Origin: Asparagopsis taxiformis
Taxonomy: Eukaryota > Rhodophyta > Florideophyceae > Bonnemaisoniales > Bonnemaisoniaceae
Direction of reading: 5' to 3'
DNA: 64,000 nucleotides
NCBI GenBank assembly: GCA_030407315.1
Contig: JALQPE010000613.1
Coordinates: 1 to 64,000, forward strand
Below are positions 1-64,000 of this stretch, piece by piece. The notes under the pieces were generated by a model. That model searched no databases and was not told the origin of the DNA. It saw nothing but the letters and a program-made list of their open reading frames with translations. Positions within the stretch are counted from its first letter, which is position 1. Every line of letters starts with the position of its first letter. The position numbers and the translations under genes were made by a program.

Positions 1-1010
1 AATCCCCTAATCCCCTAATCCCTAATCCCCTAATCCCCTAATCCCCTAATCCCCTAATCCCCTAATCCCCTATCCCCTAATCCCTAATCCCCTAATCCCC
101 TAATCCCTAATCCCCTAATCCCCTAATCCCCTAATCCCCTAATCCCCTAATCCCCTAATCCCCTAATCCCCTAATCCCCTAATCCCCTAATCCCCTAATC
201 CCCTAATCCCCTAATCCCTAATCCCTAATCCCCTAATCCCCTAATCCCCTAATCCCCTAATCCCCTAATCCCCTAATCCCCTAATCCCCTAATCCCCTAA
301 TCCCCTAATCCCCTAATCCCCTAATCCCCTAATCCCCTAATCCCCTAATCCCCTAATCCCCTAATCCCCTAATCCCCTAATCCCCTAATCCCCTAATCCC
401 CTAATCCCCTAATCCCCTAATCCCCTAATCCCCTAATCCCCTAATCCCCTAATCCCCTAATCCCCTAATCCCCTAATCCCCTAATCCCCTAATCCCCTAA
501 TCCCCTAATCCCCTAATCCCCTAATCCCCTAATCCCCTAATCCCCTAATCCCCTAATCCCCTAATCCCCTAATCCCCTAATCCCCTAATCCCCTAATCCC
601 CTAATCCCCTAATCCCCTAATCCCCTAATCCCCTAATCCCCTAATCCCCTAATCCCCCAATCCCTAATCCCCTAAATCCCCTAATCCTAATCCCCTAATC
701 CCCTAATCCCCTAATCCCCTAATCCCCTAAATCCCCTAAAATCCCCTAATCCCCTAATCCCCTAAATCCCCTAATCCCCTAAATCCCCTAATCCCCTAAT
801 CCCCTAATCCCCTAATCCCCTAATCCCCTAAAAAAAAATCCCTAATCCCCTAAAATCCCCTAATCCCCTAAATCCTAATCCCCTAATCCCCTAATCCCCT
901 AAATCCCCTAATCCCCTAATCCCCTAAATCCCCTAATCCCCTAATCCCCTAAATCCCCTAATCCCCTAATCCCCTAATCCCCTAAATCCCCTAATCCCCT
1001 AATCCCCTAA
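1..1010. repeat. Telomere tract, (CCCCTAAT)n
   Basis: About 1 kb of C-rich repeat at the 5' end of the + strand, the orientation expected for a left chromosome end. The main unit is 8 bp, CCCCTAAT (G-strand ATTAGGGG). The outer 230 bp contain scattered 7-bp CCCTAAT units. The middle ~430 bp are almost uniform. From ~655 inward, 9-bp CCCCTAAAT units, a run of A and other variants increase until the tract ends at ~1010. This gradient of degeneration towards the centromere is usual for telomeres. Confidence 0.98.
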
Positions 1011-1142
1011 CCCCTGAACCCGGAAAAAGTCGACCCCAAAGCTGAGAAAAAATTTCAGCCAGGTCACCCCGACAGTTCGGCTGAGAGCTCTACACTCCAG
1101 CTGTTAATTCAAGTGCTGCACAGCAAACAAAGACCGATCTTG

Positions 1143-1182
1143 CCCTAATCCCCCTAATCCCCTAATCCCTAATCCCCTTTAT
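1143..1182. repeat. Short interstitial telomere island
   Basis: Four or five CCCTAAT/CCCCTAAT/CCCCCTAAT units separated from the main tract by ~130 bp of unique sequence. Same orientation as the terminal tract. It is probably a remnant of an earlier chromosome end or a repair insertion. Confidence 0.85.
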
Positions 1183-1620
1183 ACCCCAGCGACCTTCGTA
1201 CAACAGAGTAGAGGAACAGTACCACTTTTCGACGCTTCCAATGTCGACGTTCGTCGAAATACTCATGGTACATATATATCTCGCTAATGGCCGTCTTACA
1301 CATAATTGAAACAGTATATTTCATTGCTGTTGGAAGCTTCTAGTAAAGTAAGTAATAAGCTACCATGGCCCAAATATCACACCGTACTATACATGATAGT
1401 CAATTAACAGTACTGAAAGCACAATAAAATGCCTGTCTATGTGGCCGGACTTCAGGCGCAGATCCTACCGACTTACTTCCCCGACGAGTCTACTCACCCC
1501 ACTTGGCCCATTATATGAATACTTAATACGATGATATAAACGCATCCAATAGGACTTCAATCCCGTGAAACCGAGTTTCTGGAACTTCACACGGGATCGG
1601 ACTTGGAAACGGTCGAACAT

Positions 1621-2060
1621 GGTAATAGGGGTGGATCTTTTTGAGATCTATTTGCAGAGATATTGTTTAGATCAGAGGTCGAGTATGAGTCCCTTACAGA
1701 AAAGAGGTCGGAGTAGAGGTACATTGTTCTGTACACAACGCACATGCATGAACTGTGGATGAGGTGTTGACATGGCATGCGTGTGCTCGGAACATTGGCT
1801 GTGTACATCGCGCAGTTGTCTATGGTTCATGTACTACGTTGCACACGTGCTTCAGAGTGGGCGCCTGGACATGTGTGCCAGCCTGTAGGCTACAGCTAAT
1901 CCGCGACATGTACTACCGTGGCCGCAGTACCACACGTGTACTCGGAGCATTGTGCTGTGACTGCAACAGTACACGTGTGGGAGTGGCACTGGAGAGCTAG
2001 CGGGAGCATGTACACGTTGTGCAGAGGTGGCGACTTGAAGCACCAATGAGAGGGCGCTGG
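1621..2060. repeat. Subtelomeric repeat block, copy 1
   Basis: This ~440 bp block, beginning near GGGTGGATCTTTTTGAGAT, recurs at ~3143-3570 with point changes and small indels. Both copies carry the same run: pyrimidine/purine start, a GTACACAACGCACATGCATG segment, then GTACACGTG-rich sequence with many short palindromes. The short ORFs here overlap on both strands, are not conserved between copies, and are best treated as non-coding. The copies lie ~1.5 kb apart as a tandem duplication. Confidence 0.85.
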
Positions 2061-2770
2061 ACGGTAAGTCCGACGTCGGAATTCTGGTTGGGGTTGTCGG
2101 ACTCACAGCCGAACGGCGTAATATTTCTCATACCACGGCGCGGAGCTGGCTGATGGACCGGGCCAGACGCTGCAACCAATGGGACCCGTGCCAAATCTGG
2201 CCCGGTGGGAACTGTAGCTGTGGTGATTGGACTTGAAAACGTCGAGGAATATAATAAGAAGTAGACTGACAGGTGCGTACTAGCCTACTACCCTCCAAAA
2301 ACAACTCATTTCGGTCTCTTCTCTTATCTCGCTACATCATCCCATCGGACTGTTCTTCGTCAAACAGCACGAAATCACATACAATTCAAGATTATACCTT
2401 TCAAGCGTTTTCTACTGCGATTTCAAAAATTGTAAAATTTTTTAATAGAGTATTTGGCCCTGTAATAAAGTCTTTCTGGCGCATTTCTCAAATCGGAATA
2501 GGTATAGGCCATTGCAAGGGATCAGACTTGATCCCGCTACGACATACTATTAGGGGATAGAGCAGGGAAGAGAAAAGCATGGTAGACATACTATACTCAA
2601 TATGTACACGTGTACAGTAGATACACGCGTACACGTTGATATCTGATAGCTTACAGTGTAACGGAGACCAGACCGAGCCCTGTCACTCGTCTGTGTATGT
2701 AACATACCTAGTAAAAGTTTCGGAGCGGAGTATCAAGTACGGGTAAAGAGGTGCCATCAATAGCGAGCTT

Positions 2771-2856
2771 GCACATCTGGCTCAGTTGGATAATATAAAA
2801 CATATGATTTGGAGAACTTGAGTTCGAGTCTTGCCAAAAATTCGAAATCCTCTTTT
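2771..2856 (+). repeat. tRNA-derived SINE remnant (pol III A and B boxes)
   Basis: A perfect A-box, TGGCTCAGTTGG (2778-2789), is followed 30 bp later by a B-box-like GAGTTCGAGTC (2820-2830), the spacing found in a tRNA. The D-stem and T-stem no longer pair well and no clean acceptor stem closes, so this is not a functional tRNA gene. A run of five T at ~2853 could be a pol III terminator. The A/B boxes with an unrelated tail suggest the head of a SINE or a tRNA pseudogene. Confidence 0.6.
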
Positions 2857-3142
2857 TATATAATTGAGGAGGTGGTGGGGACTGATCATCCCATGCTGCC
2901 TCCGCACCGTCCTAATGCTTGAAGCGCTTCCGGGAGCAGTGGGTTGGTTTCTACCACTATAAAAATTGATTTGGGGGGCTTTGGGACAGTAAATCCTGGA
3001 CGCTGCCTCTATCTAGCTGAAGGTGACTCATTGCAACCCTTCCATGGTTACGTGATTTCGTTGTGTTGTTTGCTCGTCCTGTCCGAAACGTCCTCTCCCG
3101 GAAGAGATGCTGGTGGCCGCGGTCCCGTTGGAGAGGGATCGC

Positions 3143-3570
3143 AGGGGTGGATCTTTTTGAGATATATTTGCAGAGATATTGTGTAGATAAGAGGTCGAGT
3201 ATGAGTCCCCAGCTGAAAAGAGGTCAGAATGGAGGTACATTGTGCTGTACACAACGCACATGCATGAACTGTGGATGAGGCGTGCACGTGGCACACGTAT
3301 GCTCGGAACATGGGCTGCATACATGACGCAGTTGTCCATGGTTCATGTAATACGTTGTACACGTGCGTCAGAGTGGGCGCTTGGATAACTTGTGCCAGCC
3401 TGTAGGCTACTGCTAATCCGCTACGTATACTACCGTGGCTGCAGCACCGCACGTGTACTCAGAGCATTGCCAATGCATGGTGTGCTGTGAATGCCACAGT
3501 ACATGTGTCGCAGTGGCACTGGACAGCTGAGCAGTGCAGACTTCAAGCACCAATCACACCATGGCCGGCT
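3143..3570. repeat. Subtelomeric repeat block, copy 2
   Basis: Diverged second copy of the block at 1621-2060, same orientation. It shares GGGTGGATCTTTTTGAGAT, the GTACACAACGCACATGCATG segment, and the run that ends at the CAGTGGCACTGGACAGCT-like motif. The small ORFs in it are not preserved relative to copy 1. Confidence 0.85.
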
Positions 3571-5150
3571 GTAGGTACGACGTCGGACTTGTTATCTGAC
3601 TCGTCGGACTTACAAACACAGCGTCATTAGTTGTGCACACATCAACGTGTTCGGGATGTCTGTCGCGGGCCAACATGAGGATCCAATAAGATCGTTGCAG
3701 GTTTAGCCCGCTCAGAATTCATACTGCCCAGACCAGACTCGTTAACGCCGAGAAATAAAATCAGGGCAGGGATTTTTGTATGGACCGATTTTCTGGGATT
3801 TTTTCGAAGAGAAGTAAAGCCACGGATATATTTTACTCCACAGCTCTGTATGCACTTCCTGATCATAATCTCAAGCATGACTAATACTGTTTGTAAATGA
3901 AACCTTCGTAGAGCGTAAATATGATGCGCGTACGAAATTCTTGTAAACTACGTACTCTTAAAGACTTTTGAGTACTCATAGGGGAGGCTCAGCTGTATGC
4001 GTGGTATACCATATCACTGTAGCTTCCTTTCTGAAATAGCATAGTTGACACAAATCCATTGATACCGGAACAATGTTCGTGTACCGCATAATCACAGCTT
4101 GGTGACGCTGCTGGTGCTGCACTACTGTATCCTACTGTATTTCCCGTGCGAAAGTATACAGGAAAAGCAATTAGTACACTATGCTTCCCATGTGTGCTTC
4201 ACTACATTGGTGGAGTAGAACTTGGTATACTGCGGTGCACACTTGCGCATGTATGTGCGCGTGGCCAGAAAGCATAGTTGGCTTTCTACTATAAACTATC
4301 CTACTTACTGACGGGGATCCTTCAGCCTCAACACGGCGAGGCAATATTCCCACAGTGAAAGTCCGGTGTCGGACTTGTCAGACAGTCATTTGGACTTACT
4401 CACTCCTGACAGACTGGACTTATTTTGAAGTAGATTTATTTATAGAAAGTTAGTATTCGTTATTCTCCCAGTCAGGCTTCCATCCGCTTTGCCCCAAAGC
4501 CCCTCGTTTCCATGATTTTTTCAGCTCATTCCGTCCGAGCATAGGAAAAGAAGCTCAATACACCAAAACTTTATGACTTTTCCTCAAACGTACATTCTGG
4601 ATTTAAAAGGAGGCGCTAGAAATCGGTCAAATATATTATTTTCGTTTTGAAATGAATAAATTCAGGGAATGGGCTGGTATTCCTGTAGCCACACCGGGAG
4701 AAAGGCTCGAATTATTTCCAATGAGTAAGAAAATGTCTGAACTTTGATGACGACACATACAATCACGACGGCCACTCCCCCCCCCTGGGTTCTTAGTCTC
4801 ATGCAAACTCCTGTGTAGGTGTATTTGGAATTACCTATGTACCGATTTACCCGTGCTGCCACATCAGCCTAGGATGGAGCGTTTGATCTCATATACATCC
4901 CCCTGGATCACTTGACCTCACTAGTGAGGCAAAGCAACTGCTTACTGCGAACTGCAGAGGAACTGCTTTGCATCATGGAGTACAGTTTCCTTTCGGCTGC
5001 CTCTTTGATCATTGATATGCGAACCGAAAAACCTGAATCTCAATTTGGCTGTCTTTGCTCAAAGAGGGAAAATGAGGCACCGGCTCTTCCATGAGAAGAT
5101 TCATTCGAGTTCTAGCTTTCATTACATATGCTCTCTCCGTCAGACTAATC
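3571..5150. other. Gene-free subtelomeric spacer
   Basis: I see no coding region that I can support. The sequence is unique, moderately AT-rich and holds only short ORFs without recognisable motifs. It leads into the start of the first helicase gene. Confidence 0.6.
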
Positions 5151-5158
5151 AAGCATTG

Positions 5159-6238
5159 ATGGCATCAAATCTCCCAGAAAAGCGATCCGAGTCAAGCATG
5201 GAGGCAGAACTGGACCTAATATCTCAAGCGGGTATCAAATATGATTCTCACAGTGGTTTGTTGGTGTGCACTCATCACGGAGCGGCATTTCGCAGCGCCA
5301 AATCACTGGCAGCACACCTGAGTACTCATGATGGAGCCCATAAACTACCGATACATGTAACGACAGTGACTGCATCGTCCAAGAGTTTCTTAGTTCAGTC
5401 TATCATCCGGGAAATGGAAAAAATGGGGTGTCACTCTGGCATTGATTCGGCGAACGACTCAACCCTTCCGAAATGTGTTGGTGGTACTTTTTCAACGCCA
5501 ATGCATGATATGTACCAAAATGCTCCTGAGTCTCTCTCTAGTCTACATCATGGCTTAAATCCCATACCACATGTCCGTGTTCACAACGGATTTCAATGTT
5601 TCTGTTGCTCATTCTGTTCAATTGAGATCCCCATCCTCCAGAAGCACCTTATCAAGGAACATGACATACCAATCAAGGAAGCGCTCATCAAGGCTGGAAA
5701 ATGTCCAGAAAAGTTGCTTCAAACTATTGGTCGAGGCCGGTTCCAGAAATTCTTTCCTGTTGTTTCTCTTCGTATTGCGGGTCACCAGTCTTCACTCCGA
5801 CAAGATGAGACCAACAGAACTAAGATGAAATGCTCTCCTGATACCGAGCAAGAGCGCTACAATGCGCCGGGGATCCAAGGCAGCCGGCCCTCCCCTTCTG
5901 CCCCCACTACTGTTGATCTTGTTTCCGCTATTCACTCTCAGATTCAATTCGGAAGGGGCACCCATGATGCTGAAGTGCATGCCGTTCAAAAAGGGTTTTC
6001 ACTGCCTCTGCAAGACAGTGAGGGACAAAAGTCATTCTTACTCCATAGATGCCCATTTGACGTAATGTTGGCCAATATGGGCTTCCGTAATATCCAAGAC
6101 GTACCAATTCAGTTGACAGATAAACCGCGTTCCGAGTCTGAGGACGCGATCGAAAACTCTATTCGAAACCATCTCAGAAGGTACGCTACTCACCTTTTCA
6201 ATGAACACTACGGTGTTGAAAAGGGGGCCTCAGACAGT
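5159..6238 (+). pseudogene. TLH1 5' part: C2H2 N-terminal region of a telomere-linked RecQ helicase
   Basis: Encodes ~360 residues of a protein whose other ~1400 residues lie 13.6 kb downstream, across element 1. I chose ATG 5159; the frame is open from 5012, and a second ATG lies at ~5200. A first C/H pair module (CTHHGAAFRSAKSLAAHLSTH) and a second, better C2H2 finger (CFCCSFC...HLIKEHD) match the N-terminus of TLH2 in order and spacing, including the shared LQTIG motif after the second finger. Zinc-finger N-termini of this kind precede fungal subtelomeric RecQ helicases. The frame is undamaged up to the palindrome array, so the gene was probably broken recently. As it stands the ORF would end at 6253 inside the inserted element. 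Confidence 0.8.
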
Positions 6239-6935
6239 ACTGCGAGACAGTGATTTTTACTGTCTGAGACAGTAAAAATCACTATGCGGCAAATGAAAAT
6301 TAATGCCACACTTGGAGACAGTGATTTGCACTGTCTGGCAGACAGTACGGAACACTGTCTGCAGACAGTAAAAAACACTGTCTCACAGTACTGTCTGAGG
6401 CAGTGAATGGAGACAGTAAAAATTAATGATTTATTCAATAGTTGGATATGATGTAATTTACTGTACTGGGCAGTGTTGGCGGATAGTGTTTTGTATTGGC
6501 CAAGGCAACATGGCCGGATAGTGAAATACGCTGCCTGGGACAATAGATGGAACCAACACGGTGCACTGTCCTGAGCAGTACCTGGAGACAGTGATTTTCA
6601 CTGTCCTGGGCAGTACCTGGAGACAGTGATTTTCACTGTCCTGGGCAGTACCTGGAGACAGTGATTTTCACTGTCCTGGGCAGTACCTGTAGACAGTACT
6701 TTGTGCTGCCCTGGGCAGTACCTGTAGACAGTACTTTGTGCTGCCCTGGGCAGTACCTGTAGACAGTACTTTGTGCTGCCCTGGGCAGTACCTGTAGACA
6801 GTATTTCGTGCTGCCCTGGGCAGCACCTGTAGACAGTATTTCGTGCTGCCCTGGGCAGCACCTGGAGACAGTATTTCGTGCTGCCCTGGGCAGCACCTGG
6901 AGACAGTAAAAGTAGTGTCCTGATATAGTAAAATT
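6231..6935. repeat. Left terminal array of element 1 (CAGACAGTA palindromes)
   Basis: More than 20 copies of ACAGTA/TACTGT motifs arranged as head-to-head pairs. The part from 6568 to 6905 is a regular ~46-bp tandem with the pattern GGCAGTACCTGGAGACAGT, including a CTGCCCTGGGCAG inner palindrome. The minus-strand ORFs of 87 and 112 codons here merely translate the repeat and are not genes. Confidence 0.85.
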
Positions 6936-6959
6936 CAGTGTCTGGGAGTGGTGGATGAG

Positions 6960-8470
6960 ATGGAGCGTCATGCTGTCGTGGGCATCTTTTTGGGGTAGAG
7001 GGAGGCAGTTCTGGTGCTATGAGGATGGGGCATGGACGGTATCTACGTGGGAATGGACAGAATAGTACGGCTAGGAATTTTTATTTCGTAGTGACTATGA
7101 GCTAGAGAGCGGTACAAGCGGTAGGATAGGTAGCAATCTAAGAGAGTGCAATATGGGAAGCTTCACTCTGGATTTGTTTATTTGCGCAGGCTACATTGAG
7201 AGTAAACTATCCCTATGTTAAAAATGCTACTACAACTAACACTATTCCGATGAGTAAAACTAAAACTACTAGAAAAGTCTACAAATCTATCAACTGATTG
7301 AGCTGCATGAATAAGCTAGGAAATGAAGAGAAGAAGAAAAAAATGATGTAGTGAAACGAAACAAGTTAGTGACGTTGATTTGGAGAGGGAAACTGATGGT
7401 TACCAGGAGAATAACGTACCTTAACAAATACCATTGCATCCCAAATCGAAATATGTACTCACAGGCAGAGCAGAAAAGAATTGGAGAAGTGGTAAGAGAG
7501 AAAGAGAAATGAAAGGAGAAGTGGAAAACTCACCGACTGGAAACCTGAGAAAACGAATATAACACTGGGTTAGTGGCGTGAAATTTGGTGACGTACCATC
7601 TATACCGCTTCCAGACCGTAATTTTTGTTGCTTCGTTTTCCGACGGATATGGAGATGGAAACAGGGATTTCCAGAATCTGTCGTTTAAGTAGTACTCTAC
7701 GGGCGGAAATGACGTGTAGGAGAACAATAGAGGGATAATTTTGAAACAGAGCGGTGGGATGGGAGGCCCAGTAAAACGATGCCTAGGGTGCGAATTATGC
7801 TTGGAAGCACATGATCTGGCAGAAGAGGCGCACATGATCGTATCTTCTACCGCCTTTTATTGTCTAGAATGACGTCATCACTACAGAAATATAGGAAAAA
7901 CACTAGCATATGGGGCCTACAGGAAAGGGGGAGGTGAAGAGTAAGAAAAATGGCGCACTTTCCTGGACGAGGAGCCCGCGCTTCCAGTGATGATGTGGAT
8001 GGTATATATCGATGACGTCATTGTATGCTCCGAGCACACTTGGCAGGCAGTCAAAGCGGGCCACGTAGATGGTGGCGGTTAGGAAACAGCGGTGTGGAAA
8101 AAATTTTATGATTTTCATGTTGCAAGCGAGCAGTGAATCTGCATTTTAATAAATAAATGTATGCTAATTTAAGATATCACACCGAGTACGATTAAACGAG
8201 AGATCGTGTTTTCACCTTGTGAATAGGGCCGAGAATATAGTATACGAGTAGGAACTACGTGTATGAGAAAATCATATTCAGTATTAGTTTTTAGAGCATC
8301 ACCGCGTAATAAACGGAAATGGATACGTCTTTGACAGGTTTGTCTTGAGGGAGTGCGATACAAGCAAAACCATTTTGAGTAGGTCCAGCCCGGATAAAAT
8401 AGGAATAAAAATAATTCAGCAGAAAGTAATGAACATAGGACAAATAATTGTGGTAAACCAGTTCATCTGA
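6960..8470. other. Gene-free part of element 1
   Basis: Unique, weakly purine-biased sequence with no supported gene. Short minus-strand ORFs (7530-7835, 7903-8118, 8291-8569) have no recognisable domain and look fortuitous. Confidence 0.5.
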
Positions 8471-8474
8471 TCGA

Positions 8475-9718
8475 ATGAAACCCTGGAAAGGTTTTATAAC
8501 GGTTGAAAGTAGTGGCAGAGAAGTAGTGGAGAAGATTAATTCTCCCTCAGCTAGCGAGACAATGATCACTACTGCTCAGTACAGTTCGCCTGAAATGCAA
8601 GTTGATCCTCGCAAAGTGAATGTCAGAAGTCGTTCACAAGTGGTTGAAGAAGTCTGCAACGATGAAGCAATTCGTGCGAACAGATTTGGTAGCAGAAAAC
8701 TCGAAAGGGATCGGGGATACTGATCATCGCATTGAAGAGCGCATTTTATTCGTCCTTGTTGACTTCCATGACGACGTGATAGACAGAAGAAGTATGAGAA
8801 CCAAGAACGGGATGTTTACAAACAGTTTTTATGACAAACTGGAATATGTTACGGGGGCAAAGGCAATTCATCTTACCAAGGCCGAAGAGGAAAGAGAACG
8901 GAGTCGTATGACCCCCAGAGAAATAGAACAAGCAGCTGTTCTTGATGCAAAAAGGAAAAGAGTAAGAATCTACTGTCGCAGAAGTAGAACAGGAAGTTTC
9001 TGCTCTTGTGGAGCAAGAACAGGAAATCACTCCAATTGTCGTGGCTGAAGAGTTGATCCTGCTGTTGCCAAAGCGGTAGAAGAGGCACCTCTCAGCACCT
9101 CAAAAGAAGCAGGAGACTGTCTTGCTGCAGCAAGAGTCGGAGAACAGAAACGTCCTGCTAAACGTTTTGCTGTGCTCCAAAAAGAACAGGAGCGTCGTGC
9201 TAGGGATAACTCTCCGGGAAGGATTGTCAGAGAAGATCGTCCTAAGGGAAGGAAACATAGAAGCGATACGCAAAGCGTGGAAATCAACTTGGACAATAGT
9301 GGTCGCATGGACATAGACCCGGCTGGAAAAGGAGACCATGTTGAAGTTGTGCAGAACCGCTCTGTGATACTGAAACTTCGAATCAGGACGCCAGAAATTA
9401 GCAGCACTAGCCCGGATAAGGAAGGAAATGAAGATGCTGAAGTGGACGAGGATAAATCGGTAAGAAGCAGGAGTTCCGGTGGAAGCGATGAAAACAAGTC
9501 CAGGTTGGATAAGAAGCGAAGAAGATAACCCAAGATGCTCTGAACCCGGTATGCCTGATAAAAAATGAGACTGAGCCTCTCCGGGAAAAGAATAGGAGAT
9601 TCAATGCAGGGAAACGAACGACTGGAGAAGAAGTACTACTTTTCACTGATGAGCAAGAAAACTCCCTTTCAGACGGCACATTTGCTGAAAAAATATTTGA
9701 GAAGTTGCCTTTATGCAT
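8475..9718 (+). pseudogene. Broken gene of unknown function in element 1
   Basis: Three successive + strand frames (8475-8723, 8620-9048, 9172-9528) and a tail to ~9770 read as charged, low-complexity protein rich in Glu, Arg, Lys and Ser. The composition looks coding, but frameshifts lie near 8700, 9050-9170 and 9530. Visible features are an acidic/basic middle (KAEEERERSRMTPREIE), a basic RLDKKRRR segment and a more hydrophobic tail ending near CIPSSW. I recognise no domain. Its place just inside the left terminal array is like that of the intact 507-codon ORF in element 2, so it could be the decayed protein of this element. That is inference from position only. Confidence 0.45.
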
Positions 9719-9877
9719 TCCTTCCAGCTGGAGAGTGAAGTATTGTATCGCAGGAAATATAAAATACTAAAATACTAAATTCCTTATGAGCAAGAGAGGA
9801 AACGATGGCGGGCGGTACTGGAATAGAACAAGAAGGCGATGAGCGTAATGACGCAGTCGTCTTCGTCTGCAACATTG

Positions 9878-9913
9878 AGAGAATGAGGAAGGCTTAAGCC
9901 TTCCTCATTCTCT
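9878..9913. repeat. 36-bp perfect palindrome
   Basis: Zero-spacer inverted repeat centred on GGCTTAAGCC, with arms GAGAATGAGGAA and TTCCTCATTCTC. It would extrude as a hairpin. Similar unrelated perfect palindromes recur across the window. Confidence 0.95.
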
Positions 9914-9949
9914 GTAATTGCAGCAGTGGCAGTTTCGACGGAGCGCTGA

Positions 9950-10330
9950 CAGAAAAGTCATGGTAACGATCGTAGTGATGACTTTGCTGTGAGGCAACAA
10001 ATCATTACAACAGTCACGATTTTCTTACCCCGTATAAAAATTCTGCCGCCAATGTAATGGCAACGTTTCCTTACAGCAGCCACGATTTTTACCCGATAAA
10101 AAATTTCTTGGTGATTTTTACCCGGTAAAAATTCTTCAGTCACTGTAATGGCAACGGTTCCTTACAGAAAAGCCATCGTTACGATGACTTTGCTGTAAGG
10201 AAACAAATCATTACAGCAGCCACAATTTTTACCCGGTAAAAAATTCTTCGGCCACTGTAATGAAAACGTTTTCTTACAGCAAAGTCATCGTAACGATGAC
10301 TTTGCTGTAAGCACCTATTGTAGACGGCTT
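9950..10330. repeat. Palindromic MITE-like cluster 1
   Basis: Contains the palindrome made of TTACAGCAAAGTCATCG and its complement (best copy ~10277-10310), plus several copies of TTTTTACCCGGTAAAAA embedded in an ATTCTTCGGCCACTGTAATG context. Related clusters lie at 11070-11225, 11970-12260 and 13984-14265. No coding capacity. Confidence 0.85.
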
Positions 10331-11069
10331 CTGCTGTAAGCGGTTGGGAGTTTAGTCCCTCTCTCACCTTGGGAAGGATAGGAAGGGAAGTGTGAAGTCG
10401 GAAACATCGCGAGCGGTTGGTTTGGACGGGTGTTTACGGCTCTGGGGAGCACTCTGCGTTACGCTCAACCGGGTCTGAGCTGGCTGCAATACATGATATC
10501 GCAGCAAGAGTGCACAAAATTTGTGCCACCATTTTCTCACGGCAGAGACTCGGACGGCCGAGATCGGACCTCGCTGAAAAGAGCTAGAAAAGGTCTGGAG
10601 TACATCCAAGACCACTGGAAAGGTACTATCAGAAGTTTTCCTGAACATGCGGGGGGCTTTCCTCACCGAAATCGAGCATAGCGGTTCTGCGACCAAAGCT
10701 TACTCATGAAGGAGGTAGGGTGCTGGGTACCACACCAACCATAGCTACTTACATTTGCAGTGTACTCTAGCAATCTGCTTAGTATTCTACTTCCTCACTG
10801 TACAATGATTTTCAGGAAGTAGGATATGCTCTGGGCCTAGCACGGGAGAGGAAGAAGGAAGGATAGGCATGCAGAAGTATAGAGGCAGTAGTATGTGAAG
10901 ACAATGGCAGTGGTAGAGAAGTATTTCATGCACCAAAGGGGCGGGCAGAGTGAGTGACACTAGAGACGCGGTGCGCAGGGCGAAGGGAGGTGGAGATGAT
11001 GGAGGACAACAGACATGAGAGCGAGGGTTCAGACCAACGGCTCACAGATGGAGCAGTTTGCTAGGGATG

Positions 11070-11225
11070 CTTACAGCAAAGTCATCGTTACGATGACTTT
11101 GCTGTAAGGAAACAAATCATTACAGTAGCCATGATTTCTTTACCCGGTAAAAAATTCTTCGGCCACTGTAATGAAAACGTTTTCTTACAGCAAAGTCATC
11201 GTAACGATGACTTTGCTGTAAGCAT
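11070..11225. repeat. Palindromic MITE-like cluster 2
   Basis: Two TTACAGCAAAGTCATCG palindromes flank one TACCCGGTAAAAA unit, the same arrangement as cluster 1. It marks the boundary between two ~0.8 kb repeat units. Confidence 0.85.
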
Positions 11226-11969
11226 CCCTGGTAAACTGCCTCAGCTGTAAGCGGCTGGGAGCCAGATCCCTACCTCACCTTGGGAAGGGTGAGCAAGGAA
11301 TTGTGAAGCCGGATAACATGGCAAAGGGATGGTTTGAACGGCTGTTGGCGGCGTTGGGGAGCACTCTGCGTCGTGCTCACCCAATCTGTGCTGGATACCC
11401 TGCCTGGTACGGCGGCAGGAGTGCACAAAATTTGAAACACAATTTTGTCAACAGTGAAATTCTGATTGTCGAAACTCAACCTCCCTAAAATGAACTAGAG
11501 CTGGTGTGAGCACCTCCACGACGTCTGGAAAGGTACTGACAGCACGTTTTCAGAGCATGGTGAAGCTGTCCTCTCTGAGATCAAGCATAGAGTATCCGTG
11601 GCCAGATTCTATTCCTAGTGCCATGTGGCACAGTGGCCACACCAAATTGCCCTTTTTAGCACACTATAGATTTTTGCTACAAGGAATCTAGCTGTCTTCT
11701 ATACTAATATAGTTGGTAAGTAGGCAAGCCTAGGATTGTAGGACTATCAGGAAGGATGGGAGGGTAGGTACGCAGCAACATGAAGGGGATAGTATGAGTA
11801 GACTATGGCGGTGGTAGACAAGGATTCCACTCACCGAAGGGTCGGCTGGAGTGACGCCGGAGTCGACACAGGAAGGGAGGTTGAGATAGGCTGGGATAAA
11901 GCAGGATAAGATACATGAGAGAGAGGGTGAAGCAAGAACGCTTACAGCTGAGGCCGTTTACCACGGGTG

Positions 11970-12260
11970 CTGACAGCAAAGTCATCGTTGCGATGACTTT
12001 GCTGTAAGAAAAGAAAACATTACAGCAGGCACGATTTTTTACCCGGTAAAAATTCTTCGCCCACTGTAATGTTTCCTTTTCTTACAGAAAAGTCATCGTA
12101 ACGATGACTTTGCTGTAAGTAAACGTTTCATTACAGTAGCCACGATTTTTTACCCGGTAAAAAAATTCTTGGTGATTTTTTCACCCGGTAAAATCCTTCG
12201 CCCACTGTAATGTTTTCTTTTCTTACAGTAAAGTCATCGTAACGATGACTTTGCTGTAAG
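11970..12260. repeat. Palindromic MITE-like cluster 3
   Basis: Three TTACAG...CTGTAA palindromes alternate with three TACCCGGTAAAA units. One ACCCGGT unit is duplicated side by side (12145-12195). Confidence 0.85.
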
Positions 12261-13139
12261 CATCCCTGGTAAACTGCCTCAGCTGTAAGCGGCTGGTACC
12301 TTGGTGCCTCTCTCACCTTGGGAAGGGTGAGATAGGAATTGTGAAGTCGGGAACATTGTGGAAGGATGGTTTCGACGGCTTCGGGCGGCTTTGAAGAGCA
12401 ATCTGTGTCTTGTTCACCTGGCCTAAACTACCTAAAATGTTCAGTATTGCGAGAGGAGCACGCAAAATTACAACCACCATGGTGGTGGGAAAATGCATTT
12501 TCTCACGACAGAGATTCTGGCGGTCGAAACTCAAACTCGTTAACATGGACTAGGGTTGGTGTGAACACCTCCAGGACCTCTGGAAAGGTACTACGTGCAC
12601 ATTTTCCGAGGCTACAAGAAGCTGGTCTCTCCAATATCAAGCATAGATTATCGGTGCGCAAAATCTACTCCTGGTGCTGTGTAGCACATTGACTATACAA
12701 AACCGTCCGTTTCCCGTTATAATAAACTATACTCTCAAGTAGCTAGTAATCTAGATATTCACTTTACATCGATGGTTATGAAGTAAGTTAACCTAGGATT
12801 GAAGGACAGAAGGTAAACGATAGGATGGTAGGCATGGGGTAAAATGAAGGCGGTGGTATGAGTAGAATATGGAAGTGGTAGACAGGCATTTAATGCACAG
12901 GGGGGGCGTGTGAAGTGACACCAGAGGCGCAGTGCGTCACAGGAAGGGAGACTGGAATGATGAAGGAGAACTAGAGACATGAGAGATAGGTTGTTTAGGC
13001 ATGCTTCTGGCTCTATTATATAACTGCATTGCTCCTCTATAGGCTACGCAATCCACTCCAGCAGTTCTAGTTAAAAATGGACTATATGGATGTTTCATTT
13101 CAATATCAGCATTGTGCAGTTGAGCCTCTTCAAGGTCCG

Positions 13140-13900
13140 AAAACTTGTCCAGAGTACGCTTCCAGGCCACTTGAAGGCATCCAGAACACTTGCACTTCGT
13201 TCTTACAAAGTTCAATTTTGGCTATCACATCTCCAATTGTGGGAGTCTGGTGACCAAAAATCGATGCATTCTGTCAGCCCTAATGGGCAAGCCTGCAGCT
13301 TTACGAACTCATAGAACACTTTTCCGTACTCCCTAGAGCCACTCCAACCCTTACAGACCACTTGCACATCATTCGGACAAAGTTCAATTTTGGCCATCAC
13401 ATCTCCAGTTGTGAGAATCTGGCGAGCAAAAATTAGTGAACTCCGGAAGCTCTACCTCGCAAGCCACCAGCTTTCAGGGCGAATAAAACCGGTTACAGTA
13501 CTCCCCAGACCCACTCCAACCCTCCCAGACCACTTGCACTTCGTCCCGACAAAGTTCACTTTTGGCCATCACATCTCCAGTTGTGGGAATCTGGTGACCA
13601 AAAATCGATGCATTCTGTCAGCCCTAATGGGCAAGCCTGCAGCTTTACGAACTCATAGAACACTTTTCCGTACTCCCTAGAGCCACTCCAACCCTTTCAG
13701 ACCACTTGCACATCATTCGGACAAAGTTCAATTTTCACCATCACATCTCCAGTTGTGAGAATCTGATGACCAAAAATCGATGAATTCTACTAGCCCTTCC
13801 ACGCAAGCGAGAAGCTTTGAGTGCAATTAAAACAAGTTTTAGTGCTCCCTAGAACCACCCCAACCCTTTCAGACCACTTTGCAGCCTTTTTCGCGGGGTC
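13140..13900. repeat. ~175-bp tandem repeat, four units
   Basis: The units begin near CCACTTG(A/C)A. Each contains AAGTTCAATTTTGGC(T/C)ATCACATCTCCA, GTGGGAGTCTGGTGACCAAAAATCGATG and TACTCCCTAGAGCCACTCCAACCC, with graded divergence. The ORFs running through (13090-13314, 13390-13680) only reflect the repeat. Confidence 0.85.
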
Positions 13901-13983
13901 TGAAATCGTCTCCTTCTTCTTCCCGAGTGAGAAACATCAGTCCCTCTCATATGCTTACAGAGAAGTTGGTTTACCATGGTTTC

Positions 13984-14265
13984 TTACAGCAAAGTCATCG
14001 TTAAGATGACTTTGCTGTAATGTTTTGTTTTCTTACAGCAAAGTCATCGTTACGATGACTTTGCTGTAATGTTTTGTTTTCTTACAGCAAAGTCATCGTT
14101 ACGATGACTTTGCTGTAATGTTTTGTTTTCTTACAGCAAAGTCATCGTTACGATGACTTTGCTGTAATGTTTTGTTTTCTTACAGCAAAGTCATCGTTAC
14201 GATGACTTTGCTGTAATGTTTTGTTTTCTTACAGCAAAGTCATCGTTACGATGACTTTGCTGTAA
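13984..14265. repeat. Six-copy array of a 37-bp palindrome (49-bp period)
   Basis: Palindromes start at 13984, 14033, 14082, 14131, 14180 and 14229, each TTACAGCAAAGTCATCG-TTA-complement and separated by TGTTTTGTTTTC. The first copy has one base change in its centre; the others are almost identical, implying recent amplification. Decayed half-copies continue to ~14470. Each unit could form a 17-bp stem with a 3-nt loop. Confidence 0.95.
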
Positions 14266-14763
14266 GCAACCTGGGTAAACTGCCTTTGCTGTAAGAAAAC
14301 TGAATAGCAGTTCCGACAGCTTGTCCTGAGAAAGCAAATCCGCCTTAACGATGACTTTGCTGTAAGAAAACAGAGAACTTACAGTTCTGACAGCTTGTCC
14401 TGAAGAAAAAAATCCGCCTTAACGATGACTTTGCTGTAGGAAAACAGAGAACTTACAGTTCTGACAGCCTGTCCAGAAAACCCTTCCTCTCGCTCCAGTT
14501 ATAGTCTGTTACCTATCCTAGAAACGTTCCCAGTCCGAGGTATCGTACCGCTTGATCACTTATGTACTATACTTGTGCTGCCAAAGATATTAAAATAATC
14601 GCTGCTGGAAAGCATCGTTTCTGTCTGGGTGAAGACGCTGGACGACGGAGTGATATTGCGGGCGGAATACACACGATAACATTAATCACTACTCCCCTAA
14701 TCGCCCAACTTGAGTATACTTAGTAAAGAAATTAAGATGACTCTTCCCCGATATGATCGTCAA

Positions 14764-15100
14764 TCATTCCGAACCTACACTCTTCAATGCTTTAGCTCTG
14801 TCGGCATCTTTCCACGGACGTGAAGGCTCCATGATCAGTAACGGCGATTCAGTCGGGGAGATACGCAGTGTCGAAAAGGCCGATTGCCACACCGCCTGTA
14901 TGACGTCCCAATTCTGCACGGTGGCAGCGCCGGTTCTTTCGTCAAAGGCGTAGACGTTTCGCACGTCGTGACAGGCGTCGGGCGACGTGAGAATATAATC
15001 GCCATCGAGATATTTCCAGTGTACAGAACTTGGTCGTCGCGCGACACGAGCAGCGTGAAACCTGGCTGATTGTCAGCCGACGATATGCGCCGTACATACG
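14764..15100 (-). pseudogene. Actin-related protein fragment (ARP6-like)
   Basis: The clearest frame (14764-14964) contains NWDVIQAVWQSAFSTLRI followed by PTESPLLIMEPS. This resembles the actin-fold block in which a 'hWDxxxxhWxxhF' segment precedes 'PxxxPLLhxE', and is closest in my memory to ARP6. Upstream the frame continues as DGDYILTSPDACHDVRNVYAF but then shifts into another frame (14835-15368). No complete gene is present. ARP6 belongs to the SWR1 chromatin remodeller; here it looks like a captured fragment, collinear in strand with the kinase and UFD2 fragments nearby. The family call is by motif only. Confidence 0.4.
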
Positions 15101-15722
15101 CTGCTATGTGGCGGATGCGCGTGTCCGGCGTCGAGAAGAATGCATTATTGCGGAGACGTTGTTGTTGCACCGGTTGCAGTTGCAGAACGAGACATAATTG
15201 CAGCAGGACAGCGAGTATGAGCACGCCTTTGGTGACAGACGCCCAGCCGAGTTGGTCTGGAGCTATCTGCGGGGGAAGGCCAGATCGCGTCGGCATGAGG
15301 ATTCGAGTGCCGGTCAGTTGTGGTATGAGTGTACAAGTGTATGTTATGTCAAGAGATGCAGCTTGCATCAGTGGTCGAGCGCGTACAAGTTACCAAGTTA
15401 CGCTCCGTGAAATATTGATGCTTCCAGTCGTTGAACGTACGCTGCACACCCACCAGGATAGAACGATACGCGCCGCGCCATCTGTGTGACACGCGTGTCT
15501 ACAACTTGCACGCCATGTACAATTCTGCACATCAACATTGAGAATACACCAGTCCAACTAAATTGCCGTTCCGCAACTCCGAAATATGTCCCAACCCGTA
15601 AGCTCTGGCCGCACGCCACCCCCAAACGTCTCATCACCAGCGTGGCGCAACGCACCTCAAGTTTTACATGATGCTGCTATGACATATCCGAGTCGATCTA
15701 ATTCATGTAGCATACCATTAAA

Positions 15723-16178
15723 CTATCTAAAGCCTACAACAGCAATACATACCCCAAATCTACAGCACTCACATGCATACCAACTCACCCGTCCTCTTCG
15801 CCCGTTGTTGCAAAACGAACCATGCGCTCTAACAGCTCTACTAACTTCAACCTTGTTGCACGATGTGATTCTCTCTACATGTAATTTTCGAATATCACCC
15901 GCACTTTCACATGTCGTCGTACCTCCATCCTCCTCGCACTCCGAATCACCGCTTGATCCAATAGAACGTCCATCAAACCACCTCTCGCCCTGCGGCGTCC
16001 TGTAAACCGCGCTGCAGAACGAATACCCCGCAAGAATACCGTCACCGTGTTTTGACAGTGGTGTTCGTGGACGCTTCATCAGCGGCGAACTCAACGCCAT
16101 GTGCTTGCTGACGTTGCTATCGCTCAGCGATGACACGTACTGTATGTCTTCTTCAACATCAACCAACAGGATTGCCAA
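15723..16178 (-). pseudogene. ORF fragment of unknown origin beside the kinase fragment
   Basis: A 151-codon minus-strand frame. The N-terminal half (AILLVDVEEDIQYVSSLSD, then KRPRTPLSKHGDGILAGY, then CSAVYRTPQGERW) has ordinary protein composition. The C-terminal half is Cys/Arg-rich and unconvincing. It lies just downstream of the kinase and UFD2 fragments on the same strand. I do not recognise the family. Confidence 0.3.
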
Positions 16179-16424
16179 CGCTTTCGCCTGCTTAATCTCC
16201 TTTTTCGTGCGGTTCCCACTCGACCTTGAACTAATTGTAGCCTAACTGTTCAGATCTTCGACGTGCTTCTTCAGTGTGTTATTTCTTGAAGACTAGTTAC
16301 CAAGCACGATACAATCCACGCTTTTGAACCATGGGTGTTCCTTCACTGCATTCCAGCCATCCTCACCAGTTCCAAGACGTTCTGACACATCACGGCGAAG
16401 AAGATGTGTGATTAGATGTCTCAC

Positions 16425-16604
16425 TTGCTGAGACAAACTTCATGGATAGTAGATGGGCGCCTTTTCTATACGCTGGTAAAAGTAGTTCCTGTCCTTTGAA
16501 TAGAACGGTGTGTGACCGGGACAGTATCTCGTACGAAAGTATCCCAAACGCCCATAAATCTATACTGGTGTCGTAGCTCTGACCACCGAGCATGCTAGCT
16601 TGCA
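16425..16604 (-). pseudogene. Protein kinase domain fragment (subdomain IX region)
   Basis: The frame beginning at the UFD2 junction reads [20 protein letters not shown] followed by YEILS. This is the eukaryotic protein kinase region after the activation loop, including the DxWAFG/DLWAFG signature of subdomain IX. No ATP-binding or catalytic-loop part is present. It is joined directly to the truncated U-box of UFD2, giving a chimaera of two unrelated genes. I infer fragment capture by the host element. Confidence 0.6.
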
Positions 16605-17650
16605 ATTGAACGGATCCACCTTATCGCTCAAAAGGATGCGCGAGATTACCGCCCGGTCCATTATACTACCAGACGTCGGTAGTCGCACCGGATTCCGCAT
16701 CAAACTGCTCATAATCGGGTCCAGAAACTCGTCTGGAATCTCCCCGAGCTCCACTTCAGCATCTTGGTCCTCCTGAAATGCACGAGCCGCATCCTCACTC
16801 ACCCGCTGCAACGCCTCCAATTCCCCCGATTCAATAGCTTGCGATTGAGTCCAATTTTCAACGCACGCTCAAACAATTCCTTCTTGTATGATCGTCCGTC
16901 GCGTCCAACCGCCTCCGCGAACAAACGCTCCCCGTCAAAGTGCAGATACGTTTGCATAATCCGTGTCAGTAACTGCTGTGGTTTCCAAAACACTTTCTCC
17001 GGTTCCGACACCGCCAGATCCCGACACCGCTGCCCGCACAGTCCGTCCAGAAGATATATCTCAACTATAGTTGAGCATTTCCGCAATGCGTGACACCATT
17101 CCATCGCGTAGGAATATACGCCGCACAACCTTGTCCTCCGTTGTGATCCACAACAATTTCACATTGTTATTCACCAGTTGATTGTAGCTCTTCGCCAAGC
17201 CATCCAATCGCTGCAACCGCTCTTGTTTTTCCACTTTCTCCTCATCCGTCAGCGCCTCCCTCTCAGCCAACCCCCGCGCATCAGCATTTGCATCATATGC
17301 ATCTCCTCTAAGTCATCCAGCACAGAGTCCGGCAAATGGTTGGCATCGTTCAACACTATAATTACAAACCTCAGGAATCGTGTCTCATCCCTCGCCTCCG
17401 CTCGCACAGACTTGCGATAGTCCTCCATGCGTATGTGATCCCGTATGCTCGACATCTACGTACAGGCGAAACAGCGCCTCCGGTAGAAATCTTCTTGACA
17501 ACTCGTGACTTGCAAACAATCCCTCCGTCACCGGGTTGACCATCCGCCCATCGTCCTCGTCATCATCAAACCCACTGCCCTTTGGGAATATTGTGGACAG
17601 GAATTCCACTAATTTCGAACGTAGATACGGATTATTCACATGCAGCGGTG

Positions 17651-17680
17651 ATGCAGCTCCAGCAATTGCTGGAGCTGCAT
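17651..17680. repeat. 30-bp perfect palindrome in UFD2 fragment
   Basis: Zero-spacer palindrome centred on GCAATTGC with arms ATGCAGCTCCAGCAA and complement. It sits exactly where the UFD2 frame changes, before the conserved NPYLRSKLVE block. Confidence 0.95.
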
Positions 17681-17791
17681 TTGCAAACTCACAGTGTCTT
17701 CAAGTAGAGCACTGCTACCATCAACAATCTGTGGTGCATAACGCATCGCCGACAGTAGTACCGTTGTGATAGTTTCCACTGCATGTTCAGG

Positions 17792-17854
17792 CAGCGAAGC
17801 CATGGCTTCGCTGTTACCATTACCTCCTACACCCGCGGGTGAAGGTGGTAATGG
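17792..17854. repeat. Two adjacent palindromes in UFD2 fragment
   Basis: 17792-17813 is a perfect 22-bp palindrome centred on CCATGG. 17817-17854 is a 38-bp palindrome centred on ACCCGCGGGT with two mismatched pairs. Together they replace the UFD2 linker just upstream of the LPEHAVE motif, without closing the reading frame. Confidence 0.9.
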
Positions 17855-18141
17855 CAATGGAAGTAGCGACTCTCGCTTCGGTTCCGCCCTATCTTCTTCA
17901 TTAGCCACTCCGCATCAGCTGTCACAAACCTCACAAGAGCTGTCAACATTTCATTGTTCTGTAAATATACATCACAGCACAGTTCCGCCTGCACCAAGTT
18001 GTCAAACTGCCTCTTGAACATCACCAATTGAGCCTCTTGGTAATCTGGTAACGCATTCTGCTGTTGCGCACGTTCCGTGTCCGAAATCATTTCCTTCAAC
18101 CGATGTAACGACCGTCGCAGCGTTCTTCGTACATATGTACG

Positions 18142-18191
18142 TGGGATTCATTGCAGTTGAGAACATATGTTCTCTACTGCAATGAATCCCA
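18142..18191. repeat. 50-bp palindrome (one mismatch) in UFD2 fragment
   Basis: Centred on ACATATGT. One arm is UFD2 coding sequence (GGGATTCATTGCAG, encoding GFIAV) and the other arm is its inverted copy, after which UFD2 homology resumes. A second small palindrome, GTACATATGTAC, follows. Confidence 0.95.
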
Positions 18192-18419
18192 AATGGACGG
18201 ACCGCATCGAAAGTCAGAAACACTCCGTCACAAAGCTGAAATCTTTGCTTACAGCCGGAGCAACCAACTGTATTGCCGACTCACTCGCTCTGCCTTCAGA
18301 AATCGGCCCTGCTCTCGCCGTTGAGCTCCTCCCCGCCTCACGTACAGTCACTTCAAGTTGTCGCGCCAGAGACTCTTGTGCATTCTCGTAGAGGAGAGCT
18401 TCAAAGGTGAGAATGTGGA

Positions 18420-19450
18420 GGGCAAAGCAGATGGGCCGGGGTCGAGGAGAAGGGTAACCAGTGGTTCGGGCTGTCTGTAAGCAGGCTTACAGTCTGAGGA
18501 CAAGGCCAGTTGGGGTAGTGAAGCGAGAGATAAACGCTCATTTTTGCTAAATCATTGCATATGGCGCCACGTGCTACACATCGCACTTTCTATATATACA
18601 AGTCTTTTCTCTATCGAGCGTCACTCCCAATGCTTCGTAACGTCGGTGCACACTCTTCAACATCTCCCACCACGATATTCTCAAGATGATGTACCGTCCT
18701 CCTCCCGCTTGCATTCAACTGAATACGTGGATATCCATGTGGATATACGTACGTATGGATGCCATTTCTCGACATGGCTACTATGCGATCATGAGCGATT
18801 GGCAGTGGCAATGGGAAATCAACTGGGAAACATGTAACTTCGTCTTCCAGCCATGAATATCTCCATTTGCAAATAAATTAAGCACTAGGCATCCTCTTGC
18901 TTTCCGAATACGTAGAAGGCCGGATTGCGCAACTCCTTTAAACAGCGACGTGTCGTTGACGTGGCGGAATGTTCATAATCCGTGTTCTTCGTGTATTCAC
19001 GTGATTAGTTGTACAACTATTGCAGCACAAAGACAGTTTTTGAAATAGGCTTTCCAAAATTCGATCGAATAGCCTCGAGGCTATGAGGGCTGTTTGGATC
19101 ATCGAAGATACTAATGCTCGCGCAAGACGTGTTGCGTACTTCTACCAACAGGATATCGCACGATATCCTATTGGTAGAAGAACAGGCTAAGGTTTGCTCA
19201 CAGAGCTTTTGTAGCACTGAGTCCATAAGAAGCATCGAAGTGACTTACAGGCCTTCTTCGCACATTTCATATACTTTGCTCCCATCGGAGTACATTCTAT
19301 CTGCTCTCCTCTAGAACTTATCCTCCCTCATACTAACTTCACAGCATCCTTCTCTCTGTAAAGCTCCATCAAAATTACTATATCGTATACCACACACCAT
19401 TCCAATATTTTCTTTCACACTAACACTATGCTCCTTATTTCCTCTCAAGT
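18420..19450. other. Gene-free right part of element 1
   Basis: Short ORFs on both strands without recognisable motifs. Apart from the inverted repeat at 19139-19180, I see nothing in it that I can name. Confidence 0.5.
19139..19180. repeat. 42-bp inverted repeat with 2-nt spacer
   Basis: Arms CTTCTACCAA-AGGATATCG and complement, with one mismatch. It lies in otherwise gene-free sequence of element 1 between UFD2 and the right terminal array. Confidence 0.95.
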
Positions 19451-19454
19451 CCAC

Positions 19455-19812
19455 TCCACCAGACAGTGTTGTGAACCAATGCACGGTACTACCCGCAGAC
19501 AATACAATTTGCTATCTACAATACTGTCTACAGACTTCCCCAGACAGTGCAGTAATACAATACAATGTACTGCCTCAGACAGTAAAATGTACTGTCTGCA
19601 CATACTGTCTGGCGGCAACACTTCCGGACAATAAAATTTACTGTTCTGGACAGTAGATTTTACTGTTTTTGATATTGTCCAGAATTAGTGCCATTTTACT
19701 GCTGCAGCAGTACTCGGAAATTTCCAGACAGTAAAATTCACTGTCTCCGCGCACTGTCTTGGCCAGACAGTAATTTTTACTGTCTCAGACAGTAAATTTA
19801 CTATCTTTTTCC
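19455..19812. repeat. Right terminal array of element 1 (CAGACAGTA palindromes)
   Basis: About a dozen CAGACAGTA/TACTGTCTG motifs in both orientations, such as AGACAGTAATTTTTACTGTCT. They share their core with the left array 13 kb away. TLH1 coding sequence begins within ~10 bp of the last copy. Confidence 0.85.
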
Positions 19813-22800
19813 ATTCCCAACACCGTAGTGAAGTATATCGTGATTCTGCTCCCAGCCTCCGCCGAATTGTTGCTCCGAGAGAGCAAACGGGAAGACATCA
19901 ATCACGGATGTTCCACAAATGCTCTAAGGAATCTTCAGCTCGCACATACGCCGACCACATCGCTCGTCTGGTTTGCTTCACTACAAGACTCTACAAGAAT
20001 GATAAGAAGCGATCATTAGAAAGTGTCCCAGATGTGGGCTTCAGAAACTTTGCATTGCCTGCCTTTGTGGAGCATCGCGTTGCACACTATGTTCAGCAGC
20101 TTGAAGGCCTCCCTGAAAGTGCACCAGCTTCGAAGCGTCAGAAGATGGATCAGAGCACGGATACAGTCAATAGTGATCGAGTATGGAGCGCGAAGGACAA
20201 CGCTTTGCATGAGCTGCTTTGTAGTCTGTTGATGGTCAACCTTAGCAAGGATTCCAATGATGAAATATCCAAATCTACCACTTCATCTACTTCTCTTGTA
20301 ATTCATCAGTTTATTGCGACATTTTCGGTAGCAGAAGACTCACCCCCTGAGAAGAAGACTACTACTACAGGTCGTCGGTTCAAAAGATCTATGGAATTGT
20401 CTCCATTCCTCGCTGCATATGTTTATTTCTGTTCCATGTGTGGAATGGTTGAGTTGAAACGGGACGAGATTTTCCCAACCTTCCAGAAGCCTGGGGCTGC
20501 GCTAGACGTTTCTGCAGTTTTCAATGTCTCTCAGAATACTTCATTTTCTCTAGCTCGCTGGCTTCTCACGGAGTGCCAGTCAATTAATACGCATTCACGC
20601 CCACAGACAAATTTCATAGATTGCGTCCGTCATAAGCAATGTGCCATTGTGAACGGAAGTGAGATATCAGTAGACGATATTCGGAAGGCAGCTGAGAGCC
20701 TTTTGACAGAGGCTGATAATATGCTTCATGGTCCAGTTCTACATAACGCAACCGTGCCAGCAAACTATGATACACTCTTGGCCAATCTCATTGATGATTT
20801 CACAAATGCCGCAGAGGGTTTCTCGTTCCTCCAACTATCAGGATCTAGAAAATGGGCGGATGAAATGGCAGCTTTGCTACCAGATCATATAATTTCAAAT
20901 GCGGTACTTTGCCATCAGTGGTTTACCCGAACTGATCATGATGATTCTGTGCCAATAGGTCAAATGACCGGTAATGATACGGAACAGTGGAAGCTCCGAA
21001 ACTGTGCTGCTCAGAAATGGTTACAGGCAGTCTACAAGCTAAAAAAGGTCTTGTTCGTCTTGACACATATTCTTTCTGGCGGCACGGCGAGAGCCTCTGA
21101 GATTGAAACATATACATTCCAAAACAGTTCCACCAAGTTCCGGAATGTTTTCATCAGTCAAGGTGAGCTCTATTTCATTTGTGACTATGGGAAGAGCGAA
21201 TCTTTGCGAGGATGGCAGAAACCGATCGTGCGGGTAGTATCTGGTCAGCTTGCTACCCTCTGGATCCTGTATTTCTCATGCGTTCGTCCCTGGGAATGTT
21301 TCGTAATAGGAAAAGTCAATCAACTTGTTTGCACCACTGCTCATAATATACATTTGTTCGCTGAAGACAACAAACCACTCAAGGCTGATAAACTTCGGGT
21401 CATTTTCAATTCCATTCTTCAAGAGCAAGGTGTTAAGATCACTTTTCAAACTTATCGACATTGGCAAGCAGGAATAGTTCGTCGCTACGTTGGGAAGCAG
21501 CACCACAGTGTCTTATTCATGGCTATGGAAGAAGAAAAAGACGTACAAAGGGATGATGTGGAGTTGTTTTTCCCCTTGGATGAGCAATCAGGACATACCC
21601 ATGCAACTGCCGAAAAGTTTTATGCCCGCTCAAGTTGCTTCCCCATTGGTGTTCAGCTGGAAAAAGTTACAGAATTCCGTGCAGCATCACTACAATGGGC
21701 GTCGTTCATCCTCAACAGACCTCCCCCTGATTGCATTTCAGAACAACCAAACCCAGGAGATGTAGTTGGGAATTCGCGAGCTCCAGTCCAACACTCTACG
21801 AAACTTATTGCCGAAACTTTTTCCGAGTTACGATTGAGTTTGGAGAAAGAGATGGAAACCTTTGTCGAAGAAGTGAAGGATGATCTCGTTAGATTCTCAA
21901 AGAGAATTCGCGGTGTGGAGAGTGACAACCTCAATGCATATCCTGTCTCGCATAAAGACATAGCCTTCATTTATCAAATGGTTCAAAAAATTCGAGATTT
22001 ATCTGGAGACCCCAATGGCCGCTTCAGAAGTCCTCTGCAGCTGTACACGACTATCGCAGTCCTTGATCGGGAAGATGACATCCTCATTATTATGCCGACA
22101 GGATCAGGGAAGTCTTATCTCTTCATCCTACCGAGTTTCATAGAACAAACGGCACCCATGCTGTGTCCCGGGCAGCTGAATCTCGTCCAGCCGTTCACTA
22201 TTGTTGTCCTTCCTCTGGTTGCACTAGTTCAAGATATGGTTAGGAGATGCACAAATATGGCAAAAAATCGAATGGAGGTTCTCACCTGGGGTCAAAGAGG
22301 AAGGGCAAAGAGTAGAAGCGGAATTGGAGGTTTGATTATTATATCTGCTGAGCATGTGTTGACAACAGACTATCAAGATCTCGTTACATATTTGGTCTCC
22401 CAGAAACGGCTAAGCCGAATTGTTGTCGACGAGGCACATCTCACCGTCCAGTGGTCTACTTTTCGGGAAGCAATGTTGGAATTGAGGCATTGTCTAAGGC
22501 CTGTTGCAAGCAATGTTTCAGTTCCTTGCATTATGATGAGCGCTACTGTTCCACCCGAAATGGAGCAAGCTGTGAAGCTTGCTCACGGAGCTCCTTTTGC
22601 AAAAACTGTAAGAACCTCCACTGCTCGAAACAACCTATCATTCCAAGTCGTGCGGTGTGAGACTTTGCCATTCAAACGCATATACAATACAATGATGGCT
22701 AAATCAATTTCTGTCCTCACTGAAGAGACTGAGAGATTATTTGAGAAAGCTGCGGAATCTACAGATTCGGCTGTGCTCTCACAGATAATTGTCTACTGTG

Positions 22801-24110
22801 GTACGCATGCAGTTGCAGACTTTCTTCACGAGGCGTGGCTCGAGAATTCGGCACTTCCCGCTTTCACTATTGGGCTTCGGTACCATTCTGGAATGAGTGC
22901 AGAGGAAAGAAGTGAAGTCATGAAGAGATGGTTCAATTACCAACATGAGGGGAGGGCAGTAATGATTGTGTTTTGTACTTCTGGTTTCGGAACTGGAATA
23001 GATTCTCCGCATGTTCGCACAGTAATTCATGTTGGGGGATCCCGCTCTCTGGTTGAATATGCTCAAGAAAGTGGTAGGGCAGGGAGAAGTGGGTCTCCAG
23101 CTACATGTCTTGTGATATTCAACGCGAAGTATTTCCATACAGTCTTGAAACCGACGTGGGCTTCCTTCGGGAAAGATGAAATTAATGGCCATGCCAACTA
23201 TGGTGGCCATTTTGTGTCATGGGCTGAACAATCGGTTCAATGCCGTCGACAGCTTTTATATTCGGCAGTAGATGGATCTTCATCAGATATATGTGCAGTT
23301 CTTTCGGATGATTCTTCGGTTTGGTGCGATGTATGTAAGTTTACATTTCCTACCACTGAGCATGATACGCTTCGATTACCTTCAGACTGTCCAATTCGAG
23401 AATACAAGACAAAATCAGGCTCCCAGATTCATGGAGAGAAATGTGGAAGAGCCCCTCTCAAAATACAAGCTGAAACTAAGAATGCTACCAGAGCCAAGAA
23501 CACCGGAGAAATACTTGGAAGCACGGTTTCGAGAGACATTTCATTCTGTTCTGCAACATCAAGAAAGGTTACAGCACAGATACATGAATTTCATCAGCGA
23601 ATATCCAAGCTTTCTGGAAAGTGTATAGTGTGTATTGTCGAAAACAATGAATGGCATGATACGAAAAATTCCTGTCTGAAGAACAGATGCTTCCGATGCC
23701 TTCTCCCAGGACATGACGCAGCAAAATGTCCCGCTCTAAGCTCATCCGCTATAGAATCCCACAAAATTTCATTGGGTATTCGTTTTCTCTGCTACGCATG
23801 TCGCATGAATGAGTTCAAGGGTGAGCCGCTTCATAGGGACGGAGAGTTCGGATCGAGAAAGCGATGTCCGATTTTGGCGTCCCTTCATCTCTGTTTCCTG
23901 CTAGCTTCAAGATCTTCCAGTCGCAATGATCTCGAGCATGCCGAACCTGGGTACATTTGCTGGCCTTCTGTTATTTCCCAAGCTCCGGGAAAACACGTCA
24001 ATGCCGCTAAAGAATTGTTAGACTGGGCAACCTCTACCTCAACAAACGGCTCTCTGAATCTGATGGATGTTGTGAAGGTCTTTTTCAGTTTAAAGAATTC
24101 TCCAGCCTAG
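19813..24110 (+). CDS. TLH1 main part: tyrosine-recombinase-like + RecQ helicase + CCHC protein
   Basis: The ATG-initiated frame runs 19908-24110 (1400 codons) and stays open upstream to the element 1 array; it joins in-frame homology to TLH2, so ATG 19908 is internal. Residue numbers count from there. A recombinase-like core has Arg395 (GGTARASEI), Tyr-Arg-His (R517/H518) and Gly-His...Tyr (H563, Y572, spacing 9 as in tyrosine recombinases). The RecQ part has Walker A TGSGKS (731-736), DEAH (841-844), SATVPP, FGTGIDSP and QESGRAGRSG (from 1053). A CCHC knuckle, CX2CX4HX4C, lies at 1261-1274. Telomere-linked RecQ helicases are known from fungal subtelomeres. No stop or frameshift interrupts this part. 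The 5' zinc-finger part is at 5.2-6.2 kb, cut off by element 1. Ends with TAG at the position of the TLH2 stop. Confidence 0.9.
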
Positions 24111-24144
24111 TCTAGTAGCTCAGGTAAATACAGAACTGTTGTGA

Positions 24145-24663
24145 TTAACCTCTGCTGCGAATAAGCGCATAATACGTTGAATTACCACTTCTCTTCTCCC
24201 GACCGAGTCGAGAACACATTGGCAAAGTGCTGGTACTACAGGCCAAGTGGTAGGGACATGGCACATTTTTTAGCTTCAGCTCAGTGTCGCACAGCTCGTA
24301 GAGTAGAGCAAAGGCATGGTAGTCGAAGACCTCGTCTGCAATCAATTCTGCCGCAGAAAAAAAATTATCTAGTGAATTCTGATCAGTGCCTCCCCGCAAA
24401 GCGAATCTCGTCCAGAATATCGAAAAAATTAGGAATTACGATTTTGTCCAAATCAAAGCCGCATTGAATAATTTTCTTCTGCCACAAAAATTTGAAAATC
24501 CATCAATCCAACATTCTAACGCATACTCCCTGAATGAAATATACCTAGCGTTGTTGAAATGTTGGGGAGAGGGGTTGAAACGGTAGCGACACGTTCGCTC
24601 ATGCAGCGCGAGCGCATAAGCATCTACGCAGTAGTAGAAGCACCCTTCATACTTGCATTCCAT
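24145..24663 (-). pseudogene. Degenerate zinc-finger ORF convergent to TLH1
   Basis: Two minus-strand frames (24436-24663 and 24145-24399) read as one broken protein. The first starts with a Cys/His cluster (CKYEGCFYYC...HERTC) that could be a C2HC finger. The second contains LDNFFSAAELIADEVFDYHA, which has normal protein composition. A frameshift and stop separate them near 24410-24440. I do not recognise the family. It ends 35 bp from the TLH1 stop, tail to tail. Confidence 0.35.
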
Positions 24664-24669
24664 GTCGAG

Positions 24670-25250
24670 TTTTGACGCAAAAGGGAGGATTGCGAGCTGA
24701 ACAGGGGAGACTGTGCCGTCCAGATGCGACCAATTTTATTTTGTGGTGCTTTCGAGACTTGGAATGTAACGTGTTCTTAGTTTTGTGGGTAGTAGTTTTG
24801 TGCTCACTCCAGCTGACATCCCAACGGTGGAATTTAACCGAGAGTTCAATCATTTCCAACTGTTACATCACATTGCGTGCTGGCAACGTGTGCATGGAAG
24901 GACGAACGACCGCCCTGGGAGATGAATTTTCAATTAATTCATTAGTAATAATAAACTTTTTTATTTCCGAACTTCGTGGAATCTGAATGTGCTTTACAGC
25001 GGATATGCCACGGATCATGTAAGGAAAGCAAATGGATTCTCATATATATGATTATATGTTTATATTCGTTGTTCTCGATCCGGATCTCATTGTTCGGGGA
25101 TTCAGAGACCATGGCTTGGGCCATACTCAATCTCACTGCCGGCGATGATTTCGAGTATGCACAGCAAGACTTAAGCGGACGCAGAAAGCTGTCCGGTCGA
25201 CGCCGCAGGCTCCACTCCGCCATCATCACCGACTGATATTCTTTGACCGA
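24670..25250. other. Gene-free spacer
   Basis: Unique sequence. The short ORFs on both strands (for example 24976-25236) lack motifs and I cannot support them. Confidence 0.5.
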
Positions 25251-25259
25251 CTTTGCTTT

Positions 25260-25297
25260 GTACGTGCGCGAATCTTGATCAAGATTCGCGCACGTAC
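25260..25297. repeat. 38-bp perfect palindrome
   Basis: Zero-spacer palindrome centred on TTGATCAA with arms GTACGTGCGCGAATC and complement. Another small palindrome (TACCCTCGAGGGTA) follows at ~25312. Confidence 0.95.
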
Positions 25298-25319
25298 CTT
25301 CGTTCCATCCTCTACCCTC

Positions 25320-25760
25320 GAGGGTATGCGTTGAGGGAAGCGTGGGTTTTGAGTCTGACTATTTCCGTTGATGCGATATTTTTCATGGGAAGCCTGTTGA
25401 CTGATGGTGTGTATTGAGCGGAGGATGGAAGAGAGGTACGTGAAGTTTTGAAAGTATGGTGCGAGGGAAGGTTGGTTTTGAGTCTGACTGTTGTGGTTGA
25501 TTCCGATGTTGTGTAGATGATGCAGGAATGTTGATGACAGAAGGTAAGTTTCATTGAGTGCCAAGATGTGCTTTGCGAAGATATGGACTGCTGACTATGA
25601 TTATTCATTGCAATTGCAAACCTTAAGGTTTTGCATCATGGTTTGTATTGTGTGTAGGATGGATGAGAGGTAAGTAAGGGAGTTTCTAGGATATCTGGCG
25701 TGGTAAGCGTTGCTTTTGAATCTGACTGTTGAGGTTGATGTTTTGTATGTGATGCAGGAG
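25320..25760. repeat. Imperfect G-rich tandem repeat, three units
   Basis: A segment like TTTTGAGTCTGACTGTTG(A/T)GGTTGAT followed by 'gatgcaggaatg' and 'gagaggtacgtgaag' recurs at about 25345, 25477 and 25710. The strong purine bias on the + strand leaves the minus-strand ORFs open by chance. Confidence 0.65.
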
Positions 25761-26111
25761 TGGTGAAACAGGAACGGCAGGACTCCAGGAGAGTGAAGAA
25801 GGGATCTAGGAAGATGGGGAATGAAGCTGTGAGGTGTTTCTGGTATGTGTATATTTTCGGGCATACGATAGAAGTGAGAGTGGGTTTCAAGTGGTGTAAG
25901 ATTTTGCTGACCATGTTCGTGTTTGATGTCTTGATGATTTAATGGGCTGGGGTGGTGTTGAGGAAAGCTGGGATGGAATTGGGAAGGAGCGGATTTTTTG
26001 TAATCTAGGTCGTGAGGGTTCTTGAAGTATGTGCGGATGGTGGTGCATGGCGTTCGGATGGTAGGGAGAACGCGATAGTGAGGGAGATGGGTGATCGACG
26101 ATATGCTGACA

Positions 26112-26275
26112 GGTATTTTGTATTCCGGCTGGATACGTATTTCATATTCTGGCTGGATACATATTCCGTATTCTGACTGGATACATATTCCGTATTCTGG
26201 CTGGATACGTATTTCCTATTCTAACCGGGTATTTATTTCCTATTCTGACCAGATATGTATTCCCTATTCTAGAGA
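26112..26275. repeat. 24-bp minisatellite, seven units
   Basis: Units of the form TATTC(C/T)GGCTGGATACGTAT repeated about seven times with growing divergence. The 70-codon + ORF and 102-codon minus ORF translate the repeat only. Confidence 0.9.
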
Positions 26276-26839
26276 GACGTATTGTATACGAGCAGTTTCC
26301 TAAATGAGAGAATAAAATACGGTCCGATATGGGCCCTGAATTTACCATCCGCTGTAATTTCTTCCCTCCCGGTTTTCGCTGATATATTGTATACTGGATG
26401 TCGGGTCCTAGTATTCCGCCATATGTACTAGAGAAAGTGGACGTCCGCATCCGAAATTTTTTATTTTTTTTTGGACGCGGACGTTCATTTGTTCTGGTAA
26501 ATCTCGGGGCCGACTAGGACCCGTACTAGAGAGACTGGACGTCCGCGTCCACTTCCGAAAACACAGACGTTGAAAACATGGCACGGTTTGTGATAAGGCT
26601 CTCCATTTCCTATTGAACGGGCAACGTGCCATGAACCAACGGAGACTGGATAGGATGTTATCTGAGGTACAACCACTGCCACTCGGCCGGTTGCATGTCG
26701 ACCTTTTCCTGTTCCCTCTGCGACCGTTATGCTCCCAGTGAGTGAGAAGTGTCATGAGTATGGTTGCAATTTTCACACGTTTTGTAGTATGCACATTATT
26801 GTTTGGCGCACGGCATGTCGATGGCGGAACAGACCGGGC

Positions 26840-27903
26840 CGCATCAGCTGCTTGCTCTGGAAAGCATGTCGTTTCCGCATTGAGAATGTCCCATTTTGTT
26901 GCGAAGGGCGGCTTGCTCCCATTCATTGTCCATTATAGCATTTTCTTGAGACAGGTTTCGATAAGCTGCAAGAAGTTTTTGTCTTCTCGCGATGGAAGGG
27001 GCACAGGTCCAGACCACGTCTCTCATGCTGGCATCTATACAGCGCAAGAAGCATTATAAATTGAACGGTGTCATCCGCGGATGTGAAGGGTTGTAGCCGA
27101 AACGTTCGTAGCGACCAAAGCGAGGAAGTTATTGGCGAGCCATTGAATGTGTGCCTGGTCATGATGAGTCCCTGCGTGTGTGGCGACCAAAGTAGGGACA
27201 TCGCAAGACATATATACTCTGCTTGTCTCTGTTGCACAGTTCGTTTGTGCTGTTTAAGTGCGGTAGTATTATTTGCGTTCTCGGAAGTGTCTAGATGTAC
27301 TGATGCAGAAGATGGAGTAGTGGAGTACGGGATCAAGTTGCATGTCGTAGCTTCGGAAACGAATTGTGGAAGCTTGCTCCATACCGCGTTCGGAGGGGTT
27401 GAGCGTATAGTTGTCGATTCGAGATGATGGGAGAGCTGTAAGTCACGCAGCCTGCATTGGATAAACCTCTGCGCCAATGTGATGTTATCCAACATGGTCA
27501 TCGGCCGTATGTGTCCATGTTTGGAGTTGTAGTGTGCCGCTAATAGCAGCGTTTCTGTCGCAGTGAATGGCGTTTCGAGAATTGTGCCACTGTTTTCGTC
27601 GACGCGCTGGAGAAGGGAACACGTTATTTTGCCAACCCTTTGAATGCCGCCGAGGAAACCCAGTCGCTTTCGATACTCTCCGATTGTGACACCTTCCTCA
27701 TGTGCAACGTAACGGACTCTTCCCTGTTGGTATAGTTCGGTGAACGCCTGGAGAAGTTGTGCTCCGCGAACGACGTGCTTGTTGCCAAAATGCGCGCAGA
27801 AAGCTATGAATCCGCTTTCATCACTGATTCCTTCTTGCATAATTCTCGTTTTCAACTGTTCGACGTGCGAGCGGTTCGTATCCCTCGGATAGAAGAATGG
27901 CAT
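26840..27903 (-). pseudogene. 326-codon ORF starting at the interstitial telomere, possibly ParB-like and frameshifted
   Basis: The minus ORF 26923-27903 begins at an ATG only 7 bp from the internal telomere repeats. Its N-terminal ~85 residues include TNRSHVEQLKTRIMQEGI, then NKHVVRGAQLLQAFTELYQQ. The latter is similar in pattern to the ParB-like box of the methyltransferase gene at 62 kb (VVDGMHRLTAIKEL). The C-terminal ~60 residues look unnatural, whereas the overlapping frame 26844-27047 (RRQKLLAAYRNLSQENAIMD) looks natural. A frameshift near 27045 is therefore likely. A ParB-like fold is a guess from a short motif; the protein is otherwise unrecognised. Confidence 0.4.
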
Positions 27904-27909
27904 GCCAAC

Positions 27910-27940
27910 GGATTAGGGGATTTAGGGGATTAGGGGATTT
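27910..27940 (+). repeat. Interstitial telomere repeats in reversed orientation
   Basis: Three to four GGGGATTA/GGGGATTTA units on the + strand. The window's own telomere is C-rich on +, so this short tract is oriented as a right-hand chromosome end. It lies exactly between the ORF at 26.8-27.9 kb and the 3' end of the Penelope-like element. Confidence 0.9.
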
Positions 27941-28035
27941 TTTCTTGAAAGTCGTTGTGTAGACTTGGGTTGCTGAGCGCGCTTAGGACCTTGTGATGTA
28001 GGCGGCTGTCACTGGCGTAGGTCGTACGTAGATAA

Positions 28036-28098
28036 CATCCGTTGCTTCGAGAGAACGTTTCGGTAATTTATTACCTTCATCAGCTCTGGCAAGGGATG
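28036..28098 (-). ncRNA. Hammerhead ribozyme (minimal type I, Penelope-associated)
   Basis: On the minus strand, the core CUGAUGA (28083-28077) is followed by a hairpin stem II (GGUAAU-AA-AUUACC, with one extra A before it), then GAAAC-GUU (28061-28054). Stem III is the minimal AC/GU form with no loop, and AACGUU is palindromic, as in Penelope hammerheads that may act as dimers. Stem I pairs AGAG (28087-28084) with CUCU (28053-28050). Beyond a bulge, UUGC pairs with GCAA and CAUCC with GGAUG (28094-28098 with 28036-28040). Predicted cleavage is after the U at 28054. All invariant core bases are present. Confidence 0.9.
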
Positions 28099-28248
28099 GA
28101 AAATGAATCTACTACGGTAGAAACCTACTTAAATTGAGAATCCATCGTCGGAAATCTGGCCATTTCGGGCAATTGATTCCGCCCAACTAATATGGGTGCT
28201 TGGACTCTCAAAATGTGCTGAAAGTTCAGCTTTCGCTAATTTCTGGTA

Positions 28249-29773
28249 CTATGTTTTCGTCGATAAGACAGGAACTTGATCGGTGCCAATGTTTGAATCT
28301 TTTTCCCGTTGGCACTTATATTTCCAATGTTGTTTGGCGGAAATCAATTTTTTTCCAAGTGTTTCAAAGTCTTTGAATATCATCATGGGTGGAAACGATT
28401 CCAGGATAGTGTTCTGTCTTATATTGAATGAGTTGAGCCGTTTCGCGATTAGCAGTGGTCTGATAGGGTACTGTGCTATTAACCGCTTGAAATTTTGCTT
28501 GAGTAGAGGATGGTATGAAGTGAGTACAAATTCTTTTTCCGGTTTGTTGCATTTGGTCTCGCCGAATATGTATTTGTTTCGGTCTTCATATCTTATTTTT
28601 CTCCACACCTTTTGATTGTGAGAGGTGGGTATCCTCTGGCCATTAGTCCTTTAAAGATGAGGTTGACTACCCATAGCCAGTTCGATTTGTTGGAACTATT
28701 CCTCATGCATCTTATGGCTTCACCCTTAATGATCCCTAGCTTTTGTTGTATGGGATGGTCACTGTTGAAGGGTAAATAGAGAAAATTGTTTGTTGGCTTA
28801 AAATACACTTTGGTGTCAAGCCTAAATTCTTGTCTGTATCTCATTCCTTTGTATACCTCTATATCGAGGTAGATTGCTTTTGTGTCGCTTATGTGCGACG
28901 TTAGACGAAGGTTTGATGCGTTTTTCAGGGCATCAATAATTTCTTCACCAGCAGATTTCGTCTTGACAAGCAAAAGGCCGTCGTCAATATATCTGCTTTG
29001 GAACAGTATGTTCGGGGTTGACAGTGCCTTCTTGAATTTGTGGTAGAGGTATAAATTTGCAAACGGCGGTGCGACTTGCGTACCGGTGGCTGTTCCTGTT
29101 TACTGTACATAAATTTCTCCATTGGCTTGTACATAATTATTGTACATTATTAATTGAAGAATGTTAGTCCAGAATCCATTGAATCTTCTTAGTGCTATTA
29201 CGTTTTCACGTAATACCTGTATAGCATCTCGAATGTCAATGTTGGGATATAATTGTTCCACGTCATATGTCACAAATGCGAGGTCTTCGCTACTCGTGAA
29301 TGTTTCCAATTGCTGCATGATGTGTTTTGAGTCTCTGGCTATTTCTGTAATTTGTTCAACTTCTTCTTGAAGAATAATAGCCAGAGCTTTGCTGAGTGGT
29401 GCGAGCATGTAAGAATGCTGCGCTGTAATAGGGCGAGTTCCCAGGGTTTTCTTGTGTAATTTGGGAATTATGTAGAAAGGTGAGGGTTCCATTGCGTTTT
29501 CTGCGTGTGTTAACCATTTTGCTTTCTTCCATCCTAACAGTATGTTTCTCTGAGTATCTGCATATTTGGGCTGGAATCGAAGGTTTAAAAATTTTGTTCA
29601 GATTTGTTTAGATTGATTTGCAGCTCATCCAGTTCGAGTTTCCTAGAATGTAGTTTTAGGTTATATTTAGCGCTGTATGGCATTTCTGGTCTCTTACGAG
29701 GAATTATTTTGTTCATAAATTTCGCAGCTGATGGTAGTGAATTGGAGACATAGTCGGAGAGGTGCAGTCTCAA
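28249..29773 (-). pseudogene. Penelope-like reverse transcriptase, frameshifted
   Basis: The minus-strand frames contain, in order, a LELDELQINLNKSEQNF lead (29585-29773), RFQPKYAD, then YIIPKLHKKTLGTRPI, TYDVEQLYPNID, TGTATGTQVAPPFANLYL, the catalytic RYIDDGLLL, YLDIEVYKG and YFKPTNNFLYLPF followed by GIIKGEAIR. These are hallmarks of Penelope-like RTs rather than of LINE or LTR enzymes. Lesions are a frameshift near 29590, an in-frame TAA at 29101-29103 just before TGTATGT, and a frameshift near 28605 leading into the 28249-28608 frame. The catalytic aspartates are intact. An inactive copy. Confidence 0.9.
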
Positions 29774-30234
29774 TACTGTACATTTTCAACTGTATTCTGA
29801 AGATATCAGGAAGTTGTAAAAATTTGAGGACGCTCCTACAATAAATTCCTGGATAGTACATCGTACGTTGGTTCAAACGTGGTAATGGTAGACTGACCCC
29901 AGAACTACGGAAAGGGACTAGAATTTGGAAAATCAAATATTCCTCAGATGAACAGAAACTGATCTTGCAGATCTTTCTTCGAGACCAGTTGTAACTGGGA
30001 TGTTCATGGCGATCACTTTCCAAATTGAGAGTAGTTTTCTGTTTCGTTTCGCACTACCTTCCAAGCTGTATCCCAGTCTCTGATCCATACAGTTTATTGC
30101 AGATCTATTTCGTTTGGTAATGCAAAATGGAACTCGTAAGTCTCGCCCTACGAGAATTCACATTAGATTTTCTTGCGAGACTAATTCAGCGCCGAAGAGA
30201 GAAAATTTGTTTATTGTGATCTTCCTAGAGAGGA

Positions 30235-33200
30235 ATGGAAACAATGTCGAAGGAGCTACAACATGCGATTGGTAGCTCCTCGCTCTCTGGCTCACTGGAA
30301 CATTTTCACTACGACGCGAATGCATCCGTTGTTGTCTGTAATCAGCACCAATCCGGGTTTACGAACATGGCCGCGATCCGTTCCCATTTGCGCGAAAAGC
30401 ATGGCTGTGAAAAAGTCGTCAACGCAACGATTCGTGCATCAATTATGGAGAAATTCTGTAAGAAACCGAATTGCAATGATGAATCATCATCCATTGACCT
30501 CAAGAAACTAGATCAAACTCCGAAGTGCCTTGGAGGGAGAGAAAACCTCTCTATCTTGGCGGCAAAGTATCACAGCACAGATGGGAATCACCTCAAGCGT
30601 GGGGAAAAGCTGGAATGCATCAAAGGACTAGAGATTTCCAAGGGGAAGCAATGTAACACTTGTTCATTTTGTGCAGTTAGTAGTGATGCAATGATCTCCC
30701 ACATGCATCTGAGGCATGGCTTATCTGTCGAGGATTCTGAACGATATGTTCAGTACGCACCCTCTGTGCATCTTCAAACAATCGGTCAAGCAAGAGCTCT
30801 ATGGTACTTCCCGGTAAAACCTCACAGTGTTATTCATCATGGTAGTAACACTGGCAAGGCTTTATCCTCAGAAAGATGTGCGGAGAAAGGAAGTTCTGCA
30901 TCGAAGCTCGCAATTAACGTGCGCAAACAGCCCAAAAAAGTACTGGATCGGGTATGGGTAGAAATGCAATCTCTACACCCTTCCACAATTCTCGGAAATC
31001 CCAAAGACGGAGAGTCTGCGAAGACTACTAAAAACCGGCAAGGAAATGAAATAGATCCTATTTCTGAAGATTCCTACAGAGAGAAGGGAATATTTTTGAC
31101 AATCTGTGGGTTCGAAGAGATCCTCTCCGCCATGGGCATATCATCCCTAGATGTCGTTCCGTGTCAGCTACTTGAGAGTTATAGATTCACAAAAGTGAAA
31201 GGAATGAAATGTGCATTTGATGAGGAGAGCACAGTAGTGACTCACATCGAAGACTACCTCATGAAAGGATCACATGCTACTTTCTCCTCTGCACCCTTTG
31301 TCAAGAAGATTGTTCGACCTTCCGATGGTGAGAATAATACATATCGTTCTCCTTTCACGCCAGTTACTACAAAAGGAACAGTGAAAAACTACGCTCAGTC
31401 TATTTCTCGTTTGGTTCTTTCTGTATTCGAATGTCCAAGCTTTCTAATGCACCTTCAGCGGATGTGACCAAAAATGATCAAGCAAGCATTGCGTTAGATG
31501 GAAAATGTTCCGTGGCAAACTTATTGACTCGCATTCCGCCGCACATAATTTCGCTGACAAGAGAATACTCTCTGTCAAGAAGGGCTCTATCTGCGCAGAA
31601 TGGAGATGTCATGAACAAACGTAGAATCACAGCAAAACATCCGAATATGTCTAGAAAGACATGGGAACAAAGTGACATGAGCCTCCATCAATTGCTAAGA
31701 GCTGTTTTGCTTGAGACTCACGACAACAGTACTTCTGCAGAGAATATATTTATTAGGATGTTCATTTCTCTTTTTAGCGTTCATTGCGATAAGAATTCTC
31801 AGCGGAGAAGATTTAGGAACGCTCATGAGATGTCCCCAATGCTGGCAGCAATACAATATGTGACTAGCATCACCGCAATTGTGGAACTGCGATCACATGA
31901 TCTATTCTTCCCAACAGAGGGGGAAGACTCCAGTTCGAAGCACAATTCAAACAGGGAATCTTTTCTTCGAAGCTATGAGCCGTATGCAATTGAACGTGTC
32001 AAGAATTCATTCTGTTTGAAGTCAAATACAGCCCTCTGCTACGTTCGCGATGTTCTGGATAACTGCATGAGAGTCATGAAAAATGATACTTCAAGAATCC
32101 GTTCTCTTGCGTGTGCTTCTCATCCTAAGTGCGCTCTTGTTGACGGTAATTGTCAGGGATCAGTCCTCTAGACCTCATGGTAAACACTAGATTCCTGTTC
32201 TTATAACACCATACCCCGACCAACCAATAAGATAGTAACATTCCACAGAGACCAAAGCTCCCAACTACAAGGGAAGCTTACAGTAACCACTCCTACGAGG
32301 CTACTTACAGCTTTCCACATACCTTACACCACCTAGGAGACACTTGAGCAGGCTACTTACATGTTATGATACACTTACAACACCTGTCATGTGACTGACA
32401 CGGTTACTTACAAGATTACATGGCTTTTTCAGCCACTTTCGCCCCACTTACAGGGTTACTTACACACATACGCCCGTGTGACAGGTAACTTACAACTGTA
32501 ACTGGCGGAAACCTAGTTTTTCAATGAAATTTCAACTGTAAGCTTACATGTAAGAAATGTAAGCTTACACTGCAAGCCGCCCTGCGGGGCCTGGTCGCGC
32601 CCGGCTCCAGGTTTCCACGTGTCAGGGGTTCCTGCCGGACTCTTACAAGTGTGACATTGCTGGACTCTTACACGTGGCCCTCCGTGTCACACTCTCCTTA
32701 TGACCGTTTCCAGATCCGCCACCACCAACAGTATCTCCCATTCTCCTCTCCTATTGGTTGATCTCCCGATGCCTACTCCTCGTAGCTCCTCGTAGTTACC
32801 CTTCATTTTACCCCTCCTAGAGCTACCTCCTAGTCTATATAAACTACCCTCCGCTCCCCACCTCAGGGATTCGGAGGTACCTTCGACCGGAACACCTTCT
32901 CCCAAGTTGTGCCTTAACCCCCACACTACAGAAGGTTCAGTTTTTCCTTGAGTCCATGCTAGTGATAGCTCATATCATTGGGGGAGGCACAGCACGGGCT
33001 ACAGAAATTGGAACCTATCAATGCCAAAATGGGCCATACTCGGCTCGTAACGTGTACATAGCACAGGGAGAAGTAGTTCTTGTTTGCAGGTACAACAAGA
33101 CACAAGCAATAACAGGGAAACAGAGGATAATTGCAAGGGTTTTGGACCAGAAATCATCTCAGTTGTTCCTGATATACTTCATACTTGTTAAACCGCTGGA

Positions 33201-36200
33201 GGTCTGGCTGGTGGAAAAGCTACACGGAAAAAAGAGCTGAGGAACACTCTAGAATCCTTTTCGTTGATGGCGGTGTACGATTCTCTGATGATAGAATAAG
33301 AGCAGTTGTGCAAGCATCATTTGCTGCAAATGGTATACCTTTCAACTTCATCCAGTACAGGCACTATCAAGCAGCAATGGCAGAGCGGTTTCTGTCATCA
33401 AGATTCGTTCGATCTTTGTATGAATCTGATGACAGTATTGATTATCCAAGCACAGATCAATACCATGATCAATGTTCAATCTTGCATGATCAGGCCGGTC
33501 ACTCAGCAGAGACGGTGAGTAAGACTTATGGAACTGGGGCACATACCATGAAAGGTATCAGTACTCATCAGCTCGCTATGTTCCGAGAGGCTTCAATCGC
33601 ATGGCAAAGGCTCCTTGCTAGAAGCCTGCATGAAGATAATGGGAATAAAGCAAGAAAACGGAGCCCATGGGAGGAGGATTCTGAACGTCCGTTGGAAAAA
33701 CAAGCGAGAGAACATGCGACAAAAACTATGCTCCTGCCGTTAACGAACCAGCCGGCTTCTGGTTTCACAGAACAAAATTTACGGAAAATTCTTTCAGAAG
33801 AAATTCAGGCTTCTTTAGCAACAGCTCTTCCTCGCAAAGCAGGCGAAGGTGGCATTATGCAAGTAGAGCCGGCAAATGGCGCAGAACCTAAACTCTCAAC
33901 CGAAAAGAACGGATCATACCATGCTCATCCTGGAGGATTATCCGGAACGAAAAGGAAATTTACCTATGAGAATCCAGGCGAAACACTGATTGTAAATCAG
34001 CTGCCTCAAGCAGGCAAAGAGCATAGTAACTCATCAGCAAATATTTTCATTGGAAGGCGCTGTAGGGTTTTGCGGAGGAAAAATGTTGTTCTTGATTGGA
34101 AACGAATACTCCCAGATCTGCGTTCTATGAGACAGGATACAGAGTCTCAATTCAAGAGCGTTACCCAGCTGGAAGGAATTGCAGAGGCTTTGGACATGAA
34201 AGAAGATTTCATAGCTGTTATGCCTACGGGTTCCGGTAAGTCTGATATTTTCCTTCTCCCTTCTTTTATCGAGACTGGAAAAAGGACTACAATTGTTATT
34301 GTACCATTGGTGTCATTAATGATGGATCTGAAGACCCGATGTGAGGAATATGGAATAACGGCTGGAACTTGGGCGTCTAGGGAAACTGCAGATCTACAAC
34401 TTCTGATTATATCTGTGGAACATACTGCCCTTCGAGAATATAGTATTCTTGTCGGGGAGATGGCCAATGCTGGCCGACTCTCAAGAATAGTCGTGGATGA
34501 AGCGCACCTCACGATTCTATGGTCTTCTTTCCGAGAGCCACTGGAAAGTCTTTCTACTAACTTGTGCCCGACACCGTTCCCAATTCAAAAAATTTTGCTC
34601 AGCGCAACTGTTCCACCGTCCCAAGAGGAGAGCTTGGCAAGAGCACATGGATTATGAAACTTTGCTGTCTTAAGAGCACCGACAGTGAGGTCAAATCTTT
34701 CCTATAGAGTTGTACTTTCCATTCGAGAAAATTTTGTTTCCGAGTCAAACTCACTCATGAAGAACAGTATAGAAGTTATTCATCAAGAATTTGAGCGTTT
34801 CAAAAGAGTGAATGTGGAAGGCAATTTGGGGAGCAATACGACCACTGATATACTTCGAAACCAGATGCTAGTCTATTGTCCGACGCGAGGTATGGTTCAA
34901 GAGCTTGTTGCTCTTTTGCGTGAGGAAGACTGGCTGGAAGAAAATTGCTTGCTTCAGTATCATGCTGGCATGACAGAAACAGAGAGAAGTAGTGTCCAGA
35001 TGCACTGGAATAACTACAAAAATGGAATCTTGTTGGATGGCGTTACGAGCTGTCAGATTGTGATTGCAACAAGTGCCTTTGGGACAGGTATTGACTCTCC
35101 AATCGTTCGTAGTGTGATTCATGTAGCGTACGCTCGCAGCATCATGGAGTACGTTCAAGAAAGTGGACGTGCTGGAAGGGATGGCAAAGTTGCTAGGTGC
35201 ACAGTTGCGTACAGTAGGCGATTCTCTGACGGCAATTTGGATTATATCCGAAAGAATGTACCGGATTTATTGCAGGGGACGTTGAATGCAAGGGAAAAGC
35301 GATTAACAGGCAGTAATAATGACAACGAGAAGCACTTCAGATCATTTCAAGCTTATGCAGAACAGACTACATGCTGCAGGAGACAAGTTCTTTTCGGTTA
35401 CATGGATAATGAAAGGCCAGAACCATGCATGTTTCGTTGCTCAAGGGAGGATATGTGGTGTGATGTGTGCGCTAATGTAGACTTGAAACAGTCTATGTTT
35501 TCTCCTCCGGTGGAACAAGCATGTAATGCATCGCAGATTCCAAACAGTCACATCAAGGAAAAAACGAATCCTGCTTCACTCTCCTCACCAATGTTTCCAA
35601 AAAAGGGCTTAGTCGAAGATGAAAACGAGACTAAACCCTGCCATGTTCAGCAGAGCAATACTTTACAAATATCAATTCCAGGATCTTCCCAAGGAGGTGA
35701 ATGTATTTCTGGAAGTTATGAAATGAATCCAACAACGACGATTCTTAACTGTGCTGAGGCTGCTTCTTGTCTTGAGGTGACAAGAAACATTGTTGAGCGC
35801 TGTAGACTAAAATGTAGTCGACTTCTGAATAACTGCATGCTATGTTTTGCCGAAAAAGGAAACATACATGAGCACCAAAGGACATCGAGCTGTCTTCAAT
35901 TTAAGTGCCTTCGTTGTTTCCAGGATGGTCATGACTACGACAAATGTCCAATCTTTTCTGTGAGTGGTGCGGTTGGTAAGATTACCGCCAAGGAAAGTGC
36001 ATGCTATGCGTGTGGACTTCGAATGCTCAAAGGGAAAAACCTTCACGAGCGCTTCGAATATGGTTCAACGAAGAGGTGCCCTTGGTTTTATGGTATTCAA
36101 TTCGCTCTCACCAAGCTATGCGATCCTAGTTCTCAAGCCATTTTGAAACGTCATCTGGAATCTACAGCTGGGAGGTCCGCGTGTGATTGGCTAGAAGAAT

Positions 36201-36322
36201 ACCTCATGAAAGCTCCAATACGCACTTCACTCTACTGTTGGCTTGTCAGTATGGAACCTTCTGGTGAGAACCTAAACTTGATGATAGCGATTGATTTCTT
36301 CCTTCCGCACAACCTATCTTGA
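30235..36322 (+). pseudogene. TLH2: second telomere-linked C2H2/recombinase/RecQ helicase gene, broken
   Basis: Collinear with TLH1 from N- to C-terminus. The N-terminal fingers (CNQHQSGF...HLREKHG; CNTCSFC...HMHLRHG) lie in 30235-31467. After a frameshift near 31440-31460 the frame runs 31431-32171. About 0.8 kb of foreign DNA then replaces ~130 codons. Homology resumes at 32956 with GGGTARATEI. A frameshift near 33235 follows, then YRHYQAAM and GHSAETVSKTY (recombinase-like residues, same 9-residue His-Tyr spacing), TGSGKS and DEAH. A TGA stop at ~34656 follows RAHGL, then FGTGIDSP, QESGRAGRDG and the CCHC knuckle CLRCFQDGHDYDKC. It ends at the same point as TLH1. Five lesions make it a pseudogene, yet most domains are well preserved. 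Confidence 0.9.
32150..32950. mobile_element. ~0.8 kb insertion in TLH2, possible solo LTR or MITE
   Basis: Sequence absent from TLH1 that interrupts the TLH2 frame. It starts near TGTCAGGG and ends near CACTACA, so TGT...ACA ends are possible. It contains a TATA-like TCTATATAAAC (~32834) followed by a CT-rich stretch, and many CTTACA/TGTAAG motifs, including the near-palindrome TGTAAGCTTACA. I found no clear target-site duplication, and ~130 codons of TLH2 are missing at the site. A solo LTR is the best guess. Confidence 0.5.
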
Positions 36323-36324
36323 AG

Positions 36325-36760
36325 CATCTAGAAACCCAAAAATACTTTCACTCTCATCCGTTATCACTTCTCTTGAACGGAAATAAATAAGGATAACAAT
36401 TGCAAGTATATGAGAAGAAACATAAATAGGCTGATGGCAGCCATAAGGGCTCCATCGCAGGACAAAGCAGAGTTGTCTCAAGTCTTAGCCGACTAAGACT
36501 TGAAAAATGGGTTTCTTTATCTTCATTGTCGGTGGTTGACGAATATGCCGGTCGATCAAGATTTGTGAGCGAGTGCCAGACAATTCCGTTCTGGGCACAT
36601 GTGACACCCACACCACAGGTTCTCATCACACACCACGGATACCAGCTATCCCCCGCTCTAGGGTGAGCCTGTTTACTGGGATACATCCGTTCAAGATGCA
36701 TCAAGACTGGAATCGATTGCCAACACTCACAGTGTGCAAGTTGCCGAGAATAAATGTTGC
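36325..36760. other. Gene-free spacer after TLH2
   Basis: No supported gene. The minus-strand 116-codon ORF (36354-36704) and its + counterpart show no recognisable motif. Confidence 0.4.
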
Positions 36761-36774
36761 ATGCGCAATTCGTC

Positions 36775-37080
36775 TGTGTTCTCGGAAATGGACGCGGACG
36801 TCCACAACCTCTAGTACACCTAGTATTACTAGGCGGACGTCCATGTTCTCCAGTATTTTTGGATGTCCGCGCCTAGAGCCGGACGTCCATGTGGTCCAGT
36901 ACGTCTAGTATTACTAGGACGACATTCATCGGTTCTAGTACCACGGATGTCACCCTTGGGATGGACTTCCATCATGTCTATGTCCACCTAGGACGGGCGC
37001 CGGTTCAGAAATTCAAAAATTTCGAGCCCAGAAATTTCTGCCGCCGTGCTCGACTTGGATGTCCGCATCCATCACGGCGA
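36775..37080. repeat. GGACGTCC-rich repeat segment
   Basis: Repeated GGACGTCCA and 'ctagtattactagg' units. The piece TTCTCGGAAATGGACGCGGACGTCC (in parts) is shared, inverted, with 26420-26570 (TTGGACGCGGACGTTC and related). It is an outlier of the larger array at 38.3-41.3 kb. Confidence 0.7.
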
Positions 37081-37129
37081 CCACTCTATTTTTCCTTGTC
37101 GGTCGACTCCAATTTTGTCTTTAATTTTT

Positions 37130-38060
37130 TCATCCTCTCGCTCACACCCCCTTCCAGTTGGTGCTCACCTCCCCCGTACTGTACCTCAAACACCCCCAAT
37201 ACCACTCTAGCACGCATTTTCAGCTACCTATCCCCGCTTCCACGGTGCACACCTCCATTCCATACCTACTTTTCTGCTCTACCGTACAGATTTCGTATAG
37301 CCAGTCCTCATACTACCTCAGAATAAGGAAAAACACCCCCTATCCCCTTGACCATGCTCTCCCCCATCACCTTTGAAACGTATTGTTCTTCAATACCCTC
37401 TCTCCTCTACCTTCAACCCCTCTCCTTCGCCCTCTCCACAAACTTCCCCTGCAGCTTACTCTTCGAAAACCTCTCACTCCCCATCCCGTACCCTACCTGC
37501 TCCACCCCTCCCTCCCTCAGCTGCTCCATGCCCCCACGCCATCCGCATCTTCGATACCGTATACACCACCACCACCGGCCCACACTCCCGCTCCCCCGCC
37601 GTCTCCCCAGAAACCTCCCCGCTCTGAACCACATATCAACCCCCCACTTCGCACCCATCCTCCCACTCCCCTCCCTCCCCAAATACAATAACCCCCTTCT
37701 TCTCCATCACATCCCCACTCACCACAGCCAGAACAGACGCCACCCCCCCTTCCCGCCTCTTTCTCCTCACTTTTCTAAAACCCCCCTCCTCTCGGGGCCT
37801 TCAACCGCACCCTCCTACGGTCCCACCTAAACACCTCCGCCCTCACTACCCCAACACCACGCAGCGTCTCCCCAATCCCCATCATATGCTCGTCGGCACT
37901 CCTCTCCGAATCACACTCCAATCTAAACCCGCACTCCGTACATTTCCACCTCCCCCTGTACCATCCCAGGATTCCATCCACCCCCACAGAACACATCCTC
38001 ATACCACAGAAGAATTTTCTTCCTCTCATACCTCATCCTTAAAACCTCCATCTCCTCCAT
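37130..38060 (-). other. Pyrimidine-rich tract with a possible decayed zinc-finger ORF
   Basis: The + strand is strikingly CT-rich (long CCCCTCC runs), so most ORFs here are compositional artefacts. On the minus strand, 37775-38029 encodes WKCTECGFRLECDSERSADEH, which has a CX2C...H pattern that could be a zinc-binding site. I cannot identify a gene. Confidence 0.3.
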
Positions 38061-38344
38061 GTAAATTTCGATGTAAGTATTTTCTCTACTATGCAATCTC
38101 AAACATGTATGAACGTATGCCTTTTCGCTTTGTCACCCTTGAATATTGGTACTCATGTATTCATAAAATAGGGCCACCCACATCCCTATCCCGTTCTGCA
38201 AGCTTTACAAACCACCAGACGCATACTCCACAACTATATAACAAACACTACTCGCTATTTCAGACGACGCGGTACACAAGTAGCGTAGTCTCAACCTTCC
38301 GTGACGCCTTCCCTCATGCGTACAAGTGCGAAACACGTCTAGAC

Positions 38345-41300
38345 GTATATCAGAAGTGAGTGCGGGAATTTTCGGCAGAGGAGATGCTGGGCCACGAAAT
38401 TGATTTTTCGGAAATTTTAGAATTTCTGGGCTGGCCAGCAATGCAATCGAGCTGGACATCCAGCAGACGTCCAGTAGTTTTCGTCGTGAGAGAGTGGGGC
38501 GGGACAATGATGAAACAAGGACCAAGACGTGTCCCTGGCGTATTGAGCCTGAAATCGACCCATCGTTAGGCGCCATTTAGCCTTACAGTTAGTGCTTACA
38601 GAAGCCAGTGATAGCCCCCGATCGGGGCGGCGGTCGGTTCCTGGGGCCGTTGTGGCCAAATGAGACACCCTGATTTGAATTAAAATTTGGGCTATTCTCA
38701 AAAACATGCACATGTGAACATGTTTTTGAGATGAGGGTGTGCCGTACGGCACAATCGACCCGCCGAAATCGATGATTTTTTACAATTTTTTTCTGCCCGA
38801 AATTTTAGAATTTCTGGGCTGGCCAGCAGTGCAATCGAGCTGGACATCCACCGGACGTCCATTTCAGGTTGGTCGTGTGCTGCTCACATCTACGCATTAC
38901 AGCAACCACGCAGGCGGGCCCACTGCTCATACGAAGTGCACGTAGTATGTGCAGCATGATGGGTGAGTAGTGTTTGTCGTGAGAAAGTGGGGTGGGGGCA
39001 TGCCGAAACAAGGACCAAAACTTCGCCCTGGCGTATTGAGCCTGAGCCTGGAATTGACCCTTCGTGGGATGTGGCTTTGCTTACAGTTGGTGCTTACAGA
39101 AGCCAGCGATGGCCCCGCTCGGGGCGTCGGCTGGCTTCTTCTGGGGCCGTTGTGGCCAAATTAGAACCAAGCCTATGTCCGGCGGACGTCCTGAATTGCT
39201 TTATTTTTGGGCTATTCTCAAAAACATGCACATGTGAACATGTTTTTGAGATGGGGGTGTGCCGTACGGCACTTTCGACCGCCCAAATCGATATAATTTT
39301 GCAATTTTTTTTCTGACTGAAATTTTAGAATTTCTGGGCTCGCCAGCAATGCAATTGAGCTGGACATTCACCGGACGTCCATTTCAGGTTGGTCGAGTAT
39401 TGCACATGGATACAGTTTTGCAGCTATTTCGCAGCCCAACATTTTAGAATTTCAGGGCTGACCAGCAATGCAACCGAGCCGAACTTCCACTGGACGTCCA
39501 TTTCAAGTTAGGCGAGTGCTGCACATTTGCTCGCATCGCAGAAACTAAGCAAGTGTTGAGAGCACCGAGATGCCATGCAGACAAGAGGGAATCGGCTGCA
39601 AACGGCTTCCCTGGTCGGCAGCTGGATGTCTGGATGTCAATCGCTGCAAGCATGGAAATCTTGCTACCGCACGGCGCATACACACTGCAGCAGCACATCA
39701 CTGACGCATGCGAAAGTTGGGTGCTGCAGCGTGTGGTTGTTTGTGTGTTGGTGTGTTTGTGTGTGTACGACGAACCTTGTGGTATCCCTAGGCGCGCACT
39801 GGTACAAAACGTTTGGACTGCCCCATCGGTCGTACTTTGACGCATTTACATGCATCGGAGAACGACCAAGGAGGTAGAGCAGCAATCGCTGTTGGCTGAG
39901 CGTCCAAATTGGAGGGCTTGGGGAAATGGTTCTATAGCAGTCATTTATAGGACGCCCACCGTTGATGACTGAGATCCACGGTGGGTTTAGTATTCATGGT
40001 GTTGTCCTGCATTGGCGGACGTCGAAGACGAGTACTTCCAGTGAGCGTCCAAGCTGAATAGTTCAGCAGAGGATTATGATGTGGATGTGAAGGCAGGGAT
40101 GAGGCCAGCAGGAACGTTTCTGCAAGATGGGCGTGAGTGGGTAAGTGAGCGGGGAGGGGCCGCTCGGGGCGCTTGGTAGCTTCTGGGGCCGTTGTGGCCA
40201 AATTAGAATCAAGCCTATGTCCGGCGGACGTCCTGAATTGCTTTATGTTTTGGGCTATTCTCAAAAACATGCACATGTGAACATGTTTTTGAGATGGGGG
40301 TGTGCCGTACGGCACTCTCGACCCCCAAATCGATACTTTTTTGCAATTTTTCCTCTACCCGAAATTTCAATATCTCTGGGCTGGGCAGCAATGAAATTGA
40401 GCCGGACGTCCATTTCAGGTTAGTCGTATATTGGGCACCTGCACACATTGCAACAATGAAGCAGGCTATTATGGCACGGAGCTACCGTACCGACAACAGG
40501 CCATCGGATGCGAGAGGCTATCCTGGTCGGCAGCCGGATGGCAATGGCTGCACCCATTGTCATCATGCTATTGCACGGAGCGCACACACTGCAGCACGGT
40601 ACTGACGTTCGCGTCAGTGGCGTGGCGTGCGAGCCGTACGTTTTTGTATGTGTGTGTCTGTCAGCTGCTGCACATTGAAGTACTTCCCAGGTGTACCACT
40701 GGTCAACAACGTTTTGAACTGTCACCTCAGTCATACTCCGACGCATGTACATGCAACGGAGAACGAATGAGATAGCAGAGCAGCAACCAATGCTGGCTGG
40801 ATGTCCAAATTGTCGGTGGACTCGAGGGCAATAGTAGCAGACATTCATCGAAGTCCACCACTGATGGGTGAGCTCCGCGATAGGTGTAGTTGTCGTGGTA
40901 TTGTTCTACAATTGTGGAAGTCGAAGACGACGAGCACATCCACTGGACGTCCAGGTTGACCAGCTGAGCGGAGGAGTATGATGTGGAGGTGAAGGCATTG
41001 GTGAGGCTGACTGGAACGGTTAAAAAGTATGGGCGTGAGCGGGGGAGGGAGGAACTCAGGGCCGCTCGGGGCACTGGATGGCTTCTGGGGCCGTTGTGGC
41101 CAAATTAGGCGACCTGAATTGCTTTATTTTTTGGGCTATTCTCAAAAACATGCACAAGTGAACATGTTTTTGAGATGGGGGTGTGCCGTACGGCACAATG
41201 GACCGCCGAAATCGATGTTTTTTTGTAATTTTTTCTGCCAGAAATTTTAGAATTTCTGAGATGGTAACTAATGCAATCGAGTCAGTCAGGGTGAGAAGAT
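38345..41300. repeat. Tandem array of ~0.5-1 kb units with GGACGTCC and a CTCAAAAACATG hairpin
   Basis: Four or five diverged units share a set order. It is GAAATTTTAGAATTTCTGGGC, 'ccagcaatgcaatcgagctggac', GGACGTCCATTTCAGGTTGG, a GGGGCCGTTGTGGCCAAAT segment, GGCGGACGTCCTGAATTGC, then a hairpin with arms CTCAAAAACATG and CATGTTTTTGAG, and GTGCCGTACGGCAC. Hairpins lie at 38697-38730, 39217-39250, 40260-40293 and 41141-41174. Two longer units (39540-39960 and 40440-40850) also carry a second shared block around 'tacatgca(t/a)cggagaacga'. ORFs inside differ between units and are not genes. Confidence 0.85.
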
Positions 41301-41309
41301 GACGTTTCA

Positions 41310-42200
41310 CGGCGAGATGCTGTGAGGAATAAGTTGTTTCGGAAGGCGGACGTTGAGATTGTACCCATGCATCGTTCGCATTTCCTCAAGGTTGGTGGAA
41401 GGGAGAAGGGTACGCTATGATGCGCCGTTCTGTTAAAAGGCAAATTTGGAGCAGTTCTAGAAAATCAAGGGCTCCAAACCGTTTAGAAAAACACGAAGTA
41501 GGACGTTTAGGAAGATTTCTCCAATGCCGCACAGACCAAAAGAGAATGCAATGCAGGCAGGTGACAAGTGAGTGGTTCAATTCTTTATTCTCGATCGATA
41601 GAGAAGACTATGCTCGGCATGTGGCGGCTTTAAAACAAATGGTCTATGCGAGGGTGTAAAAGTTGGCAGGATTGTAAGCTTGTAATGCTCAATTTTATTT
41701 AAATGATGTGTAAGCGACAGAGGTTCTCCAGGCTCAGTTTAGTCACTTGTTGATCGCCACTGACCAGCAGTGTAGCCGGCGATAAATTGCATGTGTTTCT
41801 TTCAAGCATGTGAGACTTGAGAATTCAACGCTTGAATTGTGTGATTTGCATGGTTGGTGCAAAGAGATCAGTCCATCGACGGCACAGCGAAAACGAGTCC
41901 TGGATTGTCAGAAATGGCGCTATGGTCAATTGTAAAATGCCAAGTACATGTTCCTAGCATCAGTAATCGCGTGGATAACGCACCTGAGGTCGGCATCTAC
42001 TGTCAGTTTTGATCCTGCCAAGCTAAGTCAACGAAGGTGCTTCAACATGTGCATATTCAAGTCTGTTCTCGGAGGTACAGCAGGGAAACATTGTTCTGTC
42101 TTGCAATTTTATTCTCAGCCCTGCTAATCACAGCCGCCCCTCACAAATTTTCTAGCTTTGTTGGCGGCAAATTCTCTTCCGGCGTCAACAAGGTACGAGG
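41310..42200. other. Gene-free spacer
   Basis: Contains an 80-codon + ORF (41417-41659) rich in Arg with no recognisable motif. Otherwise nothing supported. Confidence 0.4.
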
Positions 42201-42208
42201 CGATCAAA

Positions 42209-42980
42209 ATGTCTTCACAATCTCCCGTGAAGTTTGGCAGTCTCTCTGAAGCATCCATTCCGCGAGAATTCCTCAATTGGCTTGAACCCGTTCCTAGTTC
42301 TGTCTGCGAAGTCGTCGCATAAAGAGATATAGAAAAAGCTCTTTGTTTCGCAAAGGCTAGAATCATCCCGCGTACATGTACATACAGGCAGCTTCTTGAG
42401 GAGCCTATTGATGCTGTTCACATCCTGCTTCCGACCAGTCTAACCACAGATTGAGCTATCCGGTGAGCAAAGGCGGGAAAGCACATCATTGTGGACAAGC
42501 CTCTCAATTGCGCCAAGGACGTCCAGTCCATCATTGATGCTTGCCGCGATTCTGGCGTGTTTTTTCTGGATGGGACGCAAGTCCTGCACTCGTTACGCGC
42601 TGGGATCATCCGAGACGTCATCAAGTCTCACGAGCTGGGAGATGTACTTCAGTTGAATACGACATTTCCCCTCCGAATTCCAGATTTCAAGAATGATATC
42701 AGATCCAATCCACACCTGGAACCACAGGGCAGTAAGGGAGATCTCTGATGGTACACTTCACGAGCCGCCGTTAATTATCTGGTTGTGGAGTCGCCTCGAA
42801 GAAATTATCAGTGACATGCAAGGAGACGATGGATTCGGAATTGGCGGGAGTTCTCAATGCTGCACATGCATTTTGAATTTGGTGACTACGAAGAGAACAA
42901 AATTATGATGTCTTTTGATGTCGATTTCAGAGGTCCGCTCCGCCAGTACACAGAGATTGTTTCTCAGCGATTTGTTGACA
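42209..42980 (+). pseudogene. Gfo/Idh/MocA-family oxidoreductase pseudogene
   Basis: From ATG 42209 one frame stays homologous for ~255 codons despite several in-frame stops. Readable blocks are SEASIPREFLNWL, VCEVVA-stop-RDIEKALCFAKA, IDAVHILLPTSLTTD-stop-AIR-stop-AKAGKH, IIVDKPL (usually EKP in the family), IIDACRDSGVFFLDGTQVLH, DIRSNPHLEPQGSKGDL-stop-WY and FEFGDYEENKIMMSFDVDF. This order (Rossmann fold, EKP-like motif, C-terminal sheet domain) is typical of NAD(P)-dependent dehydrogenases of this family. At least five stops (one TAA, four TGA) and a missing C-terminus make it non-functional. At least one stop replaces an expected Trp, consistent with TGG to TGA. Confidence 0.85.
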
Positions 42981-42989
42981 TGGGTGGTT

Positions 42990-43440
42990 GGTTAATGGGA
43001 AAATAGGCAGTGGTGCTGACGAGGCAGGGATATGAAGTGCGGTGTAGGATACTGGGTTAAACAGACGTGTGAGTACTGATGGTGCGTGACTTGCAGAAGA
43101 GAAGGGGAGTACGATAAGAGGGAAGACGCGTGGATGGAAGGGTGGAAGCGATTGAAGGATGTGGAAGGGGAAACGGAATGTTGGTTAGTGGAGTGAAACG
43201 GTTGTGGAGAGGGAAAGCGAAAGAAATGGATGCCAAGAGCGCAGTTGTGGTCAGGTGCTGCAGATTCGGGTTTATGTTTGGGTTCATGTGCGCGTCTGGC
43301 ACAGCGTGTAGTTCGTGTTCAGTACGCAGATTCGCAGATCTCGTCGCGACCAGTGAGTGGGTTGTGTATGAAACGATTCACCAATCGCTGATGTTTGATA
43401 AATTTTAAGTAGAGGACAGTTAGTCGTAAGAAATACACTA
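42990..43440. other. Gene-free spacer before element 2
   Basis: Unique sequence with short ORFs only (43130-43408 +, 43057-43302 -), none recognisable. Confidence 0.4.
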
Positions 43441-43455
43441 CTGAGTTTGAGATCA

Positions 43456-43820
43456 AAAAATGTAGTAAATTTACTGCCTGAGGCAGTAAAAATCACTGCC
43501 TGAGCAATGTAGTGCCTGAGGCAGTAAAATTACTATTTTAATTTTTTCAGTTCTAGTGCCGTAGGCAGTAAAATACAAAATTTCCTGGCAGTACGCTATG
43601 TAGCAGAATTCAGTACTGTACGATAGCAAATTCTAGTAATTTTTGCTGGTACCACAGGGCAGTAGTGCAATGCAGTGATTTTTGATGATTTCTGCAATGG
43701 AATGTACTGCCGTACAGTACTGCCCTGGCAAATGACCTGGCATTAGAATCAGGCAGTAAAATATACTGGCTCCAGCAGTGAATTGTACTGCCTGCAAGTA
43801 CTGCCTTGATAGTAATTGGT
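43456..43820. repeat. Left array of element 2 (GGCAGTA palindromes)
   Basis: Repeated GCCTGAGGCAGTAAA and TACTGCC motifs, often back to back (for example TACTGCCTGAGGCAGTA). They share the CAGTA core with the element 1 arrays. Confidence 0.8.
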
Positions 43821-44137
43821 GATTGGTATTTTCTGAGATTCAATATTGCAATAGTTGTCCAGGATAGGGTCGTTGTGCAATGTGTTCGCATGTGAGTTCA
43901 AGTAGAGAAGAGAGGAAACTATTCTGAAGCTACTAGTAGTGAGAAGTGTAGAGGATGCATGGTCACATGGAAATGACCGTTACAAAAAAGGTAGGAGAAA
44001 ATCGGTCGTTTTAAGAGGATATGAATAGAGTAGGTGGCATTATTTGTTACTATTGTTAGCAATTAGCATTCTCGTTGTACGGAAAGCGTTGAGAGGGACA
44101 CACTGTGATTGGAACGAGAGGCGAAGTTTGACAGAAG

Positions 44138-45661
44138 ATGGAATCTCAGCGTCGTGAGGAAAATCCAAATGACTGCCTAGCAGGGATTATTCGAGAGGGA
44201 TTCAGGACAGTGACTGGGGAAGTTCGTCGTATTGGGGAGAGGATGGATGAGATCGACGATGATCGAACGTCCCAACGCCAGCAAATCGAAAAGCTGATGA
44301 GTCTCGTCGAGTTTATAGTAACGGAACTGCAGGGTGTGAAAGACATCTGTGATGGTTTATTACAGCAGAGTCAGGGCACTTCGAAGAAGGGGATGACCAA
44401 CAAGGACAGGGACCGGTTGCGCATCTCGCAGTCAGCAGAACTATCGTTTTCTTACAATTTTCTGTGTGCAGTATTTGGAACTGTTGTACCTTTGCTGGTC
44501 AACAAGATTGGTGCTGGAGCGACAATTTACACCAACCAAGGAATCTATGACCTCCGTGGTTGCAGGCTGCTCTCTGCAATGATGTTTGCAAAGCAGAGCA
44601 ATGACAAGAGAGATGTGTTCCAATCCAACTCCGGGAAGAACAACATCGAGCTTCGTTTCCAAGTGGTAATGTCTCTCCTGCGGAACATTCAGAAGGAAAA
44701 GTCGGGTACAGGCCGTACAATGGAAGGCTCGAGCTCTGGACGCGATTCGAATGCGTTCAACGTCTGGAAGGAGAACAAGTACATTCCGGACAAAATAATC
44801 GAAGAAGTTGTTTATGGTGCCACTGGCGATGGCCGAAACCAGCCTGCAGGAAGCATTGACGGAGGAGCTAGGAAGCGGAGGAAAACAGATGCAGATGGTG
44901 GACAATTGAGCAAGCGTGAAATATCTTTGGCTGTTACGAAAGTTGCGCTGACAAAGGTGCTCGGTTTCCTGAACAAGTCTAGAGAGCAGGTGCGCCATCG
45001 ATTCCTTGTCGAACTGGGGTTCGCTCTAGTGTTGGAAAATGACGCATCTATCACTTTCGAGTTTCCAACTCACGATATCATTCCAGATATGGACATTATC
45101 CCCGATACCCGTGTGACCAACGGAAATCTAAGGCCTGAGGAACGGAAAGTTGTGGATGACAAGAATTCCGAGATCATGGTACAATTCATCACTGAGCGGA
45201 AAGAAATGGTGGTCATCATTCAGTACGAAGTCGAGATATCGGGATGTATGGCCAAAAGGATGATTCGAAGGAGAATCAATATCCTGGAGGTAGCCCTGAA
45301 CACTGCAATTGCTTTCCTTCAATGCACGAGTAGAACGGTTTTCCTGCGACGTTCCTGCAATTCACTCAGATTTGTCTATGCAATCGCTTCTGGGATTCTA
45401 GGAATTTTCAAGGTGCAATCAGGTCAGACCTTCGAAGAAAGTGTACAAGACGAGCTCAAACAATTAGGAAAGGCGATGTTGCCGAGTGAGCGAATCTGTA
45501 AGAGGCATCTCTGCGAAGATGTACTGACAATTACTAACGAAAAATTCGAAGAACAACACTTGGAACAGCGTAGTACCGCGTTTGAGGAGGATAGCGGACA
45601 TGGAAATGAAGAAGATGGGAGTGAAAGCTACGTTGAAGTTTTCCTTGATGAGGAAGATTGA
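44138..45661 (+). CDS. Intact 507-codon protein of unknown function (element 2)
   Basis: ATG 44138 to TGA, no damage, in a region where almost every other ORF is broken. The N-terminus (residues ~20-80) is predicted coiled coil (EVRRIGERMDEIDDDRTSQR and beyond). A hydrophobic stretch near residue 105-125 is probably a buried core, not a membrane helix. GGARKRRKTDADGG (~245-258) looks like a nuclear localisation signal, and the last ~45 residues are strongly acidic. I recognise no enzymatic motif. Being intact and beside the terminal array, it may serve the element (DNA binding or transposition). That is inference. A host gene carried as cargo is the alternative. Confidence 0.75.
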   Translation: MESQRREENPNDCLAGIIREGFRTVTGEVRRIGERMDEIDDDRTSQRQQIEKLMSLVEFIVTELQGVKDICDGLLQQSQGTSKKGMTNKDRDRLRISQSAELSFSYNFLCAVFGTVVPLLVNKIGAGATIYTNQGIYDLRGCRLLSAMMFAKQSNDKRDVFQSNSGKNNIELRFQVVMSLLRNIQKEKSGTGRTMEGSSSGRDSNAFNVWKENKYIPDKIIEEVVYGATGDGRNQPAGSIDGGARKRRKTDADGGQLSKREISLAVTKVALTKVLGFLNKSREQVRHRFLVELGFALVLENDASITFEFPTHDIIPDMDIIPDTRVTNGNLRPEERKVVDDKNSEIMVQFITERKEMVVIIQYEVEISGCMAKRMIRRRINILEVALNTAIAFLQCTSRTVFLRRSCNSLRFVYAIASGILGIFKVQSGQTFEESVQDELKQLGKAMLPSERICKRHLCEDVLTITNEKFEEQHLEQRSTAFEEDSGHGNEEDGSESYVEVFLDEED

Positions 45662-45669
45662 TAATGGAA

Positions 45670-47450
45670 GCGTAGAAGTAAAGTTTCACATCAATTGAAG
45701 TAAAGCTATTACTACGAGAGAGACTTGGGAGAAATAAAAACCTTTAGATATGAAACTGTCTAGGATATGAGTGGAAAAGGTGCACCCTAGCATGCTACGT
45801 ACTACCTGGTGTACTGGAAACAATAGATATCGTTCCAATTTTCCAACTCACTCTGCGACTAGAAAGCGTCATGTCTACAACGGTTAAGAGTTTTACCCTG
45901 TCATTGAGCACGCCTCTAGTGGCTCCGGGGCCTGTGCAGTCCCATCCAATGCCGTAGCTCCACCTGGCAGAGTAGTGCGGAAAATAATACCGGGTATTAT
46001 TTCGAGGGATATTTTGCCAAGTGGCGGGCAATCATTGGTACCGACTACAGGCGATCCCTGGAAGAAACCTAAGAACAATACCCGGTATTATTTTCAGGGA
46101 TATTTTGCCAAGTGGAGGTCAATCGTTGTTACAGAATGTAGACAGTCCCTGGACGAAGAAACAGGCAAGAAAGATATGGAGCATGTATCGATCGATACCA
46201 TCGACGTAGTCGAGGTTGACTAATTCTGAACAGTCGTGTAGAATCATTTAGAAAAGATAGAACAACGTACGTTGAGTAAAACGTTTTACTCAGAGGCGAC
46301 ATCGTGTACGGTAGGATGGGGTACGTCTACAGGAGAACTACTCTGTCCAACAATAACATCATGCTCAATTCTGTCTAGCTCGCTGCAGATGGTGTGTCCG
46401 CTGAAGATGCAGGCTGGGAGGTTCAAGTATGCGGTTCCCAAAAAATGTTCCTGGGAACTCGCTCGAAAGTTCTATATGAAAGAGGGCCCTGAACAGGTTT
46501 CCATGTCAATGTGAACGAGTCCGAATAGTTGAAATTGTTTTTGTCCAGCAGCTCAAAGTTCTCCATCATTGTTCTACTTTGAAGTACGCGAGCGTCCAGG
46601 AGTAAGAATATCTATAATTGACATAGTCTTACTCTTCAGATTCTCGAATCAGAACGATGTTGTTACTCATTTCTCCAGATTACCTGTATACAGAGGACCC
46701 CACGAGAACAGCCTTTGCAGATGAAACTGACTCTTAGTGAGCACCGTCTGGTAGAGTCCCCAAAATTATTATGACAGAGGACCCAGAATCTTGTCGTGTT
46801 TTCTTCAACTTGGAAATAGTATATTTAGTGAATGTAGACATGGGAGGGGCTTCAGTAATGCATAGGTCGTAGTATTTTCCAAAGCGGATTGATAGCTCTT
46901 TCCTCTCCCGATTGAAAGTATATTAAGAGGATTTTGAGTTCATTAGGGGCATGCAATGGCCCATTACATATCGATCCATTCAGGATCGAAAGATATGTTG
47001 AGATTCGCGAAATCGACTACAGGCTCGTCGACGTCATTAACGGGAGTATTCTAGCCTACAGCTATTCCGAAATCAACCCTAATACGGGTTGGATCATTGA
47101 GGGAGAGATAGAGATAATATTATGTCATATTCATATTCATATGAATAGTTAACACCCTCCCAGAACTGTAATCATACTCATAGTAGATGATGGGCTTCCG
47201 GAGGACTATACAGTTCCTATGATTTAGTTGGAGTTCGGCATGTTTCCAACTACAAATGCATCTTTCCTTCTCGATACTGTCAAAGTTTCAATCCCAAATG
47301 AAATAGTATCCAAGCAGGAAAACATGACTCTCTTCGAACCTTCATCTTACATGAAGATGAACAGGATACTACAACCAATGACCGTCATGCACCCAAGCTG
47401 GATAGTTTCGACTTTTCTCGAATACTAGACTGCACTTAAGTTAACCTCGA
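45670..47450. other. Region with palindromes and short ORFs, no recognised gene
   Basis: Two AATAATACCGGG/CCCGGTATTATT palindromes (45980-46010 and 46075-46105) sit in duplicated context ('gggatattttgccaagtgg'). They match the core of the 118-bp satellite further on. Small + ORFs at 46272-46514, 46934-47152 and 47228-47428 have plausible composition but no motif I recognise. They may be pieces of one decayed gene. Confidence 0.4.
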
Positions 47451-47454
47451 ACTC

Positions 47455-49110
47455 GGCCATTGGCCAGAGACGGCCAGCCGACCGGGAGCCAATGACACTG
47501 CTGCACCTGGCTTTTGGTATGGCAAAATAATACCCGGTATTATTTTGGGTCTGCAAAGCCCAGGTGCAGTACTGTCATTGGCCAGAGGCGGCTAGCCGAC
47601 CGGGAGCCAATGACACTGCTGCACCTGGCTTTTGGTATGGCAAAATAATACCCGGTATTATTTTGGGTCTGCAAAGTCCAGGTGCAGTACTGTCATTGGC
47701 CAGAGGCGGCCAGCCGACCGGGAGCCAATGACACTGCTGCACCTGGCTTTTGGTATGGCAAAATAATACCCGGTATTATTTTGGGTCTGCAAAGCCCAGG
47801 TGCAGTACTGTCATTGGCCAGAGGCGGCTAGCCGACCGGGAGCCAATGACACTGCTGCACCTGGCTTTTGGTATGGCAAAATAATACCCGGTATTATTTT
47901 GGGTCTGCAAAGCCCAGGTGCAGTACTGTCATTGGCCAGAGGCGGCTAGCCGACCGGGAGCCAATGACACTGCTGCACCTGGGTCTTGGTATGGCAAAAT
48001 AATACCCGGTATTATTTTGGGTCTGCAAAGTCCAGGTGCAGTACTGTCATTGGCCAGAGGCGGCCAGCCGACCGGGAGCCAATGACACTGCTGCACCTGG
48101 CTTTTGGTATGGCAAAATAATACCCGGTATTATTTTGGGTCTGCAAAGCCCAGGTGCAGTACTGTCATTGGCCAGAGGCGGCTAGCCGACCGGGAGCCAA
48201 TGACACTGCTGCACCTGGCTTTTGGTATGGCAAAATAATACCCGGTATTATTTTGGGTCTGCAAAGCCCAGGTGCAGTACTGTCATTGGCCAGAGGCGGC
48301 TAGCCGACCGGGAGCCAATGACACTGCTGCACCTGGGTCTTGGTATGGCAAAATAATACCCGGTATTATTTTGGGTCTGCAAAGTCCAGGTGCAGTACTG
48401 TCATTGGCCAGAGGCGGCCAGCCGACCGGGAGCCAATGACACTGCTGCACCTGGGTCTTGGTATGGCAAAATAATACCCGGTATTATTTTGGGTCTGCAA
48501 AGTCTAGGTGCAGTACTGTCATTGGCCAGAGGCGGCCAGCCGACCGGGAGCCAATGACACTGCTGCACCTGGCTTTTGGTATGGCAAAATAATACCCGGT
48601 ATTATTTTGGGTCTGCAAAGCCCAGGTGCAGTACTGTCATTGGCCAGAGGCGGCTAGCCGACCGGGAGCCAATGACACTGCTGCACCTGGGTCTTGGTAT
48701 GGCAAAATAATACCCGGTATTATTTTGGGTCTGCAAAGTCCAGGTGCAGTACTGTCATTGGCCAGAGGCGGCCAGCCGACCGGGAGCCAATGACACTGCT
48801 GCACCTGGGTCTTGGTATGGCAAAATAATACCCGGTATTATTTTGGGTCTGCAAAGCCCAGGTGCAGTACTGTCATTGGCCAGAGGCGGCCAGCCGACCG
48901 GGAGCCAATGACACTGCTGCACCTGGCTTTTGGTATGGCAAAATAATACCCGGTATTATTTTGGGTCTGCAAAGCCCAGGTGCAGTACTGTCATTGGCCA
49001 GAGGCGGCTAGCCGACCGGGAGCCAATGACACTGCTGCACCTGGGTCTTGGTATGGCAAAATAATACCCGGTATTATTTTGGGTGTACCAGGTCCAGGTG
49101 CAGCACTGCC
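47455..49110. repeat. 118-bp satellite, 14 copies, each with a CCCGGT palindrome
   Basis: Fourteen near-identical units with a period of ~118-120 bp. Each contains CATTGGCCAGAGGCGGC, CCGACCGGGAGCCAATG, GCACTGC-type 'ctgctgcacctgg', the 19-bp palindrome AATAATACCCGGTATTATT and 'gtccaggtgcagtactgtc'. Variation is limited to a few positions (CTTTTGG/GTCTTGG, CTAGCC/CCAGCC) that alternate between units, implying recent homogenisation. The outer parts also pair (CATTGGC with GCCAATG; CACCTGG with CCAGGTG), so the whole unit can fold as nested hairpins. No ORF. Confidence 0.97.
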
Positions 49111-49535
49111 ATTGGCCGAACGAGGAACGCCAACACTTAGCGATTGAGGGTGCATAGATCGTTAAGATGGAAAGGATGAGGTTTGATGTTTGTCAAGTGG
49201 CTTTAGGGTGGGTCTACCAATCTTTGTATTGCGACTGTGTGCCAGGACGTTGCAGTATATATCGCTTCGTGCGAGCCTTTCTTTTCACAGGAGATGAATG
49301 GCGGCCTTGGTGAGGAGATATATGACGTCACAATTGAGGCACAGCAAGGCGTTGCATTGGTTGAGGCGGTTTCTAAACGGAAGGGTGTGAGTGGTTTTGG
49401 AACATTGCTAATGGAATTTTGTTTGCTGAAGGCAATTGTGCGAATAGGTGTTGTACTATGATACTTGTTTATTGGACTGTATACAGATAAACGTGTAGAT
49501 TGTACGTCGAAGCTAATCCAGTTTCCTCATACGCA

Positions 49536-49561
49536 TTTTCTCGTCCTGAAGGACGAGAAAA
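49536..49561. repeat. 26-bp inverted repeat (2-nt loop)
   Basis: Arms TTTTCTCGTCCT and AGGACGAGAAAA. It lies just upstream of the glycosyltransferase pseudogene and could act as a hairpin or a terminator. More likely it is another of the many scar-like palindromes here. Confidence 0.9.
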
Positions 49562-49639
49562 GGCGTGATCAAAGCGTCTATGTCTTCCTCTTCTTGTGAT
49601 CTGGGTGAAGGAACCATCTGAATACAGCCAGCCTTCATT

Positions 49640-51530
49640 TTGCCCGCAAACACTGTCATCCCGTCACCTATTTTCCCTGCTTACCGCAGCTACTTGGCTT
49701 GCCACTTTCCTCTCGAGGCAACCCTTTCGACACATCACCGTTGCCTGTGCAGACATTCATCCTCTTCGCTTTCACATATTGTTATCATGCTCACCTGGAG
49801 CTGGCTTGGCAAATGTCGCTCCTTCGTAGCTTCTTTGCCGTGGGAGTCGTGTGCAACTGTTCCGCTACCCCTCCCGCCCCATCAACGAAAGCTTGATACT
49901 CCCAATCCTTACTCGCGATTATCTCGCAGATTTCTTGCCTTTATCAAGCGCGAATTCAGCACTGCCGTCACTCACGCCGCCGCTGTCATCACTGTCGTTC
50001 TAGTTCTTGTGTTCTTGCTTGGTGCCCAATCTTCTCTTCACCTTACAATCCTCCCTGATTTGTCATTCACAACCCACCAAACTGTGCAATCCAACAACTC
50101 ACTTCATCATGATCCCAATCTTTCTCCGCTCAACCTCCAGTTGCATGATATGCATGAAGTTCCATTTCGATACTTGAACGAAATTGGTATGGACCAAAAA
50201 GAACGTCTCAAACACCTGCTCTCAACTCGAGCTTCCAACTCTTCCCTCGCGTATCCGACAAGACGTGCTGTTTTCGCTCATATTTCGCAATGTCACTTGT
50301 ATTCTTGTATTCGAGCTGTCGCGAGTGCTGTCGTTTACGCTCAAACAACAGCTCGAGTGGCCGTCATTTTCGCACAGCCTATCGCTGAACACCATTTATC
50401 GGAATTTCTCATCGCCGACCACAATACTGGGGGCGATTTAGTGAACCATGTTATCATCATACCGGTCTCCGAAAAGTTTGAACGTTTCTCTTCGGATAAT
50501 CATTCGACCATCACCGATTGGGCTGAATTTTCTGTTGTAGACGCTGCCTTACCATCTGATGTGGTTTCTTCATCGCAAAATACCGAAAGTACATTCACAG
50601 CGGCAAACTCAATGCATTTTCCCACTGCAAGCACCAAAGAAGACAGCACCAATATTCGCGTCATTCAAAACACAGACAAAGTAGCTTCGCTGGACAACTT
50701 GGCTGCCATTGATGTGCATGTTTCAATGTCGTTGACCGGAGTGATTTGGTCCAGGTATGTTCCTCGTATGATGCAGGAGCAAATCTAGTCCCATTTTGTT
50801 GAGAGGGCACCCCCTTCAAAAAGGCATATCATTGCAAAGGCTTCTGTGATAGGGCGCCACCCAGAAACGCAGAAGGTGGAAGTTACAGATAGCGTCCTCT
50901 ATTCTGATTTCCACACCCCCAAAATGTTACTTCGCGGTATGTCGCCAATCGCAAGAAAGCTGTTGCTACTCAAGTTGATCAGAAAGCGGAAGACCGGAAT
51001 ACGTAATCCCAAAATTGTTTTCATTCACGCTCAGTACGGACTCGGCAACCGATTGCGTGCTCTGGGATCTGCGATGGCGTTTGCCAGGCGAACAGATCGA
51101 GTTTTGGTTCTGATCTGGGTGCTAGATCAGCATTTGAACTGCAAGTTTACAGAGTTGTTTGTAAGTAATGATGAATTTGTGGTGAGTGACAGCTTCGAGC
51201 CTGGTGAGGGATGGCCGTTTGAAAGCAATCTACGTAATGATGCACAAATGGCACAAGTGAAATGGTACAACTATATGAGAGTGAATGGAAAGAAGGTACA
51301 TACGTCGGATGATGTTGTTGAGGATAACATAGCACATCACATCTACTTATACACGTGTTACGTCGTACAGTCACCTGTGACGCCATTCATACTGCGAACG
51401 CAGAGTACATTAAGAGTATGACGATGGCTCGATCCTGAGTCTCATCGCGTTTTGCGCATTTTAACCGACAATCTGACGCGGGAGGGCGTTTCAATAGGTA
51501 CAAAGTACAGAAATATAATCCTTTGATATC
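49640..51530 (+). pseudogene. Type II membrane glycosyltransferase-like pseudogene
   Basis: The first frame (49640-50788) has a cytosolic head and a single hydrophobic anchor (VITVVLVLVFLLGAQ, near residue 120), then a lumenal stem, as in Golgi glycosyltransferases. An in-frame TAG at 50786-50788 interrupts it, and the same frame continues to 51421. It includes IVFIHAQYGLGNRLRALGSA followed by MAFARRTDRVLVLIW, a glycine/arginine motif found in fucosyltransferase-fold and related enzymes that bind a sugar nucleotide. After the PFILRT segment two frame changes follow (YIKSM, then RWLDPESHRVLRILTDN) before an end near 51530. Exact family and substrate are unknown. Carried inside element 2. Confidence 0.65.
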
Positions 51531-51675
51531 TACACGGTTCACAAGGGAGCATCCCAAAAATGAGTCGCTGTACATCACTCCCCTTCCTCAGATGTGTCCA
51601 GACCTTCCATCTTCGGATCCCGAAGAGGCGCCACATAATATTATGTAAGATCATATGATCTTCAAAACTCAACAG

Positions 51676-51742
51676 CGTACGCGACGTCGCGTACGATACG
51701 TCGCACAGGCCAAAATTGTGGTTAACGGCGATAGCCGTTAAC
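51676..51742. repeat. Two short palindromes after the glycosyltransferase pseudogene
   Basis: 51676-51695 is a perfect 20-bp palindrome centred on GACGTC. 51721-51742 is GTTAACGGC-gata-GCCGTTAAC. They lie where recognisable homology ends. Confidence 0.9.
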
Positions 51743-51749
51743 GCAGTCG

Positions 51750-52550
51750 ACTGCGGAGCGCAGCTCGTTGGCGGTCTGGACAGCGCGTTCGAGTAGGCCT
51801 CCGCCGCACGCGTCACAGTCATGACGGCTGCATCCGCGAGCGGTAGACACGGGGTAACGGGGAAGGTCGGTTGCAGAGAGCGTTAGGCGGCAGCCTGAAT
51901 CCGCTCAGCCAGCGCGGTACTGATACATGATCGCGAATTGGAAGCGTCCTGACTGGCGTGCGGCATGCCGACGACGCGCGCAGGCATGAGCGGAGGGGCC
52001 AGTAGCGAGTAGCGCTTCTGGATTTGGCGCTGCAGCTTTGGCGAGCAATTCGGACGGCGTCGGGCTGAAGGTGGTGTAAGGCGAGACGGGAGACATAGCT
52101 GCACGCGGGCGGGCTCGCCTGGGCGGGAGAAGTGGAGGGTTGTTTGCAGACGTCGGCTGGGTGTCTCGCGACGACGCTTGGGCGGCGGGGAGGGCGTGCG
52201 CGGTGGCGGCGCTGCAGTGCGTTTGGATCGGGAATGGGGTGTTATTGTTACCTTGACGCAACGACGGAGCGGACAATTGTTGTCCATGGAGGAGCTTCAG
52301 TGGGAGGACTCTTTGGGCGGGGGAGTTAGTAGGTTTAGGTCGTTGGTGAGAGCGGGGAATGGCGGGAGGCTGGAGAGCGTGGTTGGACTGGGCGGGAATG
52401 GAGATAGGGCTGTGAGGAGGGCTAGAGGTGGGGCGGGGCTAGAGAAGGAGAGAGTTAGTGAGACAGCTAGAGGGAGATCTGTTTCGGTTATTGCTGGATC
52501 GAGCGGCTCGCTGCAGAAGAGGTTAGTTTCGAAAAGGGAATTGAGTTGAG
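51750..52550. other. GC-rich island with uncertain ORFs
   Basis: Markedly richer in G+C than its surroundings, with long overlapping ORFs on both strands (51883-52287 minus, 134 codons, Pro/Arg-rich; 52178-52549 plus, Gly/Arg-rich). High GC lowers stop frequency, so neither is supported. The minus frame has a nuclear-protein-like KRRRETPSRR segment. It may be a piece of captured foreign or host DNA. Confidence 0.35.
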
Positions 52551-52639
52551 TGTGGAGCGATTGCGGCTCGATGGAACCTGTTAGAAGGTCTTCATCCTAC
52601 TCTGAGCGACTCCTACCAATGGCAGTGCAACATCTGGAC

Positions 52640-53030
52640 TTGGCAAACCAAAATAATACCGGGTATAGTTTCTGGGTTCCAATGTCCAGGTGCAATGCGC
52701 TCATTCGTCGGCAGAGCTGGCTGCTGTGCGGCCAATGAGTTGACTGCACCTGGTTGGGTGAAGTGAGAATAATACCGGGTATAGTTTCTGGTTTTCAACG
52801 ACCAAGTGCATTGCGCTTATTGGCCACACCACAACCATCTCATCCGACCGATGAGTGCAATGCACCTGGTTTGGCAAAGTGCGAAAAATACCGGGTATAA
52901 TTTCTGGGTTCCGATGGACAGGTGCACTGCGCTCATTGGTCTGCTAGGCTGGCTGCTGTTCCACTAATGAGTGCACTACACCTGATTTGGTGAAATAAAA
53001 ATAATAGCGAGTGTTATTTCTGGATTCCAT
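52640..53030. repeat. Diverged relatives of the 118-bp satellite
   Basis: Four ~110-bp units with AATAATACCGGGTATA, 'ccaggtgca(a/c)tgcgctcatt' and 'gagtgcaatgcacctgg'. These are degenerate forms of the unit at 47.4-49.1 kb in which one half of the central palindrome has decayed. Confidence 0.8.
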
Positions 53031-53219
53031 CAACCAGCTGCATACAGCAGGTCATTTGCCGATAGCTAATCCTTTTGTTGTCAAAAAGTGCTTAGCGCAT
53101 GCATGCATGTTCTCGTATTGCGCTTGCGCATAGTACCATCTCAACAGTCCCAGGCAGCACAATACTATGCGGGTAATGAGTCCAAAACCAGTTGAAACGA
53201 ATAGAGCCAAAGCTGTGAT

Positions 53220-53255
53220 CCCATCTCTGTCAGCCATATGGCTGACAGAGATGGG
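53220..53255. repeat. 36-bp perfect palindrome
   Basis: Zero-spacer palindrome centred on CCATATGG with arms CCCATCTCTGTCAG and complement. Confidence 0.95.
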
Positions 53256-53259
53256 GTCA

Positions 53260-55560
53260 TATGATTAGAGGTCTCAAATGAAACGACATTCATTCTGCTG
53301 ATTTGCTACAAAGATATAACAATGTGATTCGTTTTATTTTCATCTCTCTTTCGCACCGTGGTGATTTTGGAACAGAACAGCCTTGCAGTAGTGTCACTGT
53401 TTGGTCAGGCCACTAAGTTTAAGGGGAGAGCACTTTCTCGCGCTACAAAAGCGTTGAGATTCATTCTCCAGGGAGTGTGAACGGTGCTATTCATCCAAGA
53501 TAGACAATGATTTTCCTCTAAATTCACAACTCTTCTCAATTGGACTCAGTACGCAGTCATCTCAAAACCGTCCCTTCTCGCATTCACAATCCGTCATTTT
53601 TGTTCGTCGAAGTTATTGCTAGTCTCCAAGGGCCTACTAGACAGACCGCCAAAGCCCACCTCGCAGCTCCCACCAATAGTGTACGGATTTTTGCCTATCA
53701 ACTACAACTAACTATCACTGTTTTATATCTGTTTAACCTTCAATGACTACAACTGGACACAATCCGATGCACTTTCTCAAAGTTCAGCTTCCCCACACGT
53801 ACTCAAGACTGCCGAACATATTTTGTAGCTTCCAGCGTTTTTCCGCCACAAGTTTCGCCGACACAACGATAGTTGAAATTGAGTTACTGTCCAGATTGTT
53901 CAATAACTCCCTATAATTCAACCGTATTCTGCACGCAGACAGACTCTTTTTGATTCAGTATTGAAAAAACAGTGCGATCAAATTGCTCAAATCATGGTAG
54001 AACTGTTCAGATATAAACTGATCACGTTGAAACAATTATGCTCCATATGAACATTACTCCACTCATACGTGAAAAGGAACTTTCACAAGAAGAAGATATG
54101 GTGAAATTCTGGAAGTAATCAGCGTAGAACAAAAATATGTATGCGATATATGGCCTGCCGCCTAATGGTAGGCGGTAAACTGTACAGTTTGCACTTCAAG
54201 CATCCATACCTCTAATCTCTTCTCTTTGGATTCGAGAGAATCTTGCAAAAATTGTTGATTAATATTATCTCCTACGCAACGAGTAGGACGAAATACGTAT
54301 CTATCTAGATAGGAAAATTTAATAATTCTCGTTACTTATATTTTCTTACTGTTGCATCGTATCGAAAACATGATGGTTTCCTACTTACCCAAGGAACAGG
54401 TGACTAGTTATCCTATGATCCCATGCTGGGTTCAGCAGCAAGGTTTCATGACTTCATAGATTCTTGCTTACCCCCCATGCATATGAAATTACTATGCTCA
54501 TATCGTTTCCATAAACGTCACTAACGAAAAACTTATGATCGTGCTTCAGTATATCGCACTTTACGTCGCATTAGTTGTCTCATTACGGTGGGAAATGGTC
54601 TATTCATGAGCAGAAAGCTGTAACTCTCCATGGAATGGTCTGATACTACATTCTAAAGCATTTATTAGCTGAATCTTCTTCGGTATACGCCTGGGAATCA
54701 TCACCAAGAATTTTAGGTTAGTTTTAAAGGGCCTGATTTCAATTACTGTTAATTTCCCGCGTCCAGAAAATTTGACAGATCATCCGCTGCCAAATCATCT
54801 GCCACATCATCGTCTGCCGAATCATCTGCCTTCTGGTTACGACGAGGCCATTATGGGTGGATGACCTGCCTATTTAAGGCTGTTTATGCGTGATGTATAG
54901 GACGATTTAATCATCCGAGTATCATGAACAAGACAGGTAAGTCAGGTACGTTGTCGTAGATGTATCTTTGCCCTCTCTTATTTATTTCCACATGTTTTCC
55001 ATGAAAGATAGTGCTCTAACCATGAATATCGTTCTGCAAAGATCCTATTCCAGTCTATTGATTCGAAATGCTTCTGGTATAGGAATCGGTTAACCACACT
55101 GCAATCTTGTTCTCATCCTTTACAATAATTTTCTTTATCTGATTGCTAACCTGTTGCAAATCATCTATGGTGGTGTTTATTTCTTTTCTGTCTGAACATG
55201 AACTGTCATTTTCAAGCAGCAAGGAACTCGAGTTGCATGCAATTAGTCCTAGTTGTAGAGATGGTAAGATTATGGATACGATAGTTCAATTTGATGAGTA
55301 GTCTAGTCTAATGATAGAACTGAAACAGTCTTTCAGGCATCGTTATCCTTGCTACATAAAACAGTTGACGTCCTTTCAGATCACACTTGGTTATCCCTAT
55401 ACATTTCTATGAAGACCACCGAGAGAGATACCCCATTCTGCCCGACATTTCGTAGCTGTATGCCTGAACATGCGGCTGGAATTGCATTTACACCTGGTTT
55501 TATCGTCCTGAACATCAATTGGAGCCACTAGAAAGTATTACCCTAGGCATCAGATTTTAC
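53260..55560. other. AT-rich, apparently empty part of element 2
   Basis: No ORF longer than 70 codons and no recognisable motif. Short inverted repeats occur (for example CCGCCT-AATGGT-AGGCGG and AAACTGTACAGTTT near 54165-54190). I see nothing else. Confidence 0.5.
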
Positions 55561-55569
55561 TACTTTCCT

Positions 55570-56290
55570 GTTCTGTCCGAGTCAGTACCGCTGGGCACTA
55601 CAATATACCGGTTCAGTATAGACTCCCCGGCAGTAAATTGTACTGTCTCAAGCACTAGTTCCAGGTAGTGAAATGTACTGCCACAGGTATTACTTCCAGG
55701 TATTACTCTGCACTGGCACAGGCAGTAACTGGTACTGTCCCATGCCCCTGCCGAGGACAACACTACCAGACAGTAATTTACACTGATTTGGAAAGCCCAT
55801 TTCTCTGCCTCTGGCATGACGTGCAGGCAGTACTATACAGTACATCGGGGCTCTGTCTAAATATAGCAAAATGTGCTGCCGTCATTCGCGCCTGCAGCCA
55901 GCACAGCACGCTGCCGGAAACACTAGCTTCTACTGCCACACGGTGCATCCCACGCCACCAAATAGTACTGCCGTGGGCCATATTCCTGGACAGCATATTT
56001 TACTCCCTCTCCGTGCTGCCCAAGTCAGCACAACATACTACTTTATTTTACAGGCCAATCTAGCACAAATCACTGCCAGATAGACAATCTAAATCCAGCA
56101 TCTATCACTGCCTCCCACCACTGCCTCACTTCATACATCCAGGCAGTACTTTCTACTGCCGTCGGCAGCACTTGGCCACTGCCTCCGGGCAGTGCACTGT
56201 ACTGCCGGTAAGTAGGGCATTAATTTATACTTTTACAGTACTAAATTTCACTGCCTCAGGCAGTAAATTTTACTGCCGTACAGTACTGCC
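55570..56290. repeat. Right array of element 2 (GGCAGTA palindromes)
   Basis: About 30 TACTGCC/GGCAGTA motifs, e.g. TACTGCCGTACAGTACTGCC near the right edge and CACTGCCTCAGGCAGTAAA at ~56250, mirroring the left array motif GCCTGAGGCAGTAAA. Confidence 0.8.
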
Positions 56291-56687
56291 CCAGGCCCGA
56301 TTTCAGACACAGTAGTGTATCTCGCCGCAAAATCAGTTCAAATATCTCAATGCTTTTCACAACCCATATCAAGCGTGAGTTGAGCTGCACTGCGCACCTA
56401 GCTGCCATGGGCCGCGATACGATTTCCATATGGGTGAAAATTGACCACGGTTGGTGTGTTCAAACAGAATTCCATGGATACCACAAATGGTAGGCACGGT
56501 GGAACGGAAACACGTCTTTCCTCCGTCTAATCCCAGCCTCGACGTCCTCAGCTTCTGTCACTTGCTCCCGACCTGTTGCCACATTCGGGTTCCACGCCGA
56601 CTCCACTGTCCCGCTTGCATCCCTCCGCGCTCGCTCCCCACTCGGCACCCCAGCCGCCAGCTTGAACCTCAAACGTTCCCTGGAAAC

Positions 56688-56731
56688 GCTCATGAACTTC
56701 ACCGAACTTAAGTTCGGTGAAGTTCATGAGC
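56688..56731. repeat. 44-bp perfect palindrome in DET1 pseudogene
   Basis: Zero-spacer, centred on CTTAAG, with arms GCTCATGAACTTCACCGAACTT and complement (the left arm ends at 56709). It separates the penultimate DET1 block from its C-terminal end. Confidence 0.97.
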
Positions 56732-56902
56732 CAATTGGCCCCCTTGAAACGTACATCTTGGTTCCGTCCAGTGCAGCTATTCGCTCCATGAAGTAGGAGA
56801 AAATGCACCGGTCAAGATACAGCGATGCAATACGAGCCTGTGCAGCAACAGGAAGCGCCGCCAGCGCAGACTGCGTGCGTCGCACAGCAGATGCACCCTG
56901 AC

Positions 56903-56950
56903 ATCGATACGGATGCATCCTTATCGATCTCAGTGGAGACATGTCTCCAC
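56903..56950. repeat. Two further palindromes in DET1 pseudogene
   Basis: 56903-56928 (26 bp, one mismatch, centre GATGCATC) and 56933-56950 (18 bp, perfect, GTGGAGACATGTCTCCAC). They lie side by side at the point where the main DET1 frame is lost. Confidence 0.9.
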
Positions 56951-57779
56951 CCGTCCTAATCAAGTGCCACTCGAAACGCCAGCAGACTCGCAAGCACCAC
57001 CCTATCCCCCACGAATACATCCCTATATCTTTCATACAATTCCTGTAGTTCATTTGAGCTATTTTCAAACAGTTGAACAATACGTCTGTTCACCATATCA
57101 TATCCAACATAGAAGCAAGTGTTCAACCCAGCATCCAACGGCTAGCCTTAGCGTTCATACGTTCCTAGCTTGATAAAAATATGCCCCTCATCTAACAGGT
57201 GTGCTTTCAGCACCACTAGCATTCTGTACCTTCTGACAACGCGATAAAACCGTTCCGTATTCCCTTCAGCTTTATACCGTCGATATATATACACCATCAA
57301 CTTTTACATAAGCCCCGTATAAAACCGCCTCGATAACTTACCATCATGGTTCCCCAGATCCTTCTGAAACGCACGCTCTGGTTGCAGCTGACCCTCTGGC
57401 GGAAAACCAGCTCTATCCCTAGCTCTCTCCACTTCAAACTCATCGTCCAGTCTACAAACATCACCAAACCTCGCCAGCAGCACAATTCTACCCGCCGTCT
57501 CATGCACCTTGAGCACATGAAGAACGTGTTGCCGAATCGACAGCACACACATGACATCAGTGCGCATGTGAACGCCCGAATGGCCTGCAAGCTGGATATA
57601 ATCATCTGCGAGAAAGAAATAGTCCTCCACAGGCCCCGTTTCCACTTTAGCGAGGTGCAGCGTGACGCGCTCAAGAGAGGGCATATTGGAAGCTCCCGGC
57701 GGGGTATCCACCGCCACCGGCCGTTCAGGAACCTGCGCGCCCTCCGCTTGCGCATGGAACGACGTGACGGTCATGTAGC

Positions 57780-59920
57780 GACAACACTGATTTCGAGAAA
57801 TTCAGAATTTATTTTTTTAACAGAATATATTCTATTCCTTAGAAAACGCTGTGCTTTGGGTTTTCGATGATTTCGATTACGAATAGGACTGTTCAGAGCA
57901 TAAATATGGTTGCTTGGACATTTTTTGGACATTTTTTCAGTGCTGAGTGTGATTCAGAATTGGGACAGCTGTCTCGGAGAGAATTTTGGGGTTTTGTCGG
58001 AAGCACAGTTGCGTTTGACACGAAGAGACATAAAGACACCTGTCTCTCCTGTTCCACTGACACTGAGGAGATCTTGATGTGCAGCATGATATACACAATC
58101 TTGTATGTCTTTTCTGTTGGATGCATTCGCCTATACCACTCTGAATGTAGAGAACTCGATGTCAACATGTACCGTTGTATGCATGTCGGTGAACTACATT
58201 TCGGAAAATAGCGATGGATGAAAATAAATTAATAAATTTCAGACGGCGTTGGTACCAGCGAAACATACTCGTGTAGAAAAAAGCGTCAGTTCCAGGCGGG
58301 ACACAAAGGGAGATTACGCGCCATGCGGCACAGACCTATCCATCTGTACTTTTGCCATTGTCGCAATCGCAAGAAACCTAGCTCACAGTGGGGACACACA
58401 GACAAGCAACATGCGCATCCGAACATCGCGTAACATTGGCTGATTCAACATCCTCATTCGCGAGACATGCGCACCCGGACAATCATCATTAGTTCTACAC
58501 GGTGCGCCTGTGAGACTATTTCCGTTCGTGTTCACCGATGAATCAGAAACTCATTGGGCCGATGGGAGGCCAAGCGATGCGGTGACGTCGCTAAAGTCGA
58601 AGCATAAGTCGCCAGGTAGACAGATAGGATTTGCACAGGAACATTAATGTTGCTGATTGCAAATCGTCGGGGTTGGTAGGAAGGCAGGCGCATGTACTGC
58701 GAGTGGCCAATGAGTACGGTCCTATGCCGTCATCAAAACTGATACAGACGTATGTACCGGTACAGGTAGTGTCGGACAAGCAATTCTCCACAGAAGCCCT
58801 GGAAAATCTGACGATCTGCTGTTTGAATCGCGGCTGATTGGAACCTATGACGGATATGTATATGGCGATTTGAATGGCCTGCACATCGCAGATGGCTGGT
58901 CGCATGTGTTTCAAATTGGCGCCACGACTCGGCATGGCTGCGCATGACACGGGTATGATGATGTTGATGATTACTAACCTGGAAGGGATGGTGATGGTAA
59001 ACACCATGGAGGATGAAGGGTTGTGTAGATACGGTTTCTGTTGTTTAACGCTGGTAAAAGATGCTGGGTGACGGAGCGTGAGGGATAGGGCTAGACAACG
59101 GCATGAGATACGTGCGGCGTAGGTGGCGATAATCTCACGTAAGCGATCAATCGCTTGAGAGCACAATTGTGAACACGCCATGGCAATGGAGAGAGAAAAT
59201 GCATCCATAGGCTATAGTTTAATCTATTGAACACGTCTACGATATGTACGTACATGAATTGTGCTTGTACAAGTTTTACCAATCATTTCAAGCAGAGTAT
59301 ACTTGCTTTGCACATACGTCTGACGTACAGGCAATGAGCGTCAATTTGAATACGTTACATGAGACAATGAGCGACCTAGAAGGAGTCTTAGACAAGCGAT
59401 TCGAGTCTATACCACGCCTACACTGCCACACTGGTTTATGGCGCAGATGAGCTCAACCGTGTATTTGTTCATGAATAAGACGTCTTATTAGTACTAAACC
59501 GATGGAGTAAAGCACTGTAGAAAAGCAAAGCCACATTTGATGTAGAGGTTTCCACCACGATAGATATTTCCAGCAACTACAGCGGAATTTTTGCTTACGC
59601 TGCTGCATGGTCATGAACATTGCGGAGATCGGGGTTCCAAACAGAAATGCTGCCTCTTCTTGTACCTACTAGCTAGTACCATTAAACTCACGAAACTAAA
59701 CGGTCGAACATTGAATTTACGTAATCTTCCAGTTGAAACGTTCTACTTCCATCTACATCATCACAGTCTGGGAGGAGCCCCTCATTGGTTCCATGCACCG
59801 AACATCCCAAACATATAGACCAGCCTTGAACATATCTCCAAATGTCTCAGGTGAGCCTTCTGGACCAGGACACACGTAGGGGTACTTGCTACTTTTTTCA
59901 ATCTCCGACATGACAAAATT
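57780..59920. other. Region with weak ORFs, no recognised gene
   Basis: The longest ORFs are 57867-58211 (+, 114 codons) and 58591-59208 (-, 205 codons). The latter is open for 618 bp but has an unremarkable Ser/Ile-rich composition, and overlapping frames look equally plausible. I cannot support either as a gene. Confidence 0.35.
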
Positions 59921-59925
59921 GGTAA

Positions 59926-62738
59926 TTACGACCAGGAAAGGAGGGCTGCTTTCGCATATTTTTCAGTATCCATGCCCTCGTCATTGAGTCGATGCCCATG
60001 GAGTGTGCAGCTGAACAACTTTTCCGATAGTTTTGGAAGAGCCAGTCGAGCAGTACCAATAACCCGGCTTTCATAGAAAAGGGTGACCTGTTGTCCAGTC
60101 CGAAACTTGGAGAATATAGAGTTATTGAATAAATCTTTGGTTTTTCCTGAAGGAGGCGTCTCAGCAGCAGAGGTATTTGATAAATTCATCACAGGTACAT
60201 CCTGGGTTTGACCCTCACGAACTGAATCCATTTCGGAACTTCCTTCGCAAACGTGTATAGACTTGGGTTTCACTCCAGCCGGGGCCTCTGATCGGATTTC
60301 TTCTGGCTCTCGGACAAATAAGGACTTTCGTTCTTTCTTCCTGTGCCGTTCAAGAGGGGTATGGTATTAGGAAACCATTCGTTGAAGTCTTTTGTACGCT
60401 ATTCGGAACCTCGAGGCATCCATCTCTACTGCAGTGCACTTCCTGCTTGTCATCATTGCAGCAATGGCTGTTGTAAACGTCCCAGCATATATATCTATCA
60501 CTGAACCATCGGAGGGGCAAAAAGTTGTCATGATCTCAGCAAGTAGATCGGGGTTTTCTCCTCTGTCAGGATTGGAGACTTACTTCCTGGCTTCATCAAC
60601 TTGTGTTGAGGAATTCCTACTCCTGTTATGGTCGAGAATTTCCTTTTCTCAGTACATTTCACAAAGGAGTATGGGCTTGTCAGATTTGGTTTGAACCCTG
60701 TGGGATGGACACCTGGAGCATAACCGAGGACCCCGTACTCACAGGAATTCTGTGGAAAAAACTCTGCGCGTGTGAACTGAAGTCTTTTGGTGTCCTTCAC
60801 CACAATGAACAAATATTTCATAACCTTATATGATTCTTGCTCCAGTGCTTTCATCCACCCATTTGCATATTGTACTGAAGTGAATATGAAAACAGAGCCT
60901 CCAGGGAGAAGAACACGCCTCCCGAACTGGGCCACAGCTCTCATTTCGTTGTCGTCAACGACGTTCGGATATTCACTTCCTGCTCCGGAACGACAATCCG
61001 GTGTGCCATACGGCGGATCAATTAACATCAGGTCAAAGCGCTGGTCTGTTGGTTTTCGCACAGTCTTGTCGAATTCCTGCCAGTACATCTGGTGACAGCT
61101 TATACCAATGTCTTGCAAACATTTTGAGTCAGACCTGATAGGACAGGATGGGTCACGCGTTTCCTCACAGACGTTCTTTCTAGATTCAAGTCTTTCTGAA
61201 GCTTCAGTGAAGTTTCCATAGCTCTCTTCATGAACATTTCCAGGGACTGGAACTGTAGCTACATCAGTTGAAGCAAAGGTTTTGTTCGGACCGGGAGGGA
61301 GTTGAGCCTCCTCAGCATTCAGCTGGACAATTTTCTCGTCTGTAACTCCATCTGGGGATTCATTGTTGTCTACAGATTCATCCGGATATGGCTTGGGCTG
61401 TTGAACAACACATCTTGAAGATCCATTTGACGCTTCCCTTTGAAGGAAAAGGGATCGTGATTCTTCAACACTTTTCCCCGCTAAGGATGCTGCTTTCATT
61501 TTTTGTTCCTTCTGTATCGCAATTATGGGGAAGAACTTCTTGAACTGGTTGAACAGTATAGGTAGAACCCTATCATTTCCACTGTTTTGTTCAACTTCGT
61601 CGTCCAGTTTCGTTGTAGACAATAAGTTATTCTTCACCGTAAGCATTTCTTCAGGCCAGTTATCGCTCTCCATAAATTCCTCAAACTTTCTCGCTTCTTT
61701 GAAAGCCATAACAGCTTTCTTAAATTGCTCTACAATCGTAGATGATTGAGCTGGTTTCACGTGCGTACCAACAGAACCCCTTCTGGTGAGCAAAGCGACT
61801 TCTGCAACTCTGCGAAGTGTATTTTTCTGACACTCCAGCCCATCTTTCTCAGCCATCGTATCTAATGCATTCATGAAGGAAGTGGCCCCCTTCAGGGAGC
61901 TGACATGAATAAACTTCCGAAAGACTCTACAATCAACTGTTCTCATCAGCTGGGACTGATCGCATGTATCAGACTCTCCTACAAGTTGGGGATGTTCTGC
62001 AAGACTAATCTGGCCGACAGATCCGATCACATCTGAATGCAGGCGCATGGCAGTTGCTGCTGTTTGGCGAACCGTGCTCTCCTTTTGGTGATTGTTTCCA
62101 TCGTAAGCAGATGCTACTTCTCTTGCTGTCGGCTTTTTCCCATTTCGAACCGTTGACAGTCGATCGGCCTCGTCTCGCGAACCCTTGAGCAGGTCGTAAA
62201 ACGTATCCTCGACAAAGAATATTTCATTGTGTTTCTTGTTCTGATGTCTCGCAATTTGCTTCAAAACCTGAAGGCTGCAGCCTCCTTTAAGCATTATTAC
62301 TGGCCACCTAAACGTCTCCCAAACTTCAGGCATCTCATTGCATAGCTCCTTGATAGCTGTTAAGCGATGCATACCATCGACTACACCATACCATTTTTCT
62401 CTGCTTTTCGCCTTTTCACGAGCATCCTTATCCGATAATCCTAATTCGGCTCGGAAGTGATCTGTGATATGGTGTGCAAAGGAACCTTCGAGAGATATAA
62501 CCAGGGGGAAATCAGAGCGTGCGACATAACCCATTTCACCTTCAGAGCTGAACAAAGCCTTCAATCGCTGGATACCAGATCCTGATATACCCCTCACTTT
62601 AGTCAAAGGAATACAAGATAATGGATCCAATGAAACATGAACTGATTCTTCCATCACCTCTGAAAACATCGCTCTGGATATGCGTATGTCAGGACCTTTT
62701 GGTTTCATTTGTTCAGCTGCTTTACGCTTGCGACCCAT
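59926..62738 (-). CDS. ParB-like domain + beta-class DPPY DNA methyltransferase (frame change near 3' end)
   Basis: Main frame 60528-62738, 736 codons from ATG 62738. Residues ~75-160 resemble a ParB/Srx-like domain (VVDGMHRLTAIKEL, 119-132). A long linker follows, then an N4/N6 aminomethyltransferase with LMLIDPPYGT (DPPY at 574-577), a GGSVFIFTSVQY strand and a target-recognition part. Motif I (VIDIYAGTFTTAIAA), needed for AdoMet binding, lies just downstream in another frame (about 60369-60545), ending LQRMVS-TAA. The order DPPY then motif I marks a beta-class enzyme. The same frame continues past TAA through 60273-59926 (GQQVTLFYESRVIGTARLAL). Either the gene is damaged, or a GTAAGT...AG micro-intron of 23 or 26 nt restores the frame. 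A DNA-modifying role is inferred. Confidence 0.8.
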
Positions 62739-62744
62739 CTCTCT

Positions 62745-64000
62745 CAGGCTTCAAGATTATCACTCGTAACTGTTCTCACTTCGTAGGGGGGAAACAAACG
62801 CTAGCGAAACTGGAAACAGAGAATTTAACTAGTCCGACAAAGAAATCTGAGATTTGTCGTTGAATTCGTTAGTGATCATGGCCGTCTCCGAGATATATCA
62901 CTATTACTTCCGCTGCCAAAGTGTAACATTCGAGAGACATCAAATCTGGGTTTACTCTGAGCTTCAATTTTGAATATGTCAGACAAAGTCGTGTCGTGCT
63001 AGTCATGTTCAATAGAATTTCAAAACAAGGTTGTCTACTTTGCCCTTGGTGGTCTGAAAAGAGTTCAGGCCACAGAGGATGAGATTTCCATTTTGGCAGA
63101 TGGCAGTAGGTAAGTTACGTGTCTCATGGATATAATCTCTCCAAATCAGCGTTTTCATGAGTCTCCGATTTTGGTTTTCCTCGTGCTGTAATTGTGTGTT
63201 TGTAAGTTGGTATGATAATCCGACTATGAACAGGTGCATTTTCATCATCAAAGAGCGACAATGAACGATAATTGGAGCATAGAGATTTCTATTGCAGCTC
63301 AAACTTACAGAGCTGGTCTTGTCACCTTTCCCAAAATAATCAATTGTCAGTAAACCTGGCTCACTGACTTCCAGACTCAAGCCGACTTGGTCGCTGTGGC
63401 CCGCTCATCAGTTTGAGAATTAATACCGTAGTCGTATCATGCTGCACAACAACTGAAACATCCTAGCTACATGTCGTTCATCTCTCTACATTATGTGCTT
63501 CCAGACAACTTGCAATCAGAATAGTCTTTGTTTGACACATCATAGTCAGCTGTGACGTGTCCAGACAGATGTTGCAGAGATAAACGGCACTCGAAAAAAT
63601 TCTATGATAAAATGTCTCATACAATGGACAGGTGTGCAGACTGCACATCAAAACATCATCAAATTATCACAATTAATCCGAACATGGATGTCAGTGACTA
63701 TGCAAAATGCACCTCTTGAGACTATGAAAATGTCTAGAGAGAGATTGCGGCCTTGGTAATATCTCAAACAGATACCACCTGAGATTCTCCAAAGGCATCC
63801 CTGGATACCAGGCTTGCAAACCTGCTCGGGTTTAGATCGCATGGGATAGAGAGGAGCTTCTATAATCCAACCTGTTCATGGTGGTATCTAGAAGAATAGA
63901 TTTTCATAGCTGCAGATACCTCTATCAGTCTTTGGCATGCAACTTTTTTATTTATCTGCACTCAGAGGCAGTAGATCCATGAAAGTATACAAAGATTTCT
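62745..64000. other. Upstream region of the methyltransferase; one weak ORF
   Basis: A 123-codon minus-strand ORF (63009-63380) lies upstream in the same direction, with normal composition but no motif I recognise. No tRNA, repeat or other feature is evident up to the window edge. Confidence 0.35.

What the first reader, a model, noticed from the sequence alone, without database searches (positions are those of the whole stretch)
19813..24110. RecQ helicase fused to a tyrosine-recombinase-like core, C2H2 fingers and a CCHC knuckle
TLH1 and TLH2 both carry, ahead of the RecQ domain, GGTARA(S/T)EI, a YRH(W/Y)QA box and GH...Y with His-Tyr spacing of exactly 9. These correspond in order and spacing to the Arg / (H)xxRH / GH-x8-Tyr signature of tyrosine recombinases. 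The usual first His of box II is absent (Gln or Ile). The residues survive in TLH2 despite its lesions. A recombinase plus helicase plus DNA-binding fingers in one subtelomeric protein could be a self-mobilising, telomere-targeting element. I do not know of a description of this fusion.
Basis: partly seen in the sequence, partly recalled or inferred. Interest (0 to 1): 0.92.

Follow-up and report, generated by a model that had tools for sequence, protein, structure and literature searches.

The report
Recombinase-helicase fusion in mobile subtelomeric gene
A gene family found at chromosome ends, known only as telomere-linked helicases, carries a hidden DNA-recombinase domain next to its helicase, and one group of copies in this genome looks like a mobile element that joins its tail to other DNA at AG sites.

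Summary
TLH1 residues ~230-600 are predicted to fold as a tyrosine recombinase (YR)/topoisomerase I domain: in two models the top 37 and top 42 of 50 VIA-align PDB rows are of this fold. R395, K429, R517 and H563 are invariant in 12 rows and Y572 nearly so; the His three before R517 is missing. TLH2's pieces carry the same residues. No curated profile names the domain.

Beyond the finding: TLH1 is split. A ~13.6-kb insert with 13-bp inverted ends (6206-19830) separates its OrsD/C2H2 N-terminus (ORF 5009-6253) from the rest. Relatives (C784 1600 aa, P0006 1889 aa) read OrsD, YR, RecQ, CCHC in one frame.

The TLH1 unit ends at the same base (24548) in 8 of 8 places found. Seven have readable flanks, of five kinds; unoccupied counterparts show AG at the joint in 5 of 5, one being the opposite arm of this contig.

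So this looks like a mobile YR-helicase element whose recombinase plausibly makes the 3' joint. Catalysis is unproven, and so is the YR, rather than reverse transcription or break repair, as the agent. The literature rows seen do not describe it.

The parts
1..1015 (.). Telomere repeats (AATCCCCT)n, i.e. TTAGGGGA, at the end of the contig
   Evidence: TRF, 127 copies
1143..1178 (.). Short interstitial telomere-like repeats immediately before the outer (5') limit of the TLH1 unit
   Evidence: TRF; C3011 homology stops here; from the telomere side, C2677 homology also stops at 1178
1179..24548 (+). TLH1 unit (about 9.7 kb without the insert): 5' limit shared with C3011 (2 readable copies), 3' limit the same at 8 of 8 places
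5009..6205 (+). Displaced N-terminal part of TLH1 with C2H2/OrsD-like finger (open frame 5009-6253, which runs on into the insert)
   Evidence: OrsD E 0.0015, 19.4 bits, below the Pfam cut-off; joined directly to 19829 in C2897, C2967 and C3011
6206..19830 (.). ~13.6-kb insert splitting TLH1; 13-bp perfect inverted ends CACTACGGTGTTG/CAACACCGTAGTG and many GACAGT(A) repeats near both ends; CACTA-like (class name recalled)
   Evidence: absent from 3 of 3 other copies that span the site
19908..24110 (+). TLH1 main ORF, 1400 aa: YR-like domain, RecQ helicase, CCHC knuckle
20601..21731 (+). Tyrosine-recombinase-fold domain (residues 232-608)
21090..21092 (+). R395, Arg I
   Evidence: invariant
21192..21194 (+). 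K429, beta2-beta3 lysine position
   Evidence: invariant
21456..21461 (+). R517/H518, Arg II and following His
   Evidence: R invariant, H in 11 of 13 rows
21594..21596 (+). H563, His III
   Evidence: invariant
21621..21623 (+). Y572, candidate nucleophile
   Evidence: 12 of 13 rows; many fold alignments end at 571-574; local pLDDT below 50
22020..23147 (+). RecQ helicase core (residues ~705-1080; closest PDB sequences RECQ5, then BLM)
23688..23729 (+). CCHC zinc knuckle CX2CX4HX4C (residues 1261-1274)
24532..24548 (+). 3' terminus GAATGAAATATACCTAG of the TLH1 unit
   Evidence: same end at 8 of 8 places; 7 with readable flanks, 5 distinct
30235..36322 (+). TLH2: OrsD piece (30235-31467), frame break, a stretch from about 32170 to 32925 not shared with the C908 and C2677 copies, another frame break near 33200, in-frame stop at 34655-34657; YR and RecQ residues still recognisable

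Best explanation
TLH1 is the main part of an OrsD/C2H2 - tyrosine recombinase - RecQ helicase - CCHC protein encoded by a ~9.7-kb mobile unit found mainly near chromosome ends. Shown: the architecture, the predicted recombinase fold, retention of R-K-R-H-Y, family-wide conservation, the same 3' end in five distinct neighbourhoods, and AG at the joint in all five unoccupied sites read. Inferred: the fingers and CCHC knuckle bind the element end, target DNA or nascent strand. The YR nicks target DNA at an AG step through Y572, forming a 3'-phosphotyrosine. The AG shared by element end and target acts as the short crossover, joining the element's 3' end. RecQ unwinds the element or the receiving end, so that the strand is copied or a junction resolved. 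At chromosome ends the outer side is then trimmed and capped by telomere repeats, leaving 5'-truncated copies.
For: Fold: and, in a separate library, (of the top 10 rows 9 are named recombinase, integrase or DNA_BRE_C and 1 is unnamed). Residues. Architecture in single open frames: P0006 (1889 aa), C784 (1600 aa, OrsD above cut-off), and C2897 with the OrsD part and the YR in one 1304-aa frame. Related proteins outside this genome: P0002, P0005-P0009, one from the ascomycete Pleurostoma richardsiae, the others from unnamed sources. Same 3' end and AG sites. Unoccupied counterpart in the other arm of contig C613. Codon-position skew between paralogues B and C (142/119/252 differences at positions 1/2/3) fits protein-level constraint.
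Against: No profile library names the domain. None of the three Foldseek searches has a match at E <= 0.001; the best is 0.0076. hhalign against seven known YRs is weak (p 0.018, probability 2.6%), and against XerD alone gives nothing (p 0.34). The His II position is not conserved. The Tyr region has pLDDT below 50 in both models. No copy shows both flanks of one target. Four of the five unoccupied sites are other members of the same repeat, not the same locus. AG is also the last two bases of the element, so the exact cut cannot be placed within AG. C3011's left flank does not end in AG. The same 3' end in different neighbourhoods was seen for the TLH1 unit only: groups B, C, D and E share flanks among copies and give no test. 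A fixed 3' end with 5' truncation also fits retrotransposition.
Confidence: 0.5

Rival explanations
1. The YR domain is real but serves chromosome-end maintenance (a topoisomerase IB- or telomere-resolvase-like nick-and-join at broken or recombining ends), while the TLH1 unit spreads by break repair between chromosome ends.
Confidence: 0.2
2. The TLH1 unit is moved by a reverse transcriptase in trans (for example from the RT-like ORFs at 28593-29597): the 3' end of the transcript anneals through AG to a nicked or broken 3' end and is copied. The YR is not used for this.
For: Fixed 3' end; 5'-truncated copies C2897 and C740/C2013 (the 5' sides of C59 and C2014 were not examined); 2-base junction identity. 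RT-like ORFs lie 4 kb away (RVT_1 E 0.0017, below cut-off).
Against: No poly(A) or simple tail at the joint. 5' truncation facing a telomere is equally explained by loss of the chromosome tip. Two longer copies share the same 5' limit. The unit's own protein has no RT hit.
Confidence: 0.2
3. Helitron-type rolling-circle element (its 3' end reads CTAG, and comparable Colletotrichum repeats carry DHX codes).
For: 3' end CTAG; helicase present; PMC5576322 uses DHX codes for similar repeats (passages; that DHX stands for Helitron-like is recalled).
Against: No Rep or Helitron family among Pfam hits. Insertions are AG|N with N = C, T, G, T, G, not A|T. No marked 3' fold (z -0.39).
Confidence: 0.03
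4. Chance resemblance: the region before RecQ is an unrelated helical domain.
For: No profile hits; no Foldseek match at E <= 0.001; catalytic tail modelled at low confidence.
Against: Two predictions and several fold comparisons agree. Catalytic positions are kept in rows 19-31% identical to TLH1.
Confidence: 0.04

Closest known systems
Fungal telomere-linked RecQ helicases (TLH: Ustilago UTASa/UTASb, Magnaporthe and Fusarium TLH, Agaricus subtelomeric RecQ, Colletotrichum DHX_G198-type repeats)
   Same: Multicopy subtelomeric RecQ-like genes; an OrsD domain is mentioned for Ustilago UTASb (passage) and DUF3505 with the helicase in Colletotrichum (passage; that DUF3505 is the older name of OrsD is recalled); one orientation relative to the telomere in Colletotrichum
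   Different: The passages read mention no recombinase domain, no exact 3' end and no AG target sites; whether those named genes carry the YR domain was not tested
Tyrosine recombinases (XerH, XerA, Cre, XerD, lambda Int) and topoisomerase IB
   Same: Predicted fold; R, K, R, H, Y in order; H-to-Y spacing of 9
   Different: No conserved His II; fused to RecQ and zinc modules in one protein; not recognised by the sequence profiles searched
Crypton and Starship (DUF3435 captain) YR transposons
   Same: Eukaryotic mobile units encoding a YR-fold protein (families recalled)
   Different: No DUF3435 or Crypton profile hit; helicase fused in the same protein; an AG joint at the 3' end
Telomere-associated non-LTR elements (MoTeR, FoTeR)
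   Same: Chromosome-end location and many truncated copies (FoTeR passages)
   Different: No reverse transcriptase hit in the TLH1 protein

Membership tests
Tyrosine recombinase superfamily | YR/topo IB catalytic fold | tested here: met
Tyrosine recombinase superfamily | Arg I, beta-hairpin Lys, Arg II, His III | tested here: met
   R395, K429, R517, H563 invariant in 12-row alignment A5 and 13 of 13
Tyrosine recombinase superfamily | Nucleophilic Tyr 9 after His III | tested here: met
   Y572 in 12 of 13 rows; P0008 has it at 8. Many fold alignments end at 571-574, where Cre and lambda Int have their Tyr (numbers recalled)
Tyrosine recombinase superfamily | His (or Lys) three before Arg II; frequent, not universal (recalled) | tested here: not met
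   Q514 in TLH1; Q, N, M, I, A, R or H in relatives. I treat it as non-defining
Tyrosine recombinase superfamily | DNA cleavage and joining activity | not testable with these tools
   no bench data
Telomere-linked helicase (TLH) | RecQ helicase core | tested here: met
   DEAD 2.3e-20, Helicase_C 8.6e-13; RECQ5 2.2e-30 in PDB
Telomere-linked helicase (TLH) | Multicopy and next to telomeres | tested here: met
   61 matches in own genome; telomere at window 1-1015 and at the C2897 end. Distance to telomeres was not examined for most copies
Crypton / Starship captain | Family profile (DUF3435, phage integrase) | tested here: inconclusive
   no such hit for 10 of 10 rows of A4 up to E 10, but a divergent YR need not match these profiles
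Crypton / Starship captain | Element with both ends and a defined target site | tested here: inconclusive
   3' end and AG shown; 5' end in 2 copies only, one with telomere beyond
Helitron | A|T insertion and 3' hairpin | tested here: not met
Helitron | HUH Rep domain | tested here: inconclusive
   no such family among Pfam hits of TLH1, C784, P0006, C2897 and the C143 frame

The most novel reading that the evidence does not exclude
Telomere-linked helicases are not host helicases but the transposition proteins of an unrecognised class of eukaryotic tyrosine-recombinase element: an OrsD-YR-RecQ-CCHC protein that joins its element's 3' end to AG sites and colonises chromosome ends, present at least in this genome, in an ascomycete and in unnamed sequence sources.
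Probability: 0.42. Interest if true: 0.92.

Novelty: new variant of a known kind. Interest (0 to 1): 0.82.

Why it matters
Subtelomeric RecQ-like genes have been described since 1998 (reference list seen) and are usually given a telomere-maintenance role (passages). A YR domain and an exact mobile 3' end would explain why they are multicopy, variable between strains and concentrated at chromosome ends, and would make their role testable. It would also be a new way to build a YR element, with helicase and recombinase in one protein, and a candidate joining enzyme with a minimal AG site.

Tried and rejected
Pfam, PHROGs and NCBIfam scans of all 10 rows of A4 found no recombinase family; the strongest stray hit was one row to the unnamed phrog_27952 at 1.4e-4. 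A profile of A4 against PDB sequences: 0 matches up to E 10. hhalign of the family against 7 bacterial/phage YRs gave p 0.018 with box I in register, and against XerD alone 0.34; I did not rely on either. IMG/VR scan for P0002: 5 stretches matched a pattern, none confirmed. Rfam on the window at gathering scores: nothing. Helitron reading disfavoured. dS came back as saturated for all pairs of different groups, so dN/dS could not be computed. Boundaries of groups B, C, D and E could not be tested because the copies share their flanks, as alleles or segmental duplicates would. No relative from S. pombe, Ustilago, Magnaporthe, Fusarium or Agaricus was tested; none is named in the lists. Of the 67 proteins I read 7 (P0006-P0009, P0065, P0070, P0072). 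P0006-P0009 carry the domain; I saw no sign of it in the other three. A scan for GH-x8-Y over all 72 proteins held flagged P0001, P0002, P0004-P0007 and P0009 plus one out-of-context hit (P0040); it missed P0008, whose spacing is 8. In one search the C784 frame was dropped by my own filter and was examined instead. Most of the 61 places were not examined one by one. The organism was not identified. Literature: 8 full-text searches. Among the rows listed (10 to 20 per search, of up to 3,639 papers) no title or abstract start describes a YR in TLH or RecQ proteins; preprints and most subscription papers are not held.
Full report
What is there. The stretch 19908-24110 (+) is one open frame of 1400 aa. 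Its second half is a RecQ-type helicase: Pfam DEAD and Helicase_C, closest PDB sequences RECQ5 and then BLM. Residues 1261-1274 form a CX2CX4HX4C knuckle. The C2H2 finger region is not inside the coordinates given; it lies in ORF 5009-6253.

The gene is split. Three other copies in the same genome (contigs C2897, C2967, C3011) run directly from window ~6205 to 19829. In the window these points are ~13.6 kb apart, separated by an insert with perfect 13-bp inverted ends CACTACGGTGTTG and many GACAGT(A) repeats near both ends. In C2897 the OrsD-like part and the YR lie in one 1304-aa open frame. Open frames of 1600-1913 aa of the family occur elsewhere in the genome. Of these I scanned C784 whole and the first of the two C143 frames in part; with P0006 they show OrsD-like, YR and helicase regions in one frame. 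OrsD is above the Pfam cut-off in C784 (39.2 against 26.6 bits) and in TLH2's first piece (31.6 bits), and below it in P0006, C2897, the C143 frame and ORF 5009-6253.

Relatives. Outside this genome I found P0002, P0005 and P0006-P0009. P0009 is from the ascomycete Pleurostoma richardsiae; the others have no name. In the own genome there are 61 matches, which I sorted into several divergent groups. In the 12-row alignment A5, whose rows are 19-31% identical to TLH1, the invariant positions include G391, R395, E398, K429, R517, Q560, G562 and H563, and Y572 is nearly invariant. In a 13-row alignment R395, K429, R517 and H563 are 13 of 13 and Y572 is 12 of 13; the exception, P0008, has a Tyr one residue earlier. 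Three of those 13 rows are near-identical copies of one group. The residue three before Arg II is Q, N, M, I, A, R or H, so the usual His II is not kept.

Mobility. The last 437 bases of the unit (24112-24548) were found at 8 places in the genome. At 8 of 8 the similarity ends at the same base...GAATGAAATATACCTAG|. Seven have readable flanks: C740, C2013 and C2014 share one, and with the window, C2897, C2967 and C59 there are five distinct neighbours; C3011 has only 3 bases beyond. Each neighbour is itself repeated in the genome, so unoccupied copies could be read. They show GACACGAG|CGTTG (window), ATTGAG|TTGCA (C2897), CCGCAG|GGATA (C740, in a 3.13-kb tandem array), GTGGAG|TGCGA (C59, in a repeat spaced about 17-20 kb in C2123 and C255) and TCTCAG|GCGCG (C2967): AG before the joint in 5 of 5. 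AG makes up 6.3% of dinucleotides in the window, so five matches by chance would be about one in a million. AG is also the element's own last dinucleotide, so I cannot say on which side of it the cut lies. Contig C613 is palindromic (24549-25500 repeats at 88393-89345, and TLH2 at 77-81 kb). Its other arm carries the same sequence without TLH1, diverging exactly at AG|; whether the palindrome is real or an assembly fold does not change that comparison. The other four unoccupied sites are other members of the repeat, not the same locus. At the outer side, the window and C3011 share the limit TTATACCCC (window 1179), with telomere-like repeats before it in one and satellite in the other. C2967 ends 30 bases inside the limit. 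Seen from the telomere side, a TLH2-like end in C2677 shares window 1059-1178 and stops at 1178. C2897 is cut at about window 5285 and carries telomere repeats there; C740 and C2013 are cut at 23081. The 5' sides of C59 and C2014 were not examined.

Mechanism. Shown: the fusion, the predicted fold, the retained residues, the shared 3' end and the AG. Inferred: that Y572 makes the joint, that AG is the crossover core, that fingers and knuckle bind DNA, and that RecQ opens or extends the joint. The weak points are the missing His II, the lack of any copy with both flanks of one target, and the fact that a fixed 3' end plus 5' truncation is also what reverse transcription gives. I therefore put about 0.93 on the YR fold, 0.65 on it being catalytic, and 0.5 on it making the joint for this unit.

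What is known. Subtelomeric RecQ genes are known from Ustilago, Magnaporthe, Metarhizium and Agaricus (passages and reference list of PMC7473861). An OrsD domain in UTASb is mentioned in PMC10532341 (passages). Fusarium TLHs are in PMC12857005 (passages). Helicase plus DUF3505 telomeric repeats in one orientation, with full-length copies only at subtelomeres, are in PMC5576322 (passages). Telomeric RecQ paralogues of Ustilago are in PMC7593156 (passages). By the find counts, the word recombinase occurs 0 times in each of these five texts, and integrase once in one of them (PMC5576322), where the passage lists it among retrotransposon domains. Eight full-text searches listed no paper whose title or abstract start describes a YR in these helicases. 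The lists were capped and the library is limited, so novelty is likely, not proven.

Noticed in passing
window 1-1015: Telomere repeat is TTAGGGGA (AATCCCCT), an 8-base unit that I recall as uncommon; the organism was not identified (141.5 Mb, 3156 contigs).
   Followed up: no
window 6206-19830: 13.6-kb CACTA-like insert with 13-bp inverted ends; part of its left end also lies beside the truncated TLH1 copy in C740 (L029 339-1006) but not at the same place in C2013.
   Followed up: partly
window 26923-29597 (-): Reverse-transcriptase-like ORFs (RVT_1 E 0.0017, below cut-off) near telomere-like repeats at 27910-27939; looks like a telomere-associated Penelope-like element (class recalled).
   Followed up: partly
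contig C613, centre near 56.9 kb: The window lies in a palindromic contig whose arms differ by presence or absence of the TLH1 unit; palindromic repeats also occur in C2967. Real inverted duplication or assembly fold is undecided.
   Followed up: partly
C2677 (L046) near 3044 on the reverse strand: A TLH2-like copy is cut at window 35653 and runs into telomere-like repeats and the window 1059-1178 segment, with its 3' side facing them, opposite to TLH1.
   Followed up: partly
window 60528-62750 (-): 740-aa ORF with a weak N6/N4 DNA methylase match (E 0.007) and a weak GmrSD_N match (E 0.00075), both below cut-off.
   Followed up: no
C2578, C2579, C865, C442, C1114: Long tandem arrays of a 3.13-kb unit; one TLH1 3' fragment is joined within this unit.
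   Followed up: no
window 47458-49117: 14 copies of a 118-bp tandem repeat, also present in inverted arrangement in C2967.
   Followed up: no
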